From positions 22,861-86,860 of the IMG/VR virus record IMGVR_UViG_3300030451_003654: a DNA stretch of 64,000 nt; one strand, 5' to 3'. This document shows, one piece after another, positions 1 through 64,000 of this stretch (the first letter of the stretch is position 1; every line of letters starts with the position of its first letter). The notes beneath the pieces are model-generated. The model saw nothing but the letters and a program-made list of their open reading frames with translations. It was not told the DNA's origin and made no database searches. Source of the stretch: a virus. The position numbers and the translations under genes are program-made.

Positions 1-1
1 T

Positions 2-58
2 AAAACTGCATACAATATTTTAAAGGCGTTAAATTCAGAAAATGAGGTGAGATATTAA
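2..58 (+). CDS. C-terminal end of an upstream gene (partial)
   Basis: One frame is open from base 2 to a TAA at 56-58 and reads KTAYNILKALNSENEVRY. The stop overlaps the ATG of the next gene as TAATG, the same junction type used many times elsewhere in this genome. The GAGGTGA ribosome-binding site of the next gene lies inside it. The rest of the gene is outside the window, so its function is unknown. With only 18 codons visible, the call rests mainly on the overlap. Confidence 0.4.
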   Translation, partial: KTAYNILKALNSENEVRY

Positions 59-1584
59 TGGCAAAAGATTTAGAAGTAGATGAGTGGGAATTATATGATG
101 CATTAGCAAAGGTAAATGATAACAGCGATTTAGAGGTTATTCGTTCTAAGAAAATAGAGATGCCTAAAGATGTTATACGCTGGAAAAATGTAGTAGGAGA
201 GTTTTCTCTTTACAATGAGTATTCAGCAAAAATGTCATATTTTGTATCGTTAGGTCAGATATTAAAAGATTCAGTTAGAGTACCAATAGGTAGATTGGCT
301 CTTGACCCAAGAATACATTATTGTTGGATTCAAACTTCAAGGAGTGGTAAAACAACAATGTTTGATTTCTTGTGTCCTGTATGGGAAAGAACCTTTGAAT
401 TAATTAATGCTTATCCTACAACAAGAAACCAATTACCGCTAACAGGTGTTCGCAATTTTACATTGAACAATCCTGATAGTTTTACAGACCAAGCATTGTT
501 AGGAACAATGAAGATGAATGTACCAAACCCTGAATACAATAGACAGGAAGCAAGAGAAGATGATGATTATGATACCCCAGAATTTACCGATGTAACCATT
601 TTTGGTAGTCTGTATGGTAGCGGTATTATTGCTTTTGATGAGTTTGAACATTCGGGTATTTTTAAGGAGTCGCAACATAAACAAGAAACAGTTATGCTAT
701 TTCAAAAGTTTATGAATCGCTTAGATTCTAAGAGCCACTTAATTAAGAAAAGGCTAACTGAGTGGGGTAAAGATTTAGTTGTTGATTCACAAAGAAGTTT
801 ATGGGCTACAACATTACCACCTGAAGGATTAGAAAAAGTTATTCTAACAAAGGGTGTATTTCAAAGAATGTGGTTGTATGTTAGAGATGTTCCCGAATCT
901 TTGAGGGCACAAATGGAAGAAGATTACATTGATATGGTTGGTGAAATCTTAGAAGATGAAGATGGTTCATCTGTTTATCATGAAGAATTTTCTGAGATGC
1001 TTTACAATACTTATAGATGGGTTCAAGATAGATTAGAAGCAGTAGATGGTGATAAAAGAAAAGTTGTAACTTGGTCTGAAGATGGACAGAAGGCTTTGAA
1101 AAATGTTTGGAGAGGTATGAAGAAATATATGAATACTTTTGATGACAGTATTTATGAAGCATTAAATACATTTTTAATGAATATGATTAACAATATCTGT
1201 ATTGCTGCGGCTTTATGTGCTGTATCTGAAAGAAGTACAGTTATTACTGCTAAACATATTAAACAAGGTAGGCAATTGACTGATGAATCTTTTGACTCTA
1301 TTACAAGTTGGTTCACAGAAAAGTTAAAGAAGAAGCCAAAGAGATTTTCTGATAAGAGTAATGAAAAGATGTATATCGCTGCTTATAATGCAACAAACCC
1401 AAAGGTTAAAGTTAATGGTACTAATGGATGGGTAGATAAAAAGTTGATGATTGAGTCTTTCAGAAAGAATGAACAATGTGGGAGAAATAAATTTTACAGA
1501 CATTGGCATAGTGTAAAACACATTTTTGAGGAAATAAGAACAACTAAAACTTATGTAAGATTAAAGGTGAATAAAGATGAGTAA
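58..1584 (+). CDS. P-loop ATPase, probable replicative helicase-type protein
   Basis: A 508-residue protein. A Walker A-like segment SRSGKTT lies at residues 94-100 (Lys98) and lacks the usual first glycine. A Walker B segment IIAFDEFEH has Asp194 and Glu195. The C-terminal ~130 residues are basic and could form a winged-helix domain. The arrangement resembles virus-encoded primase-helicase or DUF3987-like ATPases of replication modules, but I cannot assign a family with certainty. The start is supported by GAGGTGA eight bases upstream. The next gene overlaps its 3' end by eight bases and encodes a proofreading-type exonuclease, so both probably act in viral DNA replication in the cytoplasm. 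A DNA-packaging or recombination ATPase is the alternative. Confidence 0.65.
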   Translation: MAKDLEVDEWELYDALAKVNDNSDLEVIRSKKIEMPKDVIRWKNVVGEFSLYNEYSAKMSYFVSLGQILKDSVRVPIGRLALDPRIHYCWIQTSRSGKTTMFDFLCPVWERTFELINAYPTTRNQLPLTGVRNFTLNNPDSFTDQALLGTMKMNVPNPEYNRQEAREDDDYDTPEFTDVTIFGSLYGSGIIAFDEFEHSGIFKESQHKQETVMLFQKFMNRLDSKSHLIKKRLTEWGKDLVVDSQRSLWATTLPPEGLEKVILTKGVFQRMWLYVRDVPESLRAQMEEDYIDMVGEILEDEDGSSVYHEEFSEMLYNTYRWVQDRLEAVDGDKRKVVTWSEDGQKALKNVWRGMKKYMNTFDDSIYEALNTFLMNMINNICIAAALCAVSERSTVITAKHIKQGRQLTDESFDSITSWFTEKLKKKPKRFSDKSNEKMYIAAYNATNPKVKVNGTNGWVDKKLMIESFRKNEQCGRNKFYRHWHSVKHIFEEIRTTKTYVRLKVNKDE

Positions 1585-2182
1585 TGTATTATCGTTTGAT
1601 ATAGAAACTAAAAATTTGAGTTATGAGATAGGAGGTTGGGGCAATACCCATTTATTTAAAGTTGCTTGTGTAACTACTTGGGATGGAGAAAATGGTGTAA
1701 TTTATGTGGATGAACCTCTAAAAGAATTAAAAAAAGGTACTAATGTTGAAATTAAATCATTAAGAGAGTTTAAGTTTGATATAGATGAGCACTTTCAAAA
1801 AGGTGGAATTTTATTAGGACATAATATTAACGCTTTTGATTTACCTGTCCTTAGAGATTCTATGGATATTTATATTGTAAGAAAATATTTAGAGGATAAA
1901 TCAAATAGATGTATTGATACAAGTGCCTATCTATTAAAAGAACATGGGAAAAGAATTCATTTGGACAATTTGGTTAAATGTACCATAGACGACCAAAAGA
2001 ATATGAGTAGTATTGATTCCGTAGTTAAATGGAAAGCGGGAGAATATGATGATGTGGTGGATTATTGCCTTAAAGATTCACAATTGACCTATGATTTATG
2101 GAAATACGGTCAAGAAAATGGTATAGTCAAGTATTTTGACGAAGAAGAAAATATATTTACTGAGTTGCAGGTAAATTGGTAA
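1577..2182 (+). CDS. DEDDy-type 3'-5' exonuclease (RNase H-like fold)
   Basis: A 201-residue protein with all the exonuclease motifs of the DnaQ/PolB proofreading superfamily. Exo I is FDIET (Asp8, Glu10), Exo II is GHNINAFDLP (Asp88), and Exo III is YCLKD (Tyr163, Asp167), which places it in the DEDDy group. The expected reaction is Mg-dependent removal of nucleotides from DNA 3' ends. No polymerase domain follows, so it is a stand-alone nuclease that may proofread for a separate polymerase or process ends. It starts inside the ATPase gene with AAAGGTGA upstream and is the last rightward gene before a strong terminator. Confidence 0.85.
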   Translation: MSNVLSFDIETKNLSYEIGGWGNTHLFKVACVTTWDGENGVIYVDEPLKELKKGTNVEIKSLREFKFDIDEHFQKGGILLGHNINAFDLPVLRDSMDIYIVRKYLEDKSNRCIDTSAYLLKEHGKRIHLDNLVKCTIDDQKNMSSIDSVVKWKAGEYDDVVDYCLKDSQLTYDLWKYGQENGIVKYFDEEENIFTELQVNW

Positions 2183-2210
2183 GGGCATTGAGTAAAAAAG
2201 TTATTTTTAT

Positions 2211-2251
2211 CGGGGTGTAGCCGTGTAAAAGCGGCTATGCCTCGTTTTTTT
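2211..2251 (+). terminator. Strong stem-loop terminator between convergent gene blocks
   Basis: Bases 2211-2223 pair with 2232-2244 in a 13-bp stem (a few G-T pairs, 8-base loop), followed directly by a run of seven T at 2245-2251. It lies 28 bases after the exonuclease stop and just before the end of the leftward late genes. It fits a terminator for the + strand replication operon and may also affect the opposing transcript. Archaeal termination mainly needs the T-run; the hairpin adds support. Confidence 0.8.
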
Positions 2252-2263
2252 ACGCCAAAATCG

Positions 2264-2419
2264 CTAATTTTTAATTTTTAGTGATTTTTTAATCCTGCGT
2301 TTTAACTTTTTACCCATTATAAATGCAATAGTTGTATAAAATAGTACTTCTAATACTACTGCTAATATAAACATCCAACCTTTAACACAATAATTAGTGT
2401 CAGGCAAACAATATTCCAT
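2264..2419 (-). CDS. Small single-span membrane protein (51 aa)
   Basis: A 51-residue ORF starting MEYCLPDTNYC, with one clear membrane span at residues about 15-34 (WMFILAVVLEVLFYTTIAFI) and a very basic tail (KKLKRRIKKSLKIKN). It begins ten bases after the stop of the upstream fibre gene, with a GTGAT sequence in front of its ATG. It is the last gene of the leftward late array, a common place for lysis or release genes. The Cys4/Cys11 pair before the span is notable. A holin- or spanin-like role is possible but cannot be shown. The positive-inside rule suggests the C-terminus is cytoplasmic. Confidence 0.65.
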   Translation of the reverse strand: MEYCLPDTNYCVKGWMFILAVVLEVLFYTTIAFIMGKKLKRRIKKSLKIKN

Positions 2420-2429
2420 ATTAATCACA

Positions 2430-3077
2430 TCATGTTATAATTATTTTAAAGTGATAAGCATCTGAAACGCTTGCTGAACCAGCAATGACATTTGAGTTTG
2501 TATCTTGTCCACCATTAGGGTTAGCAACTTTAAAAATTAATTCACCTGCTACTGCTGTATTAAGAACATCAATTCTAAAACCATTACCATAAGGTGCTCT
2601 ATAAGGAGAAGTTATTGTACCAAGAGCAGGTGAAATTTGTACATGTCCATTATTATGATTATTTCCTACATCAGTTATCGGCAAACAAGCGGCAGATTCA
2701 GTACCTGAACCTGTCATAGTAGAATGTAAAAAGGCTAAAACATCTATTCTATATTCAGTACCTGCTGATAAATTAATTGTACCATTTGTTATTGTAGGAG
2801 AAGATACTAAACCATTTTGATGTGCTACCATATCTGCAACAGGTCGGGCATTTACTTGTATTCCTGTAATTACATCAACATATACTGTTCCATTTGTTAT
2901 ATCTCTAACAGTCATTTCAACAGAAGAAAAATTATTAGGTACTGAAGGATGTGCTTTACTTGTAAAAGCAATTAGTTTAGTACCAACAAGGCTTCCGCCA
3001 CCTCCGCCACCTCCACCTGCTAATCTTTTCTTTTTGGCTTTTACACCTTTTCTAATTAACTGCATATGTATATCCAT
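2430..3077 (-). CDS. Tail fibre or appendage protein with polyglycine hinge
   Basis: A 215-residue protein. A short basic head (about 20 residues) is followed by a run of eight glycines at about residues 22-29, then a beta-rich, Asn/Thr/Gly-rich domain of about 180 residues. This composition is typical of virion appendage tips or fibre-attached domains. It lies directly downstream of the 740-residue fibre gene, whose end overlaps its start region. ATG 3077 is preferred over 3086 because GGTTGAT precedes it. The polyglycine probably acts as a flexible joint. No enzyme motif is visible. A receptor-binding tip or a fibre-associated adhesin is a reasonable guess. Confidence 0.6.
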   Translation of the reverse strand: MDIHMQLIRKGVKAKKKRLAGGGGGGGGSLVGTKLIAFTSKAHPSVPNNFSSVEMTVRDITNGTVYVDVITGIQVNARPVADMVAHQNGLVSSPTITNGTINLSAGTEYRIDVLAFLHSTMTGSGTESAACLPITDVGNNHNNGHVQISPALGTITSPYRAPYGNGFRIDVLNTAVAGELIFKVANPNGGQDTNSNVIAGSASVSDAYHFKIIIT

Positions 3078-3078
3078 A

Positions 3079-5301
3079 TCAACCAACCTTTAACCATTCA
3101 ATAGAATTTATTTTAAGATAAGTAGCCATATCAAATGCCGCTAAAGCATCCGATGAAACAGTTGTAGAAGTACCTGTTCTAATTACATCAAGAGGAATTC
3201 CATTACCTGTTGCTATAATATGTCCACCACCTGTTGTATTACATGCTTGTACTGAACATGCTTGTTTAGCAAATATAAAGAACGATGTTCCTATTTTACA
3301 ACCATGAGGCAAACCAATAAAACCTGAAGATACATCCATTACAATACTACTACCTGATTGACTTTGCCCTAAAATAGAATTTGCTGTAATAGTAGATACC
3401 TTAGCATTTAAATTATTAGAAGTAGAACCAATTACTTTCCAAAAAGATAATGATTGATTGTAACCTGTACTGTTATAATATTCTCCATGAAATTTCTCTA
3501 CTTCATAATTTGGGTCTTCTTCTGCTGAATTTCTAACCGCTTGTATAGTAATAGATTCATTCGGTCTAATTAGTAAAGCCGATTGATTACCTCCGAATGG
3601 TGGGAATTCATATAAAGGATTACCATCAATATCAGGTATTCCACCCGCTATATGACTTTGTGTTATACAATTTGTTAAATTAACAGTATGAGCACTATAT
3701 ATTGTACTTGTATTATCTCTTGCATCAAACCCTTTATGCCAACATTGTTGAATTTTAATATTATGTGGTAATGCAGGGTCATCAACACAAAATACAAACA
3801 TAGGTACATTTGCAATATTAGATAAAGTTAATCTTTTACCTGTAAATGTTGATGGGTTTGCTAAGTGTACAAATGCACCACCACCTACTAATCCATTAGC
3901 GGGATTTGGTACAGTTTTACCTTCTAACATTGTAGCATAATCAGCATGGGCTGAACCACCAGATGCAATCCATTCTTGATTTAAAATTTGATTTTTAGCA
4001 TTTATACCAATGTAAAATACTTCAGCAGTATTAGGGCTAATTATTTGTGAAGGGTCAAGAGCACTTTGTATTGTAGGTTTTGCTGAAATTGTTGTACCAG
4101 CACCTGTTTCTTCTAATCGGAAAAACTTTTGCCTTGAAGCATTATATGTTCCTAAGTTATCAATTTTATAATCAGCAGCAATACTTAAGCCTTGAATAAA
4201 ATTTACAGTCAATGGTGCAGTATTATAAGTTACAGAACCACCCGAAACAACAAGACTATTATTGATAGTTAAATGACCCGCTTCTGTTAAAGTAGCAATT
4301 GTAGTAGCAGCGTTATTTATAAATGTAAAGGATTGTGATGATTCATCGTTATCAGCATCTATTCTAAAGGACATATTACCATCAGACCTAATTGCAAAGT
4401 CATTATCAGTTGGTCCAATTAAATCCCCTCCACTTATTGTTAAATCCCCTCCTATTACTACATTATCATCGGTGTCCATTGTAATAGTGCTTCCTGAGTC
4501 TGAGGCTTTGATGATATTGCTTCCCACGATTAAACTACCTGCAATTGACAAATCTCCATTACCATCAATTGAACCTTTTGAAGCCCCGCCATATTTAACA
4601 TCTAATACAGGATTAGTAATTGTACCATCTTGACCTTCAATAACTGCACCTGCTTCTCCACCCGTATTTTTAACATGAAGGATAGGCTTAGAACCTTCAG
4701 ACCTTTCCATTTGAATAGCACCTACATTTGTAGAGCCATAGAAAGAAATATCTGTTCCGCTAATACCTATTACTTCAGCACCTGCGGTATTGTATATTTT
4801 ATCAATACTTTCAGAAAGTACTGTCTTATTATACCCATATAATTGTACAGGTCTTGTAATTACATTTGGGTCTGTTCCACCTACTACCTTTACCATAGCA
4901 ACAGGTATATCACCCGTAGCCAAATTATCAGGTACTCTTGGTGTTGTACTTGCTGTTCCTTCTCTAACTTGTAATGCTGAACCCGCAATTACAATAATAT
5001 CATATCTATCATTTGTACTATCCGCATCTGATGTTAATTCAACTGCGGTTGGAGTACCCGAATAAATCCTTCCATCTCTTTTATATTTAATTGCACCACT
5101 AAATTGAAATTTTGTTCTTGTTACTCCTGTTACTTGTTGAAAATTACTACCACCATAACTAACAACATAGTTACCTCTTGATGCTTGAGCAAGTACTTTA
5201 ATAAGACCACTATGGATATGGTCTGTTCCGTCTTTTACTCCATCTGTTGTATTTGTTGCACTTAGCGATGTTATATAATCTTTATTTGTATAATCTACCA
5301 T
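3079..5301 (-). CDS. Tail fibre protein
   Basis: A 740-residue protein. The N-terminal ~180 residues look like a fibre-attachment module. Residues about 200-350 contain short repeated beta elements (GSLIVGSN, GDLTISGGD, FAIRSDGNMSFR, LTEAGHLTINNSLVVSGG) like those of trimeric beta-helical phage fibres. The C-terminal half is a beta-rich head containing several His and Cys residues. Gene order (tape measure, distal tail, hub, then this) supports a role in host-surface recognition at the tail tip. The specific receptor cannot be read from the sequence. Confidence 0.8.
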   Translation of the reverse strand: MVDYTNKDYITSLSATNTTDGVKDGTDHIHSGLIKVLAQASRGNYVVSYGGSNFQQVTGVTRTKFQFSGAIKYKRDGRIYSGTPTAVELTSDADSTNDRYDIIVIAGSALQVREGTASTTPRVPDNLATGDIPVAMVKVVGGTDPNVITRPVQLYGYNKTVLSESIDKIYNTAGAEVIGISGTDISFYGSTNVGAIQMERSEGSKPILHVKNTGGEAGAVIEGQDGTITNPVLDVKYGGASKGSIDGNGDLSIAGSLIVGSNIIKASDSGSTITMDTDDNVVIGGDLTISGGDLIGPTDNDFAIRSDGNMSFRIDADNDESSQSFTFINNAATTIATLTEAGHLTINNSLVVSGGSVTYNTAPLTVNFIQGLSIAADYKIDNLGTYNASRQKFFRLEETGAGTTISAKPTIQSALDPSQIISPNTAEVFYIGINAKNQILNQEWIASGGSAHADYATMLEGKTVPNPANGLVGGGAFVHLANPSTFTGKRLTLSNIANVPMFVFCVDDPALPHNIKIQQCWHKGFDARDNTSTIYSAHTVNLTNCITQSHIAGGIPDIDGNPLYEFPPFGGNQSALLIRPNESITIQAVRNSAEEDPNYEVEKFHGEYYNSTGYNQSLSFWKVIGSTSNNLNAKVSTITANSILGQSQSGSSIVMDVSSGFIGLPHGCKIGTSFFIFAKQACSVQACNTTGGGHIIATGNGIPLDVIRTGTSTTVSSDALAAFDMATYLKINSIEWLKVG

Positions 5302-5302
5302 T

Positions 5303-5677
5303 TTACTCTACCTCTATAATAATTCTTATGTCATAATTTTTTGTTGATTCAAGTGGTCCAATTGGGTCTATTGGTACTCTTAATAACATTGTTGTACCTG
5401 CCGAATCAAATATTCCTACTTCTCTAATCACATATCCTGTATATGAAGAACCCGAAATTCTTGAATAAAACTCTACTTGGTTTGTTAAAGACCTTGTAAC
5501 GGAATTTAATGCAAATGGGTTATTGTTAGTTATAGAAGCATCAAGAGTATTTAATGTAGGGTCAGTACTTCCCCCTGCTTCTCCAATATCTATTTTATTA
5601 AATGCATTAAAGCCACCTGTTTTATCTCCTCTAATTGCTTGCGCTAATAATTCTTTTCCACCGTCTGTAATCGTCAT
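5303..5677 (-). CDS. Tail-collar or fibre-connector protein (DUF3751-like)
   Basis: A 124-residue protein beginning MTITDGGKELLAQAIRG and containing VIREVGIFDSAG, a pattern typical of the N-terminal region of tail-collar fibre proteins, where a beta domain docks to the baseplate. It sits between the hub and the long fibre, so it most likely links fibre to tail tip. GGAGGATTTGGC precedes the ATG. It overlaps the hub gene by four bases (ATGA). Family assignment is from remembered motif similarity only. Confidence 0.65.
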   Translation of the reverse strand: MTITDGGKELLAQAIRGDKTGGFNAFNKIDIGEAGGSTDPTLNTLDASITNNNPFALNSVTRSLTNQVEFYSRISGSSYTGYVIREVGIFDSAGTTMLLRVPIDPIGPLESTKNYDIRIIIEVE

Positions 5678-8600
5678 GCCAAATCCTCCCTCATCAGATT
5701 AGTAATGCTACCTGCACTTCCAATAAACCCTAATGGAGTATTAAAACCTAATGTAGTGTTAAACCCAAGAGTTTGTTCAGGGGCAAGTCCTACTTCATCT
5801 ATTTGTATTTCTAATTCTTTAATCTTAACGCCTGTAATACTATCAAATATTTCAGCCGACTCTACAAATTCTGTTCCTCTAATTTCTGAAGAAACCTTTT
5901 TACCTGAAGCAATAACTTCAGCAATTCTATAAAATAAGTTTTTATTATAATAACCTAATGAATATACAGGTAATTTACCTATCCTATGGTTAATTGCTAA
6001 AATCATATACCTTCCTACTCTAATATTTAGACTTGGATAATCTAACTTAATTATATCTCCTACTTCTAAATGTTCTGTACCTTCATCACCTATTGTAATA
6101 TTAATTTGATTATTATCATTATTATGAAGTCTTAATAAATCTAATGCTCTTTCATCTACTTGTTTTTGTGTCGTTAAACTCAAATCAGTTTCTTCAAGAG
6201 TTTTAATACCTACCTCTTTAATACTTTTATTATCTGACTTTAAACCTCTTACACCATTACCATAAACTATTACATTATTATATAAATCAAACATTGTTTT
6301 ATTTCTTGATGTTGAAGTTATTTGTGACTCTCCTTCTGTTAAAGTTACATCTACTATATCATCTTCATCATTTATTTTTCTAATCTTAACATTTTTATTG
6401 ATAACGATTGGTTCTAAGTTTTTATATCTTGAAATATAAAGTAGAGCATTATATAAATCCGAACCATTAAATGTAGGTGAAGCAAAGTACTTTTCGCTAA
6501 TTTCTTTCTTTGTATAAGTAATATCATTTATTTCAAATAAATCGTTAATAATATTTTCTATTTCTTGCCCTATATTAAAAGTTGTACCAATCTTAGCAGA
6601 TTCTATATTTTGAGTATTAACAAATGCTGGAACTGTAATATCAAAAGTTTCACCTAAAGAAACTAACCCTTTCATTTCTTTTATTTCATTAAAAGTTATT
6701 TTAGTCATACCTGATGAACTATGATTACCATCATCTATTATTTCGTTTGACATATTCATTAGAGTGTTATACTTATTTATACCATCGTTTAGTGTTAGAT
6801 TATAACTACCTTCAGGGAATTTTTCTAATATAGTTGCTTTATTCCTTAATAATGGATAACTTGAAGAAATAGGTTCAGGGTCTAATAACACATACATAGA
6901 TAAAATACCGTCTGCTGTTCCAGCCATACCTTCTTCTTCTACAATTTCATTACCTACTAATTGTGTTGCATTAACAGCAGTACCACCACTATCTACTTTA
7001 AAAGTTTCTTGTTTTTTCCCACTTACATTTATCTTAGGTATGTTTTCTAAGGTTTCATTTTTAGTAGGATGTTTTGAATATCTTGTAGATAAAGAATTTA
7101 AAAATATTTCTTTAGGGCTAAAATCGTAAAAACAAGTATCAGATAATTTCATTACTCTATATCCTTGCATTGTTACATCTACTGTTCCTGCGTTATCAAT
7201 CCATATATTATGTATTTGTTGTCCATCTGTACTAAAAGTTATTTCATGTTTTAATATTTGATGTATATGAGCAGGTATTACATGCTTTGCTTTAAAGTAA
7301 TTTGCATTTGTTAAAGGTGTCCATTCATAAGTACTTGGGTTATATTCTCCAGGCATTTTTAAACTTACTACTGAAGGTGCGCTAAACTGTGTATTAGCAG
7401 TATCTTCTCCTGCAATTGTAACATTACTAACTAAATATAAACCTGTTAGATTAGGAGAAAATTGTAACCAATTATTTTTAAATACACCTGTACTAAAATC
7501 AATTGTAATTTGTCTTATATCTCCATTATCCATAAGTTTAAATCTATCCTCAGAAGAAAAATCAGCATCAACATTAGAAACTATTATACCTGTATCAGCA
7601 TCATGTAATAATAGATGAGGCTTAAATGCAAATAAACCTGCTAATATATTATCTTCAACACCACGACTTGAAGATATATTTTTTGTAAATTCTGTACTAT
7701 ACCTATGTGGTGCCCAAAATTGACTACAACTAAGAATAGGAAAATGCCATGAAAATACAGCATCTTGTTGTGCACCATTTCCGTCATTATAATGTTCTGC
7801 AAACATATCTGATTGATATACTGTGCCTCCCGATTTAACTAACGAAGTACTTTGATTATGAGGAAATGCCCAACCATAATTCATACCATTACTAAAACCA
7901 TCAATTTCTGTTTGTATAGAAAAAGAAGCACCAGCAGTTAAATGTTTATTATTTTTAAAAGAACCTTGAATCGGTTTTTGATGTAAAAGAGTAAAATAAC
8001 CTGAAGAATATAAACCTCCATGATTTAAATTATCTCCAGAACTTGTATAGGTTTTAATACCATATTTAATATTTAAACCACTAACTACTGTATTATTACC
8101 TTCTTCAAATACTTGCATAAGTCTTGAAGGATGATAATATGTTTTATAATGTGGGTCGTGTCTATAAATTCGAGTACCTGAAGATAAATTCCTACCTGCA
8201 TATGCGGAAAATAAATCTAATTCACTATTAGCCGTATCTATTGCTTGTACCATTCCTATAAATCTTGGTCTTTTAATATCATCATTTTCAAGATAATAAA
8301 TCATATCTTTTACTTGATAAACTGAAGTATCTAATACCTCAATACTGTTATCTCCATTATTACAAGCGGAAGTTGAATCTGATTGCATGTAATTAAAAGT
8401 ACCACCTACATAAGACCTATCTCCTCTATCCATTGATGTAGCACTTCCTGTTCCACCTACTTCTTTATATCTATGTGTAGTAGCGAAAGGATGTAGTCTT
8501 TTTGCACCAGCAAACGACTTTGCTTCTAAACCAAAATCAAATGCTGTATTATCAGACCATAAATAATACCCTGCAAAAACAAATGGTAAATATACTTTAG

Positions 8601-11600
8601 GTAAATCAATATCTACATTAAATGTATGTCCAGCACCATCAAAAGAGGTAGTACTCCAATCGGCAGAAGCCAAATTAAAAATATAGAACATTTCTACAGT
8701 ATCGCCCCAATGTTTTCCTTTTTCTGAAAAATAAGTAGTTTCGCCAACAGCAGTATTTTGTTCGGGGAATAGAGAAAATCTTAGATAAGCCGTATTATGA
8801 TGCATCTGAATATATCTATTATCTCTTATAAGACCTGCATTACTCGCTAATAGTCCTTCAATATTAGGTCGCCAATTATTTCCAAAACTTCCATATTTAA
8901 ATACAGTATTAAAAGGAGTAAAACTTGTTTTACTAAGTCTATCTTTATCTCTTGTTCCTGAAGCGTCTTTTAACTGTACTCTCATAACATATATATCATC
9001 ATCTACTGCCATTGGTACTAATGCACCATCAGCATTTCCATTAGCAGGAAATCTTAGACTATTACATCTTTGGTCGGTAGTCATCATAAAATCTCCACCT
9101 AATGTATGTCTTAATCCATGAAAACCTTGAGAAAAGGAATTTAAATTACTACGAGTAATTAACCTTACTCTATTTCTTGTATCACCATCTCTTAAGGTTA
9201 AAACTAAATCATTTGACGGACTACCAATTCCTGCTGCTGCAAATGTAACTGTATCTCCTATTTCATAATCTTGTCCACGATTAGCATCATTTATAGTAAA
9301 TATACTTGTAACTGCACCACCCGATACAACAACAGTCATTATTAGTCCTGTTCCTATACCATCTGTTGTTGATGATACATTTGTATAAGTACCGTCAGTA
9401 GCATCAGATACATTAGTAGTTATTGCACCTACTAAATCATTCGGAGTAATTTTTCCACTTATTGATGAGTGTACAATGCCCAACATTTCTCCTGTATTTT
9501 TAAACAATACATCATAACCGTGGTCTAAATCTGCAAATTGTCCATCATTAAAATCTTGAAACCAATTACCTGTTGAAACATATATATTTGTTTCTCCGAC
9601 AGTTACATTTTCGCTAATTTTAATAGGTGATTTATGGGCTAATCTTATTATTTGATAGTCATCTCTATATGATAAACCAGTATATTCATAACCTGATGTT
9701 TCAATATTTTCCATATCAATAATATTAAAAGACATGTCAAAGCCAATTTCTACTAATCTTCCTAAACTTGCTCTTTTAATATTTTGTGGTGATATACTTG
9801 AATTTATAATAGGTGAATACGAGTAATCATTAGAAGTTTTTTCAGTTGATACACCTTTACCATGATATTCTGAATGACTAATGTTTGATGCTATATCACT
9901 TCCTTTTGATATTAATGTTAGACCAAAATCCGAAAAATTAAAATTATGCCCACTATACCCAATATGATTTTCATTATTTATACTATCATTATAAATATCA
10001 CAAGGCGCAAAAATATGATAAAATAAACCTTTAGGGTCAGTTATTTCAAAATTATATTTAACATCACTTGTATTAGACCATACATTAGGATATGCAGAAT
10101 TTCTATAAAAGAAAAACCCTACATTATTTATAAATAAAGAATAATCTACTAATGGTAAAACTTCATTACCTGTGTATAATGTGTTTGCTAAAATTGGTTT
10201 TGTATTAGATTTAGAATTATCATAATATGTAAAATCAGCACAAAGACTTCCTAAGAATGTTTTATGCCCTCTTGCTTCGGGAGGCTTAATTAACATAGTT
10301 TCTGTACCATCTGATAAGGAAGATTTTAAAGTATTATTTAGTAAATTATTAAATTCTGACATAGGGGCATATATAGTAGGACTACTACTTGTTACCACAT
10401 CGCTGGAATTAGTAATAGTCAAAGATTCTTTAAATTTATAACTCGTAGCATATTTAATATATGTAGGTTTAATTCTTGAGTATTGATTATTATTAGTAGG
10501 CGAACCATAATTTGTTTCATTAATAATATAATCTATTTTATATAAATTAGTGCTATTTTGTAAATCAATATATTTAAAAATAGGATTACCAAATATATTA
10601 TTTTCATTTCTATTAATAGCAATAGCCTTTCTATTATTAGGAGTAGTATGAGTTTTATTATGTACGAGATTTACCAAACCACCATTAGTTAAACTTTGAG
10701 TATTAATTAAATATAGCCCTGCGCTATTTGTATATCTATTATCTGATGTATTAGCATCTACTCTACCTAATAAAAATGGAGATACAGGTGATATTGTAAT
10801 TACCTTCTCTTCATTTTCTGCACCAGAAACTGATACAATATCATAATTAGTCAAAGAAGATATTGTATTTATACTATGATAAGTATTAGTAGCCCCTTCA
10901 GTTGAAAGTCTAAATAAAAACTCATTATCATTATTTACATTAGTAGGACTGTTAATATCATATCCTAAAGACAGACTACCTGTTGTACCTGCTTTTTCTA
11001 CAAGGGTTGTTTCATTACCATATGAAGGGTGTGTTTTTCCAGCAGTAAAATATAATCCTTTATCAGCAGCATTTTTAATATTATTAGCATATTTTGTTGC
11101 ATCTTTATTTGTTTCTATACCTGTTCCTGATATAATATAATCTGATGTAGCAACATGAATAAGAGAAGATTTAGGATAATAACATCTTGCAGGTTCTATA
11201 AATGTAATAGCATTAACATTAACTTCCTTTACCGCAGCAATAAATCTACCATCTGATGTATATAGTTTAGTACCATAAGTCCATGTTGTATGGTCGCCCC
11301 CTAAATATTGTGTTGCCCCTGTATCGCCTGGAAATATACCCGATAAACTAAATGATGTATTAGATACAAGACCAACATTTGTTTCCCTAATGTCTTGTAT
11401 AGGATGTTCTGTTGAATAAATGTAATCGCTTGAATGAAGATATGATTTGTTAATTATAGGTCCTAATAATTTATGTATATCATCTCTACCTTTAATATTA
11501 TAAATTAATTGTCCTGATGAATTTAATTCGTCTTCTATATGTTCCACAGAACCATTAAATAATATTTTATCAATTATTGCTGAACCTGAAAAATAATCTA

Positions 11601-13272
11601 AAATACTAATAGTATTACTTCCGTGATATGAAAATGAAGGTATATTACTTAAAGACATATATTTATGCAATTCATTAACAGAACTAATATTAAGCCTTGT
11701 ACCTGTTAATTGTCCACCTTTTAATTGAATTTCTAATCTATTATATAAATTACCATCAATGTTAGAATCATATTTAAAGTTAGATAATTCTGTACTCCAT
11801 TCCTTTCTAAAATAATTTTCATTATTTAATGTAATTGGGAAATTACTACTTTGCCAAAATTTATCTGTTGTCTTTCTCCAATATGCTATCGGTAATGACC
11901 CTTGATAATAGTTATTAGTTGAATCTAATGTAGGCGTTTCAAGTGGGTCTGAATCTAATATAAAGAAATAATTTTGTATTCTAATAATTGCTGTATTACC
12001 GCTTGCATCTTCAATAATTTCTGAACCATCTACATTAGCAAACATATCAGGTGATTGTATATTGGTAACCACAATAGCCGATGTTCCTGCTGTTATAGAT
12101 GCTAATCCCTCTAATTGTGCAGTATGAGAATTGGTTAAATTGTCTTCAAACATTACCTGCCTTACCTTTAAATCATCATATAAATTAATTTTTTCATCAA
12201 TAATTTTACTTGTATCTACTAATGTAATTTGTCCAAAAGAACCTACTTTATTAATAGTTTTACTAATATCTAAATCAATAACAACAGGCATAAAATTAGC
12301 AATTTCGAGTGAGTCATTATATGTAATATATCTTTTAGGTCCTCTATATGCACCTGCTTGGTCTAATATACCTCTATTAATATTTACAAAACAATCATCC
12401 CAAGATGTTAAATCAACAGTATATGTACCATGATTTCCTGTTCCTCCTAAATCAGATACAATACTTTGATTAGATGAATTAATTTCATCTTTATTTTTAA
12501 GATTATCAACTAAATTAACTTGATAAGTAAATGGTGATTTATCTATCACCCTTTGACTACTATTAGATTCTGTAACAAAATGAGTTGTAATAGGACTTAC
12601 TTGGTTATTTAATTTCAGTAGTTTATATTTAGTAGAATAATCTAATTGGTTTTTGATATTAAGTCTATCATTGTAAAAATAAAATATAGGACTACTAGCG
12701 GTTGTTCTACTAAAATATCTTCCTACATTTGAATTACCTAAGACTCCAAAACTTACCGCTACTGTTTCTGTTTCTGTTTTTAGAGGTCCTTTATAAATAG
12801 CATATTTAATCCCTTTTACATTATCTATTTTAGTCTTAGGGCTAAATTCAAAGGCATCATTAGGTGCATCATATTGTATCTGTTCTGTGATTTTTGCAAC
12901 ATGTGTTTTATTTCTGTGAGTTTCAAAATGACCTGAAGTAAATGCTTCAGTAGAATATATTACTACAAAGTAATCATATAGTGGGTCTAAGGTTAAGGTT
13001 TGTCCGACAGGTAATTTTAATTGATATGATTTTGTATTTACAGGATTTTCTAAAATATCGTTTATTGATTGTTCTGAAGGAAGATGTCTGTTAATTATAC
13101 CTACGCCTGTTGGATTTTGAGCGTTGTGCTTTGTGGTTATTGTATATGATGATAAACTCCATTGTGTTTCTGTTCTTGTATCTACAATAACAGGATTAGT
13201 AGATACATCATATCCCGCATCTCCAGCAGAAGAATAAGAAGTTTTACCCTTTTTAAGTGCATAAAATGACAT
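5674..13272 (-). CDS. Giant tail-tip / baseplate hub protein (2532 aa)
   Basis: The longest gene in the window. Around residue 590 a segment (GSVEHIEDELNSSG, then YNIKGRDDIHKLLGPI) resembles the domain of gp27/gpD-type hub proteins. At about residues 2260-2450 a second hub-like region contains FNGSDLYNALLYIS, TSRNKTMFDLYNN and LEVGDIIKLDYPS. The intervening ~1600 residues are beta-rich and Asn/Thr/Ser-rich, and the protein ends with LGFN/LGF repeats seen in tail-tip proteins. It probably forms the trimeric tail tip that contacts the tape measure and carries receptor-binding or tail-sheath-like insert domains. AGGAGG precedes the start. No lysozyme or peptidase motif was recognised. Confidence 0.75.
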   Translation of the reverse strand: MSFYALKKGKTSYSSAGDAGYDVSTNPVIVDTRTETQWSLSSYTITTKHNAQNPTGVGIINRHLPSEQSINDILENPVNTKSYQLKLPVGQTLTLDPLYDYFVVIYSTEAFTSGHFETHRNKTHVAKITEQIQYDAPNDAFEFSPKTKIDNVKGIKYAIYKGPLKTETETVAVSFGVLGNSNVGRYFSRTTASSPIFYFYNDRLNIKNQLDYSTKYKLLKLNNQVSPITTHFVTESNSSQRVIDKSPFTYQVNLVDNLKNKDEINSSNQSIVSDLGGTGNHGTYTVDLTSWDDCFVNINRGILDQAGAYRGPKRYITYNDSLEIANFMPVVIDLDISKTINKVGSFGQITLVDTSKIIDEKINLYDDLKVRQVMFEDNLTNSHTAQLEGLASITAGTSAIVVTNIQSPDMFANVDGSEIIEDASGNTAIIRIQNYFFILDSDPLETPTLDSTNNYYQGSLPIAYWRKTTDKFWQSSNFPITLNNENYFRKEWSTELSNFKYDSNIDGNLYNRLEIQLKGGQLTGTRLNISSVNELHKYMSLSNIPSFSYHGSNTISILDYFSGSAIIDKILFNGSVEHIEDELNSSGQLIYNIKGRDDIHKLLGPIINKSYLHSSDYIYSTEHPIQDIRETNVGLVSNTSFSLSGIFPGDTGATQYLGGDHTTWTYGTKLYTSDGRFIAAVKEVNVNAITFIEPARCYYPKSSLIHVATSDYIISGTGIETNKDATKYANNIKNAADKGLYFTAGKTHPSYGNETTLVEKAGTTGSLSLGYDINSPTNVNNDNEFLFRLSTEGATNTYHSINTISSLTNYDIVSVSGAENEEKVITISPVSPFLLGRVDANTSDNRYTNSAGLYLINTQSLTNGGLVNLVHNKTHTTPNNRKAIAINRNENNIFGNPIFKYIDLQNSTNLYKIDYIINETNYGSPTNNNQYSRIKPTYIKYATSYKFKESLTITNSSDVVTSSSPTIYAPMSEFNNLLNNTLKSSLSDGTETMLIKPPEARGHKTFLGSLCADFTYYDNSKSNTKPILANTLYTGNEVLPLVDYSLFINNVGFFFYRNSAYPNVWSNTSDVKYNFEITDPKGLFYHIFAPCDIYNDSINNENHIGYSGHNFNFSDFGLTLISKGSDIASNISHSEYHGKGVSTEKTSNDYSYSPIINSSISPQNIKRASLGRLVEIGFDMSFNIIDMENIETSGYEYTGLSYRDDYQIIRLAHKSPIKISENVTVGETNIYVSTGNWFQDFNDGQFADLDHGYDVLFKNTGEMLGIVHSSISGKITPNDLVGAITTNVSDATDGTYTNVSSTTDGIGTGLIMTVVVSGGAVTSIFTINDANRGQDYEIGDTVTFAAAGIGSPSNDLVLTLRDGDTRNRVRLITRSNLNSFSQGFHGLRHTLGGDFMMTTDQRCNSLRFPANGNADGALVPMAVDDDIYVMRVQLKDASGTRDKDRLSKTSFTPFNTVFKYGSFGNNWRPNIEGLLASNAGLIRDNRYIQMHHNTAYLRFSLFPEQNTAVGETTYFSEKGKHWGDTVEMFYIFNLASADWSTTSFDGAGHTFNVDIDLPKVYLPFVFAGYYLWSDNTAFDFGLEAKSFAGAKRLHPFATTHRYKEVGGTGSATSMDRGDRSYVGGTFNYMQSDSTSACNNGDNSIEVLDTSVYQVKDMIYYLENDDIKRPRFIGMVQAIDTANSELDLFSAYAGRNLSSGTRIYRHDPHYKTYYHPSRLMQVFEEGNNTVVSGLNIKYGIKTYTSSGDNLNHGGLYSSGYFTLLHQKPIQGSFKNNKHLTAGASFSIQTEIDGFSNGMNYGWAFPHNQSTSLVKSGGTVYQSDMFAEHYNDGNGAQQDAVFSWHFPILSCSQFWAPHRYSTEFTKNISSSRGVEDNILAGLFAFKPHLLLHDADTGIIVSNVDADFSSEDRFKLMDNGDIRQITIDFSTGVFKNNWLQFSPNLTGLYLVSNVTIAGEDTANTQFSAPSVVSLKMPGEYNPSTYEWTPLTNANYFKAKHVIPAHIHQILKHEITFSTDGQQIHNIWIDNAGTVDVTMQGYRVMKLSDTCFYDFSPKEIFLNSLSTRYSKHPTKNETLENIPKINVSGKKQETFKVDSGGTAVNATQLVGNEIVEEEGMAGTADGILSMYVLLDPEPISSSYPLLRNKATILEKFPEGSYNLTLNDGINKYNTLMNMSNEIIDDGNHSSSGMTKITFNEIKEMKGLVSLGETFDITVPAFVNTQNIESAKIGTTFNIGQEIENIINDLFEINDITYTKKEISEKYFASPTFNGSDLYNALLYISRYKNLEPIVINKNVKIRKINDEDDIVDVTLTEGESQITSTSRNKTMFDLYNNVIVYGNGVRGLKSDNKSIKEVGIKTLEETDLSLTTQKQVDERALDLLRLHNNDNNQINITIGDEGTEHLEVGDIIKLDYPSLNIRVGRYMILAINHRIGKLPVYSLGYYNKNLFYRIAEVIASGKKVSSEIRGTEFVESAEIFDSITGVKIKELEIQIDEVGLAPEQTLGFNTTLGFNTPLGFIGSAGSITNLMREDLA

Positions 13273-14354
13273 TATCTTTCAGCCTCCTCAAATGTTAAAT
13301 ATAATTTTAGTGTTTTTCTTTGCGGGAATAATGTATATATTGAAGGGAAATCTGTAATTAAATCATCATTAAACGCTAATTCATGTATTTCTCCCATAAA
13401 TTGAGTTGTTCTTGGAATAGCAGCGTTTGGGTTTTGTCCGATATAAATAGAAGTATCTGAAAAATTAAAGTCTGTTTCAATATCATTTCTTCTATCTTTA
13501 TGTCTTTTTGTAGTGACTAAAGAACCATTAAGGAATATACTCATTAGACCTGTTGCATTATTAAATGAAGCAGCAATATGATAATTACCTAAAACATATA
13601 AAGGCTCTTTTAAAGGTTCAGCAAATATTTTAAAATTATTATTATTATTATATCCTACTCTATCATATACTCCGCTAAGATGAATACCTGTTGTACCTGT
13701 TACATCTATTTGTTCAACACTTCCCATTAAATTATTTTCAATATCGTATAACAAATCTCCTACGACAAAATTATTTGCGGATGAAGCAGACATTGATAAA
13801 AAAGTATCATAAGAACTGCTTTGTATTGCTGTACCTGCACCGTTAAGAATATGTCTTCTAATGGTTTGAAATCCCTCATACATATCATTTATATTATTCA
13901 TATTAGTATGATTTGATACAGGTACAATAATATTGTTTGTATATAATGTATCATTGTTTGCAATTTTAACTCTAAAACCTATTTGATATTCGGCTGGATT
14001 ATTATTAGTATTTACAGTATTATTTTGTAAAAATATTTCTACATTATCTGAATAAAATAAAGTCATTTTTTGATTTATTCTTTGTGCGTTTGGTAAATAT
14101 AAACTACTTTGATTTGAAGCATTTGCATGAGAAGGCATAGTTTTATCAGAATCATAAACTATATTTTTAATGTTACCATTGCAATCATAGGGAGTAACAA
14201 TAGTTTGAAATGTAAATGAATCAGATATTTCCCAAATACCATATGGGTTATTATTTGGTACATTAGATGTATATGGAATAGTAATATACCCATCAGACAT
14301 AACAGGAAATTTTAATGATTTCCTATTACCAATATAAGTATTATAATTAACCAT
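13272..14354 (-). CDS. Laminin G/concanavalin-like tail-tip protein
   Basis: A 360-residue protein. Its C-terminal ~130 residues have the look of a LamG/concanavalin jellyroll: YHIAASFNN, then GLMSIFLNGSLV, then SIYIGQNP and FMGEIHELAFN. Such domains bind sugars or proteins and are frequent on viral tails and on fibre bases. It sits between the distal tail protein and the hub and shares its last base with the hub start. Asn-rich composition fits an exposed virion protein. It probably contributes to host-surface adhesion at the tail tip. Confidence 0.7.
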   Translation of the reverse strand: MVNYNTYIGNRKSLKFPVMSDGYITIPYTSNVPNNNPYGIWEISDSFTFQTIVTPYDCNGNIKNIVYDSDKTMPSHANASNQSSLYLPNAQRINQKMTLFYSDNVEIFLQNNTVNTNNNPAEYQIGFRVKIANNDTLYTNNIIVPVSNHTNMNNINDMYEGFQTIRRHILNGAGTAIQSSSYDTFLSMSASSANNFVVGDLLYDIENNLMGSVEQIDVTGTTGIHLSGVYDRVGYNNNNNFKIFAEPLKEPLYVLGNYHIAASFNNATGLMSIFLNGSLVTTKRHKDRRNDIETDFNFSDTSIYIGQNPNAAIPRTTQFMGEIHELAFNDDLITDFPSIYTLFPQRKTLKLYLTFEEAER

Positions 14355-14359
14355 TTAAT

Positions 14360-15370
14360 TCACCCAATAATTGCCGCTACCTCAAAATCAAGCGTGAAAG
14401 TGATATATGGTAATCCAGCCTGTATCTGTGTATTAAAGTTTCTGATAAAGCCCTTTACTCCTCTTACATTAGAATCGGAATGTATAGGTGAAGGAAAATT
14501 AGTGAAAGGCTTACCGTCATCTCCTTCGGGATAAAATTGGTAAATACTTCCTCTATTATCTTGCGACCTTACCTTATATGTGAATGGAATAAGGGGTAAA
14601 TCGTCAATACTTGTAAAAGTTGTAGGATTAGCCACCTGTGCTTCGCTGAGAGAGTCGTGGTATCTATATCTACCATCAACCCTTGAAGGCATAAGAATAA
14701 TTAACTCATTCATTGTTTGGTAATTCTGCAATCCTGATGAGTCAGCATGAGAGTGTATTAACTGTGCAATTTCAAAAGCGGTCATATATACTGAAGGGTT
14801 CTTAACTAACCCTGTTGTTTTCTTAAATTCTTTAGTAATGAATTGGTCTGTTATAGTACCTGATATATTTATTGATTTTGAAGCCATACCTAAATCTAAT
14901 GCAAGAGTTTGTGCTTCTCCTGTAATAGCAGCAACACCTGGAATTGGTACAGTAGGAACAGTTTTTGATGTAGTTATACCAACAGAATCAGCCTTGAGAC
15001 CTATTCTATTTGTGGAGAAAAACTCTTCAGTTAAACCCTTTGCATCTCTCGCACCTAAATTTAAAAATACAAAATGTTGTGCGCTTGATGTATTGTCGGT
15101 ACTTATATTATAATTGATAGAACTATTATTCCATAGTACTTGTCCACTTGTTAAAATAACTCCTATAAAAGAACTTTCATCTGTTATATTTTGAACTGTT
15201 GTAATTGTAGTAGCAGTAATTAATCTAATACTATATGTTCCTGTATTATTAGTTGATTGAAATATTGTTATTGTATCTCCTACTTCAAAACCATCAGAAA
15301 TAAAACTACCTGATGTTCTTGTGATTACATTGTTTGTAATTGATAAAGTTACATTACCTGTTTGTGTCAT
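14360..15370 (-). CDS. Distal tail protein candidate
   Basis: A 336-residue protein immediately downstream of the tape measure, the usual position of the distal tail (Dit) protein. The N-terminal ~75 residues form a beta-rich module with many Thr (GFEVGDTITIFQ, TATTITTVQ). The rest contains a segment (YKVRSQDNRGSIYQFYPEGD) and ends TFTLDFEVAAIIG, in the style of tail tube-related beta sandwiches. The call rests mainly on synteny. It could instead be a second tube-like or baseplate wedge protein. Confidence 0.5.
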   Translation of the reverse strand: MTQTGNVTLSITNNVITRTSGSFISDGFEVGDTITIFQSTNNTGTYSIRLITATTITTVQNITDESSFIGVILTSGQVLWNNSSINYNISTDNTSSAQHFVFLNLGARDAKGLTEEFFSTNRIGLKADSVGITTSKTVPTVPIPGVAAITGEAQTLALDLGMASKSINISGTITDQFITKEFKKTTGLVKNPSVYMTAFEIAQLIHSHADSSGLQNYQTMNELIILMPSRVDGRYRYHDSLSEAQVANPTTFTSIDDLPLIPFTYKVRSQDNRGSIYQFYPEGDDGKPFTNFPSPIHSDSNVRGVKGFIRNFNTQIQAGLPYITFTLDFEVAAIIG

Positions 15371-15375
15371 TTAAA

Positions 15376-17328
15376 TCAAATCCTTGTTCCTGATGAGGTT
15401 GTTCTATTAACTTCTAAAGATATTAATCTACCAACCTTATTAGCAATATCTCTTAATTCAGCATCTGAAGCACCGACTCTTCCTTGTACATTTACAGTAA
15501 TATTATTTGTAGAACCTGCTGCAATTTGTCTTGAATCATTATTACTATATACATGAGAACCTCTTGGTAAATTAACTAATTCAGGACCTTTTTCTCCTAC
15601 AACAGTTAATCCGCTTGCTGGTCCACCCATTGCTTTACCATCAATCATACTTGCTACTCCACCTATTAATGCTAAAACTAAAAGTACTACCGCTACAATT
15701 GGTCCTGAAGTTAAAGCAGCAATTGTTATAGAAGCGACATACCAAGCAGCAAATATAATTCCTACAAATCCTACAAGTTTTAAAAATCCTTTAAGACCTT
15801 GCTCTTTAAAGTAATCTTTCATAAAACCAAATAAAGCATATCCTACTGCTTTAAGTAATTCAAATACTACAATACCTGCCCCTATTGCTAACTCTAATAA
15901 AAATCCACCTAAACTCATTATTAGTTTAATACCTGAAGAAACAAAATCGCCATCTGCTGAAAATATATCAGAAATAAATTGAATTAAATCAGCAATAACT
16001 ACTGCACCTGCTTCTAATAAACCACTTAATACAGTCATTACAACGCCTCCTACTTCAAATACTTTCTTCACTAATAAGATAATATAATCAATTACACCTA
16101 AACTCTTTAATGTTATCAATAATAAAATTATAAGACCTGCTATAAGGAAAAATTGCACAAAGAATAATGTTGCTTTACCTAATAATTGCATTATTGCTTT
16201 ACCTGATGAAGCACCTTTTAAGAAACTTTGAAATGTATTCTTTTGTCGCCAAAGATATAATTTTAACATATGTCTTTTTTGCCATGCTCTATATATTTTT
16301 TCAGCCTTAGTACCTTTAAATATTCCTTCTAAGAAACCTGTTTGTTTTGCACCTGTTGAATCAAAACCTGTTATACCACCTGCTGCATTTTTATTAGCGA
16401 CTATTCCTTCTCCCTGTAAATCAGATTCAAGACTTGCAGCCTTCTCTTCTAATTTCTTTTTATCTTCATCAATTTTATCTTTTAACTCTTGTAGTTTTTT
16501 CTTTTCATCTTCATCAGTAGCGTTAGCAATATCTCTTTGCAAATCAGTATATTTACGAGTAAGTAAAATATATTCTTGTTGAGTATCTTGTAGCATACCT
16601 GCTAATTTTAATTGTTCGTCATTCATCTCTTGTAAATTATCTTTAGAAATAATAAGACCTTTATTGTAATCGTCTAATTTATCTTGTAATTCGCTTTGTC
16701 TATCTAAATGTTCTTGACTTGCATTAGCAATTTGACTAATATAATTAATTTCATCTTCCATCATTTGCATTCTTTTAAATTGATTTCTCAATTCTTTTGC
16801 TCTTGTATTATTTAAAGATTCACTAAACTCAGCAGCCTTTCCTTCAGCAGTTTCTGTTCTTTCTACTAATTTAAGAATTGCTTGACGAGTACCATATCTT
16901 TTCTGTAATACTTTAAAATATTTAGAACCAAAAATATTTCTTTTATCTTCTAAAGATGCTGTACCATCTAAAATACCTTTAAGTGCTTCTTGGGTTTTTA
17001 ATACCGTTCTAAGATTATCATCTGTTTCAGCAACCCTATTAGTTAATTCAGTTTCAGCCTTAATTCTATTTTCTTGTAGTTTTTGTTGAAATTGTAAAGC
17101 GTTTGAAAAAGCCTTAACCTTATTCTGAATTTTCCAAAACCCTGTACCTGAAAAGAAACGGGCTAAAGCAATCCACGCTTGACCCGTAGCAGTAGAATTT
17201 TTTGTTATATCAATAAATCCTTGTAAAGCACCTTTTTCTAATTTTCCTATTTCTTCTAATGATTTTGAAACTTTGTCAAGATTATATGCCATATCTTTGG
17301 TAACCTTAACATAAGTTTCTCCCGTCAT
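15376..17328 (-). CDS. Tail tape measure protein
   Basis: A 650-residue protein. Residues about 60-310 are long coiled-coil helices rich in Glu/Lys. Residues about 375-565 contain several strongly hydrophobic segments (FFVQFFLIAGLIILLLIT, LLELAIGAGIVVFELL, IVAVVLLVLALIGGV). The C-terminal part has the hallmark GEKGPELVNLPRGSHVYS found in tape measure proteins. The gene follows the frameshifted tail chaperones with a TAATG overlap, exactly as expected. It sets tail length and is ejected during infection; the hydrophobic segments probably insert in the host membrane. At ~0.15 nm per residue the tail would be near 100 nm. Confidence 0.93.
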   Translation of the reverse strand: MTGETYVKVTKDMAYNLDKVSKSLEEIGKLEKGALQGFIDITKNSTATGQAWIALARFFSGTGFWKIQNKVKAFSNALQFQQKLQENRIKAETELTNRVAETDDNLRTVLKTQEALKGILDGTASLEDKRNIFGSKYFKVLQKRYGTRQAILKLVERTETAEGKAAEFSESLNNTRAKELRNQFKRMQMMEDEINYISQIANASQEHLDRQSELQDKLDDYNKGLIISKDNLQEMNDEQLKLAGMLQDTQQEYILLTRKYTDLQRDIANATDEDEKKKLQELKDKIDEDKKKLEEKAASLESDLQGEGIVANKNAAGGITGFDSTGAKQTGFLEGIFKGTKAEKIYRAWQKRHMLKLYLWRQKNTFQSFLKGASSGKAIMQLLGKATLFFVQFFLIAGLIILLLITLKSLGVIDYIILLVKKVFEVGGVVMTVLSGLLEAGAVVIADLIQFISDIFSADGDFVSSGIKLIMSLGGFLLELAIGAGIVVFELLKAVGYALFGFMKDYFKEQGLKGFLKLVGFVGIIFAAWYVASITIAALTSGPIVAVVLLVLALIGGVASMIDGKAMGGPASGLTVVGEKGPELVNLPRGSHVYSNNDSRQIAAGSTNNITVNVQGRVGASDAELRDIANKVGRLISLEVNRTTSSGTRI

Positions 17329-17905
17329 TAGAATTTCCCACCTGTTTTATGTTTGTTTATTTCATCGAGTTTCATATGCTCGATTTCAGCATGAACCAAC
17401 AGAAGGTCAGTTATTAGACTTACAGGTAAATCCATAGCAACATCAGGGCTAATGTTTAATTCCTTTGATAGAGTATAATATGTTATTGCATGTGCTACTC
17501 TTGGATTTTTGATTTCGCCCCTTCTTACTGCCCTTCTGAATTCGCTTTTAAATTATCATCAACCTCCACGACACTAAAAGGGTCAGGCAAAATAGCCTTA
17601 ATCTGTTGTCCGACATAAGGATTGATTCTTAACAAATCAATAGGACTCAACATAGGTTCAGTCTTTTCTACAAATGCCTCAAATAAATATCTATATACTT
17701 CAGTCATATCAAATGATACATCTTGTGCTTGCATATTGACATTAAATAGTTTCATCTGCGCTTGCTCTAATTGAAAGAATGTGGGTTCTTTAACCCAAAT
17801 CTTCATGTATTCTTCTTCATTAGGGTCAATTCTTACATAGTGTAAAACGCTTTCTACTCTTGTCAATAATTTACCTTTCTCCGTTATAATTTTCTTTTGT
17901 TCCAT
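17328..17905 (-). CDS. Tail assembly chaperone, -1 frameshift fusion (G-T type, 192 aa)
   Basis: The reading frame -1 to the 126-residue chaperone is open from the slippery site to a TAA at 17328-17330 that overlaps the tape measure ATG. A -1 slip on TTTAAAA after residue 120 would add 72 residues (starting SEFRRAVRRGEIKNP and ending HKTGGKF). This is the classic gpG/gpGT arrangement directly upstream of a tape measure gene. The long form normally recruits the tail tube subunit to the tape measure-bound chaperone. The extension has no start codon with a ribosome-binding site of its own, which supports frameshifting over a separate gene. Confidence 0.85.
17525..17905 (-). CDS. Tail assembly chaperone, short form (G type, 126 aa)
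   Basis: The zero-frame product, read from ATG 17905, which has AAAAAAGGTGAATATT in front of it. It contains helix-rich sequence (KEPTFFQLEQAQMKLFN, EVYRYLFEAFVEKTEP) similar in style to phage tail chaperones that share the fold of XkdN or gpG. It coats the tape measure protein during tail assembly and is not expected in the virion. It lies between the tail tube and tape measure genes, the canonical position. The C-terminal codons include the slippery heptamer, from which the long form arises. Confidence 0.85.
   Translation of the reverse strand: MEQKKIITEKGKLLTRVESVLHYVRIDPNEEEYMKIWVKEPTFFQLEQAQMKLFNVNMQAQDVSFDMTEVYRYLFEAFVEKTEPMLSPIDLLRINPYVGQQIKAILPDPFSVVEVDDNLKANSEGQ
17546..17552 (-). 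promoter_or_regulatory. Programmed -1 frameshift slippery heptamer T TTA AAA
   Basis: On the - strand the sequence reads AAT TTA AAA GCG in the zero frame, so the heptamer T-TTA-AAA fits X-XXY-YYZ exactly. The -1 frame has a TAA just upstream of the heptamer and is open for 72 codons downstream, so the only productive shift window is at this site. No obvious strong stem-loop follows; a GGAGG sequence 9-13 bases upstream could act as an internal Shine-Dalgarno stimulator. Confidence 0.85.
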
Positions 17906-17950
17906 AATATTCACCTTTTTTCATAATTCTCACCGACTATATCTTAATTA

Positions 17951-20221
17951 TCATGATTGCATAACCCAATGGGTAGTAGCATTCAATGTTCCAACTCTAA
18001 GAGGCATGATAGTAAAATCAACTTGTACAGGTCCTCTATCATCTTGAATGGGCCAAGTAGCCGCACTAATAAGATAATCATCGAATTCTAATCTAATCTG
18101 TTCACCGTTATCCTTTGTAAATAACAGTACTATTTTAGCGTTTGAGCCATCATCAGTTTCACCTAATGTAAATCTATGTGGACTTTGCCTTCTTAGTTCA
18201 TCAAAAATTCTTCTGTCTGTAACCAATGCTTGCATACTAATTTCGTATGTTCTTTGTCCAGGAACATATGATTTAATTTGCCTATTATATTGCCCAACAT
18301 ATCTTTTATCTGTAAGACTGTTTTGTACGCTAAGTGTAAAAGAAGAAACCTTTAGGAATTCTTGCCCAAATAAACTAATAGAACCATTAGAGAAAAAGAA
18401 TGGGTCAATAAATGATTGAGTAATATCACAATTTGTACCTGTTCCTCTACCTGTTTGTCCACCAAAGTTTAACAAATTCTTAAATTCTGAAGTATCGTTA
18501 TTTGTAGAATCATAACATTTACCTACATATCCGCCTTCCGCTTCAAAGACTCTCTTAACATTAAGATTTATAGTAGCCTTAACTTCTTCATTTTCATTTG
18601 CCGTTAATTGCATATCTGATACAACACAGCCTGGATATAATTGAGCATAAACACTTTCACTATATGAATTTCTATCAACCATTAAAGAACGACTTGTTCC
18701 ATCAAGTACTGAACCTTTTTGTGTTAGCATCTCTAAAGCAAAAGATGGTAGTTTGTTATCATTTCTTTCTCCAAAGGTATATGTAATTCCGTTATTTAAA
18801 GCACCATTATTTTCTGAAGGTAGTGTAACTAAATATGCTGAAGTGTTAGGAAGTAAAGGAGGACATAGTGTTTGTGTACCCTTTAATACTCTATGGAATT
18901 TACCATTTGATGAATGTCCACTTGATGCTCTATCTGTATCTGTGCCTGTATTTACACCTGCGTATAAAATGTGATTTGTTGGTGCTGAATCTACTGTTTG
19001 GAAATTATTAGTATGAGTTTTATCTCCACCATTGGTACTTGTAGCACTTGATAAATTACCAAACGCATAAAATAACCATGAACCATGATTTAGATTAACA
19101 TCAATACTTGCCGCACCTGCGGTTTCCATTCCTCTATATTGATAGGAGTAGTTTCTACTACCTGCTAATGAAAGATTCATTTGTTTTGTTTCTTGTTCAA
19201 TTTGTGGAATACCGATTGAGTTAGTTAATCCTACCCAATTATTAGATAATACTCTTGGTGAAACTTTGTAAAGTGCGGTAGCATCATCTCCATTTGATTG
19301 AATAGTTTTACCTAAGAAAATATGTTCAGTATCAGCAGGGTTATCGGTAGCAGCGATTAAAGCAACCTTAACTGATGGAGTAGAATCAAGAGAAATAACT
19401 CTACCTGCTTTTGTAGAAGAAGCCCCTACATCTGATGTATGAATACTTACCCAATCACCCGCAGTTAATGTACCTGTTAAATCTACTGAAGTATTAATAG
19501 TAGAAATTGTAACTGAAGCAAGTGTTGGAGTACCACTAACTGTTCCTAAAGAATTAGTAATAAGATGTAAATGTGTTGTAGATGTTGTAGGTTCAGTAAT
19601 TGTACTTGTTAGTGTACCACTTGTTGCTGATGTAATTACTCTACCTATTTCTACTCCTAATGAATTTCTAATAATATCTCCTACTACATATTTTTGTCCA
19701 TTACCGACAACAGAACCAAGTACTGCATCACCTTGATTTGTACTTGTTATAGCATTATCAATTAATTCATATGAGTGTGGTGCAGGAATAACTGAACCAT
19801 TGGCTTCTAAAATAATATAACCTCTTGGGTTTGAAGGTGTAGCATTTGTATCACTATTATATAATGAAGGATAATCAGCAATACTACCTGCAAAATAAAT
19901 TGCATCTGCATCATTACCTGCTACTATTGCACTAAATCTAAAAGTCGGTGCAGAACTATCATCAGAATAAAAGAATTTAGCAGTACAACCCGTATATAAA
20001 TCGGGTACTAATTCATAATAATCAGAAAACTTTTTAGTTGTTCCGACTGTTACATTTGTTCCATCTAACGCATATCCTAATGAATATTTAATTAAATGTG
20101 CTTTATTCGTTCCTGTTCTTCCTAAAGTTGGTCCTAAAGGCATATACCCTAAGAATAACTCGCTTTCTGGGGCTAAGGTAACCGATTGACCTGAACCCAT
20201 CCATACTTCTGTTGATACCAT
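17951..20221 (-). CDS. Major tail tube protein (large, 756 aa)
   Basis: The gene upstream of the tail chaperones is normally the tail tube. The last ~150 residues carry the tube-like pattern: FLKVSSFTLSVQNSLTDKRY, then TYEISMQALVTDRRIFDELR, then RLEFDDYLISAATWPIQ. The N-terminal ~150 residues and the Thr/Gly-rich middle (about residues 160-330, with beta-sandwich character) look like added domains. At 756 residues it is two to four times the usual length of 150-300. ACGGTGAAG precedes the ATG. It forms the hexameric rings of the tail tube; extra domains would decorate the outside of the tail. Confidence 0.7.
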   Translation of the reverse strand: MVSTEVWMGSGQSVTLAPESELFLGYMPLGPTLGRTGTNKAHLIKYSLGYALDGTNVTVGTTKKFSDYYELVPDLYTGCTAKFFYSDDSSAPTFRFSAIVAGNDADAIYFAGSIADYPSLYNSDTNATPSNPRGYIILEANGSVIPAPHSYELIDNAITSTNQGDAVLGSVVGNGQKYVVGDIIRNSLGVEIGRVITSATSGTLTSTITEPTTSTTHLHLITNSLGTVSGTPTLASVTISTINTSVDLTGTLTAGDWVSIHTSDVGASSTKAGRVISLDSTPSVKVALIAATDNPADTEHIFLGKTIQSNGDDATALYKVSPRVLSNNWVGLTNSIGIPQIEQETKQMNLSLAGSRNYSYQYRGMETAGAASIDVNLNHGSWLFYAFGNLSSATSTNGGDKTHTNNFQTVDSAPTNHILYAGVNTGTDTDRASSGHSSNGKFHRVLKGTQTLCPPLLPNTSAYLVTLPSENNGALNNGITYTFGERNDNKLPSFALEMLTQKGSVLDGTSRSLMVDRNSYSESVYAQLYPGCVVSDMQLTANENEEVKATINLNVKRVFEAEGGYVGKCYDSTNNDTSEFKNLLNFGGQTGRGTGTNCDITQSFIDPFFFSNGSISLFGQEFLKVSSFTLSVQNSLTDKRYVGQYNRQIKSYVPGQRTYEISMQALVTDRRIFDELRRQSPHRFTLGETDDGSNAKIVLLFTKDNGEQIRLEFDDYLISAATWPIQDDRGPVQVDFTIMPLRVGTLNATTHWVMQS

Positions 20222-20250
20222 TTTTCTTCACCGTTTTATTTTACTTTTCC

Positions 20251-20871
20251 CTAACAACCTACGGGGGATGCTAATCGTTTCATAACAACATTCACTTTAT
20301 ATCCAAAAATTCTATTCTTTTTATCATTACTTTCTGTTCTATCATTTACAGTTATCATATTGATATTTTCATAAATTGATGAGCCTGTCTTATTCCAACC
20401 TCTTCTCCTTTGCTCAAGTATATATCTTACAAGTAAATAAAGACTACGGATTCTTTCAACACCAAAATTACTTGTAGGAGAAACTCTTGTATCATCATTT
20501 AGAATCCTATCGTCTTGTCTTGTTCTAATACTAATTGACATATTATAAGTTTCATTTCTATAATCATGTGCGTATGATGGATAATCAATACTATTACCTG
20601 TTTCTGAAATTACTATAATATCTTTTGAATAAATATATGTATCAGCATTTGTAGATTCTTTTTTACTTGCAGTATTAATTCTATTACCGCCTCTTGACCT
20701 ACCTTTTGTATCTACTGTTCTACCTGCTGATAAATCTCTAATGTCCATAATAATTGGATGTACTGCATGAACATCAGCAATATCTCCACAACCACCTGAA
20801 ACTTTTAATGCGTCAATAGCATCATTCCAATTTGAATCTAATAAATCTACAAGATATTCAGTTTCACTCAC
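20251..20871 (-). CDS. Tail terminator / completion protein candidate
   Basis: A 206-residue protein read from GTG 20871 (MSETEYLVDLLDSNWNDA), with AGGTG upstream; a longer read from 20883 overlaps the previous gene more. The pattern, with an N-terminal helix, then HPIIMDIRD, then a core with SISIRTRQDD and RSLYLLVRYILEQRRRGW, is consistent with tail terminator proteins that cap the tail tube and contact the neck. Position between connector and tail tube supports this. No catalytic motif is seen. Assignment is from synteny and overall shape. Confidence 0.55.
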   Translation of the reverse strand: MSETEYLVDLLDSNWNDAIDALKVSGGCGDIADVHAVHPIIMDIRDLSAGRTVDTKGRSRGGNRINTASKKESTNADTYIYSKDIIVISETGNSIDYPSYAHDYRNETYNMSISIRTRQDDRILNDDTRVSPTSNFGVERIRSLYLLVRYILEQRRRGWNKTGSSIYENINMITVNDRTESNDKKNRIFGYKVNVVMKRLASPVGC

Positions 20872-21082
20872 CAAACATAACACCTACCATTTCTTCAAAT
20901 AATGCTTTTTCTATTTCTTGCTTAACAATTTTTTCAACAATATTATCGGACATTTTTTCTCCTAAATATTCTTGAGTAATATCTTGCAAGTCTTGATTAT
21001 CGCTTATAATTTTTTCAACACGAGTTGGAATAGAATTAATTAAAGCCCTAACTTTATCAGACTGTTCCTTCGTAAATACCAT
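20864..21082 (-). CDS. Small helical neck/head-closure module protein (72 aa)
   Basis: A 72-residue, mostly helical acidic protein (MVFTKEQSDKVRALIN..., ending MVGVMFGE). The start at 21082 is favoured by AGTGATTGAG just upstream, within the stop region of the connector gene. It overlaps both neighbours by a few bases and so is translationally coupled to them. It sits where head-closure or neck proteins are found, but the sequence gives no motif, so the role is unknown. Confidence 0.5.
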   Translation of the reverse strand: MVFTKEQSDKVRALINSIPTRVEKIISDNQDLQDITQEYLGEKMSDNIVEKIVKQEIEKALFEEMVGVMFGE

Positions 21083-21083
21083 C

Positions 21084-22184
21084 TCAATCACTATCTATCA
21101 AATATATTAAGCGTTTCTTCATATTTAAAATCTTCTCAACATCAGCCCTGTATGTATCAAATTTAGTTTTAATATCTAATCCTGATTGTTGATTTTCTCC
21201 TAATAAGATAGTATTATCATCTGATGACATTAATTCACAACAAACTAATTTAGTTGCCGCTTCTGTAATTACTGCTGGAACAGTTTGTTTTCCTGTTTGA
21301 TAAGTACATCTTAGAGAATGTTTAACTTGTAATGGATATGTACTTTTAAAGAATACAGTACCTGTTGCATTATCTATCCACCAATCATTATCTCTTCCAA
21401 TATTTTCATTATCTTTAAAATCTTCTTTTGTAATACCTGAACCATTAACTGTAATAGTACAATTTTTACCATCATCAGAAGGTAATAAAGAAGAGATAAC
21501 AATTGAATTATCATCTTCTAAAGAAGCGTAAAAGAATTTACTAATATTACTACCTGCACTTCCTTGAAAAGATTTCTTTCCATTTTGTCCTGTAAAATCT
21601 CTTGTATTAGCAGGGGCTTGTTCATTTATTAAATAAACTAATTCTTGAGCAGTTGTATTATTTCCAAATTGATTATTAAAACAACCTGCATTATTAGGAT
21701 GCGTTAGTAATGTAAATGTTTCACCACTATTAGGTAATTGTAATACTACATTTGTAATTGAAGTAAAATCTGTAATATTAACTTTACAAGTAGCACCTGC
21801 TAACTCTTCCCAAACATCTCCTTTCCAAGCACAAAGTCTTATTACTTTTCTTACATCTTCTCTATTTAATCTAACAAAACCGACATAATCTGTATATCTA
21901 CTTGTAGCACTATTATATCTGTACATTCTATTAAAATCTAAATCAAAATCTTTCATTTCATCTTCAATAATAGATGGTCGCCAAGATTGCTTTGTATATT
22001 CATCAATATAATCTTCAGCGTATCTAATTAACTCTCCAATATTTGCAAGAGTAGGAATTGTATCAGTTGTAAAAGGTGCTATTCCTAATAAATCACAAAT
22101 TTTTGTCATGTTAGTATAATGTCCTATACCACCGTCATAATCAAGTGAGTTAATTGCTGTATCTGATGGTCTTATAATACTCAT
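21084..22184 (-). CDS. Head-tail connector (adaptor) protein
   Basis: A 366-residue protein. The N-terminal ~110 residues contain helices typical of gp6/gp15-type adaptors (KICDLLGIAPFT, LIRYAEDYIDEYTKQSWRP). They include the common pattern in which a tail of YIDEYT(K/N)xxW lies in the adaptor fold. A central ~170-residue beta insertion (IVLQLPNSGETFTLLT, DDGKNCTITVNGSG) interrupts it, and the C-terminal helices resume (VITEAATKLVCCELMSSDD). It would form the ring below the portal. Start overlaps the previous stop as TAATG, with GGCGGTG upstream. Confidence 0.65.
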   Translation of the reverse strand: MSIIRPSDTAINSLDYDGGIGHYTNMTKICDLLGIAPFTTDTIPTLANIGELIRYAEDYIDEYTKQSWRPSIIEDEMKDFDLDFNRMYRYNSATSRYTDYVGFVRLNREDVRKVIRLCAWKGDVWEELAGATCKVNITDFTSITNVVLQLPNSGETFTLLTHPNNAGCFNNQFGNNTTAQELVYLINEQAPANTRDFTGQNGKKSFQGSAGSNISKFFYASLEDDNSIVISSLLPSDDGKNCTITVNGSGITKEDFKDNENIGRDNDWWIDNATGTVFFKSTYPLQVKHSLRCTYQTGKQTVPAVITEAATKLVCCELMSSDDNTILLGENQQSGLDIKTKFDTYRADVEKILNMKKRLIYLIDSD

Positions 22185-25100
22185 TATCGCACCGCCTGTA
22201 TAAGTACATTCATTCTACTTCTAATGTTTTCAACAAATTCTAATCTATCGGGGTCAGTATTTTCTCCTCTTAATGCGTCATCTTGTATTCTTCCCGTTGG
22301 TGTTACTCTTTTATTTCCTATTTTTCTTTTTTGGTCGGGTCTTAAACCTGTACCTGAAACTTTAGGCATAATAAATGATTTAGACCTACCTCTTTCAATT
22401 TTATATCCTACATATGATTCAGCCTTTGATTCCCATAAAACTTGCCCTTTTAATAATAATTTACTTTTAGCATAGTCAATTTGTACTTCCATATCTTTAA
22501 TTTCAATTGATACTTTACCATTTCTACCATCGTTAAATGCTTTATTTTTTGACAAATCTTCTGATAAACCCTTTCTTAAATCTAAAGCATTTAGTAATCT
22601 ATACATATCTGCTCTTTCAGGCTTCTTAAATTTACTGTCCTGTCTTTTATTATTCCAATGTTCTTCGATTAGTAATCTTTCTTCTTTAATATCTTCTTTA
22701 AGTTTAGACATATCATTTACAAAATTACCTTCTTCATCTTTTTCTTCATCTATTTGACTAATTAGATTTTGTAGATTATCCATATCATATTCTACCATTT
22801 CTCCCCACTCATTTAGAATAGTACCAAATTTATCTGTTGAAATATTAATATCTCTTGTATCATTTACAATTCTTAACTCTCTTCTAAGTAAAGTTAATCT
22901 ATTATCTAAATTAGAAGTCATTGTATCATATTTAATTAAATCTTGTAATCCATTTAAAAATTCTTCTTCTTTCATTAATTCAAATGTTTTACCTGTTGTT
23001 AAATCATCAAAGTCTTCTAATGATTCATCTACCATCATCTGTTGTCCTGCTGTTTCACCTTCAGTACCCTGCATAGCATCTTCGGCTTCTCTTTGTTCTT
23101 GTTCGGCTTCTTCAAGTCTTTCTTGTTGTATTCTTAACTTTGCTGATTCTTGAGCCGCTTGTTCTCTAAATTCTTCTTCGGTTAAATCATCTTCATCGTT
23201 TGCTTCATCTAACGCTTCAATTAATTCTTCGTTTTCCATAGCAAAATTAATAACTTTATTCATTGTCTTTTGGAAAATTGTTAATTTATTAATAAAATTA
23301 TCAGTCTTTTTTAAAGAAAAATCTTCTACTAAATTTTTTCTTAATTCATCTACTGTAAATTTAAAAGAACCATTGTCTTTTAAGTAAGATGAAGGTGTAA
23401 AATCTGATAAATCAATAATGTCTTCTTTTTCAAGTCTTTCGTTTTGTAATTCTTTAAGATTACTAATTATACCTGCGACCATTTCCATATCACCAATTAA
23501 ATTAGAAGTAATATATTTTTTAACTTTATTTTCTAATCTTTCTTGTGTGGAAGTAGTTTTTGCTCTATAAAAATTAGTTAAAACATCTCTAATCATTTTC
23601 CATTGATAATCTCCACTAATTCCAGGTAATTTTTTTACTATATCTTTAGGTATATTACCTGTATAATTAATTATAACTTTACCTTCTTTATTAATTTGTT
23701 TATCTATTACTGATTCAGAATTAATAATATCTCTTGATGCACCACCTATTGTTCTTGCATATCCTGATTCAAAATCAACTGCCCTTTTCTTAATTTCAAT
23801 AGGTAATTTAAATTTAGTTTTATTAGTTTCTACTTCTTCTAATCTAACATTAATATTATCAGGATTAACAAATGAATCTAAAATAAATTCTTCAATTGTA
23901 TCTCTACTCATTTTAACAGGTCTATCTGATAAATCGTCTTTATCTCTTTCTTCTAATGTAACTGTTTCAATTGTAAATTTGGCTTGTGCATTTATAAGCG
24001 GTTGAAGATTTTGCTTCTGCCACATATTTAATGCTCTATCTAATAATCTTACGACTGTTTTTATGTCTTTTTCTTTTATAAATTTAACAAAACCTTTTTG
24101 GTCTGTTATTTCATCTAATTCTTCATTACTAAATGTAATAGGATATGGAATTTGTTGTAGTAATTCTAACAATGGAGGTTTAATCTCATTACCTTTATCG
24201 TCTTTACCAATAGTAATTAGTTTATCTATCTGTACATTAATATCTAATTCTTCTTTCCCTTCGTTAATACCTGTTAATTTACTTTCTACAATTAATGGTA
24301 CTGCTAATAATTTTAAATATGTGGCTTCTCTATTTTTTACTTCTGTTTCAAATTGATTATATGATAATTCTTTACCTGTTATCATACTATATTTTGTATT
24401 GTATAAAGACTCATCTATTGTCTTTTCTACATTTTCAATTAGAATGCCTAAAGCAACCTTTTCTTCATTTGTTTGTGGTTCTAATGTAACTGCTGAATAA
24501 AATCCTTCTACTTCAGGACTATTTTCAATAACTTGTCTTAATGTAATATCATCATTATACATTGTTTTTAACTGCTCATCAAATTTTACTCTTGTAATTT
24601 CAATAGAAGATTGAAGGTCTCTAATTTTCTTTGTAAATGCGCCCTTTGCAGCACCTGTGGCTTTATCTCTTTCTAATTTAAGAGCCTGTAATTCATTCTT
24701 TCCTTCAATAAGCAAATTTCTTGCGACATTATACTCTTCTGTATTTTTTACATTTAGACCTCTTTTATTGGCTTTAAATTGTCTTCCATATGAAACTTCA
24801 AAACTTTTAAAATTACCATCTTTATCTTTAATCTCAATTGTTCTATCTGAAAATTTTAATTCTTTGGGTTGTTCTTCACCTTCTACTTGTTGATAATATC
24901 TATTATTATTTAAATCTCTCAACTTAGTATCTAATAGTATATCAATTGCTTCTTTATTAATACTATTAAATGTTTCTAAATCCCAAGCATCTTTAAAAGT
25001 AGGATTATTATCCCACTTCTTTTTACTTCGCATCCAACGGATTAAACCTGCTCTAATTCTTTTTTGCATTCCTATTTTAGATTGGTCTTGAGGAATAATA

Positions 25101-25195
25101 AACTGATAAAAAAATTCTAAAGCAGTATCTACATTCCACTTAGTACCATCTTCAAAGTTATCTACTCCACGAAAAGAGCCTACTTCTGTTTCCAT
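22184..25195 (-). CDS. Large acidic head-module protein of unknown function (1003 aa)
   Basis: I do not recognise this protein. It is rich in Glu, Lys and Asp, mostly helical, with coiled-coil-like stretches around residues 150-230 (ERDKATGAAKGAFTKKIRD) and about 690-730 (AAQESAKLRIQQERLEEAEQ). The C-terminal ~120 residues (IEIKDMEVQIDYAKSKLLLK, YKIERGRSKSFIMPKVSG) look more globular and basic. It sits between decoration proteins and the connector. It could be a minor capsid, inner-core or head-vertex protein. It shares a size class and composition with 32296-34803, 40100-42676 and 42676-44796, but I see no convincing alignment between them. Confidence 0.75.
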   Translation of the reverse strand: METEVGSFRGVDNFEDGTKWNVDTALEFFYQFIIPQDQSKIGMQKRIRAGLIRWMRSKKKWDNNPTFKDAWDLETFNSINKEAIDILLDTKLRDLNNNRYYQQVEGEEQPKELKFSDRTIEIKDKDGNFKSFEVSYGRQFKANKRGLNVKNTEEYNVARNLLIEGKNELQALKLERDKATGAAKGAFTKKIRDLQSSIEITRVKFDEQLKTMYNDDITLRQVIENSPEVEGFYSAVTLEPQTNEEKVALGILIENVEKTIDESLYNTKYSMITGKELSYNQFETEVKNREATYLKLLAVPLIVESKLTGINEGKEELDINVQIDKLITIGKDDKGNEIKPPLLELLQQIPYPITFSNEELDEITDQKGFVKFIKEKDIKTVVRLLDRALNMWQKQNLQPLINAQAKFTIETVTLEERDKDDLSDRPVKMSRDTIEEFILDSFVNPDNINVRLEEVETNKTKFKLPIEIKKRAVDFESGYARTIGGASRDIINSESVIDKQINKEGKVIINYTGNIPKDIVKKLPGISGDYQWKMIRDVLTNFYRAKTTSTQERLENKVKKYITSNLIGDMEMVAGIISNLKELQNERLEKEDIIDLSDFTPSSYLKDNGSFKFTVDELRKNLVEDFSLKKTDNFINKLTIFQKTMNKVINFAMENEELIEALDEANDEDDLTEEEFREQAAQESAKLRIQQERLEEAEQEQREAEDAMQGTEGETAGQQMMVDESLEDFDDLTTGKTFELMKEEEFLNGLQDLIKYDTMTSNLDNRLTLLRRELRIVNDTRDINISTDKFGTILNEWGEMVEYDMDNLQNLISQIDEEKDEEGNFVNDMSKLKEDIKEERLLIEEHWNNKRQDSKFKKPERADMYRLLNALDLRKGLSEDLSKNKAFNDGRNGKVSIEIKDMEVQIDYAKSKLLLKGQVLWESKAESYVGYKIERGRSKSFIMPKVSGTGLRPDQKRKIGNKRVTPTGRIQDDALRGENTDPDRLEFVENIRSRMNVLIQAVR

Positions 25196-25207
25196 TATTT
25201 ACACCCC

Positions 25208-25519
25208 TCAAGAGTGTAAAACAAACATTTCAAGTCCTGTCCAATCATCACATTCAATTCTTAGACCACTTCTACAAAGAATACCATCAGTATAATGTTT
25301 TTGTTCTGATATATTTGCTAATAATCCTGCATCAAAACTATATCTTGCTATTAAATTAGTAGTGCCTGTTCCTGTATTATCAGCATAAACTGAAATTACT
25401 CTTGTAGCACCTGCGGCTAATGCACCTGTTGGAGTTAAAATAAAACCATTATAGACACATGGACTTGCTGATTGAACATTAGTATCGCCTGTTATTCTTG
25501 TACTTTGAATTCTTCCCAT
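25208..25519 (-). CDS. Capsid decoration-like small beta protein (103 aa)
   Basis: A 103-residue, Thr/Gly/Ala-rich protein (TRITGDTNVQSASPCVYNG, AAGATRVISVYADNTGTG). It is predicted beta-rich with no enzyme motif. It lies two genes downstream of the capsid protein block, a usual place for head decoration or stabilising proteins. AAGGTG precedes its ATG, and a stem-loop (25550-25582) separates it from the preceding gene. It contains three cysteines. A role on the capsid surface is an inference from position. Confidence 0.5.
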   Translation of the reverse strand: MGRIQSTRITGDTNVQSASPCVYNGFILTPTGALAAGATRVISVYADNTGTGTTNLIARYSFDAGLLANISEQKHYTDGILCRSGLRIECDDWTGLEMFVLHS

Positions 25520-25549
25520 TGTAAAACACCTTCTCGGTAAAAGAAATGA

Positions 25550-25582
25550 GAGAGGTCGCCACTAATAAAAGTAGCGACTCTC
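25550..25582 (-). terminator. Stem-loop between capsid/decoration genes and downstream genes
   Basis: Within a 90-base gap, bases around 25550-25562 pair with 25571-25582 (GAGAGTCGC against GCGACCTCTC, one bulge, ~10-base loop). A partly T-rich stretch (ATTTCTTTTACC) follows on the - strand. It lies just downstream of the highly expressed head genes, so it could act as a partial terminator or an mRNA-stabilising 3' structure that lowers expression of the tail genes. It could also be an RNase processing site. Confidence 0.5.
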
Positions 25583-25609
25583 CCTCAAATCAATTTTAGC
25601 ATTTACTAA

Positions 25610-25948
25610 TTACTCTTCTTCATCAGATAGCAAAGAAATTAGTACAGATTTGTTATCAAAAGCCTTGTATTCAAGACCTCTTTCATCACAAAGAGCCTGT
25701 AATTCTTTCTTTGTTAGTGTAGATAAATCAACTACTTCATCAACAACTTCAACTGTTTCTTCTACAACTTCTTCAATTGTTTCTTCCACAACTTCTACTG
25801 TTTCAGTATTTTCTTCACCTTCAATTTCCCAACCATCTGCACCTGTTATTTTTAGAACCATCTGAGCATTTGCTTCTACCCAAACACCATTAGGAAACTC
25901 TCTTCCATAAAGGCGAGCAAAACCTAAAGTATATCTAATTCTTGGCAT
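25610..25948 (-). CDS. Virion-associated protein with C-terminal HeH/SAP-like helix-extension-helix
   Basis: A 112-residue protein in three parts. A beta-like head (MPRIRYTLGFARLYG... to about residue 40) comes first. A very acidic Val/Glu repeat linker follows at residues about 45-72 (repeats of E-E-V-V-E-E). The C-terminal module DLSTLTKKELQALCDERGLE matches the HeH/LEM/Rho-N-like small domain common in phage head proteins. Such domains can bind nucleic acid or protein. Gene position next to the capsid genes suggests a head-associated role, perhaps a head-tail adaptor or completion protein. GAGGTGA precedes the ATG. Confidence 0.65.
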   Translation of the reverse strand: MPRIRYTLGFARLYGREFPNGVWVEANAQMVLKITGADGWEIEGEENTETVEVVEETIEEVVEETVEVVDEVVDLSTLTKKELQALCDERGLEYKAFDNKSVLISLLSDEEE

Positions 25949-25958
25949 TTAATTCACC

Positions 25959-26330
25959 TCAAATTTGTCCGTGTACTCTTACTCTAAGATTAGTATTAGT
26001 AATATCTGTATTATCAGCAGTAGCATTTGTTCCATCAAGAGAAGTAAAAGATAGTAAAAAACCATCTTTAACTATATTTACTCCATCCATTCTGTAATAA
26101 CTACCATCACCTAATATCTTAGTGCTAACCAAATAATCAGCAGGTCTATTTGTTCCTAAAATATGTACTGCACTAACAGAAGATAATCCTAAACTGCTTA
26201 AAAGTATAGGTTCTCCACCATCTCCAACTGTATCTACTGCAATTAAAGCATCTACTACATATTCAGTTCCAACAACTCTCGGTGCATCAGAACCCAAATG
26301 GTCTGCAATTAATGTTATTGTATGTGCCAT
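25959..26330 (-). CDS. Capsid decoration/stabilisation protein candidate (123 aa)
   Basis: A 123-residue protein, rich in beta-branched residues, Asp, Gly and Thr (LLSSLGLSSVSAVHILG, VKDGFLLSFTSLDGTNA). It lies directly after the major capsid gene, where decoration proteins such as gpD- or Hoc-like subunits are usually encoded. No cysteine or catalytic motif is present. AGGTGATGAAAA precedes the start, a strong ribosome-binding site as expected for an abundant structural protein. The assignment is by position. Confidence 0.55.
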   Translation of the reverse strand: MAHTITLIADHLGSDAPRVVGTEYVVDALIAVDTVGDGGEPILLSSLGLSSVSAVHILGTNRPADYLVSTKILGDGSYYRMDGVNIVKDGFLLSFTSLDGTNATADNTDITNTNLRVRVHGQI

Positions 26331-26360
26331 TTTTCATCACCTATTAATTAATTAAAAACC

Positions 26361-27668
26361 TCAAGATAGGTTAGTAATCTTTCCTTGTGCTTTCAAGAAT
26401 GTACAAACAACTTCACCAATGGTTCGGTACATACCCTTGTTTCTAAGTCCATCAACCGAGAATGGGTCGCCCGAATCAATACCTGTTTCAAAGTATTCAG
26501 TTGGCTTCAAAGTAGCAAAGTGAATATGGTCTGTATCAAGAATGAAAATATCACTCAATCCACTACCTGTTCCTGTGCTTCCCATTTCCTTACAAGGAAT
26601 AATAGGAATGTCATGATAAGTAGCAACCTTAAATCCAACTTCTCTACCCTTTACACCTTTAATACCATTTACAGTAGGTAGTACTTCAGTTCTTCCCATG
26701 AATCTTTCTTGAGATTGTAGAAGTTCTCCCAATGCTTGAATTGTATCATATCCTGTTAGAATAACCTTTGGAGAAGCACCACGAATTTGCAATTCTCTTA
26801 GAGCAGTATTTAGCAAGTTAAGAGTTAGTGGTCTTCTTGTTGTAGCATCAGCAGAAGAATCTACAAATGCACCCATCCAAGCATTATTAGCCGCAACTGT
26901 TCTATCTTTTCCATATAGAGTCTTCATTTCTGTTGGTAGAGCACCTGCAAATAGATTTCCGCCATCAGCAGCCTCTAATTCTGTCTTGTTAGTTACAATT
27001 TCATATAGAGATTTTAGGTTGTTTGTTCCAACATAATTTCCTGAACCATCAGTCTTAGATTCCAATGGAGTTAGAAGCATATGATTCATCATTTCAGCGT
27101 GTGTAACACCAACTTCTTCTCTATAAGCAGCCATAATATCACCAATTCCATCATCAATCTTTGCCATTGCAGCAGCCAATTCAGAAACTTCAAATTGATG
27201 TGCAATAGTTTTAGGAGAAACATATAGTGTTTCATACTTTGGTGCAATTGGGGCAAATGCAGTTGCATCGTTAGTAGTAAATGATGCGTTTTCAGCAACA
27301 CCACCAATCAAATCTTCTGTTAGAGAACCTTGATTTGTACCACCTGTAATATTAAGAATATCTCCACTACCACCAATTGCTCTTTCAATCATGACTCTCC
27401 AGCCGCTTGACTGATATGGCTTCTTTGGTAGCATAGCGAATGCATTAATTTCACGGTTTAGCATAGACCAAACTTTTTGTCCATATACTAAATTATATAG
27501 AGCCTGATTGCTTTGTGAAAATGCACCACTACTTGAATCAGTATGCAATCCTCTTGTTACTCCAACGCCTCCCGATTGTCCTGTTGATGCTTTCAAAAGA
27601 CTATTACCACCAAAAGAACCGTAGGTTGCTCTTTCTAAATCTGCTATTGTTCTAATTTTTAAACTCAT
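26361..27668 (-). CDS. Major capsid protein, HK97 fold
   Basis: A 435-residue protein following the protease-scaffold gene. It contains capsid-like segments: KVWSMLNREINAFAMLPKKP near residue 60, a long E-loop-like region and spine helix (EVGVTHAEMMNHMLLTPLES), and a P-domain/A-domain ending in GMYRTIGEVVCTFLKAQGKI. The N-terminal ~55 residues are probably a delta-type or cleaved arm and contain NSLLKAST (residues 22-29), a candidate protease site. ATG 27668 is chosen over the GTG 27677 because AAGGAAGTG lies six bases before it. The same initiation sequence is found at the internal scaffold start. Confidence 0.9.
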   Translation of the reverse strand: MSLKIRTIADLERATYGSFGGNSLLKASTGQSGGVGVTRGLHTDSSSGAFSQSNQALYNLVYGQKVWSMLNREINAFAMLPKKPYQSSGWRVMIERAIGGSGDILNITGGTNQGSLTEDLIGGVAENASFTTNDATAFAPIAPKYETLYVSPKTIAHQFEVSELAAAMAKIDDGIGDIMAAYREEVGVTHAEMMNHMLLTPLESKTDGSGNYVGTNNLKSLYEIVTNKTELEAADGGNLFAGALPTEMKTLYGKDRTVAANNAWMGAFVDSSADATTRRPLTLNLLNTALRELQIRGASPKVILTGYDTIQALGELLQSQERFMGRTEVLPTVNGIKGVKGREVGFKVATYHDIPIIPCKEMGSTGTGSGLSDIFILDTDHIHFATLKPTEYFETGIDSGDPFSVDGLRNKGMYRTIGEVVCTFLKAQGKITNLS

Positions 27669-27704
27669 ATTTTTCACTTCCTTTATTTTGTGATTCTAAT
27701 AGAA

Positions 27705-28409
27705 TCAGCCTTGTACCTCACTAACAAGGTCATTTAATTCTTCCCAAGACATTTCACTAATATTGTCCATCTTTGCGATTACATCATCAGATAGTGTTGA
27801 GGTTGTTGTTGCTTGTGTAACTTGCTTTGCAATTACAGCATTGTTTGATTCAAGAGATTTGCGAAGTTCAGCAAACTCGTTCTTTAGAGCAGCAACTTCA
27901 GCACTTGCATCATACTTTTCCTTAGCAATCATGTTTGCTTCAGCCTGTAATTCAGCATTGTATCTTGCTTCAAATTCATTCTTAATCAAATCATATGCTC
28001 TTGCTTCTTCCTTTTCAGCCTTAAATTGTGCATATGCCTTTGCGATGTTTTCTTCGCTTAGGTCAAGAGTATCAATACTATTACCCTTGCGAGCAATAAA
28101 TTCACTATACTCAGCGTCAAATCTTCCTGTTAGGTTAGATTCTCCCATTTTTTGTCCTGTTGCGTTGTGTCCATATACAGTAGATTCAGCCGCTTTTGCT
28201 TCCTTATCTTCTTCCATATTTTCTTCATCATCTTCAGCCTTGTAAGACATGGATTCTTCATCATCCATATTTTCTTCATCATCAGCCATATTTTCTTCAT
28301 CCATAGCCATTTCTTCAACTTCGCTATCATCCTTCAAAATCATTTGATTTCGTAGTTGAGCAACAATGTCTTCAAACTCGCCTAATGCTTTACTAATTTC
28401 ATCAGTCAT
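27705..28409 (-). CDS. Capsid scaffold protein from internal start (234 aa)
   Basis: An in-frame ATG at codon 188 of the protease gene has AAAGGAAGTG five bases upstream. A 20-nt stretch around this site (core AAAGGAAGTGAAAAA) is identical to the initiation region of the major capsid gene. The product is the full scaffold: acidic N-terminus, coiled coil (residues about 130-200 of this product) and a C-terminal amphipathic helix with Trp. Separate scaffold made from inside a protease gene is known from lambda (C/Nu3). It lets the virus make more scaffold than protease. The call depends on the ribosome-binding site match. Confidence 0.75.
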   Translation of the reverse strand: MTDEISKALGEFEDIVAQLRNQMILKDDSEVEEMAMDEENMADDEENMDDEESMSYKAEDDEENMEEDKEAKAAESTVYGHNATGQKMGESNLTGRFDAEYSEFIARKGNSIDTLDLSEENIAKAYAQFKAEKEEARAYDLIKNEFEARYNAELQAEANMIAKEKYDASAEVAALKNEFAELRKSLESNNAVIAKQVTQATTTSTLSDDVIAKMDNISEMSWEELNDLVSEVQG

Positions 28410-28970
28410 TTTTTCACTTCCTTTATTTTTATCTTCCTTTACAATTTCAAATTTTGCTTCAGGGTTTATTCCCTCTTCACAAATTGTAATCTCATGGAGT
28501 TCCAATTTATCTATTTCTTTGTATGTACCAATATCAGGGTCATGGACATTATGCTTATGCATGGCTTGTCCACCAATACTAAAAGAGCGAAGTTTGCCTT
28601 TCCTAATATCTCTTGCAACCTCTTTCGCTTTTTCAATGTCGTTCCTCATTTTAATAACTACAAAGAATCCTGTATCATCGCAACCTGTCTTTAACAAATT
28701 ACCTTTTGTGTCTGTGTAGGAATCAATTACTTCTCCTACTTGTACATTTGAATGAGTAATCATTACATTTTTATAATCACTCTTCATGAATTTTTCGGCT
28801 GCTTCGGCTAAAGCATCTAATGTAATTAGGTCGTTCTGTTTATCTACTACATCAACAGAAGCATATCCAGCGATAACCAAATCTTTTCCTGTTCCTTTTA
28901 GAATTGCTAATTCAGAACCTGAAGTATGATGATTACCTAACCTAATAGGTTTAACCTGCAAAGAAGCCAT
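27705..28970 (-). CDS. Prohead protease fused to capsid scaffold
   Basis: A 421-residue protein. Residues 1-175 are an HK97-type prohead protease (herpesvirus assemblin fold). His73 lies in ITHSN and Ser131 in RSFSIGG as expected catalytic residues, followed by ELHEITICEEGINPEA. Residues 188-421 are the scaffold: acidic repeats (EENMADDEENMDDEE), a long coiled coil, and a Trp-containing C-terminal helix (EMSWEELNDLVSEVQG). The protease would process scaffold and capsid arms during head maturation. The gene has a TATA box 26 bases upstream and no Shine-Dalgarno, so it is probably leaderless. The scaffold is also made alone from an internal start. Confidence 0.92.
   Translation of the reverse strand: MASLQVKPIRLGNHHTSGSELAILKGTGKDLVIAGYASVDVVDKQNDLITLDALAEAAEKFMKSDYKNVMITHSNVQVGEVIDSYTDTKGNLLKTGCDDTGFFVVIKMRNDIEKAKEVARDIRKGKLRSFSIGGQAMHKHNVHDPDIGTYKEIDKLELHEITICEEGINPEAKFEIVKEDKNKGSEKMTDEISKALGEFEDIVAQLRNQMILKDDSEVEEMAMDEENMADDEENMDDEESMSYKAEDDEENMEEDKEAKAAESTVYGHNATGQKMGESNLTGRFDAEYSEFIARKGNSIDTLDLSEENIAKAYAQFKAEKEEARAYDLIKNEFEARYNAELQAEANMIAKEKYDASAEVAALKNEFAELRKSLESNNAVIAKQVTQATTTSTLSDDVIAKMDNISEMSWEELNDLVSEVQG
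28415..28423 (-). promoter_or_regulatory. Internal ribosome-binding site AAGGAAGTG for scaffold
   Basis: The Shine-Dalgarno sequence lies five bases before ATG 28409 and inside the protease reading frame, where it encodes KGSEK. The same sequence occurs at 27675-27683 before the capsid gene, with six bases of spacing. The match of more than the core motif suggests duplication or strong shared selection for equal initiation strength. Confidence 0.75.
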
Positions 28971-28994
28971 TGGTATATATTTTGTTTTTACAAG

Positions 28995-29002
28995 TATATA
29001 AA
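28995..29002 (-). promoter_or_regulatory. Archaeal-type TATA box of the head-gene promoter
   Basis: The - strand reads CCTTTATATACTTGTAA, with the TATA core at 29002-28995. Its centre is about 27-28 bases upstream of the protease ATG at 28970, so the predicted transcript starts at or within three bases of the ATG. No Shine-Dalgarno is present before that ATG, in contrast to most other genes here. It fits a strong leaderless promoter boosting capsid genes inside a long operon. Confidence 0.7.
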
Positions 29003-29011
29003 GGATAACCC

Positions 29012-31519
29012 TTATTCGTTAGAAAATGTAATACTTCTATATTTATCTTGATTAATATCCCATAACCCTTCATCACTATCTTTATCAGTTGGTTTAGTTT
29101 CATAACCTGTCCATGCTACCCACTTATCTTCATTCATTATTGGTACTACTCTAATATGAAATTTACCTTGATACATTTTACCATCTAATATATACTCATG
29201 ATAACCATCTCTTTGAGCACCTAATTCTATTTTCCCTTCATCTAACATTTTATGTTTATCAGGTTCTTCATCTATTTCGGCTAAATATTTTGTAGCCTTA
29301 CCAAACAATTCATAAATATCTTCAGTATTTTCTTGTTCTATTCTCCAACTAAATGTTTTACCCTTAGCAGTATAAATAAAATTTAAATCACCATCTTCTC
29401 TTTTCCATACCTCGTATGTATCTGAATCTTTTTCTTCATCTTTTTTTATAAAATCAGATTCAGGTAATTTAACTAATGTTTTTTCATCATGGTAGAATGT
29501 CTTTCTATTACTATTATATAATACACCAAAGGCTTCTCCTCTTTCTTTAATAAAATTAAATAATCCTTTTTCTAAATTAGTATCAGCAAATACTCTTTTA
29601 ATTATATCAGGTGCTTTTTGTTTTACCTTTCTAATTAAATCTACTTTACTAATCTCACCTTCATTAACTATTTCAGAAACAATTGACATTAACTTACCGC
29701 TATCTTTTTTGTATATAGAAGTTAATTCGTCTTTCCATAAATCAATATCTATCATAGCATTTTTAGCCATTAGATTATCTTGATAAAATCCTGATAATAC
29801 AAACCCATCGGTATCAAGAGTAGTATTTAATTCTACTACACCATGTATATTATCTGTAATTGAATATGATTTTTTAAGTGCTTCTATATTATAATCTGAT
29901 GCTGATTTTTTATTATCCTTTGATAAAAATTCTAAAGTAATAATTTTTTCAGGTTCTGTAACTTCAGGCTTTTCAATAACCTTAGCACTATATACTGAAA
30001 ATCCTGTCTTTGTTTTCTTTACTTCATCAACCTTAACTCTTATAATTTTACCAACTTCTGATTTAATTTTAGTATTAAGTGCTTTACCTACAACTAAGTA
30101 ATCTCTTTTATCATGTCTTTTTACAGGTTTAACTTCTTCATCGCCAATTGGACCTGCACCTAATGTATAACTAAATGTACCATTTTTATTTTTTCTTACT
30201 TCTAATACAAGTAAATCTAAATCTACAAACTTTTTCCATTTAACCCATTTAGGATTTTTCTTCTTCCCTACAATGTATGAGGACTTAGCATCTTTAATCA
30301 TCACACCTTCTGATGTAGGATTATTCATAATTTCTTTAGCATACTCTTCTATTTCTTCTAAGGAGTCAGCCATTCTTGTATTAGATTTACTTGGGAATTG
30401 TAGGTATTTATCTGATAACTTAGTAAATTCTCCCATTAGTAATTTTAATCTTTCTTCAAGTTTATTTTTCCAAATGTGTTCTCCATTTAATCTTAGAATA
30501 TCAAATACATGAACCCTTAACTCATAATTACTATCATTATTTTTTGAATTAATAAATGATATTGTATCGGCTCTATGTAGTGGTTCATCATCTTCATACA
30601 AAACAACCTCAGCATCTAATATACATTTAGGGAAATCTTCGTCTTGCATAATTTTAATTTGTTTATCAAACTTACCTGTAATATCTCTATTATTAAATGA
30701 ATATACTTTAATTTCTTTTGTTTTATGTATTTGTATTCTCATACCGTCATACTTTTCCTGTACTACATATTCTCCTGTAAAACCTTTTATTTCTTTCATA
30801 TCATCTATTTCAAAAATACGGTACATAGGTTTGTTAGGTACAATAAATTCATTTAAAGTATCTTTATCTTCTTTTAAAATTCTTTTAGTATCAGTTAATT
30901 CTTGCCATTCAGCAGGACTATGTTCACTTGTATATACTTCATACAATAATTCTCTTGCCGCTTGCATTTTAGATTTTAACCTTTTAACATTTACTTCTTC
31001 ACCATAGTTTTCTTGTAGCCATTCATAGATTTCTCCATCTGTTAAATCTAAACCTACAAATCCTTCAGTAAATGTATCTTCTAATTTACCAAAATCTTTC
31101 CAATTATCTAATGCACCACGACCTGTTCTATATACCCAATGTAAAAATATAGCATATAGTTGTTTATTCTCTAATAACTTCTTAGGTAATTCTGAACCAT
31201 ACTTTTTTCTGAATGGGTCTTTAGAGAAAGACTTTTCATCTTGTATTGTTTTTAGATTTTCATAAATTCTTTTAGCCTTTGCACCTTGCGGGTCTTTAGA
31301 TTCTTGGCTAAATAATAATGTTTCAGACATTTTATCTCTAAGTAAATCACCAATTGGTTGAGGACTATCCCAACTTTGTTGTATTTCTTCTACAACAGTT
31401 TCCCATTCATCTTTGTAATCTTTTGGTCTTTCTCTCGCACTTAAATATGCTACTCTTACTTTATCATAAAGTAGCCTTAAAGACCTTGATAAAGGGTCTA
31501 TTCTTCCCGCAACAGGCAT
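29012..31519 (-). CDS. ATP-dependent DNA ligase with extra N- and C-terminal domains
   Basis: An 835-residue protein. The nucleotidyltransferase core spans about residues 250-430, with motif I EKYDGMR (Lys256, the AMP-linked lysine), motif III LDAEVVLY (Glu304), motif IIIa RVHVFDIL, motif IV EGVMIKD and motif V VKWKKF. An OB fold follows to about residue 545. The N-terminal 240 residues may be a DNA-binding domain. The C-terminal ~280 residues (ending WVAWTGYETKPTD...) are unassigned and may be an added phosphoesterase- or capsid-linked domain. It seals nicks in DNA. It lies in the head gene cluster, which is unusual. AGGTG precedes its ATG. Confidence 0.9.
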   Translation of the reverse strand: MPVAGRIDPLSRSLRLLYDKVRVAYLSARERPKDYKDEWETVVEEIQQSWDSPQPIGDLLRDKMSETLLFSQESKDPQGAKAKRIYENLKTIQDEKSFSKDPFRKKYGSELPKKLLENKQLYAIFLHWVYRTGRGALDNWKDFGKLEDTFTEGFVGLDLTDGEIYEWLQENYGEEVNVKRLKSKMQAARELLYEVYTSEHSPAEWQELTDTKRILKEDKDTLNEFIVPNKPMYRIFEIDDMKEIKGFTGEYVVQEKYDGMRIQIHKTKEIKVYSFNNRDITGKFDKQIKIMQDEDFPKCILDAEVVLYEDDEPLHRADTISFINSKNNDSNYELRVHVFDILRLNGEHIWKNKLEERLKLLMGEFTKLSDKYLQFPSKSNTRMADSLEEIEEYAKEIMNNPTSEGVMIKDAKSSYIVGKKKNPKWVKWKKFVDLDLLVLEVRKNKNGTFSYTLGAGPIGDEEVKPVKRHDKRDYLVVGKALNTKIKSEVGKIIRVKVDEVKKTKTGFSVYSAKVIEKPEVTEPEKIITLEFLSKDNKKSASDYNIEALKKSYSITDNIHGVVELNTTLDTDGFVLSGFYQDNLMAKNAMIDIDLWKDELTSIYKKDSGKLMSIVSEIVNEGEISKVDLIRKVKQKAPDIIKRVFADTNLEKGLFNFIKERGEAFGVLYNSNRKTFYHDEKTLVKLPESDFIKKDEEKDSDTYEVWKREDGDLNFIYTAKGKTFSWRIEQENTEDIYELFGKATKYLAEIDEEPDKHKMLDEGKIELGAQRDGYHEYILDGKMYQGKFHIRVVPIMNEDKWVAWTGYETKPTDKDSDEGLWDINQDKYRSITFSNE

Positions 31520-31527
31520 TTAAACAC

Positions 31528-32064
31528 CTACTTCATATCATTAGGTTTTAATGCCGTAGGGGAATCTACTCTTGTAGTATCTAAAAACTTTTCAAGTTGT
31601 GCAGTAACTTCTTGTAATTTTCTTAAAAGTGCTTTACCTTCAGAAGTACTCATAGGATTCATAGCCTTTCTTTCTTCAGTTAAATCATCTTTTATTTCAC
31701 TTGCTGCTAAAGCCCCACCTGCTAATGCTAATTGAGGAACAAGATTTTCAATGTTATCATCTTCATCTTCCTTTGAAATAGAATCTCCTGTAAAATCTCT
31801 TGATGGTACTCTTCTATTAGGTACAAATCCTTTAGAAATAGTTTGTTCAATAGGCTTTGCAGTTAATCTAACTACATCTACTTTCTGTCCTTTCTTTTGG
31901 CTTGGCGTTGTAGGTTTTACATTAGGGTCAATATTACTTCCTAAATGATTAGAAAGTAGATTTGCTAATTCTACTAATTGTGTAATTACTGCCGTTGTTC
32001 TATCATCTTCATGTGAATGAACCGCAAAGTCCATTGTTACATCTGTTTCAGGTTTCCAATCCAT
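31528..32064 (-). CDS. Unknown head-module protein beginning MDWK (178 aa)
   Basis: I do not recognise it. ATG 32064 is preferred to 32076 because GGTGAGTAAA lies directly before it, giving an N-terminus MDWKPETDVTMDFAVHSHED. Residues about 25-45 form a hydrophobic helix. The middle is basic and Pro-rich, with SAxxA-like helices near residues 110-125 (LVPQLALAGGALAASEI), and the C-terminus is helical. The MDW start recalls the tag of the accessory cluster, but the ILK part is absent. It is coupled to the 75-residue gene upstream. It may be a head-assembly or scaffold accessory protein. Confidence 0.55.
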   Translation of the reverse strand: MDWKPETDVTMDFAVHSHEDDRTTAVITQLVELANLLSNHLGSNIDPNVKPTTPSQKKGQKVDVVRLTAKPIEQTISKGFVPNRRVPSRDFTGDSISKEDEDDNIENLVPQLALAGGALAASEIKDDLTEERKAMNPMSTSEGKALLRKLQEVTAQLEKFLDTTRVDSPTALKPNDMK

Positions 32065-32065
32065 T

Positions 32066-32293
32066 TTACTCACCACTCATTTTTACTACTAATTCGTCTA
32101 TTTCCTTCCAATCCATCTTTGCAATTGTATCAGCACTTGGTACTCTACTTGCTGTTTGAATTGATGGTTTCATTCCTTCTACTTTAACAAGACCTGACTT
32201 TAGTAAAACATTATCAGCATTAAATACTGTTGTTTCTAAGGTCTTGATTCTATCTACTAATTCTTTTAATAATAATGTTAATTCTTCATCCAT
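32066..32293 (-). CDS. Small helical head-module protein ending in a W-E-I-D-E-L-V helix (75 aa)
   Basis: A 75-residue protein with an N-terminal coiled coil (MDEELTLLLKELVDRIKTLE) and a C-terminus SADTIAKMDWKEIDELVVKM. The last part closely resembles the end of the scaffold protein (SDDVIAKMDNISEMSWEELNDLV). The shared ending suggests that both bind the same capsid partner, or that this is a small scaffold or chaperone paralog. It overlaps the following gene by a few bases. There is no enzyme motif. Confidence 0.65.
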   Translation of the reverse strand: MDEELTLLLKELVDRIKTLETTVFNADNVLLKSGLVKVEGMKPSIQTASRVPSADTIAKMDWKEIDELVVKMSGE

Positions 32294-32295
32294 TT

Positions 32296-34803
32296 TTACT
32301 CACCGCTTTTTGGGTATATCATTTCTCTTAATTCTCTATACAATTTTTCATAATCCTTGCGTAATCTTGTCGCTAATTTTACTACTTTAATATTCTCATC
32401 ATCTAACCTAAGAACCTTCTTGTTTAGTTTCTTATCTCCCTTAACAACACCTAATGTCCTTAATAATCTGATGAGTTCTGACAACTTAAGGAAATCATGC
32501 CCGAAGTATTCTGTGGGGTCGGCAATATTTAAAATTGCCTTTATTTTCTTCTTTTGTCTTTTGTTTAGAGATTCTAATATAATACCTACATCTTCTTTAA
32601 TAAGAATGTCATCCTCTTCTCCCAATACTAATAATAAATTATCAAGAGATTTTTTAGTTTCTTCTAAATTTTTGTATATTCCAGGTTTATATCTAACATA
32701 TTTTGTTCTTTCATATGTCTTAGGTTTTCCTTTTTTGTCACGAACAATACCCATATTATTACGCTGTGTTTCTGTAACTTTTTGTTTTCTCCAACCTACC
32801 ATTCTATGAATTTCCTCATCTGTATATTTTCTTGTACCATCTGTATTTTTAATACGCCTCAATCTTATAGTTTCTTTATCTACCCATGCATATAATTTTT
32901 TACCTGCTTCTTTTGGTTCAACTTCTTGAGTTACTAAATTTACTTTTTTACCTGCTTCTTGTTGTGTTGGTAATGCGCTTGGTGCTATTTTACTTGGCTT
33001 TAAAAACTCTACATCAATTTCAGTATCAACTCTAAGTAATCTTCTTAGAATAGTAGAAGATTTATACAATTCCATAAAAGTAGTAATAATATATGAAAGG
33101 ATAGTTTCTCCGTAAATTTCTTCACTTAACATTTTAGTAATATTTTCTTCTATTACTTTTAATTCATCAGCATCTCTACCTTTATATTTAGTACTCAATC
33201 CTTCTCCTTTGGCAATATCTATTAAATCTTCAATGACAGACCTAACTTCGCTTGAATTACCATAAGCCTTCAAGATTTTACTAAATCTTGGACCTAATCT
33301 AAATTTAATTTTATTATCTGAATCAATTACCACACCCTTTCTAACAGCATTAACTAATTTAGGAAGAATATCATTCTCAAACATTCTTAATTTAGCAAAA
33401 TCTCCAACCTTTGTATCTGATTTACTTCTCATTAATCCATCTCTAATACCTTGTAAAAAGTATGCAAAGTCTTCTTCAGATGTATTAGAATCTACAATAT
33501 AATCATCCCAAACATCATTAAATAGAGTTACAAGATTATTAATTGTATTCTTTTTACCTGTAATAAGTTGAGGATATTCAGGTAAAATATCAGCAATTTT
33601 TTCTATATATTTATATTTACTTCTTTCAGATAGTTTTACCCAATTTTGATATGACTTAGAATAACCCATTTTCTTTAACCAATATTCTCCAATAGGTCTA
33701 AGATATTGATTATTAAACCATGTATCTCTTGTTAAATCAATAGTTTCAAATCCTTTAAAGAAATCTACATTAGATATATTTCTTGAATCTCCCGTACCAA
33801 AATTAATTCTAATACTTGTTTGTCTTGATTTATCTCTCGATGTATTAAATTTAGAATCTTGTCCTATTTCCATACCTTTTTCTTTTGCTTCAATTTGTGA
33901 AGGAGAAATATTTACATTTCTTCCTACCTGTCTATTTTTTATATCTTTTTCTAACTCAACCTTAATTTCTTCTAAGGCTTCTCTATCTTCATCAGATATT
34001 TCTTTTTCATTTAAAAATTTCTGTAATCTAAGTAAAGATTCTTTAGTAGGGCTATATAGAGAACCAACTAAATTTAATAAATCCATAAAACTTTTGTAAC
34101 TTTCTTCTCTATTAGCCGCATTTTTAATCCATTCGTCTAATAATTTTTGACCTTCAGTTTTTGCTGCTTCTTCTTCAGCCCTTTGTTTTTCTTGTTCAAG
34201 TTTTCTTGCGGCAGTTGCTAATGCTGCTCTATCTAACTTAACTTTATCTTCTTTATCTTTTATTTTTTGCTGTTTCTTTCTTTCCTTTGCCTGTTCTCTA
34301 CGGGCAATATTAAGATTCTTTTCATATTCAGCAATTTGCATTTTAATATCTTTAAGAGATTCTTCAGGATGTTTTTGTTGTAAATATTCAAGCATTACCT
34401 TTTCTTCTTCTTTACCATCAGGATATTTTTTAATTAATTCAGGTTTTAGGTTTTCTTTTATTTCATTAGCAAGAGCCTCACCTCTTTTTTCCTGTCCACC
34501 TATATATGTTAATCTACCATTAACCATTTGTTTTTCAGGATGTTTTTCTAATATTTCCTTCTTCTTTTCTTCAAAGTATGAATCTAAAATTGTAGGATAT
34601 TGGAAAGATATAAAAGAAACTTTATCATCGTTAAATTGTTTCAATTGGATAATTAATCTTGTATCAAGAGAAACATCTCTTAACAATTTTTTAACTTCTT
34701 CTTCTGTAATAGCCTTAGTAATATAATCACTATCTACTAAAGCGTAGAAAAGTCTTTGATAAAGACTCTTATGTAAATTATAAACTAAGACGGATGATTG
34801 CAT
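32296..34803 (-). CDS. Large unknown head-module protein with coiled coil (835 aa)
   Basis: I do not recognise it. The N-terminal ~110 residues look globular (MQSSVLVYNLHKSLYQRLFY). Residues about 125-230 form a long charged coiled coil (KERKKQQKIKDKEDKVKLDR, RKLEQEKQRAEEEAAKTEG). The rest is helical with Lys/Arg/Glu-rich segments. It sits between the portal-side genes and the ligase. Location suggests an inner head or portal-core protein, perhaps ejected with DNA, like the large internal proteins of some tailed viruses. ATG 34803 has AAGGAAGTTTGATT upstream. Confidence 0.65.
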   Translation of the reverse strand: MQSSVLVYNLHKSLYQRLFYALVDSDYITKAITEEEVKKLLRDVSLDTRLIIQLKQFNDDKVSFISFQYPTILDSYFEEKKKEILEKHPEKQMVNGRLTYIGGQEKRGEALANEIKENLKPELIKKYPDGKEEEKVMLEYLQQKHPEESLKDIKMQIAEYEKNLNIARREQAKERKKQQKIKDKEDKVKLDRAALATAARKLEQEKQRAEEEAAKTEGQKLLDEWIKNAANREESYKSFMDLLNLVGSLYSPTKESLLRLQKFLNEKEISDEDREALEEIKVELEKDIKNRQVGRNVNISPSQIEAKEKGMEIGQDSKFNTSRDKSRQTSIRINFGTGDSRNISNVDFFKGFETIDLTRDTWFNNQYLRPIGEYWLKKMGYSKSYQNWVKLSERSKYKYIEKIADILPEYPQLITGKKNTINNLVTLFNDVWDDYIVDSNTSEEDFAYFLQGIRDGLMRSKSDTKVGDFAKLRMFENDILPKLVNAVRKGVVIDSDNKIKFRLGPRFSKILKAYGNSSEVRSVIEDLIDIAKGEGLSTKYKGRDADELKVIEENITKMLSEEIYGETILSYIITTFMELYKSSTILRRLLRVDTEIDVEFLKPSKIAPSALPTQQEAGKKVNLVTQEVEPKEAGKKLYAWVDKETIRLRRIKNTDGTRKYTDEEIHRMVGWRKQKVTETQRNNMGIVRDKKGKPKTYERTKYVRYKPGIYKNLEETKKSLDNLLLVLGEEDDILIKEDVGIILESLNKRQKKKIKAILNIADPTEYFGHDFLKLSELIRLLRTLGVVKGDKKLNKKVLRLDDENIKVVKLATRLRKDYEKLYRELREMIYPKSGE

Positions 34804-34805
34804 AA

Positions 34806-35030
34806 TCAAACTTCCTTCATCTTCTTGTTTATTTTTGGACCGCCTGTAATAAATCCTGGAATTGATTGTTCATTAATTCCTTTATTTACGGGTGGGTGTT
34901 CATGAACCCCTGCTGGAACTGTATTTACAGTTTGCTTTTCCGCTTTAGGTTCTTGATTAACCTTCTTTCTAAGATTATCAATTTTTGCTCTTGCTTCTTC
35001 TAATTTTCTATTAATTATATTATTATTCAT
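34806..35030 (-). CDS. Small basic Pro-rich protein following the portal (74 aa)
   Basis: A 74-residue protein, read from ATG 35030, which follows the portal stop by one base and has AAAGGAGAGTTGG just upstream. A longer start at 35120 would overlap the portal by 89 bases without a ribosome-binding site. It has a short N-terminal helix (NRKLEEARAKIDNLRKK), then a Pro-rich, His-containing stretch (AGVHEHPPVNKG) and a basic end. It is possibly a portal-associated assembly factor. No motif assigns a function. Confidence 0.55.
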   Translation of the reverse strand: MNNNIINRKLEEARAKIDNLRKKVNQEPKAEKQTVNTVPAGVHEHPPVNKGINEQSIPGFITGGPKINKKMKEV

Positions 35031-35031
35031 T

Positions 35032-36660
35032 TTAACCAACTCTCCTTTCTGTTCTTCTATCAACATTGTTATTTGCTGCTTCTTTAGGTAATCCCATATT
35101 TCTATTAGGTGGACCGACACTCATTGAGGGTTTATTTCTTGTTTGTCCTCCACCTTGCCCTAATAAATTCTGTTCTGCTAATTGTCCTAATTGACTCGCA
35201 TCAATATCTGTTCCTGCATATGGGTCAGTTTCTAATTTTTTATCAGGTTGCTTTTCACCCATAGGTTTTTCTTCTTCTTTTGGCGGAGGCTTTGAATAAA
35301 TAAAGTTTCCATCTTCATCCATATCTACTTCAAATCCTAAATTCTTAATTTGAGTAGCAAGGTTAATTTCAATTTCTCTCCTTCTTAATTCGGCTACATT
35401 ATCTTCTTCTTCAGAACGAAGTAGAATTAAATTCCAATCAGTAATACCAAATTGTTTTAACAAGAATGGGAATAAATATTGATTATATACATTTTGCGCT
35501 AATTCAACAGAACGATTAGTTACAAGAATTTGCATACCCTCGTTATTTAAACCACCGCTTGTAGATGTATCTCCTTGAAAGATTTTACTTACACCATAGA
35601 AAGCACCAATTCTATCTCTCAAATCATCTTTTACATTTATGTAATCCATTTCTTTAAGAGTATTCATAAATTGTACCCATTCAATACTACCTTTACTACC
35701 GCCATCTGTTTCAATACCCATAATAGGAATATAATGTGGGTCTTTCTCTAACTTCTCTTTAACTCCTTTCCAATACTTTACAAGAGATTCCATGTTATTT
35801 GTTTGTACTGCAAGAATACCTCTTGGTGCTCTTGCTTTTGTATAAGAAGTATTTACATAATTTTCCATAGCAATTAATGTAGTAATATGACTCCATAGAG
35901 TTAGAATAGGTGAAAAACCATAAAGTCTTGAAGGGTTATACTTACTCAAGTGCATAACTTCTCCCTCTACAAAGTATTGGTCTTTACCGTGTACTCTATT
36001 TATATAATGTATAGGGTGTAATTTAGAACCACATTCGGGGCAACTTGCTAATGGGTCTGTTTCAAAAATCTCTCTATGTGTTAAACAAGTATAATGAGAA
36101 TTTCCTCTATTACCTTCTTCATCAACATCTATATACATTGTTAATGGGTCGCCTCTATAAATTTCTTTTATTTTATGTAGGGCTACACAACCTTCGTTAT
36201 CTAAGTAATATTCTTTTACTAAAATTAAGAAAGCATCATCAGCAATATTCAAATCAGCCTCTATTTCTTTTAATACATCAATAAATTTTTGCTCAGAACT
36301 ATTTACATACCCATTAAAGAATTTTTCAGCATAAATTTTTTGTTGTTGTGATGGTGCTCTTAAACTCTTACTACCACAATTTCTACAAACATCTGTTTCC
36401 TTTTCATGCTTTGTACCGCAATCATTACATATTTTAAAGAAAGATTTATTCCATTCAAAACCTCTTCTGAATATTTCAGTCTTTAATTGTGTAATACATG
36501 TCCTAACAATAGTAGATTGATTAGCAACATCATATAATACAGGTCCAATAATATGTTGTACATTTCTTTTTTCCTGTATTCCTAAATTATAAACTTCTTT
36601 GGCAAGTGGATTAGGGGTTTTTCTACGAACAAATTTCCCTAAGTAATCTCTTAATCCCAT
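35032..36660 (-). CDS. Portal protein with two zinc-ribbon-like insertions
   Basis: A 542-residue protein in the usual position between TerL and protease. Portal-like segments include PILTLWSHITTLIAMENYVN, then KDDLRDRIGAFYGVSKIFQG, then NRSVELAQNVYNQYLFPFLL, with a Pro/Gln-rich C-terminus. Two Cys-rich motifs are unusual: CNDCGTK...CRNCGSK near residues 70-95, and CLTHRE...CPECGSK near residues 190-215. Each has the spacing of a zinc ribbon (C-x2-C ... C-x2-C, or C/H-type for the second). The dodecameric portal lets DNA pass into the head and organises the packaging motor. GGGGTGGTCTG precedes its ATG. Confidence 0.88.
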   Translation of the reverse strand: MGLRDYLGKFVRRKTPNPLAKEVYNLGIQEKRNVQHIIGPVLYDVANQSTIVRTCITQLKTEIFRRGFEWNKSFFKICNDCGTKHEKETDVCRNCGSKSLRAPSQQQKIYAEKFFNGYVNSSEQKFIDVLKEIEADLNIADDAFLILVKEYYLDNEGCVALHKIKEIYRGDPLTMYIDVDEEGNRGNSHYTCLTHREIFETDPLASCPECGSKLHPIHYINRVHGKDQYFVEGEVMHLSKYNPSRLYGFSPILTLWSHITTLIAMENYVNTSYTKARAPRGILAVQTNNMESLVKYWKGVKEKLEKDPHYIPIMGIETDGGSKGSIEWVQFMNTLKEMDYINVKDDLRDRIGAFYGVSKIFQGDTSTSGGLNNEGMQILVTNRSVELAQNVYNQYLFPFLLKQFGITDWNLILLRSEEEDNVAELRRREIEINLATQIKNLGFEVDMDEDGNFIYSKPPPKEEEKPMGEKQPDKKLETDPYAGTDIDASQLGQLAEQNLLGQGGGQTRNKPSMSVGPPNRNMGLPKEAANNNVDRRTERRVG

Positions 36661-38060
36661 CAGACCACCCCACTTTCCATACTATCCATCAATTGCATCT
36701 TACAATTATCATGGTATTTAACAACTACTTCGGGGTCTATATCATATTTTTCAAATTCTTTAACGCCTTGACCTCTTGAATCCTTCCAATTCTCATATTT
36801 AATTAGTTTAAATATTTCCTGTAATCGGGGTTTAGCCCATTCTTCTCTCTTAAAATTTTTCTTGATTCTAATCGCCTCTTGAATTAATCTACCCTGTGTT
36901 TGTTTCATTCTAAGATGTGGTATGCACTTTTCTAAAATTGTTGTGATGTCGTCTTGACTGTAAAAATTTAACCTGTGTTGGCTTCTACTATTTTCTCCTA
37001 CTTTTTGGTCTAAGTGTAATCTCCCACATTTTAATTCCTTTTCTAATTCTTGGAAAAATGCTTTACCTCTTTTACCCGTAGCAATCATTCCTACTCTTGG
37101 TGCTAAAGAAGAATCCATTGTAATGTAGCCATCGGAATCAATAAATCCCGCTACATAGGAATATAAATCTTTCTTAATTAAATGTTTCACTAAGTAGTAC
37201 TCATTATCTACTTTAGTAGCACCTATCTTCATTAACATTTTTGAAATAGATTGGGGTGTTGAAATTTTAGAATGTCCTTTAGATAATCTGGAGTGAATTT
37301 CATTAGAAGATAATCCTTGATTATTACAAATAATTTCTCTTACACTCTTTTCAATCATTTCTTTCTTAGATTTTCTTATAGATTGATGAGGTATATCTTT
37401 TAATAATTTTCTTAATTCATTTCTACTTTCTCTTAAAATAATATAATTATTTGAATATTGTGTGCCGTAATCTAATGATTTCATTTCTAAATCGCTTTCC
37501 CACATCTTACAACATAATTCTATGATACTCTTTCTTGTTTCACCATCTTTAATATTATGCAACTTTTGTATTTGTGAAGGGTTATAACCTAATCTTTTAA
37601 ATCCTGATTGATATGGTTTTAACCAATAAATTGTATCTAAAGATTTTTGTAAATATTCTTCATACGCAGTAATTAAATGGTCTATACCTTTTGAAATTTT
37701 AATCTTTTCTTCACCTTTAAAATTTCTTCTCATATCTCTTAATTCCTTAACTAAATCAGGAATATTCTTATTAGATACAATAGGTTCTACGGGAAGTTGT
37801 TGAATATAATCACTTGCTTCAGTTAAATTAATTTGTAATGTTTTAGAAATATCTTTTAGAATATCTACCTCATTACCGTATTGAGTGGATAACCATTGAC
37901 CTACATTACTCTTGTTAAACTGTTCTTTAATTTTATCTTTAACAGGTTTAACTTCTTGGTCTAACATTCTTTTTTCATCTTCTACTCTTTTAATTTCTTG
38001 AACATCTCGTTCTAATTCTTCTATATCAATATCATCATCCTGTTTAAAGATTAATACCAT
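36660..38060 (-). CDS. LAGLIDADG-type endonuclease with winged-helix region
   Basis: A 466-residue protein, read from ATG 38060 with GGAGGTGC upstream inside the TerL 3' end. Residues about 237-292 look like a winged helix (IICNNQGLSSNEIHSRLSKG, SISKMLMKIGATKV). Residues about 303-312 are VAGFIDSDGY, the LAGLIDADG dodecapeptide with catalytic Asp residues, followed by a typical fold to about residue 395. The N-terminal ~230 residues are helical and unassigned. Freestanding enzymes of this type cut specific DNA sites and spread as selfish genes. This one lies between TerL and portal, so it may instead serve the virus, for example in processing DNA for packaging. Confidence 0.8.
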   Translation of the reverse strand: MVLIFKQDDDIDIEELERDVQEIKRVEDEKRMLDQEVKPVKDKIKEQFNKSNVGQWLSTQYGNEVDILKDISKTLQINLTEASDYIQQLPVEPIVSNKNIPDLVKELRDMRRNFKGEEKIKISKGIDHLITAYEEYLQKSLDTIYWLKPYQSGFKRLGYNPSQIQKLHNIKDGETRKSIIELCCKMWESDLEMKSLDYGTQYSNNYIILRESRNELRKLLKDIPHQSIRKSKKEMIEKSVREIICNNQGLSSNEIHSRLSKGHSKISTPQSISKMLMKIGATKVDNEYYLVKHLIKKDLYSYVAGFIDSDGYITMDSSLAPRVGMIATGKRGKAFFQELEKELKCGRLHLDQKVGENSRSQHRLNFYSQDDITTILEKCIPHLRMKQTQGRLIQEAIRIKKNFKREEWAKPRLQEIFKLIKYENWKDSRGQGVKEFEKYDIDPEVVVKYHDNCKMQLMDSMESGVV

Positions 38061-39462
38061 AAAAAGCACCTCCCTTTGTTGGTGTAGTAGGGGTTGAACT
38101 AAACAGACTACCACTATCTATATCTAAAAATGTATCGGAAAAAGTCTTTGTTGCATAATTGGCTAAAGCAAGAGCAATTACTATATCATCATGTGCGCCT
38201 ACACCTTCAATTTTACCATGTGCATTAATTCCAAATGCGCCTAATTCTTGAGTAATCATATTAGTTACAGACTTAGATGCTTCATTTTGCATAGGTAAAA
38301 CTATCTTCCCATTATCAATATTCATTTGTAAATTTAATATAATTTCTTCCTTTTTCTTTCTACTCATAGTAAATTCTCTAACAGGAAAATCTGAAATATT
38401 TTTCAATTCCATAGCAAAAGCCTTAGCAAATGTATTTGTTTCAATCATGACTACTTCAGGCTTATACCTTCTACACAATTCCATTATGTGTTGTATGTGT
38501 TCTCTAAAGTCAAGTCCTTTTGCCCTAAACATATGAACCACTTGTTTATTCATGTTTTCATCAACCTCTAAGACCATCATTACAGTATAATCCCCATTTG
38601 CCGAAATAGCAGGGTCATATCCTATATAATATTGAAAACCCTCTCTCGCAACGCTCTCAAGCGAAGCATAGGGATTCTTACACGCTTTAATTGCATCAGG
38701 TTGAAAAAGCATAGTATTTGTACTGATAGGTACGCAAAGATATTCTCTTGTAAATTTAGCCGAGCCTATTTCTACCTTTCTCTCTTCAAGCATTTCAAGA
38801 CTCCAACGATTAGCCCATAAAGCCGTTCCATCTTGCTTAATTGCAGGGTATCTTGAAACGGTATATGCGGGGTTTTCTTCTAACTGTACAAATATATCTG
38901 TATATGTAAAGGGTGTTCCGACCATTCTCAAAGAAGCCGTATGGTGAAGTGTAGGAATCATATCTCCCCAAAACCAATCTGTAACTCTTTGAATAGCGGT
39001 CATACTAAATTCTTTCAAAGGGTCGTCAATAATAATTTCTTGAGGGTGCAATCCACGAATCTGAGAACCTACTGAACGCTCTAATATCTCATTACCATTT
39101 GTTAAACGCATAGCCCCAACTGCCCAACCGCCTCTCGGTTTGAATCTTTTTAATTGTGGGATATTAGTGAACATTCTATCTATGTCTTTCATATGTACCA
39201 TTGTTTGTTTATGATTAGAAGAAATGTAAAGCATTTGATATGGTGGTTCTTGAAAACATAATTGATAAACACACCATGAATGAAAGAAAACAGATTTTCC
39301 GTGGTCTCTTGAACAAATAATAACTGTCCTTGAAGTATTATTTACAAGGTCTAACCATTCCTCATGAAAGTCGGCTAACTCATACCCTAATACCTTTTCA
39401 AAAAAATAAGGAAAATTTCCTTTGGACATCTTCAAATCCATTTCTGTTAAAAAATCATCCAT
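38044..39462 (-). CDS. Terminase large subunit
   Basis: A 472-residue protein with complete motor and nuclease domains. Walker A is SRDHGKS (residues 51-57), Walker B EIIIDDP (Asp146, Asp147), and a coupling motif VGTPFT follows. The RNase H-like nuclease has Asp283 (IGYDPAI), Glu341 (VMIETN) and Asp425/426 (GAHDDIVIA). It pumps DNA into the prohead through the portal and cuts it. ATG 39462 is chosen over 39471 because AGGTGATTCTA lies directly before it. It overlaps the LAGLIDADG gene by 17 bases. Nothing suggests an intein. Confidence 0.95.
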   Translation of the reverse strand: MDDFLTEMDLKMSKGNFPYFFEKVLGYELADFHEEWLDLVNNTSRTVIICSRDHGKSVFFHSWCVYQLCFQEPPYQMLYISSNHKQTMVHMKDIDRMFTNIPQLKRFKPRGGWAVGAMRLTNGNEILERSVGSQIRGLHPQEIIIDDPLKEFSMTAIQRVTDWFWGDMIPTLHHTASLRMVGTPFTYTDIFVQLEENPAYTVSRYPAIKQDGTALWANRWSLEMLEERKVEIGSAKFTREYLCVPISTNTMLFQPDAIKACKNPYASLESVAREGFQYYIGYDPAISANGDYTVMMVLEVDENMNKQVVHMFRAKGLDFREHIQHIMELCRRYKPEVVMIETNTFAKAFAMELKNISDFPVREFTMSRKKKEEIILNLQMNIDNGKIVLPMQNEASKSVTNMITQELGAFGINAHGKIEGVGAHDDIVIALALANYATKTFSDTFLDIDSGSLFSSTPTTPTKGGAFYGINL

Positions 39463-39467
39463 TAGAA

Positions 39468-40103
39468 TCACCTACACTTAAGAATATCCCATGCCTTTTG
39501 CATAGCCTTATCTTCTTTCATACTTTCAGGAATATAAATAGCATAAGTTCTATTTTTACCTTTTAGTACATCATAATGTCTTTGTGGAATATCAGGATGT
39601 TTTTCTTCAGCGTTAAGGAATATCTCAAAACCCTCACTTGTATATTTTGTTAATCTATTTTCGCTATCATTTGATAAATCAAGAACAATAGGTATTTTTC
39701 TTTGATTTGCTAAATCTTTTATGAAAGGCATTCTTTTCTCATCTAATATTTTATTAAAGCCTCTACCTCTATAATCTACTCCATACATTTCAGGGTGTTT
39801 AGGCATACCGCCTACTGTAAAACTACCTGCATCACCAATAACATCATCTAATGCTACTGCACCTACCTTAGCAACATAATAACCAAACTCATCAACTATA
39901 ATCCAAATATAATTTTCAGTACCGCTAAATGTAAAGGGGCTATCCTTTCTATTTCTTGGTCTTCTATTTGCTTTCTTCCACCTATTACCTATTTCTATAA
40001 ATCTTTCTTCTGAAATTGGACCAACTATTGTAAAGGTTTCACCATTATTTTGGAAAGTTTCTCCCGCAGGTACAGGATATACTTCATCTCTTTCTCCCTT
40101 CAC
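39468..40103 (-). CDS. GNAT-like protein ending in WDILK
   Basis: A 211-residue protein, start probably GTG 40103. Beta strands (NYIWIIVDEFGYYVAKVGAV) are followed by VDYRGRGFNKILDEKR at about residues 110-125, which resembles the acetyl-CoA-binding motif A (RGxGxG/A region) of GNAT acetyltransferases. The fit is partial and the family remains uncertain. The C-terminus is KAWDILKCR, a copy of the tag that begins 25 nearby proteins, here at the opposite end. It lies just upstream of TerL. If the tag targets capsids, this protein would also be virion-packaged. Confidence 0.55.
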   Translation of the reverse strand: MKGERDEVYPVPAGETFQNNGETFTIVGPISEERFIEIGNRWKKANRRPRNRKDSPFTFSGTENYIWIIVDEFGYYVAKVGAVALDDVIGDAGSFTVGGMPKHPEMYGVDYRGRGFNKILDEKRMPFIKDLANQRKIPIVLDLSNDSENRLTKYTSEGFEIFLNAEEKHPDIPQRHYDVLKGKNRTYAIYIPESMKEDKAMQKAWDILKCR

Positions 40104-42676
40104 CTAAACATCCCCTTAACCTTGTAGATAATTTCTGAAGTAAATCCATAGGTTTCGGCAATATCATTAAATGAAGATTGACTCTTAGTAATATTGTATA
40201 TATCAATACCGTATAAATCTATATTATGTTCTTCTTTAATCATATTTGAAACATATTGAATGTCCTCTAAATCGCTAATATCTAATAACCCATAGTAGAT
40301 TTTATCTCCCTTCATTTTTCTAAGTATATCAGTTGCTTCTAACATAGCGTGAGTAATTGGTCCTGTTAGTTTTACATCAGATTCTAATAATTTCTTCTTT
40401 ACTCTCTCACTTGCTGTTTTAAATCCTCTAATTCTCATACCTGTTGTATTGATGTAATTTTCCCATTCATCTGAATTAATTAGGGCTATCAAATTTTCAA
40501 TACTTACCTGTTCCTCTTTTTGTTTATTATTCCAAAAACTCAAAGATTCTCCTTCAAAAATAATCTCATCTAATTCAGATTTATCTTCAGTTGCTGAAGC
40601 AACATCGTAAAGACTTGCACCAAATAATATTTCACTTCTTTCAATAATACTATCTAACTCATATGATTCATCTTCTACTACTGAATCTACACCTGCAAAG
40701 AATTTAATATAAGCATTTAAAGCATCGCTAAACAAATTATTCAAATCATCAGTATAAACTAATTCATTTTGATTTGCTATTCTTCCTAAGAATTTATTTA
40801 AAGTGTTTAAATCATCTACTTCTATAATAGGTTCGTTACCCTCTCTCATAGACCTTCTCGCCATGTTAATATTACTACTTGCAACAATTGAAGGGAAATC
40901 TTTGAATGCCTTTGATGTAAAGAATTTAGGTACATCTTCTAACAAAACCATATTACTTGTTAATGGTTTTACATAAAACTCAGAAATAAGAGTTGTTACA
41001 GTTTCTATTTCTTTCATTCTATCTAAATCTACTTGACTCATCTTAGGTTGAAGTGTTCTTGTAATACCTCCTAAATATTGAACAGGTGTACTATCTTGTC
41101 CACCTCTACCTCTTCTTACAGGTCTATCAGGTACTCTTTGTTTTGAGTATTGTAGATTAATAAAATTACCTACACCTTTAAAGAATCTTTCTGTACCTCT
41201 ATTAATAAATTTAACAGCCTCAGAATATTTCCTAAATGATTCAGATTTTTTAATTCCTCTTTCATAATAATTGACAGTATATAGTGCTTCTAAATTATCA
41301 AAATATTTTACAGCCAACTCATCATCTAATAGAGGGATATAAGAATCGCCTCTAATCATAGCACTTTTTCTAAAATTATCCAAGAATTTTTCTAATTCTT
41401 TATCAACAATTTTCTCAAGGTCTTTTTGAAATGCACCCATAGTTTCAAATTTTAATTCAGATTTAATTAATTTAAGAGCCTCTTCAATAACATCATTATC
41501 ATATTCACCTTTCAATTCTTTATTTCTCATCAACAAAGCGAATAATGGGTCTGTTTCTTTATCTATTTTAGTTTCATCTATTTCTTTTTCGGCTTCTTCA
41601 ATCTCATCTACTATATCATCTACTGCCGTAGGGTCAATAGATAAAGTAGAGCCTCCACCTTCAGCATCATAATCTTCTCTTGCAGTTACATTTATTCTTG
41701 CTTCGGCTTCTTTAGCATCAACTTTAGGTCTGTATTGTTCAGGTATTTCTCTACCTATTTCGCTAAAGAAATCTCTAAATAATTCTAATGCTTGATATTC
41801 AGGTCCATTACTTTTAACTTTCATGCCTGATACTTTAATGATATAAGAAGGAAGATATGCATTTTCAGTTAATTTATTAATGTCGCTATATACTTCTTTT
41901 AGTCTTTGTAATTCTTCTTCTTCCTTTTCTGTTTTAGGGCTTTCAATAAGAGGTTGTGATTCATTAAACTGTGCAATAATTCTTTCTACATTTGTCATTT
42001 CATCATCTACTGCACCAACAAACCCATCAAAATCTTCAAATTTAGTTTCTATATTTTTCCAATATCTGTAATATTTTTCTCTTGATTCAGTAGATATAAC
42101 ACTCGCATTTACTAATGATTTTTCTAATAAGTCTAAACTTTTAAATTCAGGTATTTCAGCAATTTCACTTGCTTCCTCATCACTAATACCACCTAATCTT
42201 TCAATTAGTATTTGTATTGCTTCTTTATCTTCTTCATTTAAAATGTCTTTACCCATTCTACTTGCTCTTTGAGTTAAAACTTTATTTAATTCTTCAATTA
42301 ATTCTTCTTTATTTTCAACAGCATTATATGTAACATCAATCTTTCTTGCTGATTTGATTGCCGCTACAAGTGAATCTCTATTCTTTTCTGTGTTTAAAGA
42401 AGTGGCTATTTGATTAGCATCTTTTCCATCAATAATAAAATTACTAATAATACCCTCGTTTGGATTAAAGACCTCTCCCCTTTGTTCTTTATAATCAGTA
42501 ATATCATTGAATAGTCTTTTTAATTCACCTATTCTCATTTTATCATTATCAGTTTCCTGTTGTACTAAGGCAAGTGTATCTTGTAGTCTTTCATCAGTAA
42601 TTCTACCCCTTTCATATCTACCTGCATCTCTAAATAATCTTGTTCTTAATTCATCAGACAAGTTATCTATATCCAT
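40100..42676 (-). CDS. Large acidic protein of unknown function (858 aa)
   Basis: I do not recognise it. It is helix-rich, with many Glu, Asp, Asn and Ser, and with a basic middle portion near residues 515-545 (KQRVPDRPVRRGRGGQDSTP). The final ~100 residues contain ITHAMLEATDILRKMKGDKI and end KVKGMFR. It does not carry the N-terminal tag; the gene upstream of it does. It overlaps its upstream neighbour by one base (TAATG) and the next by four. It is probably a virion or packaging-related protein by location. Confidence 0.7.
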   Translation of the reverse strand: MDIDNLSDELRTRLFRDAGRYERGRITDERLQDTLALVQQETDNDKMRIGELKRLFNDITDYKEQRGEVFNPNEGIISNFIIDGKDANQIATSLNTEKNRDSLVAAIKSARKIDVTYNAVENKEELIEELNKVLTQRASRMGKDILNEEDKEAIQILIERLGGISDEEASEIAEIPEFKSLDLLEKSLVNASVISTESREKYYRYWKNIETKFEDFDGFVGAVDDEMTNVERIIAQFNESQPLIESPKTEKEEEELQRLKEVYSDINKLTENAYLPSYIIKVSGMKVKSNGPEYQALELFRDFFSEIGREIPEQYRPKVDAKEAEARINVTAREDYDAEGGGSTLSIDPTAVDDIVDEIEEAEKEIDETKIDKETDPLFALLMRNKELKGEYDNDVIEEALKLIKSELKFETMGAFQKDLEKIVDKELEKFLDNFRKSAMIRGDSYIPLLDDELAVKYFDNLEALYTVNYYERGIKKSESFRKYSEAVKFINRGTERFFKGVGNFINLQYSKQRVPDRPVRRGRGGQDSTPVQYLGGITRTLQPKMSQVDLDRMKEIETVTTLISEFYVKPLTSNMVLLEDVPKFFTSKAFKDFPSIVASSNINMARRSMREGNEPIIEVDDLNTLNKFLGRIANQNELVYTDDLNNLFSDALNAYIKFFAGVDSVVEDESYELDSIIERSEILFGASLYDVASATEDKSELDEIIFEGESLSFWNNKQKEEQVSIENLIALINSDEWENYINTTGMRIRGFKTASERVKKKLLESDVKLTGPITHAMLEATDILRKMKGDKIYYGLLDISDLEDIQYVSNMIKEEHNIDLYGIDIYNITKSQSSFNDIAETYGFTSEIIYKVKGMFR

Positions 42677-44796
42677 TACTCTTCCTCCTCAGTTGATGAT
42701 TCTCTTAAAAATTTCTTAGTAATTAAATACTCTCTAATACCTGCTGCTTGTCCTCTAACTTTTAATCCTTGACTTCTATATTTACCTGTGGTATCATCGG
42801 CAATATTTTGAATTGTTGATGCTAACTGAGCCTTTATAGCATCTTCTACATCTAAAAGAATTTCATCAATAAGACCTTTTGTTTCTGAAAAATCTTGTCT
42901 TGTACCAAACCAATTTGTAGAGTTATCTTCAAAATCACCATCTTCAATAAAATCTCTCATAGAATTTAGTCTATCTTCTTGAGATTCTGTTGAATCATTT
43001 TCACTAAAGTAATCTTCTATATTATCAAAAAATGTATCTATCAATGTTCTCATGGAAACATTATATGGAGAGTACTTATCTCTTTCTAATGTCATTTTAA
43101 TAATAGTCATCAATGCTCTCATTGATTTAATAAAATTATCTTCTGAAGGGTCTGCAAATAATTTACCTGTTGGTAGGTATTGTTTAAATCCTCCCGTTGG
43201 TACTATTTGTAAAGCCTTATCTTTTCCTTCTAATCCTAAATCTATGTAACTATTGTACATTAATGCTAAAATATTTCTTTCAAAACGATTCATAGGAGTT
43301 TCTAACATATCAATAAAATCTGATAGCCCCTTTTCAGTATCAAATGAATACGCTAAATCTACAAAGTCAGCACCTGTATTACCCCTAAAGTTAAAGTATT
43401 CTTTCATTGATTGTCTATTAGAAGTGATTTCATCTTGTTCTTCCTTTGGAAGTTTTCTAAATTCAGCCTCCATCTTGTTCTTTCTTCTAATATCATCTTC
43501 GTATCTTTTAAGCCAAGTAGCATTCTCGTTCTTAACTTGAGATTTAATCCAATCAATTAGTTTTGCTCTTTGAGTATAATGTCTTTCATACTTTCTACTA
43601 CCTTTAGGTGCTTCTTCTAATTGAACTCTTGAAAGAATTTCATAGCCACCGATGTTAATGTCTGTATTAGATTCTTCCATTCTTCTATTAATATAACTAA
43701 TAGTCCAATCGTGAAGATAATCTTTTTGTCTTTGCGTACCTCTATCTCCCCTTCTTCTAACTTCTACATCTCTAACCAATTGTGTAATACTTTGTGATTT
43801 ATATCCTAAGTCATAAACAATACCTATACTTTGATTTCTGATATTTTTAAATATACCTTCGGCTGAATTAGTCTTTTGTAATTTTTCTACTAATTCTTTA
43901 AATTGACCTTCAGTAAGTCCTGCAATTTTATTACCGAGTCTTTCATGAGTAAGTAATTTTTCTGATGATGCTTCTCCTACTTCCATTGTTTTAGGGTCGG
44001 CTACTCTTCTTGTTCTTTCTTTTGTTCCTTCTCTTCTAACTCTTTCGCTTGCTCTACCGTATTTATCTTCATCTTTACCTGATACTACTGTAATATCTTT
44101 CATACCCTGTGCAGAATATTTGTATTTATTAGTAAAGAAATCAAATACTCTTTTATCAATACCACCTACTACATCAGGTTCTAATCTTAATTTAAATACA
44201 TTTTGGAAAAATTCAGGATTAGGATTTTGTATTGATTCTAATCCCATTTTATTATACCATCTTTTATCTCCACTTTTAAATTGACCTTTCGTACTTTCAT
44301 CTATAAATTTATACAAAGCGTAAAGTAATTCAACAGATGGTTCATTAACCATCATATCATAAAGAGCATTCAATGTTTCAATTGTCCACTCTTGATTTGT
44401 CTTACCATCGGGCGAAACAATCTCACCATATGTTTGACCCATAGGTGTATTCTCACTTGCTAAAGAAATATCAGATGTTCTTTTCAAACCTTCATAATGT
44501 TTTAATCTCTCTTCAATAATCTTTAGACTTTCTTCTCTTGTATCAGCAACCTTAGTCCTTCTACCTGTAATCATTTGTGTAACTACACTATCTTCTAAAT
44601 CATTACCTTCCTTAGAAGAATTAAACCCTTCTCTAAGTTTAGTAATTACATTATCTAAATATTTATCTTGTAAATCTTGATTTGTAACTTCAGCAATCTC
44701 TTCTTTAGAAGGTAATTTACCTGTTCTAAATCTTGAGATTAAAGCCCCTACTGATATAGGTGGCTTATCCGCTTTCAATAAAGAAATCCAAGACAT
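42676..44796 (-). CDS. Tagged large protein, unknown (706 aa, MSWISLLK)
   Basis: A 706-residue protein whose first residues MSWISLLKAD match the tag of this cluster. The remainder is helical and charged, with arginine-rich stretches (EVRRRGDRGTQRQKDYL near residue 360, RRVADPKTMEVGEAS near 268) and no recognised fold. It is the longest tagged protein and the one closest to the packaging genes. If the tag directs proteins into the head, this could be a major core protein. An abundance measurement in virions would decide. Confidence 0.7.
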   Translation of the reverse strand: MSWISLLKADKPPISVGALISRFRTGKLPSKEEIAEVTNQDLQDKYLDNVITKLREGFNSSKEGNDLEDSVVTQMITGRRTKVADTREESLKIIEERLKHYEGLKRTSDISLASENTPMGQTYGEIVSPDGKTNQEWTIETLNALYDMMVNEPSVELLYALYKFIDESTKGQFKSGDKRWYNKMGLESIQNPNPEFFQNVFKLRLEPDVVGGIDKRVFDFFTNKYKYSAQGMKDITVVSGKDEDKYGRASERVRREGTKERTRRVADPKTMEVGEASSEKLLTHERLGNKIAGLTEGQFKELVEKLQKTNSAEGIFKNIRNQSIGIVYDLGYKSQSITQLVRDVEVRRRGDRGTQRQKDYLHDWTISYINRRMEESNTDINIGGYEILSRVQLEEAPKGSRKYERHYTQRAKLIDWIKSQVKNENATWLKRYEDDIRRKNKMEAEFRKLPKEEQDEITSNRQSMKEYFNFRGNTGADFVDLAYSFDTEKGLSDFIDMLETPMNRFERNILALMYNSYIDLGLEGKDKALQIVPTGGFKQYLPTGKLFADPSEDNFIKSMRALMTIIKMTLERDKYSPYNVSMRTLIDTFFDNIEDYFSENDSTESQEDRLNSMRDFIEDGDFEDNSTNWFGTRQDFSETKGLIDEILLDVEDAIKAQLASTIQNIADDTTGKYRSQGLKVRGQAAGIREYLITKKFLRESSTEEEE

Positions 44797-44805
44797 ATGA
44801 CAACC

Positions 44806-45012
44806 TCACAGTTGAGATTGTACAAATGCTACTACTACCAAAATAGAAGGTATTGCAATAAGAATTTGTTTCTTATATTGCTTAAGTTTAGCGAGAATCT
44901 TATCAACCTTTTTCTCACTAATAATTCCTAAATCTTCAGCAATATCGAGAGCATCTTCTACTAAATCTTCTACATCTTCTATTGTTTCTTTAATTTCTTC
45001 TTCCTTTACCAT
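44806..45012 (-). CDS. Small tail-anchored membrane protein (68 aa)
   Basis: A 68-residue protein, read from ATG 45012 with AAAGGTGAATAAA upstream. An acidic helix (VKEEEIKETIEDVEDLVED) is followed by a basic section and one C-terminal membrane span (ILIAIPSILVVVAFV). It is the last of three consecutive membrane genes (45378-45623, 45014-45376, this). Tail-anchored proteins of this size occur in holin or release cassettes. It may act with its neighbours on the host membrane late in infection. No specific family is visible. Confidence 0.6.
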   Translation of the reverse strand: MVKEEEIKETIEDVEDLVEDALDIAEDLGIISEKKVDKILAKLKQYKKQILIAIPSILVVVAFVQSQL

Positions 45013-45013
45013 T

Positions 45014-45376
45014 TTATTCACCTTTAATTGTGTCCATAGTATTACTATGAGTATTATTTTCTGCTTCCATAGCCATTTGATGTCTATGTTGTGCTTCTTC
45101 TAAACCTCTTCGGTGTTCATATTCAGCAGGTACTTCTGTAATTTCATTAGCCTGTTCCGCTTCCCATGTTCTTAAAAGAGTATTAAATGCGGGTGCAGCA
45201 ATTCCACCAATAATAGCGATTAATGCAATAAACCCATCAAGATTCTGCAATACTACATCAGGCTTCATAATACCTGTATAAACAACTGCACCTGAAGCCA
45301 AAAGCCACAAATAAATAGCAGGTAAAACAGTTTTATTTACTAATTTGTCGTTAAATGTATTTTTATCTTTACCCAT
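45014..45376 (-). CDS. Two-span membrane protein, holin-like (120 aa)
   Basis: A 120-residue protein with membrane spans at about residues 18-36 (VLPAIYLWLLASGAVVYTG) and 48-66 (GFIALIAIIGGIAAPAFN). A charged, His-rich C-terminal tail follows (HRRGLEEAQHRHQMAMEAEN). This layout resembles class II holins, which form pores for release of enzymes or collapse of the membrane. CAGGTGATGTAAA precedes the ATG. No endolysin was recognised nearby, so the role in release is tentative. It overlaps the stop of the next gene region by no more than a few bases. Confidence 0.6.
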   Translation of the reverse strand: MGKDKNTFNDKLVNKTVLPAIYLWLLASGAVVYTGIMKPDVVLQNLDGFIALIAIIGGIAAPAFNTLLRTWEAEQANEITEVPAEYEHRRGLEEAQHRHQMAMEAENNTHSNTMDTIKGE

Positions 45377-45377
45377 T

Positions 45378-45623
45378 TTACATCACCTGTGTTCCAACCA
45401 TAATAGACGATACTATCCCTATTAATCCTAATATTACTTTCTTAATTAAATCAAACCCTTCCCCGATAATTTGGTTCTGTGCATCCATTGATGTTGCTAA
45501 CTCCGTTAATCTCGTACTTAACTCTAACTGATTATCCGCTAATTTATCTAAAAGTAATTCATGTCTATCAACCTTTGTTTCAATATTATCTAATCTAATA
45601 TCTTGAACATCGTCTTTAGCCAT
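45378..45623 (-). CDS. Coiled-coil protein with C-terminal membrane span, XhlA-like (81 aa)
   Basis: An 81-residue protein, read from ATG 45623 with TAGGTGAGTAATACA upstream. Residues about 5-50 form a coiled coil (IETKVDRHELLLDKLADNQL), and the C-terminal ~18 residues form a membrane span (VILGLIGIVSSIMVG). Such layouts are known from haemolysin XhlA-type proteins of lysis cassettes. It lies directly upstream of a two-span membrane gene. The two may form a release system. An alternative is a tail- or head-linked membrane anchor. Confidence 0.6.
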   Translation of the reverse strand: MAKDDVQDIRLDNIETKVDRHELLLDKLADNQLELSTRLTELATSMDAQNQIIGEGFDLIKKVILGLIGIVSSIMVGTQVM

Positions 45624-45627
45624 TGTA

Positions 45628-45927
45628 TTACTCACCTAAATCATAATAATAATCTTCTGACCTCATTGTATTAGGGTCAAAACTATCTATTTTATCTGAA
45701 TGCCAACCAAATAAATAATTTCTAATTGCTCTTGGTTTTTGACTCATTCCTAATACTCCTAACTTTTTTAGAACATGTTGATTAACATCTCTTACAGAAG
45801 TTTTACCATCTACTGATGACATAAATTCATCAATAACATCTCTAACATTTTTAGGTGGTACAGGTTTCTTTCTCTTTAATATATTTGCTTCTTCCATATC
45901 TGTTTTTAATATTTCTTTCCAACTCAT
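45628..45927 (-). CDS. Tagged small protein, unknown (99 aa, MSWKEILK)
   Basis: A 99-residue protein starting MSWKEILKTD, followed by a basic Pro-rich linker (ILKRKKPVPPKN) and a helical domain (VRDVIDEFMSSVDGKTSVRD, LKKLGVLGMSQKPRAIRNYL) that could be a small winged helix. It overlaps the preceding zinc-finger gene by four bases, with GGAGAGATTAAC upstream of its ATG. The tag and the domain are joined by the linker, as in other members of the cluster. Function unknown. Confidence 0.65.
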   Translation of the reverse strand: MSWKEILKTDMEEANILKRKKPVPPKNVRDVIDEFMSSVDGKTSVRDVNQHVLKKLGVLGMSQKPRAIRNYLFGWHSDKIDSFDPNTMRSEDYYYDLGE

Positions 45928-46586
45928 GTTAATCTCTCCGCTACACTATCTCTAATCTCAGTCCATACTTCAGGATATTTTTCTATTAAAACTTTTTGTA
46001 TAATTTCAACTTGTTGAACAACAACAGTTTCCTCTCTTTTATGAACCAATTGTCCTTTAAATTCTAACATATACTTTAGAGATTCTCTAATTTCTTTTGC
46101 TAATTTTGTTAATGAATCAATTTGTTTTGTGCCTAAATCAGTATTTTCTAATAACTCATTTACTTTATTTTGTAATGTAGTTACATTTCCTGATAATATA
46201 TCTATTTCGTTTAAATCCATTCTCGCTACCTCCATAGCACCGTGTTGTTGTACAATTGGTTTCAAATGTTTTTTCATATGTAATTGTACTTGGGCTTCTG
46301 AACATGATAACATTTCAGCAACTTCTGATATTTTTAATTCTCCTTCGGCTATTCTAATTTCTATTTCGGCTCTATTAGAATGTGTACATAGTGGACAAGA
46401 TGGGTTTGAGTTATCATGATAACTACCTAAATGGTTTTGCATGTGCTTTTTAGAAGTACCTGCCCACCAATTATTTTGTTTATCTAATTCATCACAAGTA
46501 ATATTTCCAGCAAGAATATCCTCTTCTAAACCATCACGGTCTTCGTGTTGGCATAATTTACAAGACTTTCTTACCTTTCTTGTCAT
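45924..46586 (-). CDS. Zinc-finger/HTH DNA-binding protein, possible small terminase
   Basis: A 220-residue protein. Two Cys/His clusters (SCKLCQHEDRDGLEEDI with a downstream HMQNH, and CPLCTHSNRAEIE with a downstream HMKKH) surround short helix-turn-helix-like segments (ITCDELDKQNNWW, LKISEVAEMLSCSEAQVQL). The second half is a coiled coil (NEIDILSGNVTTLQNKVNEL). DNA-binding N-terminus plus oligomerising helix fits a terminase small subunit, which recognises packaging sites, and TerL lies seven kilobases downstream in the same array. A transcription regulator is the alternative. It does not have the tag. Confidence 0.55.
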   Translation of the reverse strand: MTRKVRKSCKLCQHEDRDGLEEDILAGNITCDELDKQNNWWAGTSKKHMQNHLGSYHDNSNPSCPLCTHSNRAEIEIRIAEGELKISEVAEMLSCSEAQVQLHMKKHLKPIVQQHGAMEVARMDLNEIDILSGNVTTLQNKVNELLENTDLGTKQIDSLTKLAKEIRESLKYMLEFKGQLVHKREETVVVQQVEIIQKVLIEKYPEVWTEIRDSVAERLT

Positions 46587-46590
46587 AAAA

Positions 46591-46779
46591 TCAATCCCTT
46601 GCTAAGAAAGCACTATTACCGCCCTTTCTACTTTTACTTCTCTTCTGTGGTATCTTTTTATTTTCTTCTGCTAATTGTCTAAAATCTTCAGCCGTCAATG
46701 AACCATCTTTATTTTTATCAAGATGCTTCTTCTGTTTATCAGTCAATTTTTTATTTTTAATTACAGTCCACCATTTCAT
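46591..46779 (-). CDS. Tagged EF-hand protein (62 aa, MKWWTVIK)
   Basis: A 62-residue protein, read from ATG 46779, which has AAGGTGATAAT upstream. The N-terminus MKWWTVIKNK is a divergent tag. Residues about 18-40 form an EF-hand-like calcium site: a helix, then DKNKDGSLTAEDF with loop ligands Asp, Asn, Asp, Ser and Glu/Asp. The basic Ser-rich tail (KKIPQKRSKSRKGGNS) could bind DNA. If the tag targets the capsid, this would be a calcium-binding internal protein. A single EF-hand is weak evidence of Ca binding, so confidence in function is low. Confidence 0.6.
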   Translation of the reverse strand: MKWWTVIKNKKLTDKQKKHLDKNKDGSLTAEDFRQLAEENKKIPQKRSKSRKGGNSAFLARD

Positions 46780-46783
46780 ATTA

Positions 46784-48049
46784 TCACCTTCTAAATCCAA
46801 CGCAACCACTATATTGTTTTTTAGGGCATTGCTTTGCTAATTTAATGGGAATATCACTACTTCCTAATTGTTTTGCTAAAGGACAATCAGGTTTAAAACA
46901 CCTACTCTTCTTTTGTAAAATTTCTTCTAATGATGAAACTTGACTACCAAATTTTTCTACTTGCAATTCACCTTGTTGTTTTAAAATTAATCCAGGTTTT
47001 GCTATACCTTCTTTTGCTTTCGGGGTTTCAAACTCATTTATTTCTTGTCCTAACACATTTAACACCTCTTTAATTGTTTTATTTAATGCAATATTATTTC
47101 TTGGAAATCTTAATTGAATATTTTTAATCTTTTCAATACCTTCAACTCTATCATAACCTTTTGCAAAATTTAATAATTGTGCTTCTTCAGCATTTCTAAT
47201 TGCATAAGATTCATTTGTAAATGCAGCATTTAATCTATCTTTCATAGGTGCTCTTGATTTACCTGCTGGATAGATACTTCTATTATTCAAAACTTCTATT
47301 ACCTTTTCTTGTACGCTTTTAATTTGGGCTAACTGTCTTGGACCTGCTGAATTATTAAATACTGCAATTCTGTTTCCATCACCCATTTTAATTTTATCTA
47401 CACCTTTTAGTGCTTTTCTTGCAATTGCTAACAAACCATTCTTACCGTATTCAGTTTCACCTTCACCTGTAATTGCTTGCCATAGTGGAGGTTTTGCTTT
47501 ACCTTTCTTTTCGTTATACCAATCAGAATTTGTTTGTGCAAATTGCCCTTTGAAACCCTGTTTATTTTCTTTCATATAGGTTACATATTCATTATATGCT
47601 TCTGTTCTATAATGTCCAAATACTTGTCCTCTTTCTACGATAGGGTCATCATCAGTTTCAGTAAAATCAATAACGGTAGTAAAGGGAATATTTCTTGGAT
47701 TCCATTTAGGATTTTGTAAAACTGCTAATAAATCTTCAATATCTTCTTCTAACTTATTTCTGTGTTCTGTTTCTATAACATCTCCATCAAAAATTTCTGT
47801 TAATGATTCTAATAAAGCACCTAAACCTTCTGTGCTTCTTGCTTGGTCTCTCGCATAAGTAGCATCACCGTGATTTAATACTGTATCTAAAACAGTATCG
47901 GGTTTTGCTTCTCCAACTTTACCTCCAACAATTCCCCATTCTGTACCTTTATTCCATCTTTTTTTCCATGAATTAAAAGCACCTTTAATCTCACCAATGT
48001 TTAAGCCCTGCTCAACATTATCAAAATCTGTACCTTCAAATTTACTCAT
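46784..48049 (-). CDS. Unknown protein with Cys-rich C-terminus (421 aa)
   Basis: A 421-residue protein. It lacks the tag: it begins MSKFEGTDFDNVEQGLNIG. Residues 1-380 are helical with conserved-looking charged segments. The C-terminal ~40 residues hold four cysteines in pairs (CFKPDCPLAK, then CPKKQYSGC) that could bind zinc. It lies between two tagged genes and shares its first base with the next upstream gene. Function not recognised. Confidence 0.65.
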   Translation of the reverse strand: MSKFEGTDFDNVEQGLNIGEIKGAFNSWKKRWNKGTEWGIVGGKVGEAKPDTVLDTVLNHGDATYARDQARSTEGLGALLESLTEIFDGDVIETEHRNKLEEDIEDLLAVLQNPKWNPRNIPFTTVIDFTETDDDPIVERGQVFGHYRTEAYNEYVTYMKENKQGFKGQFAQTNSDWYNEKKGKAKPPLWQAITGEGETEYGKNGLLAIARKALKGVDKIKMGDGNRIAVFNNSAGPRQLAQIKSVQEKVIEVLNNRSIYPAGKSRAPMKDRLNAAFTNESYAIRNAEEAQLLNFAKGYDRVEGIEKIKNIQLRFPRNNIALNKTIKEVLNVLGQEINEFETPKAKEGIAKPGLILKQQGELQVEKFGSQVSSLEEILQKKSRCFKPDCPLAKQLGSSDIPIKLAKQCPKKQYSGCVGFRR

Positions 48050-49365
48050 TAATCATCACAACCGCAAGGTGTAGTTTTATCATTACATCTTTCACAAGGA
48101 GGTTTTTCACCATACATTATATTTGCTTCAGCAGGTCTAAAGCCCGCATTTGTTGTCATTCCTATTCCTGCTCTTTTAGATAATAAATCACGCCAACCGA
48201 ATTCTCCTGTATATTGGTCGTTAGATTTAAATTCTTCTTCAAACTTTCGTCTTTCTTCATCTGTCATTTCTCCTGCTTGTACTTGTGGTCTATCTCTTAT
48301 TTCTTGTGCTTGTTCTTCTGTTAGTTGGTCTGATACTTCAGGATTACTTTCAGCACTTTCTTGAAATTGTACTAATCTAATTTGAAATGCAAAACCTACA
48401 TTTCCTGTAAATTTCTTAACTAATTCTGTCATTTCAGACTTGGCATAAAGATTTTGTAAATTGTTTTTAACATTTCTTCTAACTTCGTTATTATTAATGT
48501 CGGCTTGTCCATCTCCGTCTAAATCAAAAATACTTTCTTCAGCATCATTAATTACATCATCTAAATATTCATCAACATTGTTAATTAAATTCTTAACATC
48601 CTTTTCAATCCTACTACCTAACGCTGTCCATTGGTCGTCAATAAATGATTGAGGTGGGTCAGCCATAAAATCAATTTCTTCCTCATCATCTTCATCTTCA
48701 TCTTCTCTATAAGATTCTTTGTCAAATAAATGTTGTTGTTTTGTATATGATGCATCAAATATTGCAGACATCATTTCTTCTGTAAATTTAAGTCCTGCAT
48801 CCACCATTCTATTATATCCTGATGAACCCATAATTCCTTGAATACTTCTTTCTGAATCTACAAATGATGCAGGAGGTGGACCTGTACCTCTATCTTTAGT
48901 AAGACTTGTTAAATAACCTTCAAGCATACCTTCAATATTCATCATAGCAATTTCCATACCAATACTTTGAATGTTTTTAGATGCCTTTGATTTCTTTTTA
49001 TCTATTCTTGCAAATCCTGGATTTTCAGGGTCTAAATTAATTGATGATTGTCCAAAAGCACCAACCTTACCTAAATATTCATCAAAGGTATTCATTATGG
49101 TTCTAAACCAATTTACAAGACCCACCTTTTGTAGTCTTATTTCATCAGGTAAAGGTTCATCAGGATTTTCTTCTCTAAAGTCAGCAACATTTTGTCTAAT
49201 ATTACCATCTTTATCTCTAATTATAGATTGTTTATCTCTTCTGAATGGCTTTTGTTTAAACCCATAACCGTCAATAAATACTGAACCATCGGGTTTTTGA
49301 AATCTATCACCGAGTTTGATTTTGCGTTTATCATCATCATCTTTTAGTATATTTCTCCAACTCAT
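48049..49365 (-). CDS. Tagged protein with calcium-binding-like loop (438 aa, MSWRNILK)
   Basis: A 438-residue protein starting MSWRNILKDDDDK. An Asp/Glu-rich helical body follows. Around residue 245 there is DLDGDGQADINNNEV, the pattern of an EF-hand or dockerin-type Ca loop. The end is Cys-rich (CERCNDKTTPCGC), possibly a zinc site. AAGGAGGAACGAAGA, within the preceding small gene, is its ribosome-binding site. As with its neighbours, tag, linker, body and a metal-binding end are arranged in that order. Role unknown. Confidence 0.7.
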   Translation of the reverse strand: MSWRNILKDDDDKRKIKLGDRFQKPDGSVFIDGYGFKQKPFRRDKQSIIRDKDGNIRQNVADFREENPDEPLPDEIRLQKVGLVNWFRTIMNTFDEYLGKVGAFGQSSINLDPENPGFARIDKKKSKASKNIQSIGMEIAMMNIEGMLEGYLTSLTKDRGTGPPPASFVDSERSIQGIMGSSGYNRMVDAGLKFTEEMMSAIFDASYTKQQHLFDKESYREDEDEDDEEEIDFMADPPQSFIDDQWTALGSRIEKDVKNLINNVDEYLDDVINDAEESIFDLDGDGQADINNNEVRRNVKNNLQNLYAKSEMTELVKKFTGNVGFAFQIRLVQFQESAESNPEVSDQLTEEQAQEIRDRPQVQAGEMTDEERRKFEEEFKSNDQYTGEFGWRDLLSKRAGIGMTTNAGFRPAEANIMYGEKPPCERCNDKTTPCGCDD

Positions 49366-49517
49366 TCTTCGTTCCTCCTTAGAGCCTTAACTAAAGAATC
49401 AATGACATCTAAGGGCATACCTAACTTTTTACCTTCTTTGGTGAATGCTTTTAATGCTGTTTCCCAATCAGTAATATCTTCTTCGGTAATGCTCTTTAGA
49501 TACTTTTCCCATGTCAT
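49362..49517 (-). CDS. Small tagged protein (51 aa, MTWEKYLK)
   Basis: A 51-residue ORF starting MTWEKYLKSITEED, with TAATG overlap at its start (49517) and a TGA overlapping the start of the next gene (49362-49364). Both junctions are of the kind used throughout this cluster. The sequence ends MPLDVIDSLVKALRRNEE and is entirely helical. The tag plus tight overlaps make it a real gene despite its length. Confidence 0.75.
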   Translation of the reverse strand: MTWEKYLKSITEEDITDWETALKAFTKEGKKLGMPLDVIDSLVKALRRNEE

Positions 49518-49768
49518 TATTGTAACTCTCCCTTCTGAATCATTTGTTTAAATAACATTTCTACACTCTTACTAAATTTTGTAAAATCTTCAAGAATATC
49601 CTTAGCCTCATCAACATCAAAAGGCATATTAGTTGATGCAGGGTCATCTCCAAAAGATTCTCTTGCTAACGCTTCCATTTCTTCTATATTGTCCTTCAGT
49701 CTTGCTATAAAATCAACAATACTGTTAAGTCCTGTATATTGTTTTTGTAAGGTATCTTCCCATGACAT
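49517..49768 (-). CDS. Tagged helical protein (83 aa, MSWEDTLQ)
   Basis: An 83-residue protein starting MSWEDTLQKQYTG. The body is a helical hairpin with many acidic residues (IARLKDNIEEMEALARESFG, KDILEDFTKFSKSVEMLFKQ). In the tag, ILK is replaced by TLQ. AAAGGCGAT lies three bases before the ATG, and a TATA-like box lies ~37 bases upstream, so this is likely the first gene of a sub-operon. Unknown function. Confidence 0.7.
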   Translation of the reverse strand: MSWEDTLQKQYTGLNSIVDFIARLKDNIEEMEALARESFGDDPASTNMPFDVDEAKDILEDFTKFSKSVEMLFKQMIQKGELQ

Positions 49769-49799
49769 GTAATCGCCTTTGAATACTTTATTTTTTTAC

Positions 49800-49811
49800 T
49801 ACTATATATTA
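49800..49811 (-). promoter_or_regulatory. TATA-like promoter in 54-base gap
   Basis: The - strand reads TTAATATATAGTAGTAA, with the TATA core near 49810-49802. A transcript starting ~26 bases downstream would begin near 49779 and have an 11-base leader containing AAAGGCGAT before ATG 49768. The gap is one of very few non-coding stretches in the late array. Confidence 0.55.
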
Positions 49812-49822
49812 ATTACTTAAGA

Positions 49823-50875
49823 TTAGGGTCTATACTTAAGCGCATCATCAAAATTATTTGTAACCCACTCATCAGCAATATCTACTATTTTTTCCATCAT
49901 ATATTCAGCCTGTATATCAAAATGGTCTATATCGGCTCTAATTCTATCTTTCCACTCTTGAGGATAATTAGAATATTTTACAATATTAGTTTTTTTAAAT
50001 CCCGCTAATAATTGTAGTCCGTAATTAGGTATTTTATCTCCTGAAGCCTTTAAAGCATTACTATCATATGTATTTAATTTGTGTGCAACTCCAGCACTCC
50101 AAAAATCAAGCGATGGAATAAATGATTCCCATCCTTTAGAATGTATTAACCATAATAATCTACAAGCATCCTTTCTTGATATATTTTCAGATTTAGTATA
50201 AATAAAATCTACTATAAAAATTTGCATAGTTTGGTAATTTGTTCTATCATTAGGTATAAATTCCATACTACTATCAACTAATTTAGACATATGACTTCCT
50301 TTAAATTTATTACCTACTCTCCTTCCACTAAAATTATAACTAAAATCAGCAGTACTAAAATCATATTTTCCTCCTTCATCAGGATAAAAACTAAAAGCAT
50401 TATATTGTTTAACAAAACTTTCAATTACATCTGTTATTCTACTATAATATTCTAAACAATCATCGTTTGGTTCTTCTTCAGGAACAGGCTCATCTTCTTC
50501 ATCTTCTTCCTCATCAGGTAATTGTTCTGTATCAGTTAATAGTTTTGTTCTTGCTTGAGTTACTGTTTCGGCTTTTCTAATATGTGAAGTGACTTTACCA
50601 ATCACTTTATTTGCTAAACCTGAATTAGATATAATTCTATTACCTATTGATGTAAGCCAAGTTTCAAGCCTAACATTAACCCATGAAGATATATCTTGCG
50701 GTCTAATATCAGTTTGCTTAAGATTTTCTACAAATTTATTTTTTATATCCATATCTGTTACATAAAATTTAGAGCCTTCAGGTAATTCTTTAACTGCGTC
50801 TAATAAAGCATTTTTAAACTCTTGAAAATAAATGCTATGTAATTTTCTTTTCTTTAGAATAGTATTCCAACTCAT
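49823..50875 (-). CDS. Tagged protein of the PLPD paralog family (350 aa, MSWNTILK)
   Basis: A 350-residue protein starting MSWNTILKKRK. Unlike its relatives, an extra domain of about 90 residues follows the tag. Residues about 107-145 hold a divergent copy of the family signature (ARTKLLTDTEQLPDEEED, then DDCLEYY), followed by the variable family domain (VIESFVKQYNAFSFYPDEGG and onward). The family is otherwise found at 55.4-59.7 kb, so this is an outlying member about 5 kb away. Function unknown; see the paralog finding. Confidence 0.65.
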   Translation of the reverse strand: MSWNTILKKRKLHSIYFQEFKNALLDAVKELPEGSKFYVTDMDIKNKFVENLKQTDIRPQDISSWVNVRLETWLTSIGNRIISNSGLANKVIGKVTSHIRKAETVTQARTKLLTDTEQLPDEEEDEEDEPVPEEEPNDDCLEYYSRITDVIESFVKQYNAFSFYPDEGGKYDFSTADFSYNFSGRRVGNKFKGSHMSKLVDSSMEFIPNDRTNYQTMQIFIVDFIYTKSENISRKDACRLLWLIHSKGWESFIPSLDFWSAGVAHKLNTYDSNALKASGDKIPNYGLQLLAGFKKTNIVKYSNYPQEWKDRIRADIDHFDIQAEYMMEKIVDIADEWVTNNFDDALKYRP

Positions 50876-51183
50876 TGTACCACTATCCTATTAATTAAAT
50901 CTTTAAGGTCAGATATTCTAATATGATATGTTCCTCTTGAATCAGGTATAGCCATTTGATACCAATACCTTTGGTTTTCTTGTAAATTCATAAACCAATA
51001 ATACATAAACTGTGGGTCAAGTTGGTCGGTAGCAATAATTTTAATTCCTATATATTGAGGCTTAAATTCCTTAACAGGCTTACCTACCGTGTTTGCATCA
51101 TGTACTCTAATAAGCCAAAAGTCGGCATCTTGCATATTAGTACCAACTTTAATTAATTCAGACTTGAGTATTTCTTCCCACAT
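50872..51183 (-). CDS. Small tagged protein (103 aa, MWEEILK)
   Basis: A 103-residue protein starting MWEEILKSELIKVG. The body (FWLIRVHDANTVGKPV, DPQFMYYWFMNLQENQRYWY, RGTYHIRISDLKDLIN) looks like a compact alpha/beta domain with many aromatic residues. It slightly resembles target-recognition regions of type I restriction specificity subunits, a comparison I cannot confirm. It overlaps the next gene by four bases. Unknown function. Confidence 0.65.
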   Translation of the reverse strand: MWEEILKSELIKVGTNMQDADFWLIRVHDANTVGKPVKEFKPQYIGIKIIATDQLDPQFMYYWFMNLQENQRYWYQMAIPDSRGTYHIRISDLKDLINRIVVQ

Positions 51184-51187
51184 ATTA

Positions 51188-51298
51188 TCATCTCTTTCTC
51201 GGATAGTTTGGTTTATTAGGTCTTTTCTTTTCAGATTTTTGACTTGGCTCTCCCTTCTTTCTTTTTATCGGTTTTCTAACTTTATTTTTATTTGGCAA
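51188..51298 (-). CDS. Short basic peptide gene with TTG start (36 aa)
   Basis: The 36-codon frame runs from TTG 51298 (directly after the stop of the previous small gene, with GGTGAT upstream) to TGA 51188-51190, two... four bases before the next start ATG 51183. It would encode a very basic peptide (PNKNKVRKPIKRKKGEPSQ and onward, about 40 percent Lys/Arg). Lacking the tag, it may be a DNA-condensing peptide. Non-ATG starts also appear at 52142 and 53187. Support is moderate: position, ribosome-binding site and composition. Confidence 0.45.
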   Translation of the reverse strand: MPNKNKVRKPIKRKKGEPSQKSEKKRPNKPNYPRKR

Positions 51299-51418
51299 TC
51301 AATCACCATCTACTTTCATTGCTTCAGGCTTACCATGTTTAACCCAACATTCATAGCAAAACCCAAATGGGTAAGTACCTTCAGTACTATAACAATGACC
51401 GCAAAATACAAAATTCAT
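51299..51418 (-). CDS. Small zinc-ribbon protein (39 aa)
   Basis: A 39-residue ORF starting MNFVFCGHCYSTEGTYPFG, with CGHC ... CYEC (C-x2-C twice), the pattern of a small zinc ribbon, and an extra His. It overlaps the previous gene's stop region by four bases and has its stop directly before the TTG start of the next. It may stabilise nucleic acid or bind protein. It lacks the tag. Confidence 0.6.
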   Translation of the reverse strand: MNFVFCGHCYSTEGTYPFGFCYECWVKHGKPEAMKVDGD

Positions 51419-51732
51419 TTTTTACGCCTCTTAGTTTTTCTTTTTTGTTGGTTAATAAAAGTCCTATAAATACCTGCCGCAGTTTTTTTACCCATTTCTC
51501 TTGCTCTTTGTTCCATAGCAATAGCCGCTTGAGTTTTATGTGCGTGTGTTCTTTTACTTCTTTTTATTTTTGCAACTGAGCGTTTTGCATCTTTTACAGT
51601 TTTAAATCCTAAACCGTGTATTGTACCTTTAGGATTTTCATCTGTATATAAATCTGAATGTTTTTTAGAATTAGCAGGTTGCCCTTTTTTTCTTGGGATT
51701 CTTTTTGCTTTGAGAATATCCTGCCAACTCAT
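51415..51732 (-). CDS. Tagged basic DNA-binding-like protein (105 aa, MSWQDILK)
   Basis: A 105-residue protein starting MSWQDILKAKRIPRKKGQ. The rest (KHSDLYTDENPKGTIHGLGF, DAKRSVAKIKRSKRTHAHKT, AIAMEQRAREMGKKTAAGIY) matches a small basic domain I recall from many marine phage and giant virus proteins, of unknown function. Its composition (about 25 percent Lys/Arg) suggests nucleic-acid binding. If packaged through its tag, it could compact viral DNA. It shares a base with the next gene (TAATG). Confidence 0.7.
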   Translation of the reverse strand: MSWQDILKAKRIPRKKGQPANSKKHSDLYTDENPKGTIHGLGFKTVKDAKRSVAKIKRSKRTHAHKTQAAIAMEQRAREMGKKTAAGIYRTFINQQKRKTKRRKK

Positions 51733-52142
51733 TATTTTTCCCTCTTTTCACGATTCTCTTTAATTTCTTGGTTTCTTTTCCTATCTCTTTCTTTTCTTCT
51801 TTCTCTAACTTCAGGTCTTTGGGAGTATTCCTTATCATATGCAACTTTTTTTTCTTTAACATCAGGTCTTCGGATGTATTCTCTTCTTCTTTCTTTAACT
51901 GATTTTTTCCATAGTTCTTCTAAATTGTCAATTAATTCTTGATACCTTTTTCCTTCAGCAAAACTTAATAGTCTATAAAATTCTTGTTCAGTAATGTTAT
52001 TTATAAAATTTCCATAACTTACTGCTTGCATAAGACCTTTTGACGCTTTAATGTTTTTACTATCTTCTCTTGTAATGCCAAATACATCTGCTAAAAAGAA
52101 TTGAAGGTCGTTAATAGACTTAAGAATATCTTTCCATGAAAT
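51732..52142 (-). CDS. Tagged protein with ATT start (136 aa, (M)SWKDILK)
   Basis: A 136-residue protein if read from ATT 52142: (M)SWKDILKSINDLQF. The upstream GGAGGGGTTAAT gives an ideal Shine-Dalgarno spacing to this ATT, and the tag would be intact. The only upstream ATG (52178) would place 12 extra residues in front of the tag, overlap the previous gene by 35 bases and has no ribosome-binding site. The protein is helical (AVSYGNFINNITEQEFYRLL) with a very basic Arg/Lys-rich end (RPEVRERRKERDRKRNQEIK). The ATT start is an inference. Confidence 0.7.
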   Translation of the reverse strand: MSWKDILKSINDLQFFLADVFGITREDSKNIKASKGLMQAVSYGNFINNITEQEFYRLLSFAEGKRYQELIDNLEELWKKSVKERRREYIRRPDVKEKKVAYDKEYSQRPEVRERRKERDRKRNQEIKENREKREK

Positions 52143-52143
52143 A

Positions 52144-53187
52144 TTAACCCCTCCTTTTAAACCAACCGTGAAGTCCATACTTTTCTTCTAAACTAAAAGT
52201 ACCTTTTCTTCTTTTCTTTTTCTTTCCCTTTTTACCTGCTCGTCTTTTGTAATCTTTACACGCTGAACAAGTTGGGCGACATCTTCTTTTTTTACCCTTA
52301 GAAGCATCTGCTCTACCACAAGACCTACGCTTTTTTCCTTTACCACATGAAGAACAATCAATCCATTCTTTGAATATTATTCCTTCCCATGATTTAGATA
52401 TATCACTATCAAGATATTCTTCAGCAATTAAGATTCCTATTTCTTCTCCTGTTTCTATATCACTTGGGTAATGACTACCCATTAATACTCTTGATAAAGC
52501 AATTGCCTCAGCCATGTTAAATAATTCTTCTTCGTTTTCAGGATGTTCTTCAGCAAGAACCTTTGCTAACGCAAACGCTTCTATTGCGTGTCCACTTGGA
52601 AAAGATGGAGAATCATCAGTATCTGTCATTGATTTAATTTCTTCAGATACTTCATATGGTCTTGGTCTTTTATATTTCATTTTTAATTGAATAGTATGAA
52701 TATCTACATCTCTAATAAAATCTTCCCAATCATTCATATCTTCCCCTACAATGTCTAACATCATTTGATGATTATTTTTATCTAAATCATTTTTAACATC
52801 TTCATCCATTTCATATTTTTTCATTACATTTAATACTTCAGGAATTTCTGATTCATTATCGGGAAATGATAATTCAGGAAACTCTACATTAAACGATGGT
52901 TTGCTATTTAGTAATTTTTTTTTACTATTAGATAATTCTTGCATCCATTTTGATTCAGATTTCTTTACTGAATTTCCCCAATTAGCAGCACCTTTTTTTC
53001 TACATTGAACTAATGCGCCACTTGCATAAGCACTGGGCCACTTTTTATATCTTCTTCGCACTTTGTAATAACAAGCATCTCTTTTACCTTTAGATTTACC
53101 ATCTCTTCTTGTCTTTTTCTTGGCTCTTTTAGCACCTGATTTTCTACGGGCTTTGCTTTTCTTTTGAATTATATCCTCCCAATTCAA
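52144..53187 (-). CDS. Tagged PAP2-type phosphatase between basic Cys/Lys-rich domains (347 aa)
   Basis: A 347-residue protein, read from TTG 53187 with GGTGATTATT upstream; this gives (M)NWEDIIQKK. Residues about 10-75 are basic and contain WPSAYASGALVQCRKKGAAN, a motif I recall from many viral proteins. The middle has all PAP2/haloperoxidase motifs: K-x6-RP (Lys169, Arg176-Pro177), PSGH (197-200) and SR-x5-H-x3-D (Ser232 to Asp243). A soluble lipid- or phosphate-ester phosphatase is expected. Residues 265-273 are KSWEGIIFK, an internal tag copy, followed by a Cys/Lys-rich domain to the end. Confidence 0.75.
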   Translation of the reverse strand: MNWEDIIQKKSKARRKSGAKRAKKKTRRDGKSKGKRDACYYKVRRRYKKWPSAYASGALVQCRKKGAANWGNSVKKSESKWMQELSNSKKKLLNSKPSFNVEFPELSFPDNESEIPEVLNVMKKYEMDEDVKNDLDKNNHQMMLDIVGEDMNDWEDFIRDVDIHTIQLKMKYKRPRPYEVSEEIKSMTDTDDSPSFPSGHAIEAFALAKVLAEEHPENEEELFNMAEAIALSRVLMGSHYPSDIETGEEIGILIAEEYLDSDISKSWEGIIFKEWIDCSSCGKGKKRRSCGRADASKGKKRRCRPTCSACKDYKRRAGKKGKKKKRRKGTFSLEEKYGLHGWFKRRG

Positions 53188-53192
53188 AATAA

Positions 53193-54044
53193 TCACCACA
53201 ATTTTTTACACGCTAAACATTTAGGAGTTGTAATTCTACCTTTACATTGGTCGCAGTTATGTCTTGCTTTAAAATTAGCCCTGCGTTTTTTATTGGTATG
53301 TGTTCCCCCACCTCTATTCTTTCCTTTTCCTTTATAATTACCATAACCTTTAGCACCTGCATGAATCTTTTTACCTTCATGCGTTAGCATCATAATTTTT
53401 TTACCTGCTCTATCTGAAGGATAAACACGACCTACTCTCATATCTTCTTTTTTCTTAGGTTTGCGCTTTTTTGTTTTGCGCTTTCTTGTTTTGCGCTTTT
53501 TTCTTTTTATGATATTTTCCCAACTCTTTTTTATAAAACGCTCATTATACAATTTGAATGATTCAATTTCATCCACAGTTAGGGGTCTTCCTTCTTCTTC
53601 TTCAATTTCTGATAAAGTAGGATTGCGCCCATACATATTATCATAAATTTTAAAATAATCTACAATCATTTCATTTATAGTTGCTTCAGGTCTTATATCC
53701 TTTTGCTTTCTGTTCATGCCCCCTCTTATCTTGAATTGTTCCTCTTTGTTTCTAATATTATCAATTTTATTATATGTAGGTAAATTAGAATTTTGTGTTA
53801 ATCTACTTCTCATTTTTGCATGAAAATTTAATTCTTCTCTAAGCGTTCCTTCATCATCATATCTTCTTATAAGATTTTCAAATCTTGTATGATATTTTTG
53901 TTTATCTTTACGATTTAATGATTCATATTCTTCATCAGAAATAATCATACTTTCATACATATCTTCAGTAGCATAATCTTTACCAAATCTTACAATATCT
54001 TTAATATTTCTTATTTTAGTTTTTAAAATATCCTCCCATGACAT
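53193..54044 (-). CDS. Tagged two-part basic protein with internal second tag and zinc-ribbon end (283 aa)
   Basis: A 283-residue protein starting MSWEDILKTK. Residues 10-165 are helical. Residues about 172-181 are KKSWENIIKR, a second copy of the tag inside the protein. It is followed by a Lys/Arg repeat (KRKKRKTRKRKTKKRKPKKK) and a domain (GKKIMMLTHEGKKIHAGAKG, then KKRRANFKARH) that resembles DUF5754-like small basic viral domains. The end is CDQC ... CLAC, a zinc-ribbon pattern. It looks like a fusion of two tagged genes. DNA binding is likely. Confidence 0.7.
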   Translation of the reverse strand: MSWEDILKTKIRNIKDIVRFGKDYATEDMYESMIISDEEYESLNRKDKQKYHTRFENLIRRYDDEGTLREELNFHAKMRSRLTQNSNLPTYNKIDNIRNKEEQFKIRGGMNRKQKDIRPEATINEMIVDYFKIYDNMYGRNPTLSEIEEEEGRPLTVDEIESFKLYNERFIKKSWENIIKRKKRKTRKRKTKKRKPKKKEDMRVGRVYPSDRAGKKIMMLTHEGKKIHAGAKGYGNYKGKGKNRGGGTHTNKKRRANFKARHNCDQCKGRITTPKCLACKKLW

Positions 54045-54046
54045 GA

Positions 54047-54295
54047 TTATTCCTCCAAAATATAATCGCCATGTTCATGTTCTTTCATCCAATCTTTATG
54101 GTCTAATATATCACTAATGACATATTTTAAATATCTTTCATCAAAGCCTTTAAATTCTTTTCCAGCGTCTATGAAACCTTGCATTCCTACTGCACCGCCT
54201 TCATCTTTCAAAACTTTTTTAATAAATCTTTCATAGACTTTATACTTCTTATTCTCAACTGCTTTGAGTTTAGCCTTTAAAATATCTTTCCACAT
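54047..54295 (-). CDS. Tagged small helical protein (82 aa, MWKDILK)
   Basis: An 82-residue protein starting MWKDILKAKLKAVENKKYK. The remainder (ERFIKKVLKDEGGAVGMQGF, FDERYLKYVISDILDHKDWM) has a possible small winged-helix order of helices. It lies two bases upstream of the next tagged gene and has basic N-terminal, acidic C-terminal halves. No enzyme motif. Function unknown. Confidence 0.65.
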   Translation of the reverse strand: MWKDILKAKLKAVENKKYKVYERFIKKVLKDEGGAVGMQGFIDAGKEFKGFDERYLKYVISDILDHKDWMKEHEHGDYILEE

Positions 54296-54299
54296 AATA

Positions 54300-54623
54300 T
54301 CACATCATATCAAAAATTCTATCATATTCGGCTATAACTCTTTTTGAAATTTCATTCCAATTAACTTCATCCATTGTATAACCACTACCTAAAAATTGTC
54401 TTACCCATTCTGAATCCATACCAACAACTGTTCTTGCATTATTTTCCCATGTATCTCTCCAAATTTGTTGCATGGCTTTATCACTTATATCGAAGCCCAT
54501 CATTCTATTTAATTGTAATGATTGGTCTATATGATGTGGTATTGTAACTTTTAAATCTTCCATTATAATTTCTAATAATGCTTTAGTTGCATCATTTTTT
54601 CTTATAATGTCATTCCATCTCAT
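54300..54623 (-). CDS. Tagged helical protein (107 aa, MRWNDIIRK)
   Basis: A 107-residue protein, read from ATG 54623 with GAGTGATTTAT upstream; the longer start at 54632 would place three extra residues before the tag. N-terminus MRWNDIIRKN matches the tag with Arg before Trp and IIR for ILK. The body is helical, with two Trp-rich parts (AMQQIWRDTWENNARTVVGM, EWVRQFLGSGYTMDEVNWNE). Unknown function. Confidence 0.65.
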   Translation of the reverse strand: MRWNDIIRKNDATKALLEIIMEDLKVTIPHHIDQSLQLNRMMGFDISDKAMQQIWRDTWENNARTVVGMDSEWVRQFLGSGYTMDEVNWNEISKRVIAEYDRIFDMM

Positions 54624-54628
54624 ATAAA

Positions 54629-54919
54629 TCACTCAAATGGGTCATCTTTTAATCTAATATCTCCCTTAGTTTTTACTAAAATTTCAAGTAATTTTTCCTT
54701 AGATAGACCTTTTAGATAATATTCAATTTCTGTAATAATATCCTGTTTAGTAGCCATTGCTAATTCTTCTTCAGTTTTATTATCATATACATCTTCAAAT
54801 GATTCATTGACATCAGGTTGTCTATCATCTACTTCTAATAAGTCATCGGCTTTACTCCCACCTGCTGACCTTATTTGTGGTTTTCTTCTAATTGTTTTTA
54901 AAATTGTCATCCATGTCAT
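54629..54919 (-). CDS. Tagged acidic protein (96 aa, MTWMTILK)
   Basis: A 96-residue protein starting MTWMTILKTIRRKPQIRSAG. A basic stretch follows the tag, and then an acidic domain (DDLLEVDDRQPDVNESFEDV) and a C-terminal helical hairpin (QDIITEIEYYLKGLSKEKLL). It overlaps both neighbours by a few bases. The tag, basic linker, acidic body order recurs in neighbours. Unknown function. Confidence 0.65.
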   Translation of the reverse strand: MTWMTILKTIRRKPQIRSAGGSKADDLLEVDDRQPDVNESFEDVYDNKTEEELAMATKQDIITEIEYYLKGLSKEKLLEILVKTKGDIRLKDDPFE

Positions 54920-55389
54920 TGTTCTTCCCTACTCCATAAGTTAGACCATAGAGAATTTCTCTTATAATTTTCTCTAAGGTATTCGTTAATTTCTTTTCTT
55001 GATGGTGAATTAAACTTTAATTTGCTAATAATTTTTTTATACATTTCTTCAAAATCTGTATTTTCGGTTACCATTTCATCAACCATTTCTTTCCAATCAG
55101 ATTTATTAATAGGTTCAGGTAATTTTCTAAAAACAAAATTTCTTCTACCTCCAGCCTCACTTGCAATTATATCTTCTTTAGATTCTACTAACCCATCTCT
55201 TTCTAATGCTTTGAGTGTAAATACAAGAGAAGTAGTAGTAAAATTACCTGCCATTCTACCACCTCTATCTTTTAATCTTTCTAAAACTCCACCTGCTGAT
55301 AAAAATTGGTCTTCTGTTACGCCATGTTTATAGACATATCTTTTATTATGTGGAGAGGTAGCCTTACCTTTTAGAATATTAGCCCACAT
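54916..55389 (-). CDS. Tagged winged-helix-like protein (157 aa, MWANILKGK)
   Basis: A 157-residue protein starting MWANILKGKATS. Residues about 40-95 (GRMAGNFTTTSLVFTLKALE, then GLVESKEDIIASEAGGRRNF) look like a winged helix with a wing. The next segment (NKSDWKEMVDEM) slightly recalls the tag inside the protein. The C-terminal helical region is basic (SPSRKEINEYLRENYKR). AAGGGAT precedes the ATG, and a TATA-like box lies ~38 bases upstream. DNA binding is likely; if packaged it could act as a regulator in the host at once. Confidence 0.65.
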   Translation of the reverse strand: MWANILKGKATSPHNKRYVYKHGVTEDQFLSAGGVLERLKDRGGRMAGNFTTTSLVFTLKALERDGLVESKEDIIASEAGGRRNFVFRKLPEPINKSDWKEMVDEMVTENTDFEEMYKKIISKLKFNSPSRKEINEYLRENYKRNSLWSNLWSREEQ

Positions 55390-55422
55390 AAATATCCCTT
55401 AGTACAATTTAATTTAAAGTTA

Positions 55423-55433
55423 CTATTTAAAAG
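55423..55433 (-). promoter_or_regulatory. TATA-like promoter in 47-base gap
   Basis: The - strand reads CTTTTAAATAGTAAC, centre about 38 bases upstream of ATG 55389. A start ~26 bases downstream (near 55401) leaves a short leader holding AAGGGAT. The core TTAAATAGTAA is the same as in the promoter at 61698-61705. Confidence 0.5.
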
Positions 55434-55436
55434 TTA

Positions 55437-56219
55437 TCACATTTTAGTAGTAATTATACTCATGAAATAGTGGTACACTCTATTAAAGACCGATTCATCT
55501 TCAATCTTATCTTTTTGATTTTGGTATAAATATTCGATAACATCCCTTATTAATTTATAGTAAAATTCTTGTCGTAATTCTTTATTACCTATATAGTTAA
55601 AAAATAAATTAAATTTGTCAAGATTTTTATTAATTTCTTTTTCCCATTCATCTAAAATAATATGTTTAGTTGTTTGTAAGTTAATGTCTTTATCGGCATC
55701 TGCTTGTAAAACAATAATATATTGAGTCATAATCCAAGGTATTACATAAGGGTATCTTGTTTCCATTGATTCGCTTTCAGGTATTGTACCGAAAGAAATA
55801 TCCATATTAAATTCAGGTTCATTTCCACTATGCCCAAAGACATTTAAATCCCACAAATTTCCATATTCATTATAATTTAAACCAAATTCAGTAAAGCCCT
55901 TTGCATAGAAATGATATTCTTTTTCATTTTCAAGCATTCTTTTTATTTCACACCAAAAATCTTCATCTTGAGATAGAGCATCTTTCATTCTAAAAATATT
56001 ATTAAATGATTTAATATAAGGTTCATACATTATTCTTTTTAACTCTAATAACCATTCATAACATTCATTTTCATCGTCATCAGGTAAGGGTTGATTGTCC
56101 GACCTTAATTTTCCTCTAAGGGAAGTGCTTGGTTTATTAGTTAAAATTGTTGATGAGGATTGTGCTGGAATACCATAACTCGTTTTTTGATTCTTTTTTA
56201 TAACATCTTCCCAATCCAC
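55437..56219 (-). CDS. Tagged PLPD-family paralog (260 aa, MDWEDVIK)
   Basis: A 260-residue protein starting MDWEDVIKKN. A Ser/Thr-rich linker leads to the family signature LRGKLRSDNQPLPDDDENEC at about residues 33-52, then the variable domain with EDFWCEIKRMLEN (Trp-Cys motif) and an alpha/beta body. Its C-terminal ~90 residues are helical and unlike the relatives. It overlaps the previous gene by one base. Function unknown. Confidence 0.7.
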   Translation of the reverse strand: MDWEDVIKKNQKTSYGIPAQSSSTILTNKPSTSLRGKLRSDNQPLPDDDENECYEWLLELKRIMYEPYIKSFNNIFRMKDALSQDEDFWCEIKRMLENEKEYHFYAKGFTEFGLNYNEYGNLWDLNVFGHSGNEPEFNMDISFGTIPESESMETRYPYVIPWIMTQYIIVLQADADKDINLQTTKHIILDEWEKEINKNLDKFNLFFNYIGNKELRQEFYYKLIRDVIEYLYQNQKDKIEDESVFNRVYHYFMSIITTKM

Positions 56220-57415
56220 TATAATTCCCTCCTTTTTCTTTCAATAACGCCTCTTGCAAAATGTTCTAATTCACCACAAAATCTAACTAATCCTGTTCTA
56301 AAGCCACGAGTTTTTCCTACTTGTCCTAAAGCGATAAACCATGATATAGAATGTCCATAAGAATCACCAATTTTAGTCTTGATTCCTCCACCATCTACTA
56401 TATGTTGCCCATTTCTAAAATCATAAAAAGCACTTGTTTCTAATAATTTACAAAACCATTCATTAGAGGATGGATATTGTGTATCTAAATAATGATAAAA
56501 TCTAAGACTTATATCAAAACCTACATCACTATTATGTTTTGCCATATAACAGATTGATTGACCCTGCCCTCTTTGTTCTTCAAAAGAAGTTTGAGTGTAC
56601 CATTGGTCGTCATCATAACGCTGAATCCAATCTTTAATTTCTTCTACTGCTTCTCTCCATAATTGTTCACAGTCTTTATCATCTTCTTCATCGGGTAATG
56701 GGTCATCATCAGTTCTTAATTTTTGACGACCTACTTGAATTTGGCTCTTTTTGAAATCAAATTTCTTACTCCCATGTAATTGTATGGCGGATAAAAATCT
56801 ATCTGCCATCAAATCACCTCTTTTAGGATTTAGTGTCAATACACTTTTTTCAAAATTTCTTAACTCTCTTGCGAATCGTGCTACATTTCTCCACCAATCA
56901 AATAACATTTGTTCATCAAAAGATTGACCTGCGCTTCCAAAGCCTTCTTCAGCATCAAACATCATTGTAAATACATTAGGCATATCACCATCAGGCGTTA
57001 CCATTTCTACTTCAAGAACACACCTATTATTTTGTAATTGTAGTTCGCAGATAAAATATAATTTTACATCTTTTTTTGTTGGTGGTATTAATTCACCTTT
57101 ACTTGTTCCTCTATATGTAACTTTACCTCCGAGTCCAGCAACATAAACCCTTCCAGCATCACTTGTATGAGTATTAAATGATAAGGTTTCTAAAAATTCA
57201 CACCATTGTTCAGGAGTAAGAAAATCTCTATAACCTAAATCTAATAATAAAGTTTTATTAGGGTCTATAATATTACCCATCTTTTGAAATTGTCTAACAA
57301 GATAATCAAATTTTTGAAAACAATCTTCATCGTCATCATCAGGTAATGGATTATTATCAGACCTTAACTTTTGCCTTGCTTGGCTTACCTGCACTTTAAT
57401 AATATCTTCCCACAT
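56219..57415 (-). CDS. Tagged PLPD-family double paralog (398 aa, MWEDIIK)
   Basis: A 398-residue protein made of two family units. Unit one runs from MWEDIIKVQVSQARQKLRSD through PLPDDDDEDC (residues about 22-34) to about residue 210, with LTPEQWCEFLETLS. Unit two begins at about residue 218 with FDFKKSQIQVGRQKLRTD, then PLPDEEDDKDC and SSNEWFCKLLETSAF. The start of unit two aligns to the start of the neighbour gene at 57885 (KDVLKNQIQVGRQKLRSD), but its tag has decayed to FDFKKS. This is an in-frame fusion of adjacent duplicates. Confidence 0.75.
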   Translation of the reverse strand: MWEDIIKVQVSQARQKLRSDNNPLPDDDDEDCFQKFDYLVRQFQKMGNIIDPNKTLLLDLGYRDFLTPEQWCEFLETLSFNTHTSDAGRVYVAGLGGKVTYRGTSKGELIPPTKKDVKLYFICELQLQNNRCVLEVEMVTPDGDMPNVFTMMFDAEEGFGSAGQSFDEQMLFDWWRNVARFARELRNFEKSVLTLNPKRGDLMADRFLSAIQLHGSKKFDFKKSQIQVGRQKLRTDDDPLPDEEDDKDCEQLWREAVEEIKDWIQRYDDDQWYTQTSFEEQRGQGQSICYMAKHNSDVGFDISLRFYHYLDTQYPSSNEWFCKLLETSAFYDFRNGQHIVDGGGIKTKIGDSYGHSISWFIALGQVGKTRGFRTGLVRFCGELEHFARGVIERKRREL

Positions 57416-57885
57416 TAGGCATACCTCTCTATAACGCTAAGTAATTCATCAAATTGTTCTAAAGTATCAAATATTTCTAATTCATAAACATCATAACCTG
57501 CTTGGTCTGATACACCTTCGTAAAAAAATCCTATAATTATCTTATCTTCTGATGGTACATGGGTTAAATATGCACAATCTGTTCTTTTTATAATATTATT
57601 ACGGGAATATAAACTCACACTATCATCTATACTAACCCTAACAGCAATTCTATATTTTTTTAAATTTCTAAAAAAGTCTAAAAATTTACAAAACATTTCA
57701 TCTGGAACTCTATCCAACCTAATAAATCTATAACTCTTATACTTAGTATTAGCCTCTATCATAGCATCTAAATACATAAACTTTCTTTTACAATCCTCTT
57801 CTTCATCATCAGGAAGAGGTTGGTCGTCAGACCTTAACTTTTGGCGACCTACTTGTATTTGATTTTTTAACACATCTTTCCACAT
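57415..57885 (-). CDS. Tagged PLPD-family paralog (156 aa, MWKDVLK)
   Basis: A 156-residue protein starting MWKDVLKNQIQVGRQKLRSD, with PLPDDEEEDC at about residues 23-33 and VPDEMFCKFLDFFRN (Cys conserved, Trp replaced by Phe). The variable domain is a compact alpha/beta fold (RIAVRVSIDDSVSLYSRN, KIIIGFFYEGVSDQAGYDVY). It is the shortest member of the family. It shares its last base with the next gene. Function unknown. Confidence 0.75.
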   Translation of the reverse strand: MWKDVLKNQIQVGRQKLRSDDQPLPDDEEEDCKRKFMYLDAMIEANTKYKSYRFIRLDRVPDEMFCKFLDFFRNLKKYRIAVRVSIDDSVSLYSRNNIIKRTDCAYLTHVPSEDKIIIGFFYEGVSDQAGYDVYELEIFDTLEQFDELLSVIERYA

Positions 57886-57886
57886 T

Positions 57887-58525
57887 CTAAATCCCCCTTG
57901 TAAATTCTCTAATATTATTCATAAATGTTGGGTCGGTTGGGAAAGATACTTTTGCATTACTTTCAATAGTATTTTTGATAGCCTCATGCATAAATTCTAA
58001 TTCTTCCATAACCCCTATGGTTAAATCGGGCATCGAAAATCTAAGAGCCACATGGTATTTTGAATCAATATCAAGAGCAGTAAAAATATTAATATCTATT
58101 TCTACTTTATCCTCATCTGGATTATCTCTTTCTCTATCTAAATAAAATCTAAAAAGTACTTTTAGTCCATCACCAAATGTTTCTTTTGTATCAAATCTTG
58201 AGGTCATGTATAAAACTTCAGGTTTTCTATGTATTATAGTTAAACTATGATGTTCATAGTCAGAAAATCCTGCTAATATTTTACACCATTGGTCTTCATC
58301 ATATAAATTTCTTGAAAATGCCTCTACTGTTGCAACGGGAACATTTCTTTTATTAGCATAAGTATTACCTTGAAAAGTTACCACATGTTTTAAAATTTCT
58401 CTAAATATTTTATCTACAATAGGGAAACATTCATCATCATCATCATCAGGTAGTGGTTCTTTATCAGTACGCAACTTCTGTCTTGAAGTAGTAATCTGAA
58501 CCTTTAGTATATCTTCCCAATTCAT
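57887..58525 (-). CDS. Tagged PLPD-family paralog (212 aa, MNWEDILK)
   Basis: A 212-residue protein, read from ATG 58525 with AGGTGATTGGCT upstream; the longer read from 58531 adds only two residues. It starts MNWEDILKVQITTSRQKLRT, then PLPDDDDDEC at about residues 25-34 and YDEDQWCKILAGFS. The body (SLTIIHRKPEVLYMTSRFDT, YHVALRFSMPDLTIGVMEEL) is alpha/beta. It overlaps its upstream neighbour by four bases. Function unknown. Confidence 0.75.
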   Translation of the reverse strand: MNWEDILKVQITTSRQKLRTDKEPLPDDDDDECFPIVDKIFREILKHVVTFQGNTYANKRNVPVATVEAFSRNLYDEDQWCKILAGFSDYEHHSLTIIHRKPEVLYMTSRFDTKETFGDGLKVLFRFYLDRERDNPDEDKVEIDINIFTALDIDSKYHVALRFSMPDLTIGVMEELEFMHEAIKNTIESNAKVSFPTDPTFMNNIREFTRGI

Positions 58526-59202
58526 AGCCAATCACCTAATTTTATTTCTCTAAAATTACTTTTATATTTCATTGGTTCGGTAGCATTTTTAAAAGGAAGA
58601 TGAAAATCAAGAATATCAATATTAAAACCTAATATTATTTCACGAGTATTAGTTTTAAAAACTACAAACCTACTCGTTTTCATAGGTTGTAACATATCTC
58701 CATTATTTCTTAACCTTGCTCTATATTTACTTGAATGAGTAACAGTATAAGGTGTTCCTTCTATTATTTTATCGAGTTGCTCATGTGAAGTATTAATTTT
58801 AGATACCCAATTTTCTAATTCGGCTAATACTAAACACGCTTCTTCAAAAAGTAAGTCTTTTAAACTACGGTCATATATATTAAGTCTTATACCATGATGA
58901 TAATGACCCATGTAATCAAAAATTATCGGATTACCAAATTCAATATATGCATAAAATGTTGATGCATTTCCTCTTACACCTAATTCTGATACTAAATTTT
59001 CTTCAATATAATTTAACTCTTCCTCACTTCCATTTACTAATTCCCATTCTAATTTTGGTTTCCACATAGCAAATTTATCTATATAATCAATTATTCGTTC
59101 AAGGCAATCATCCTCATCTTCATTATCTGGTAAAGGTTCATCATCTGTTCTTAATTTCTGTCTTGCAACAGAAACCTGCACCTTTAACAAATCTTCCCAC
59201 AT
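58522..59202 (-). CDS. Tagged PLPD-family paralog (226 aa, MWEDLLK)
   Basis: A 226-residue protein starting MWEDLLKVQVSVARQKLRTD, with PLPDNEDEDDC at about residues 23-33. It lacks the Trp-Cys motif of its relatives. The body (ASTFYAYIEFGNPIIFDYMG, HHGIRLNIYDRSLKDLLFEE, RFVVFKTNTREIILGFNIDI) is alpha/beta. The signature region is far better conserved between family members than the domain it precedes. Function unknown. Confidence 0.72.
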   Translation of the reverse strand: MWEDLLKVQVSVARQKLRTDDEPLPDNEDEDDCLERIIDYIDKFAMWKPKLEWELVNGSEEELNYIEENLVSELGVRGNASTFYAYIEFGNPIIFDYMGHYHHGIRLNIYDRSLKDLLFEEACLVLAELENWVSKINTSHEQLDKIIEGTPYTVTHSSKYRARLRNNGDMLQPMKTSRFVVFKTNTREIILGFNIDILDFHLPFKNATEPMKYKSNFREIKLGDWL

Positions 59203-59204
59203 AA

Positions 59205-59690
59205 TTAATACCTACTTTCATCGTATCTTTTCCCATCTAATCTATCCAATACTCTACTTCCTGAAGTCCAATCTACTTTAGGATTATAATTAATAGGGTC
59301 GGGCAATTCTTCTCCATCTTCTACAATAATAAATTTATAAGAAGGTGCATTTATCATCATCGCTATACCATCATATACAACAGCATGTCCACCAAATAAA
59401 TTTCCTTCAACAGTCCAAGGTCGAGGATTTCCTTTTTCATACATTATTCTTTCTATTCCATCATACGCATCTTGTCTTGTATCAAATAATTCTTTAGGGT
59501 AATGAAACCACTCACCTCTCATTCCTGGCGAATTATACTGTTCAGTTACAAACACTTTATATTTTACATCCTCATCTTCAGGTAATGGTTCAGCATCTGT
59601 ACTAACCTTAGTTTCCGTTTTAACTTTAGAACCTAAAGATGGTTTAGGTGTTTGTGTTGGACCAAATCTCTTTAAAATATCTTCCCACAT
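59205..59690 (-). CDS. Tagged protein with partial PLPD signature (161 aa, MWEDILK)
   Basis: A 161-residue protein starting MWEDILKRFGPTQTPKPSLG. Residues about 23-39 hold KVKTETKVSTDAEPLPEDED, a partial copy of the family signature lacking RQKLR and Cys. The body (YKVFVTEQYNSPGMRGEWFH, WTVEGNLFGGHAVVYDGIAM, YKFIIVEDGEELPD) is alpha/beta and not obviously related to the others. It shares a base with its upstream neighbour. Function unknown. Confidence 0.68.
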   Translation of the reverse strand: MWEDILKRFGPTQTPKPSLGSKVKTETKVSTDAEPLPEDEDVKYKVFVTEQYNSPGMRGEWFHYPKELFDTRQDAYDGIERIMYEKGNPRPWTVEGNLFGGHAVVYDGIAMMINAPSYKFIIVEDGEELPDPINYNPKVDWTSGSRVLDRLDGKRYDESRY

Positions 59691-60307
59691 TAAACATTCC
59701 TTCCTAATCTTCTAAGAAGTGCATCATAACTTATGCCCTCTTTTGTTGCTTGTTCTTTTAAATCTTCAATCTTATACATTTTTTGATTAATGTATAAATA
59801 TCCTGGATTTGCTCTTTCAACTTCAGCAATAGTTTCTTCAGCAGTTTGTCTATCCTCACCTGAAGTATCTCTCAAATCTTTTGTTTCTCTAATATTTTCT
59901 TTTACATTTCTTGCTACTGCATCTGCAACAATAGTAATTAGTTTAGTTTCACTACTTACTACACTATCTCTTGTTAAAGTTACAGATGGTCCGAGTAATC
60001 TTTCAAAGTAATAATCACCTGATTCATCCTCCATCATAATAATTTCAAATACTTCCCTTTGCTTAGTATCTTTATGTCTATATGAAATTCTAATTTGTAA
60101 TATCTCATCTGAAATATACCTCTCTCTAACATTGATATTAGAAACTCTATCCTCTCCCTCTCTCATGGCTTGAGTAATTTTACCATAGTATTGACTTGCT
60201 GATGCTCTAACTGCTGCTCTTAATCTTTCAACAAAATTATCTACATCTCTTACAATTAGATTTTCGCCTTGATTATTTTTAATTTTTAATATTTCTTCCC
60301 ATGTCAT
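59690..60307 (-). CDS. Tagged unknown protein (205 aa, MTWEEILK)
   Basis: A 205-residue protein starting MTWEEILKIKNNQGEN. The body is alpha/beta with a basic helix (NFVERLRAAVRASASQYYGK), strands (EILQIRISYRHKDTKQREVF) and two C-terminal helices linked to a small last domain (LYINQKMYKIEDLKEQATKE, DALLRRLGRN) that looks like a compact helix-turn-helix. It overlaps the metalloprotease gene by four bases. Unknown function. Confidence 0.65.
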   Translation of the reverse strand: MTWEEILKIKNNQGENLIVRDVDNFVERLRAAVRASASQYYGKITQAMREGEDRVSNINVRERYISDEILQIRISYRHKDTKQREVFEIIMMEDESGDYYFERLLGPSVTLTRDSVVSSETKLITIVADAVARNVKENIRETKDLRDTSGEDRQTAEETIAEVERANPGYLYINQKMYKIEDLKEQATKEGISYDALLRRLGRNV

Positions 60308-61062
60308 AATATATATCTCCCATATTCTTGTAATAAGTAAGGTTCTTCATCAATTAATTTTTCCTTTATCTTATTATACATTTTCATTGTTGCTGGATTT
60401 CTTCTCGCTTTTGCTTTTACTTGAGGATGTCTAAGTACTGCTAATAATCTACCATTAGGATTATCAGGCATTTGTACTGTATATGCAATATACTCTTCCA
60501 TTAAATTATTACCTTCTGATATACCTGCGGATTTATCTTTATACGGGTAATCTAATATTTTTGATGCTTGATGTCCAAACTCATGAGCCAAAGTATCATA
60601 TATTTTTTCTTGTTGTTCATAATAATACTGTATCATCATCGGGTGTTTTTTGGTAGCCAAATTAACTACTACTGCATCATCTTCAGGATTATAATATCCC
60701 ATCGCTTGTCTTGGTTCATATCTAAAATCAGCCGTCATCATTTTTGAACTTAATTCATTTAACATATCGTTAAAATCTTCTAAATCATAATGTTCTTCAA
60801 TTCTACTCTTATCAGTATTATAGACTACCTGCACTCTATCTAAAATTTTAGAAATAACTGAATCATATTTTGCTAATACTTCTTTTGTTGTCGGACCTGC
60901 TATATCTAATAAATCTTGTAAATCATTATGAAGTCTATCTATTTCAGGAGTCCAATATTCATATCTACCACCTTTGTAAAAACCCATAACATCTTCTAAG
61001 TCATCAAGAATATCATCCATATTTGATGGAGTCAAACTCTTAAGGACTTCAAACCATGTCAT
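60304..61062 (-). CDS. Tagged zinc metalloprotease (252 aa, MTWFEVLK)
   Basis: A 252-residue protein starting MTWFEVLKSLTP. Residues 160-164 are HEFGH, the HExxH zinc site with catalytic Glu161. It is followed after 25 residues by NLMEEYIAY, whose Glu189 or Glu190 is a likely third ligand, in the manner of gluzincins. The N-terminal ~110 residues are helical and the C-terminal end is basic. Peptide-bond cleavage is the expected reaction. With its tag it may be packaged in the virion and released into the host cell, or it could act on virion proteins. Confidence 0.75.
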   Translation of the reverse strand: MTWFEVLKSLTPSNMDDILDDLEDVMGFYKGGRYEYWTPEIDRLHNDLQDLLDIAGPTTKEVLAKYDSVISKILDRVQVVYNTDKSRIEEHYDLEDFNDMLNELSSKMMTADFRYEPRQAMGYYNPEDDAVVVNLATKKHPMMIQYYYEQQEKIYDTLAHEFGHQASKILDYPYKDKSAGISEGNNLMEEYIAYTVQMPDNPNGRLLAVLRHPQVKAKARRNPATMKMYNKIKEKLIDEEPYLLQEYGRYIL

Positions 61063-61166
61063 TTCTTTTCACCTGTGATTAAATCTTTCCCATCTTTTTT
61101 CTCAGCCTTATCTAATTCTTTAGACTTAGCATCAAACCATTCATCTAACAATTTACATCTTGTCAT
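61059..61166 (-). CDS. Small unknown protein (35 aa)
   Basis: A 35-residue ORF starting MTRCKLLDEWFDAK and ending ITGEKK. Its ATG (61166) overlaps the previous stop as TAATG, and its stop (61059-61061) overlaps the ATG of the metalloprotease gene as ATGA. GGGGGTT lies six bases upstream. The sequence is an amphipathic helix with a Lys-rich end and no tag. The two exact overlaps argue that it is translated. Confidence 0.55.
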   Translation of the reverse strand: MTRCKLLDEWFDAKSKELDKAEKKDGKDLITGEKK

Positions 61167-61675
61167 TATTCAAACCCCCTTTGCCTACCTTTAAAATTAG
61201 CCATTAACCTATGTGTTTTCAACGGATTATCCTTTCTTTTATACTTATCTCCAAATTGTCTTGCTATAAAATTGTAAATATCTGTGTTATGAAATGCCTT
61301 TGTAGCAACTGCCTCTACAAATCCTTCTACTGTTGTAGGTATATTATACCTTTCTAATAATTCTTTATTATTATTGATTTCATTTTGTAGTTTATTTCTC
61401 CTAAAAATGAAAAAGCCACCAACTGAATGTTTATATGTTTTTGACCTATCACCTGTATCAATAAATTTACCTTCTAAATCTGTACTATTAACCCAATCAT
61501 CTATTTCATCCTTATATTGAAGATACCAATAAGACATAATATATCCTAAATTCCTATCAGGATTTTGTTCAAATAATAATTTAGGTCTTTCCCAATAAAA
61601 AGAAGGGTCATCTTTTCTACTGCTATAATTTGAAGCATCATACAAGTCGGCTTTAAGGATATTAAACCAACTCAT
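61166..61675 (-). CDS. First tagged gene of the leftward array, unknown (169 aa, MSWFNILK)
   Basis: A 169-residue protein starting MSWFNILKADLYDASNY. The rest is helical with many aromatic residues (NLGYIMSYWYLQYKDEIDDW, FVEAVATKAFHNTDIYNFIA) and a basic end (RLMANFKGRQRGFE). It has no Shine-Dalgarno. A TTAAATAG box is centred ~26 bases upstream of ATG 61675, so the transcript is probably leaderless and this is the promoter-proximal gene of the accessory cluster. Function unknown. Confidence 0.7.
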   Translation of the reverse strand: MSWFNILKADLYDASNYSSRKDDPSFYWERPKLLFEQNPDRNLGYIMSYWYLQYKDEIDDWVNSTDLEGKFIDTGDRSKTYKHSVGGFFIFRRNKLQNEINNNKELLERYNIPTTVEGFVEAVATKAFHNTDIYNFIARQFGDKYKRKDNPLKTHRLMANFKGRQRGFE

Positions 61676-61697
61676 GTAAAATACTAAAATATAATTA

Positions 61698-61705
61698 CTA
61701 TTTAA
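61698..61705 (-). promoter_or_regulatory. TATA-like promoter of the accessory cluster
   Basis: The - strand reads GTTAAATAGTAATTATA, with centre near 61701, 26 bases from ATG 61675, in a 166-base non-coding gap. A second TATA-like box (TTTATATATC, 61741-61732) lies further upstream. The gap also holds two A/T tracts, each of the form GCAAA(n)TTTTTTT (61771-61783 and 61791-61808), which may bend DNA or serve as factor sites. Which box is used is not decided by sequence. Confidence 0.55.
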
Positions 61706-61841
61706 CTTATATGGCTGCGAATTTAGAAAATGATATATAAATATACCATCGCTTTTTTTGAAAAAATGCCCGCAAATTTTTTTGGTACTTGCAAAAATTT
61801 TTTTTTATAATTAAATCTATTTCCAGAATAAGAATATTGTT

Positions 61842-62201
61842 TTAATTATACATATTAAAATCAGATTTGTTTTCTTTTGATTTAGATGACATCATTTCTT
61901 TCATTTGATTAACAACTTGATTTTCAAAGTCTGTATTTGGTTCTTCACCTCTATGTATATCTGCAAAATGGCGTATTTTATTGTTATATTGTTTAACTAA
62001 CTCTACAAAGTCTTCTCTTAAATCATTAAAAAATTGCTGTATCTTTTCAGCATTTCTTGGTGGTATTCCTGCTGTTCTTGTAAAGAAAGTATAAAAGTCA
62101 TTCCAATCTGCGAAATGATTTTCAAGTTTTTTCATAATATCTTCTAATTCTTCTTTATTATTATCTTCAGGCGGGTTATTTATGTAGAAATTGAACACCA
62201 T
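61842..62201 (-). CDS. Unknown acidic helical protein (119 aa)
   Basis: A 119-residue protein starting MVFNFYINNPPEDNNKEELE. It is helical (MKKLENHFADWNDFYTFFTR, KIQQFFNDLREDFVELVKQY) and mostly acidic, with a Lys/Ser-rich end. It lacks the tag and is separated from the tagged cluster by 166 non-coding bases that carry promoter sequences, so it may be a separately expressed early gene. GAGGACAACCTT precedes the ATG. Function not recognised. Confidence 0.6.
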   Translation of the reverse strand: MVFNFYINNPPEDNNKEELEDIMKKLENHFADWNDFYTFFTRTAGIPPRNAEKIQQFFNDLREDFVELVKQYNNKIRHFADIHRGEEPNTDFENQVVNQMKEMMSSKSKENKSDFNMYN

Positions 62202-62426
62202 AAGGTTGTCCTCGTATGCTATTAGGGTATGTTAGGGGTTATAACACTATGTATTGTGTATTTTTGAGCATTTTTAGGTTGTATGCTATTTTGTTGTACA
62301 GTTTGTATGCGATTTTGCGTTTTTATGCTGTTAGAAACACAGTTTTTTGCTATGAAGGTGTTTTTCTCTTGATGGAAGAAAAGAATTAAAACAATTAATA
62401 TAAAATTCAAGAACCTCCAAAGTAGA

Positions 62427-62440
62427 ACCATATGGATGCA
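62427..62440 (+). repeat. Leader repeat ACCATATGGATGCA, copy 1
   Basis: A 14-base sequence repeated exactly at 63587-63600. Each lies about 26 bases downstream of an A/T-rich TATA-like box, near the predicted transcript start, and 105 or 60 bases before a CAGGAGGG ribosome-binding site. Related CCATATGG copies occur at 62510 and 62615. See the leader finding. Confidence 0.6.
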
Positions 62441-62496
62441 AGAATGAATTAGGAAACAAAAAGAACCCTCCGCCATAAGAGATGATGACGAATGAA

Positions 62497-62554
62497 CCTG
62501 CAAACAGAACCATATGGTTCATGCGTTAGCATATTATGAACCATGCAGGAGGGT
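62497..62554 (+). promoter_or_regulatory. Structured leader with stem masking a Shine-Dalgarno sequence
   Basis: CCTGCA (62497-62502) pairs with TGCAGG (62544-62549), and inside it ATGGTTCAT (62514-62522) pairs with ATGAACCAT (62536-62544). The centre of the left arm is a 14-base palindrome GAACCATATGGTTC (62507-62520). In addition ACCCTCC (62465-62471) is complementary to the Shine-Dalgarno GGAGGGT (62548-62554). The folded form would hide this ribosome-binding site. Confidence 0.55.
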
Positions 62555-62560
62555 AACATA

Positions 62561-62584
62561 ATGTTCTTTGACGATGAAGAGTGA
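62561..62584 (+). other. Seven-codon ORF (MFFDDEE), possible leader peptide
   Basis: ATG 62561 has an excellent AGGAGGGTAACATA upstream but runs only seven codons to TGA 62582-62584. The strong ribosome-binding site in a structured leader suggests a leader peptide or a relic of a lost gene. The next gene begins 123 bases later. Confidence 0.4.
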
Positions 62585-62707
62585 TTACATCAGTAGAACA
62601 TTTTAATTTGTTACCATATGGTTGTCGCTTTGCAGACATACCTTATCTCAAATAAAATAATAAAAGTAGTGCTTCAAAGTGAAGCGAAAAAAAAAGGAGA
62701 AAAAAAC

Positions 62708-63337
62708 ATGCCGAAAAATACAGAAAAGAAAGAAAAAGATTTGTCTATGACAGATGAAAGTTGGAACACAAGAACAGGGCGGGTATTGGAATTCTTGAAC
62801 CATGAAGGTAATCAAGAATTTCTAAATTCGTCAGATGACATAATGGATGCCGTTGAGTTAATTCAAATGAACATTCGTCGTGGTAATCGTTCAGCCGATA
62901 AGAGAAAGAATTTGTGGAATCAAATTCTAATTGAAGGAAGAGAATGGACTATTGAAAAAACTGATGGTGCATTAGCAACTAATTGGCCTGTTTCTGTTGG
63001 AAAAGAATCAAATCTACCAGCACATGTGCAAGCAAGTCTTAAGCAAATTGAACAACACACCTTTGACACATTTGTTGAATTGTGGAATAACAATTTAATT
63101 GTTCAACAAACAATGGTTATTTCAGACCGCAACAAAGAAATGGGTGGTTCACCTTATCAAGAAGGAACAGAATTTGCAAAAGCAAGAGCATTTGCTAACA
63201 AGCAAAGATTTACCAAATATTTCAACGATGGTCGTTGGGATGGTAATTTTGACCTTGAAGCAGGGTTCAATATTGCACCACCAATTGATGAAAATGCTGA
63301 AACCGAAGAAACAGGTGATTCATCTGATGATTCGTGA
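62708..63337 (+). CDS. Unknown early-type protein (209 aa)
   Basis: A 209-residue protein, read from ATG 62708 with AAAAAGGAGAAAAAAAC upstream; the frame continues upstream to 62618 but without a ribosome-binding site. Lys-rich N-terminus (MPKNTEKKEKDLSMTDESWN), then a helical region (DIMDAVELIQMNIRRGNRSA, LKQIEQHTFDTFVELWNNNL) and an acidic C-terminus (ENAETEETGDSSDDS). I do not recognise it. Its position downstream of a regulated leader and its + orientation suggest early expression. An acidic tail occurs in several DNA-mimic or single-strand-binding proteins, which is only a hint here. Confidence 0.7.
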   Translation: MPKNTEKKEKDLSMTDESWNTRTGRVLEFLNHEGNQEFLNSSDDIMDAVELIQMNIRRGNRSADKRKNLWNQILIEGREWTIEKTDGALATNWPVSVGKESNLPAHVQASLKQIEQHTFDTFVELWNNNLIVQQTMVISDRNKEMGGSPYQEGTEFAKARAFANKQRFTKYFNDGRWDGNFDLEAGFNIAPPIDENAETEETGDSSDDS

Positions 63338-63347
63338 AGAAGAAGAT

Positions 63348-63375
63348 TGATTCTTTTTTAGAATCAGTATTTTCT
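63348..63375 (+). terminator. Possible terminator after the 62708 gene
   Basis: TGATTC (63348-63353) pairs with GAATCA (63361-63366) around a T-rich loop, followed by GTATTTTCTT. Two T-runs close together fit archaeal termination. It lies 11 bases after the stop at 63337. Confidence 0.4.
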
Positions 63376-63586
63376 TAGAGGTCTGAATCAATGTCAGTCT
63401 GAGTTTTGAATATTTCTCAGTAAAAAATATTCACCCTCATGGGGAGTTTTGGTTGCGAAGTCTTGGGCTTTTGTTTTCGTTATCACCTCCGTTAAAAAAA
63501 TAGTAATATATTTTCTCCCCACCTTTTTTAAAATTTAATTTGTAAAAATTATTTTTTTAAAACTTAGGGTGCGTAGCAAAGCACTT

Positions 63587-63600
63587 ACCATATGGATGCA
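63587..63600 (+). repeat. Leader repeat ACCATATGGATGCA, copy 2
   Basis: Exact second copy of the 14-base sequence at 62427-62440. It is followed by the CCTGAT/ATCAGG stem that could hide the ribosome-binding site of the gene starting at 63665. Confidence 0.6.
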
Positions 63601-63664
63601 TCTTTGAGTAATACCTGATAATCCTACCATTATTCTATATGATGCCTAATCAGGAGGGCATAAG

Positions 63665-64000
63665 ATGGTAGAAGAAGAAAACAACCAAGAAAGAAAAGCA
63701 ACCAAAGAGGATGTAATTGAATTGGCTGAAGCAATGGGTATTGAGAGAAGCACATGTTCATGGAATAACCCTGTGAACAAGTTTGTCCATATGATTAACA
63801 CATTGTTTATGCACGATTTGTCAAGTGATAGAGTGAACCAAGATTGCTTAATGATTCTAATAGGACAACCCATGAACCAATTAGAAGCCATTAAAACATC
63901 ATACTTAGCGTTCAAGAAGTCTATTGACGAACAAAGAACGAATTACAAGAATGAACAAGAAAAGAAAGATGAGTATAGAGCAAAATTTGAGAATGTTCGA
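63665..64000 (+). CDS. Unknown protein, 5' part (cut by window end)
   Basis: ATG 63665 has CAGGAGGGCATAAG upstream and the frame stays open to the end of the window (112 codons). The visible part begins MVEEENNQERKATKEDVIEL and is helical and charged, with RSTCSWNNPVNKFVHMINTL, then FMHDLSSDRVNQDCLMILIG, then a coiled-coil section (FKKSIDEQRTNYKNEQEKKD). No family recognised. Likely an early protein controlled by a structured leader similar to the one before the previous gene. Confidence 0.65.
   Translation, partial: MVEEENNQERKATKEDVIELAEAMGIERSTCSWNNPVNKFVHMINTLFMHDLSSDRVNQDCLMILIGQPMNQLEAIKTSYLAFKKSIDEQRTNYKNEQEKKDEYRAKFENVR

What the first reader, a model, noticed from the sequence alone, without database searches (positions are those of the whole stretch)
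55437..59690. Diversifying paralog family with a conserved linker motif RQKLR[ST]D..PLPDD..D[DE]C
Seen: seven units in six genes share tag, VQ/NQ-type spacer, RQKLR[ST]D, PLP[DE] with an acidic run and Cys, while the following domains differ strongly (some share x-[WF]-C-x2-L). A further member lies at 49823. The order of conservation is reversed from usual: linker conserved, domain variable. Inference: tandem duplication with fast change, as in host-interaction or anti-defence proteins; the linker may be a second docking or cleavage site.
Basis: partly seen in the sequence, partly recalled or inferred. Interest (0 to 1): 0.7.

Follow-up and report, generated by a model that had tools for sequence, protein, structure and literature searches.

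The report
Virus-private linker code on injected proteins
A family of marine viruses, probably of archaea, carries strings of fast-changing small proteins that each begin with a short linker; every virus uses its own linker sequence on all of them, and when viruses diverge all copies are rewritten together, as if they were a private address label read by one partner.

Summary
Six units in five genes (55437-59202, minus strand) carry R[QG]KLR[ST]D..PLPD-acidic-Cys. Variants sit in the 59205 and 49823 genes. In related genomes whose core genes are 67-99% identical (terminase 86-100%), the linker is a different sequence in each lineage, yet shared by all units of that lineage, even by proteins with unrelated domains (59205 family). 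Five linker types were found; each signature occurs 4-11 times in its own genome and never in the other lineages. Codons at identical linker residues are saturated within a genome (0.46-0.54) but not between viruses (0.72-0.81). So the copies are older than the virus split and were recoded in parallel, not by recent gene conversion. Units are beads on a string: one N-terminal MSWEDILK-type tag per polypeptide, one linker per domain, up to five beads per ORF. The bead is one very divergent alpha/beta family with two invariant Cys and no fold match. Best reading: T-even-internal-protein-like cargo; the tag is probably a capsid-targeting signal, the linker a virus-private docking or processing site co-evolving with one fast-evolving partner. 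The prohead protease is too conserved to be that partner.

The parts
56061..56117 (-). linker RGKLRSDNQPLPDDDENEC in the 55437-56219 gene
55437..56219 (-). single-bead protein, degenerate tag MDWEDVIKK (GTG start), linker, two-Cys bead domain
   Evidence: ortholog in G002 has MNWEDIIKNQIQVGRQKLR
57320..57376 (-). linker RQKLRSDNNPLPDDDDEDC, first unit of the 56219-57415 gene
56669..56728 (-). linker RQKLRTDDDPLPDEEDDKDC, second, tag-less unit of the same gene
56219..57415 (-). two-bead protein: tag, linker, bead, linker, bead
   Evidence: AF2 model of bead 1
57790..57846 (-). linker RQKLRSDDQPLPDDEEEDC
57415..57885 (-). single-bead protein (156 aa)
   Evidence: AF2 model
58427..58483 (-). linker RQKLRTDKEPLPDDDDDEC
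57887..58531 (-). single-bead protein; likely start is the ATG just inside the TTG
59104..59163 (-). linker RQKLRTDDEPLPDNEDEDDC
58522..59202 (-). single-bead protein with the most divergent domain (34% identical to its G002 ortholog while the 15-residue linker core is 93% identical)
59568..59609 (-). variant linker KVSTDAEPLPEDED on a non-bead domain
   Evidence: its orthologs carry the linker type of their own genome (G003 KAKRKKKPLPTA, G006 DVENIKPTPKRPKP)
59205..59690 (-). 59205-family protein: tag, spacer QTPKPSLGSK, linker, unrelated domain without Cys pair
50456..50551 (-). variant linker RTKLLTDTEQLPDEEEDEEDEPVPEEEPNDDC between an N-terminal domain and a bead-like two-Cys domain
49823..50875 (-). 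49823-family protein: tag, N-terminal domain, linker, bead-like domain
61842..62201 (-). untagged 119-aa acidic protein (MVFNFYIN...), upstream of the array, present in every linker-bearing virus examined; candidate partner
27705..28970 (-). prohead protease (Peptidase_S78) whose C-terminus SEMSWEELNDLVSEVQG resembles the N-terminal tag
32066..32293 (-). 75-aa head-block protein ending AKMDWKEIDELVVKMSGE, a tag-like C-terminus conserved in its 48 homologs

Best explanation
The array encodes virion cargo built as beads on a string: one N-terminal capsid-targeting tag per polypeptide, then [linker + small domain] repeated one to five times. SHOWN: the linker is a separate, portable element, found once in front of each domain, including domains that are not beads. 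It is held by selection within a virus and rewritten together in all copies when viruses diverge. INFERRED: such parallel rewriting means a single trans-acting partner reads the linker and co-evolves with it. The partner is most likely a fast-evolving virion protein (22184, 40100, 42676, 32296 or 48049 gene product, or the 61842 protein), so the linker works as a virus-private docking or processing label. INFERRED: the tag brings the polypeptide into the prohead, the linker places each domain or frees it, and the domains are ejected with the DNA and bind host targets, probably defences. This is the role of the T-even internal proteins.
For: Linker signatures are genome-private: 8, 8, 4, 8, 7 and 11 hits in their own lineage and none in other lineages, with a fifth type in G006. 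Within-genome linker identity is 66-87%; between lineages it is 20-42%. Orthologous pairs G000/G003 (49823, 59205 and two beads) have linkers only 29-43% identical, while linkers inside G003 are 80% identical and inside G000 66%, across unrelated domains. Codon identity at identical linker residues is 0.46-0.54 within these genomes, against 0.72-0.81 for core genes between G000 and G003. That excludes recent copying. The orthologs themselves (49823, 59205, 55437) show 0.66-0.77, so they are not distant imports. Fine-scale case: after LPEK, Ser/Thr in 8 of 8 units of G005 and Asp/Glu in 7 of 7 of its sister G031 (p = 1.6e-4). Tag is lost but linker kept at internal beads, and in the G003 fusion of the 59690 and 59205 proteins. 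Beads were shuffled between G005 and G031. Linker is coil at pLDDT 53-58 and the domain starts at the Cys. Domain dN/dS is 0.67. The tag resembles the C-termini of the protease and of the 32066 protein. T-even internal proteins share only a capsid-targeting sequence and are diverse defence inhibitors (PMC3012670, PMC12373910).
Against: No virion proteomics, so packaging and ejection are not shown. No partner identified; the 61842 protein co-occurs with the linkers, but so do other genes of this clade, and its net charge does not track linker charge. Only about eight genomes carry the system. Whole-locus exchange with unsampled relatives could imitate parallel recoding, although ortholog codon identity argues against it. 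No anti-defence family matched.
Confidence: 0.5

Rival explanations
1. The linker is the cleavage site of the prohead protease, as in T4, where a capsid-targeting propeptide is cut off by gp21; cutting frees the beads.
For: One linker per domain in polyproteins; a disordered segment before the fold; a prohead protease of family S78 is present; T4 internal proteins are processed this way (PMC7411985).
Against: The protease catalytic domain is nearly identical in G000, G003, G004 and G005 while the linkers are completely different. No scissile residue is common: LP[DE] in three types, mostly KP[DE] in G004, PTPKR in G006. Most tagged proteins lack any linker.
Confidence: 0.15
2. The linkers are kept alike by gene conversion or serve as recombination seams for shuffling domains; their protein sequence has no role.
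For: Beads are reordered and fused between G005 and G031; one pair of linkers shares 17 identical bases.
Against: Codons at identical residues match no more than random draws from genome usage, so DNA similarity is low where protein similarity is high. Only one of 28 pairs in G000 shares 13 or more identical bases. The linker spacers of G000 and G002 follow locus orthology, showing no recent conversion.
Confidence: 0.1
3. The linker docks to a host factor (chaperone, protease or defence protein) that differs between hosts; each virus lineage has tuned all its linkers to its host.
For: Explains one trans-acting partner and rapid change without any change in conserved virion proteins; the array is one of the fastest-evolving parts of the genome.
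Against: Hosts are unknown. The viruses share nearly all other genes. The same linker is needed on unrelated domains, more natural for assembly or processing than for several effector functions.
Confidence: 0.2
4. Plain lineage-specific duplication: the linker is a structural cap of the domain inherited from a recent founder in each virus.
For: Tandem arrays with lineage-specific copy numbers.
Against: The linker also occurs on the unrelated 59205 domain, which carries the linker type of its own genome. It is predicted disordered. Synonymous saturation shows the copies are old. One-to-one orthologs exist across viruses.
Confidence: 0.05

Closest known systems
T-even phage internal proteins IPI, IPII, IPIII and related Ip loci (PMC3012670, PMC12373910)
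   Same: Small proteins sharing only an N-terminal signal, with unrelated or hypervariable mature domains, several per genome, fast turnover between close relatives.
   Different: Here there is a second shared element, the virus-private linker. Several domains can follow one tag in a polyprotein, and the linker rather than the tag changes between viruses. No sequence homology was tested or claimed; packaging is not shown.
Giant-phage ejection proteins, e.g. SPN3US E proteins and the C-terminal targeting propeptide of its prohead protease (PMC7411985)
   Same: A protease C-terminus proposed to target the prohead core, like SEMSWEELNDLVSEVQG here; many internal head proteins.
   Different: SPN3US uses long propeptides cut at AxE by one protease; here short tags and no shared cut motif.
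Encapsulin cargo-loading peptides (own knowledge)
   Same: A short terminal peptide loads unrelated cargo into an HK97-fold shell; the MSWEDILK-type tag could work like this.
   Different: No viral genome, no second linker code.

Membership tests
T-even internal proteins | shared N-terminal signal on otherwise unrelated small proteins | tested here: met
   about 20 tagged proteins in the window with different domains; the signal itself was not compared with the T4 sequence
T-even internal proteins | hypervariable mature domain between close relatives | tested here: met
   domain dN/dS 0.67 against 0-0.31 for neighbours; orthologs 34-91% identical in G002
T-even internal proteins | removal of the signal by the prohead protease at a conserved site | tested here: inconclusive
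   no cleavage motif common to the five linker types, protease core conserved; cleavage just after the tag cannot be tested here
T-even internal proteins | present inside the virion and injected | not testable with these tools
   needs virion proteomics
T-even internal proteins | inhibit host defence enzymes | not testable with these tools
   no PADLOC, Pfam or NCBIfam match of significance
Prohead protease Peptidase_S78 (27705 gene) | family profile match | tested here: met
   PF04586 E 1.9e-10, PF14550 E 2.7e-7; PHROG head maturation protease
Magroviruses / archaeal tailed viruses | archaeal-type replication genes and HK97-type head genes | tested here: met
   AAA clamp-loader-like protein, PolB, ATP-dependent ligase; capsid protein nearest to haloarchaeal tailed viruses
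Magroviruses / archaeal tailed viruses | sequence relationship to a named magrovirus or to a host | tested here: inconclusive
   no close terminase relative among named phages; the only MAG hits look like contaminants
Known protein folds | Foldseek match of the bead model | tested here: not met
   no match at E <= 0.001 in PDB or viral library; models of medium confidence, pLDDT 65 and 62

The most novel reading that the evidence does not exclude
A virus-private 'password': each virus marks all its internal cargo domains with one linker sequence read by its own cognate partner. Cargo of a co-infecting relative is thus not loaded or processed, and the code is under pressure to diverge between kin viruses, changing in all copies together.
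Probability: 0.25. Interest if true: 0.88.

Novelty: new variant of a known kind. Interest (0 to 1): 0.72.

Why it matters
Parallel rewriting of one short motif across several non-homologous genes, without recent DNA copying, is a rare and clean signature of co-evolution with a single partner. It makes the loading or processing of injected viral proteins testable in a group of uncultured, probably archaeal, viruses. It also gives a simple marker (tag + genome-private linker) for finding fast-evolving candidate anti-host domains.

Tried and rejected
Prohead protease as the co-evolving partner: catalytic domain nearly invariant. Tagged zinc metallopeptidase (60304) as linker protease: no tagged zincin in linker-bearing G003, G005 and G031, but present in linker-free G012 and G013. 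Gene conversion: codons saturated. Charge complementarity between linker and the 61842 protein: none. Fold matches: none. Family libraries: nothing for beads, 59205, 49823. Linker-like sharing in the other loci of relatives: none beyond the linker-bearing set, though many loci are partial (profile search, window scan). The G006 linkers were missed by the first profile search, so absence elsewhere is provisional. Host by cellular genomes: uninformative. Scripts label L125 'G021' and L127 'G022'; the tool handles are G031 and G032. The G006 pattern was written too narrowly and caught one of its four units; the other three are read directly.
Full report
WHAT IS THERE. The window is 64 kb of an 86.9-kb virus record with head genes of a tailed virus: terminase, portal, S78 prohead protease, SU10-type capsid protein. 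Its replication genes include family B polymerase, a clamp-loader-like AAA protein and an ATP-dependent ligase. The capsid protein is nearest to haloarchaeal tailed viruses, so an archaeal, magrovirus-like virus is likely but not proven. About 20 late proteins begin with a tag of the form M(S/T/N)W-x-[DE]-[ILV]-[IL]-K. Five consecutive genes (55437-59202) contain six units R[QG]KLR[ST]D-xx-PLPD-acidic run-Cys. The 59205 and 49823 genes carry variants.

ANATOMY. Searches with the unit profile found homologous arrays in relatives whose terminases are 91-100% identical. G005 has five beads in one ORF across the contig ends (259 + 870 aa, overlapping), then two, then one. G004 has eleven beads, four of them in one 821-aa ORF. 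G003 has two beads plus fusions. A flanking gene (61842 family) led to two more contigs with arrays, L125 and L127, and then to G006. In all of them there is in general one tag per polypeptide and one linker per domain; internal beads keep the linker and lose the tag. The same happens in G003, where the 59690 and 59205 proteins are fused: the tag of the second protein has decayed, its linker stays. An alignment of 40 beads has three invariant residues: a Pro in the linker, the Cys that ends the linker, and a second Cys in a [DE]xx[WFL]C element. The G006 beads, read later, lack that exact linker Pro context but keep both Cys. AlphaFold models of two beads agree on helix - helix (second Cys) - beta strands - C-terminal helix; the fold starts at the first Cys, and the tag and linker are low-confidence coil. 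Confidence is medium (pLDDT 65 and 62) and no fold match was found.

THE LINKER IS PRIVATE TO EACH VIRUS. G000 and G002: RQKLR[ST]Dxx PLP[DE]. G005 and G031 (= L125): [RK]Q[NS][VI][KR]T.RxPLPEK. G003: GK.KRKKKPLPDF. G004 and G032 (= L127): SQ[RK]TSS[RK]DYVKPDE. G006: LDLDIRPTPKR. Each signature is absent from the other lineages. Identity within a genome is 66-87%, between lineages 20-42%. Core proteins of the same viruses are far closer: terminase 86-100%, portal 78-99%, protease 69-84%.

THE LINKER FOLLOWS THE GENOME, NOT THE DOMAIN. The 59205-family protein, whose domain is not a bead, carries KVSTDAEPLPED in G000, KAKRKKKPLPTA in G003 and DVENIKPTPKRPKP in G006. Each time this is the type of that genome's beads, although its upstream spacer (QTPKPSLGSK) is conserved. 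The 49823-family orthologs do the same. For four orthologous pairs between G000 and G003, linker identity is 29-43%. Among linkers of different loci within G003 it is 80%, within G000 66%. Between the sisters G005 and G031, the residue after LPEK is Ser/Thr in 8 of 8 and Asp/Glu in 7 of 7 units (p = 1.6e-4, treating units as independent), although six bead pairs are orthologous.

NOT GENE CONVERSION. At identical linker residues, paralogs in one genome share codons no more often than random draws from genome usage: 0.46 in G000, 0.49 in G003; 0.51 and 0.54 with the wider set. Core genes between G000 and G003 share 0.72-0.81 (dS about 0.4-0.7), and the orthologous 49823, 59205 and 55437 proteins share 0.66-0.77. 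So the linker copies separated before the two viruses did, and were recoded in parallel afterwards. Replacement of the whole locus from an unsampled lineage is the remaining escape; the ortholog values make it unlikely.

SELECTION. Between G000 and G002 pooled dN/dS is 0.67 for domains, 0.33 for linkers and tags, 0.04-0.31 for neighbours and about zero for terminase. The linker differences are few, so its estimate is rough.

MECHANISM. The tag resembles the C-terminus of the prohead protease (SEMSWEELNDLV) and of the 75-aa 32066 protein (AKMDWKEIDELV), conserved in its 48 homologs. In SPN3US a C-terminal propeptide is proposed to target the protease to the prohead core (PMC7411985). T-even internal proteins share a capsid-targeting sequence and are otherwise diverse inhibitors of host restriction (PMC3012670; PMC12373910). 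I infer that the tag loads these proteins into the head and that the beads are injected cargo. The linker, portable and coordinately rewritten, is best read as a site for one trans-acting partner. The prohead protease is an unlikely partner. Candidates are proteins present in all linker-bearing viruses, fast-evolving and not detected by BLAST in linker-free G012 and G013: 22184, 42676, 48049 and the 61842 protein, with 32296 and 40100 as weaker candidates. Whether the linker docks or is cut is open; I favour docking or processing by a virus-encoded partner.

NOVELTY. The general kind (tagged, hypervariable internal cargo) is known from T-even phages. The second, genome-private linker, its use in polyproteins and its coordinated rewriting were not found in the literature searched or in any family library.

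Noticed in passing
window 27705-28970 and 32066-32293: The C-termini of the prohead protease and of a 75-aa head-block protein carry a W-[ED]-[ED]-[IL] motif like the N-terminal tag, conserved across dozens of relatives; a likely common docking helix of the head core.
   Followed up: partly
L125:18194-19888: 565-aa tagged chimera: GNAT acetyltransferase domain (Pfam E 8e-5), linker, bead, and a C-terminal part that looks to me like an ADP-ribosyltransferase (not tested).
   Followed up: partly
L010:16663-18396: The sister's 49823 protein has about 230 extra residues inserted just before the linker (WAYSWDVDSGCIWN-type sequence), absent from the window's copy: domain gain or loss at the linker.
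   Followed up: no
window 52144-53199: PAP2 phosphatase with a tag and a second internal tag-like SWEGIIFK; residues 38-88 are about 70% identical to small proteins of T4-like cyanophages.
   Followed up: no
window 61842-62201: 119-aa untagged acidic protein found in every linker-bearing virus examined; no family match.
   Followed up: partly
window 60304-61062, L224, L236, L241, L246: Tagged zincin-like proteins (HExxH) recur in several of these viruses with little sequence similarity.
   Followed up: partly
window 29012-31519 and L007:6839-8356: Two different ATP-dependent DNA ligase-like genes, one in the late head block (by eye) and one in the replication block.
   Followed up: no
window 36660-38114: An ORF next to the terminase gene that looks like a LAGLIDADG homing endonuclease (by eye), conserved in position in relatives.
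   Followed up: no
L248-L250: MAG contigs labelled Altibacter and Maricaulis carry close relatives of this terminase; probably virus contigs misbinned into bacterial MAGs.
   Followed up: no
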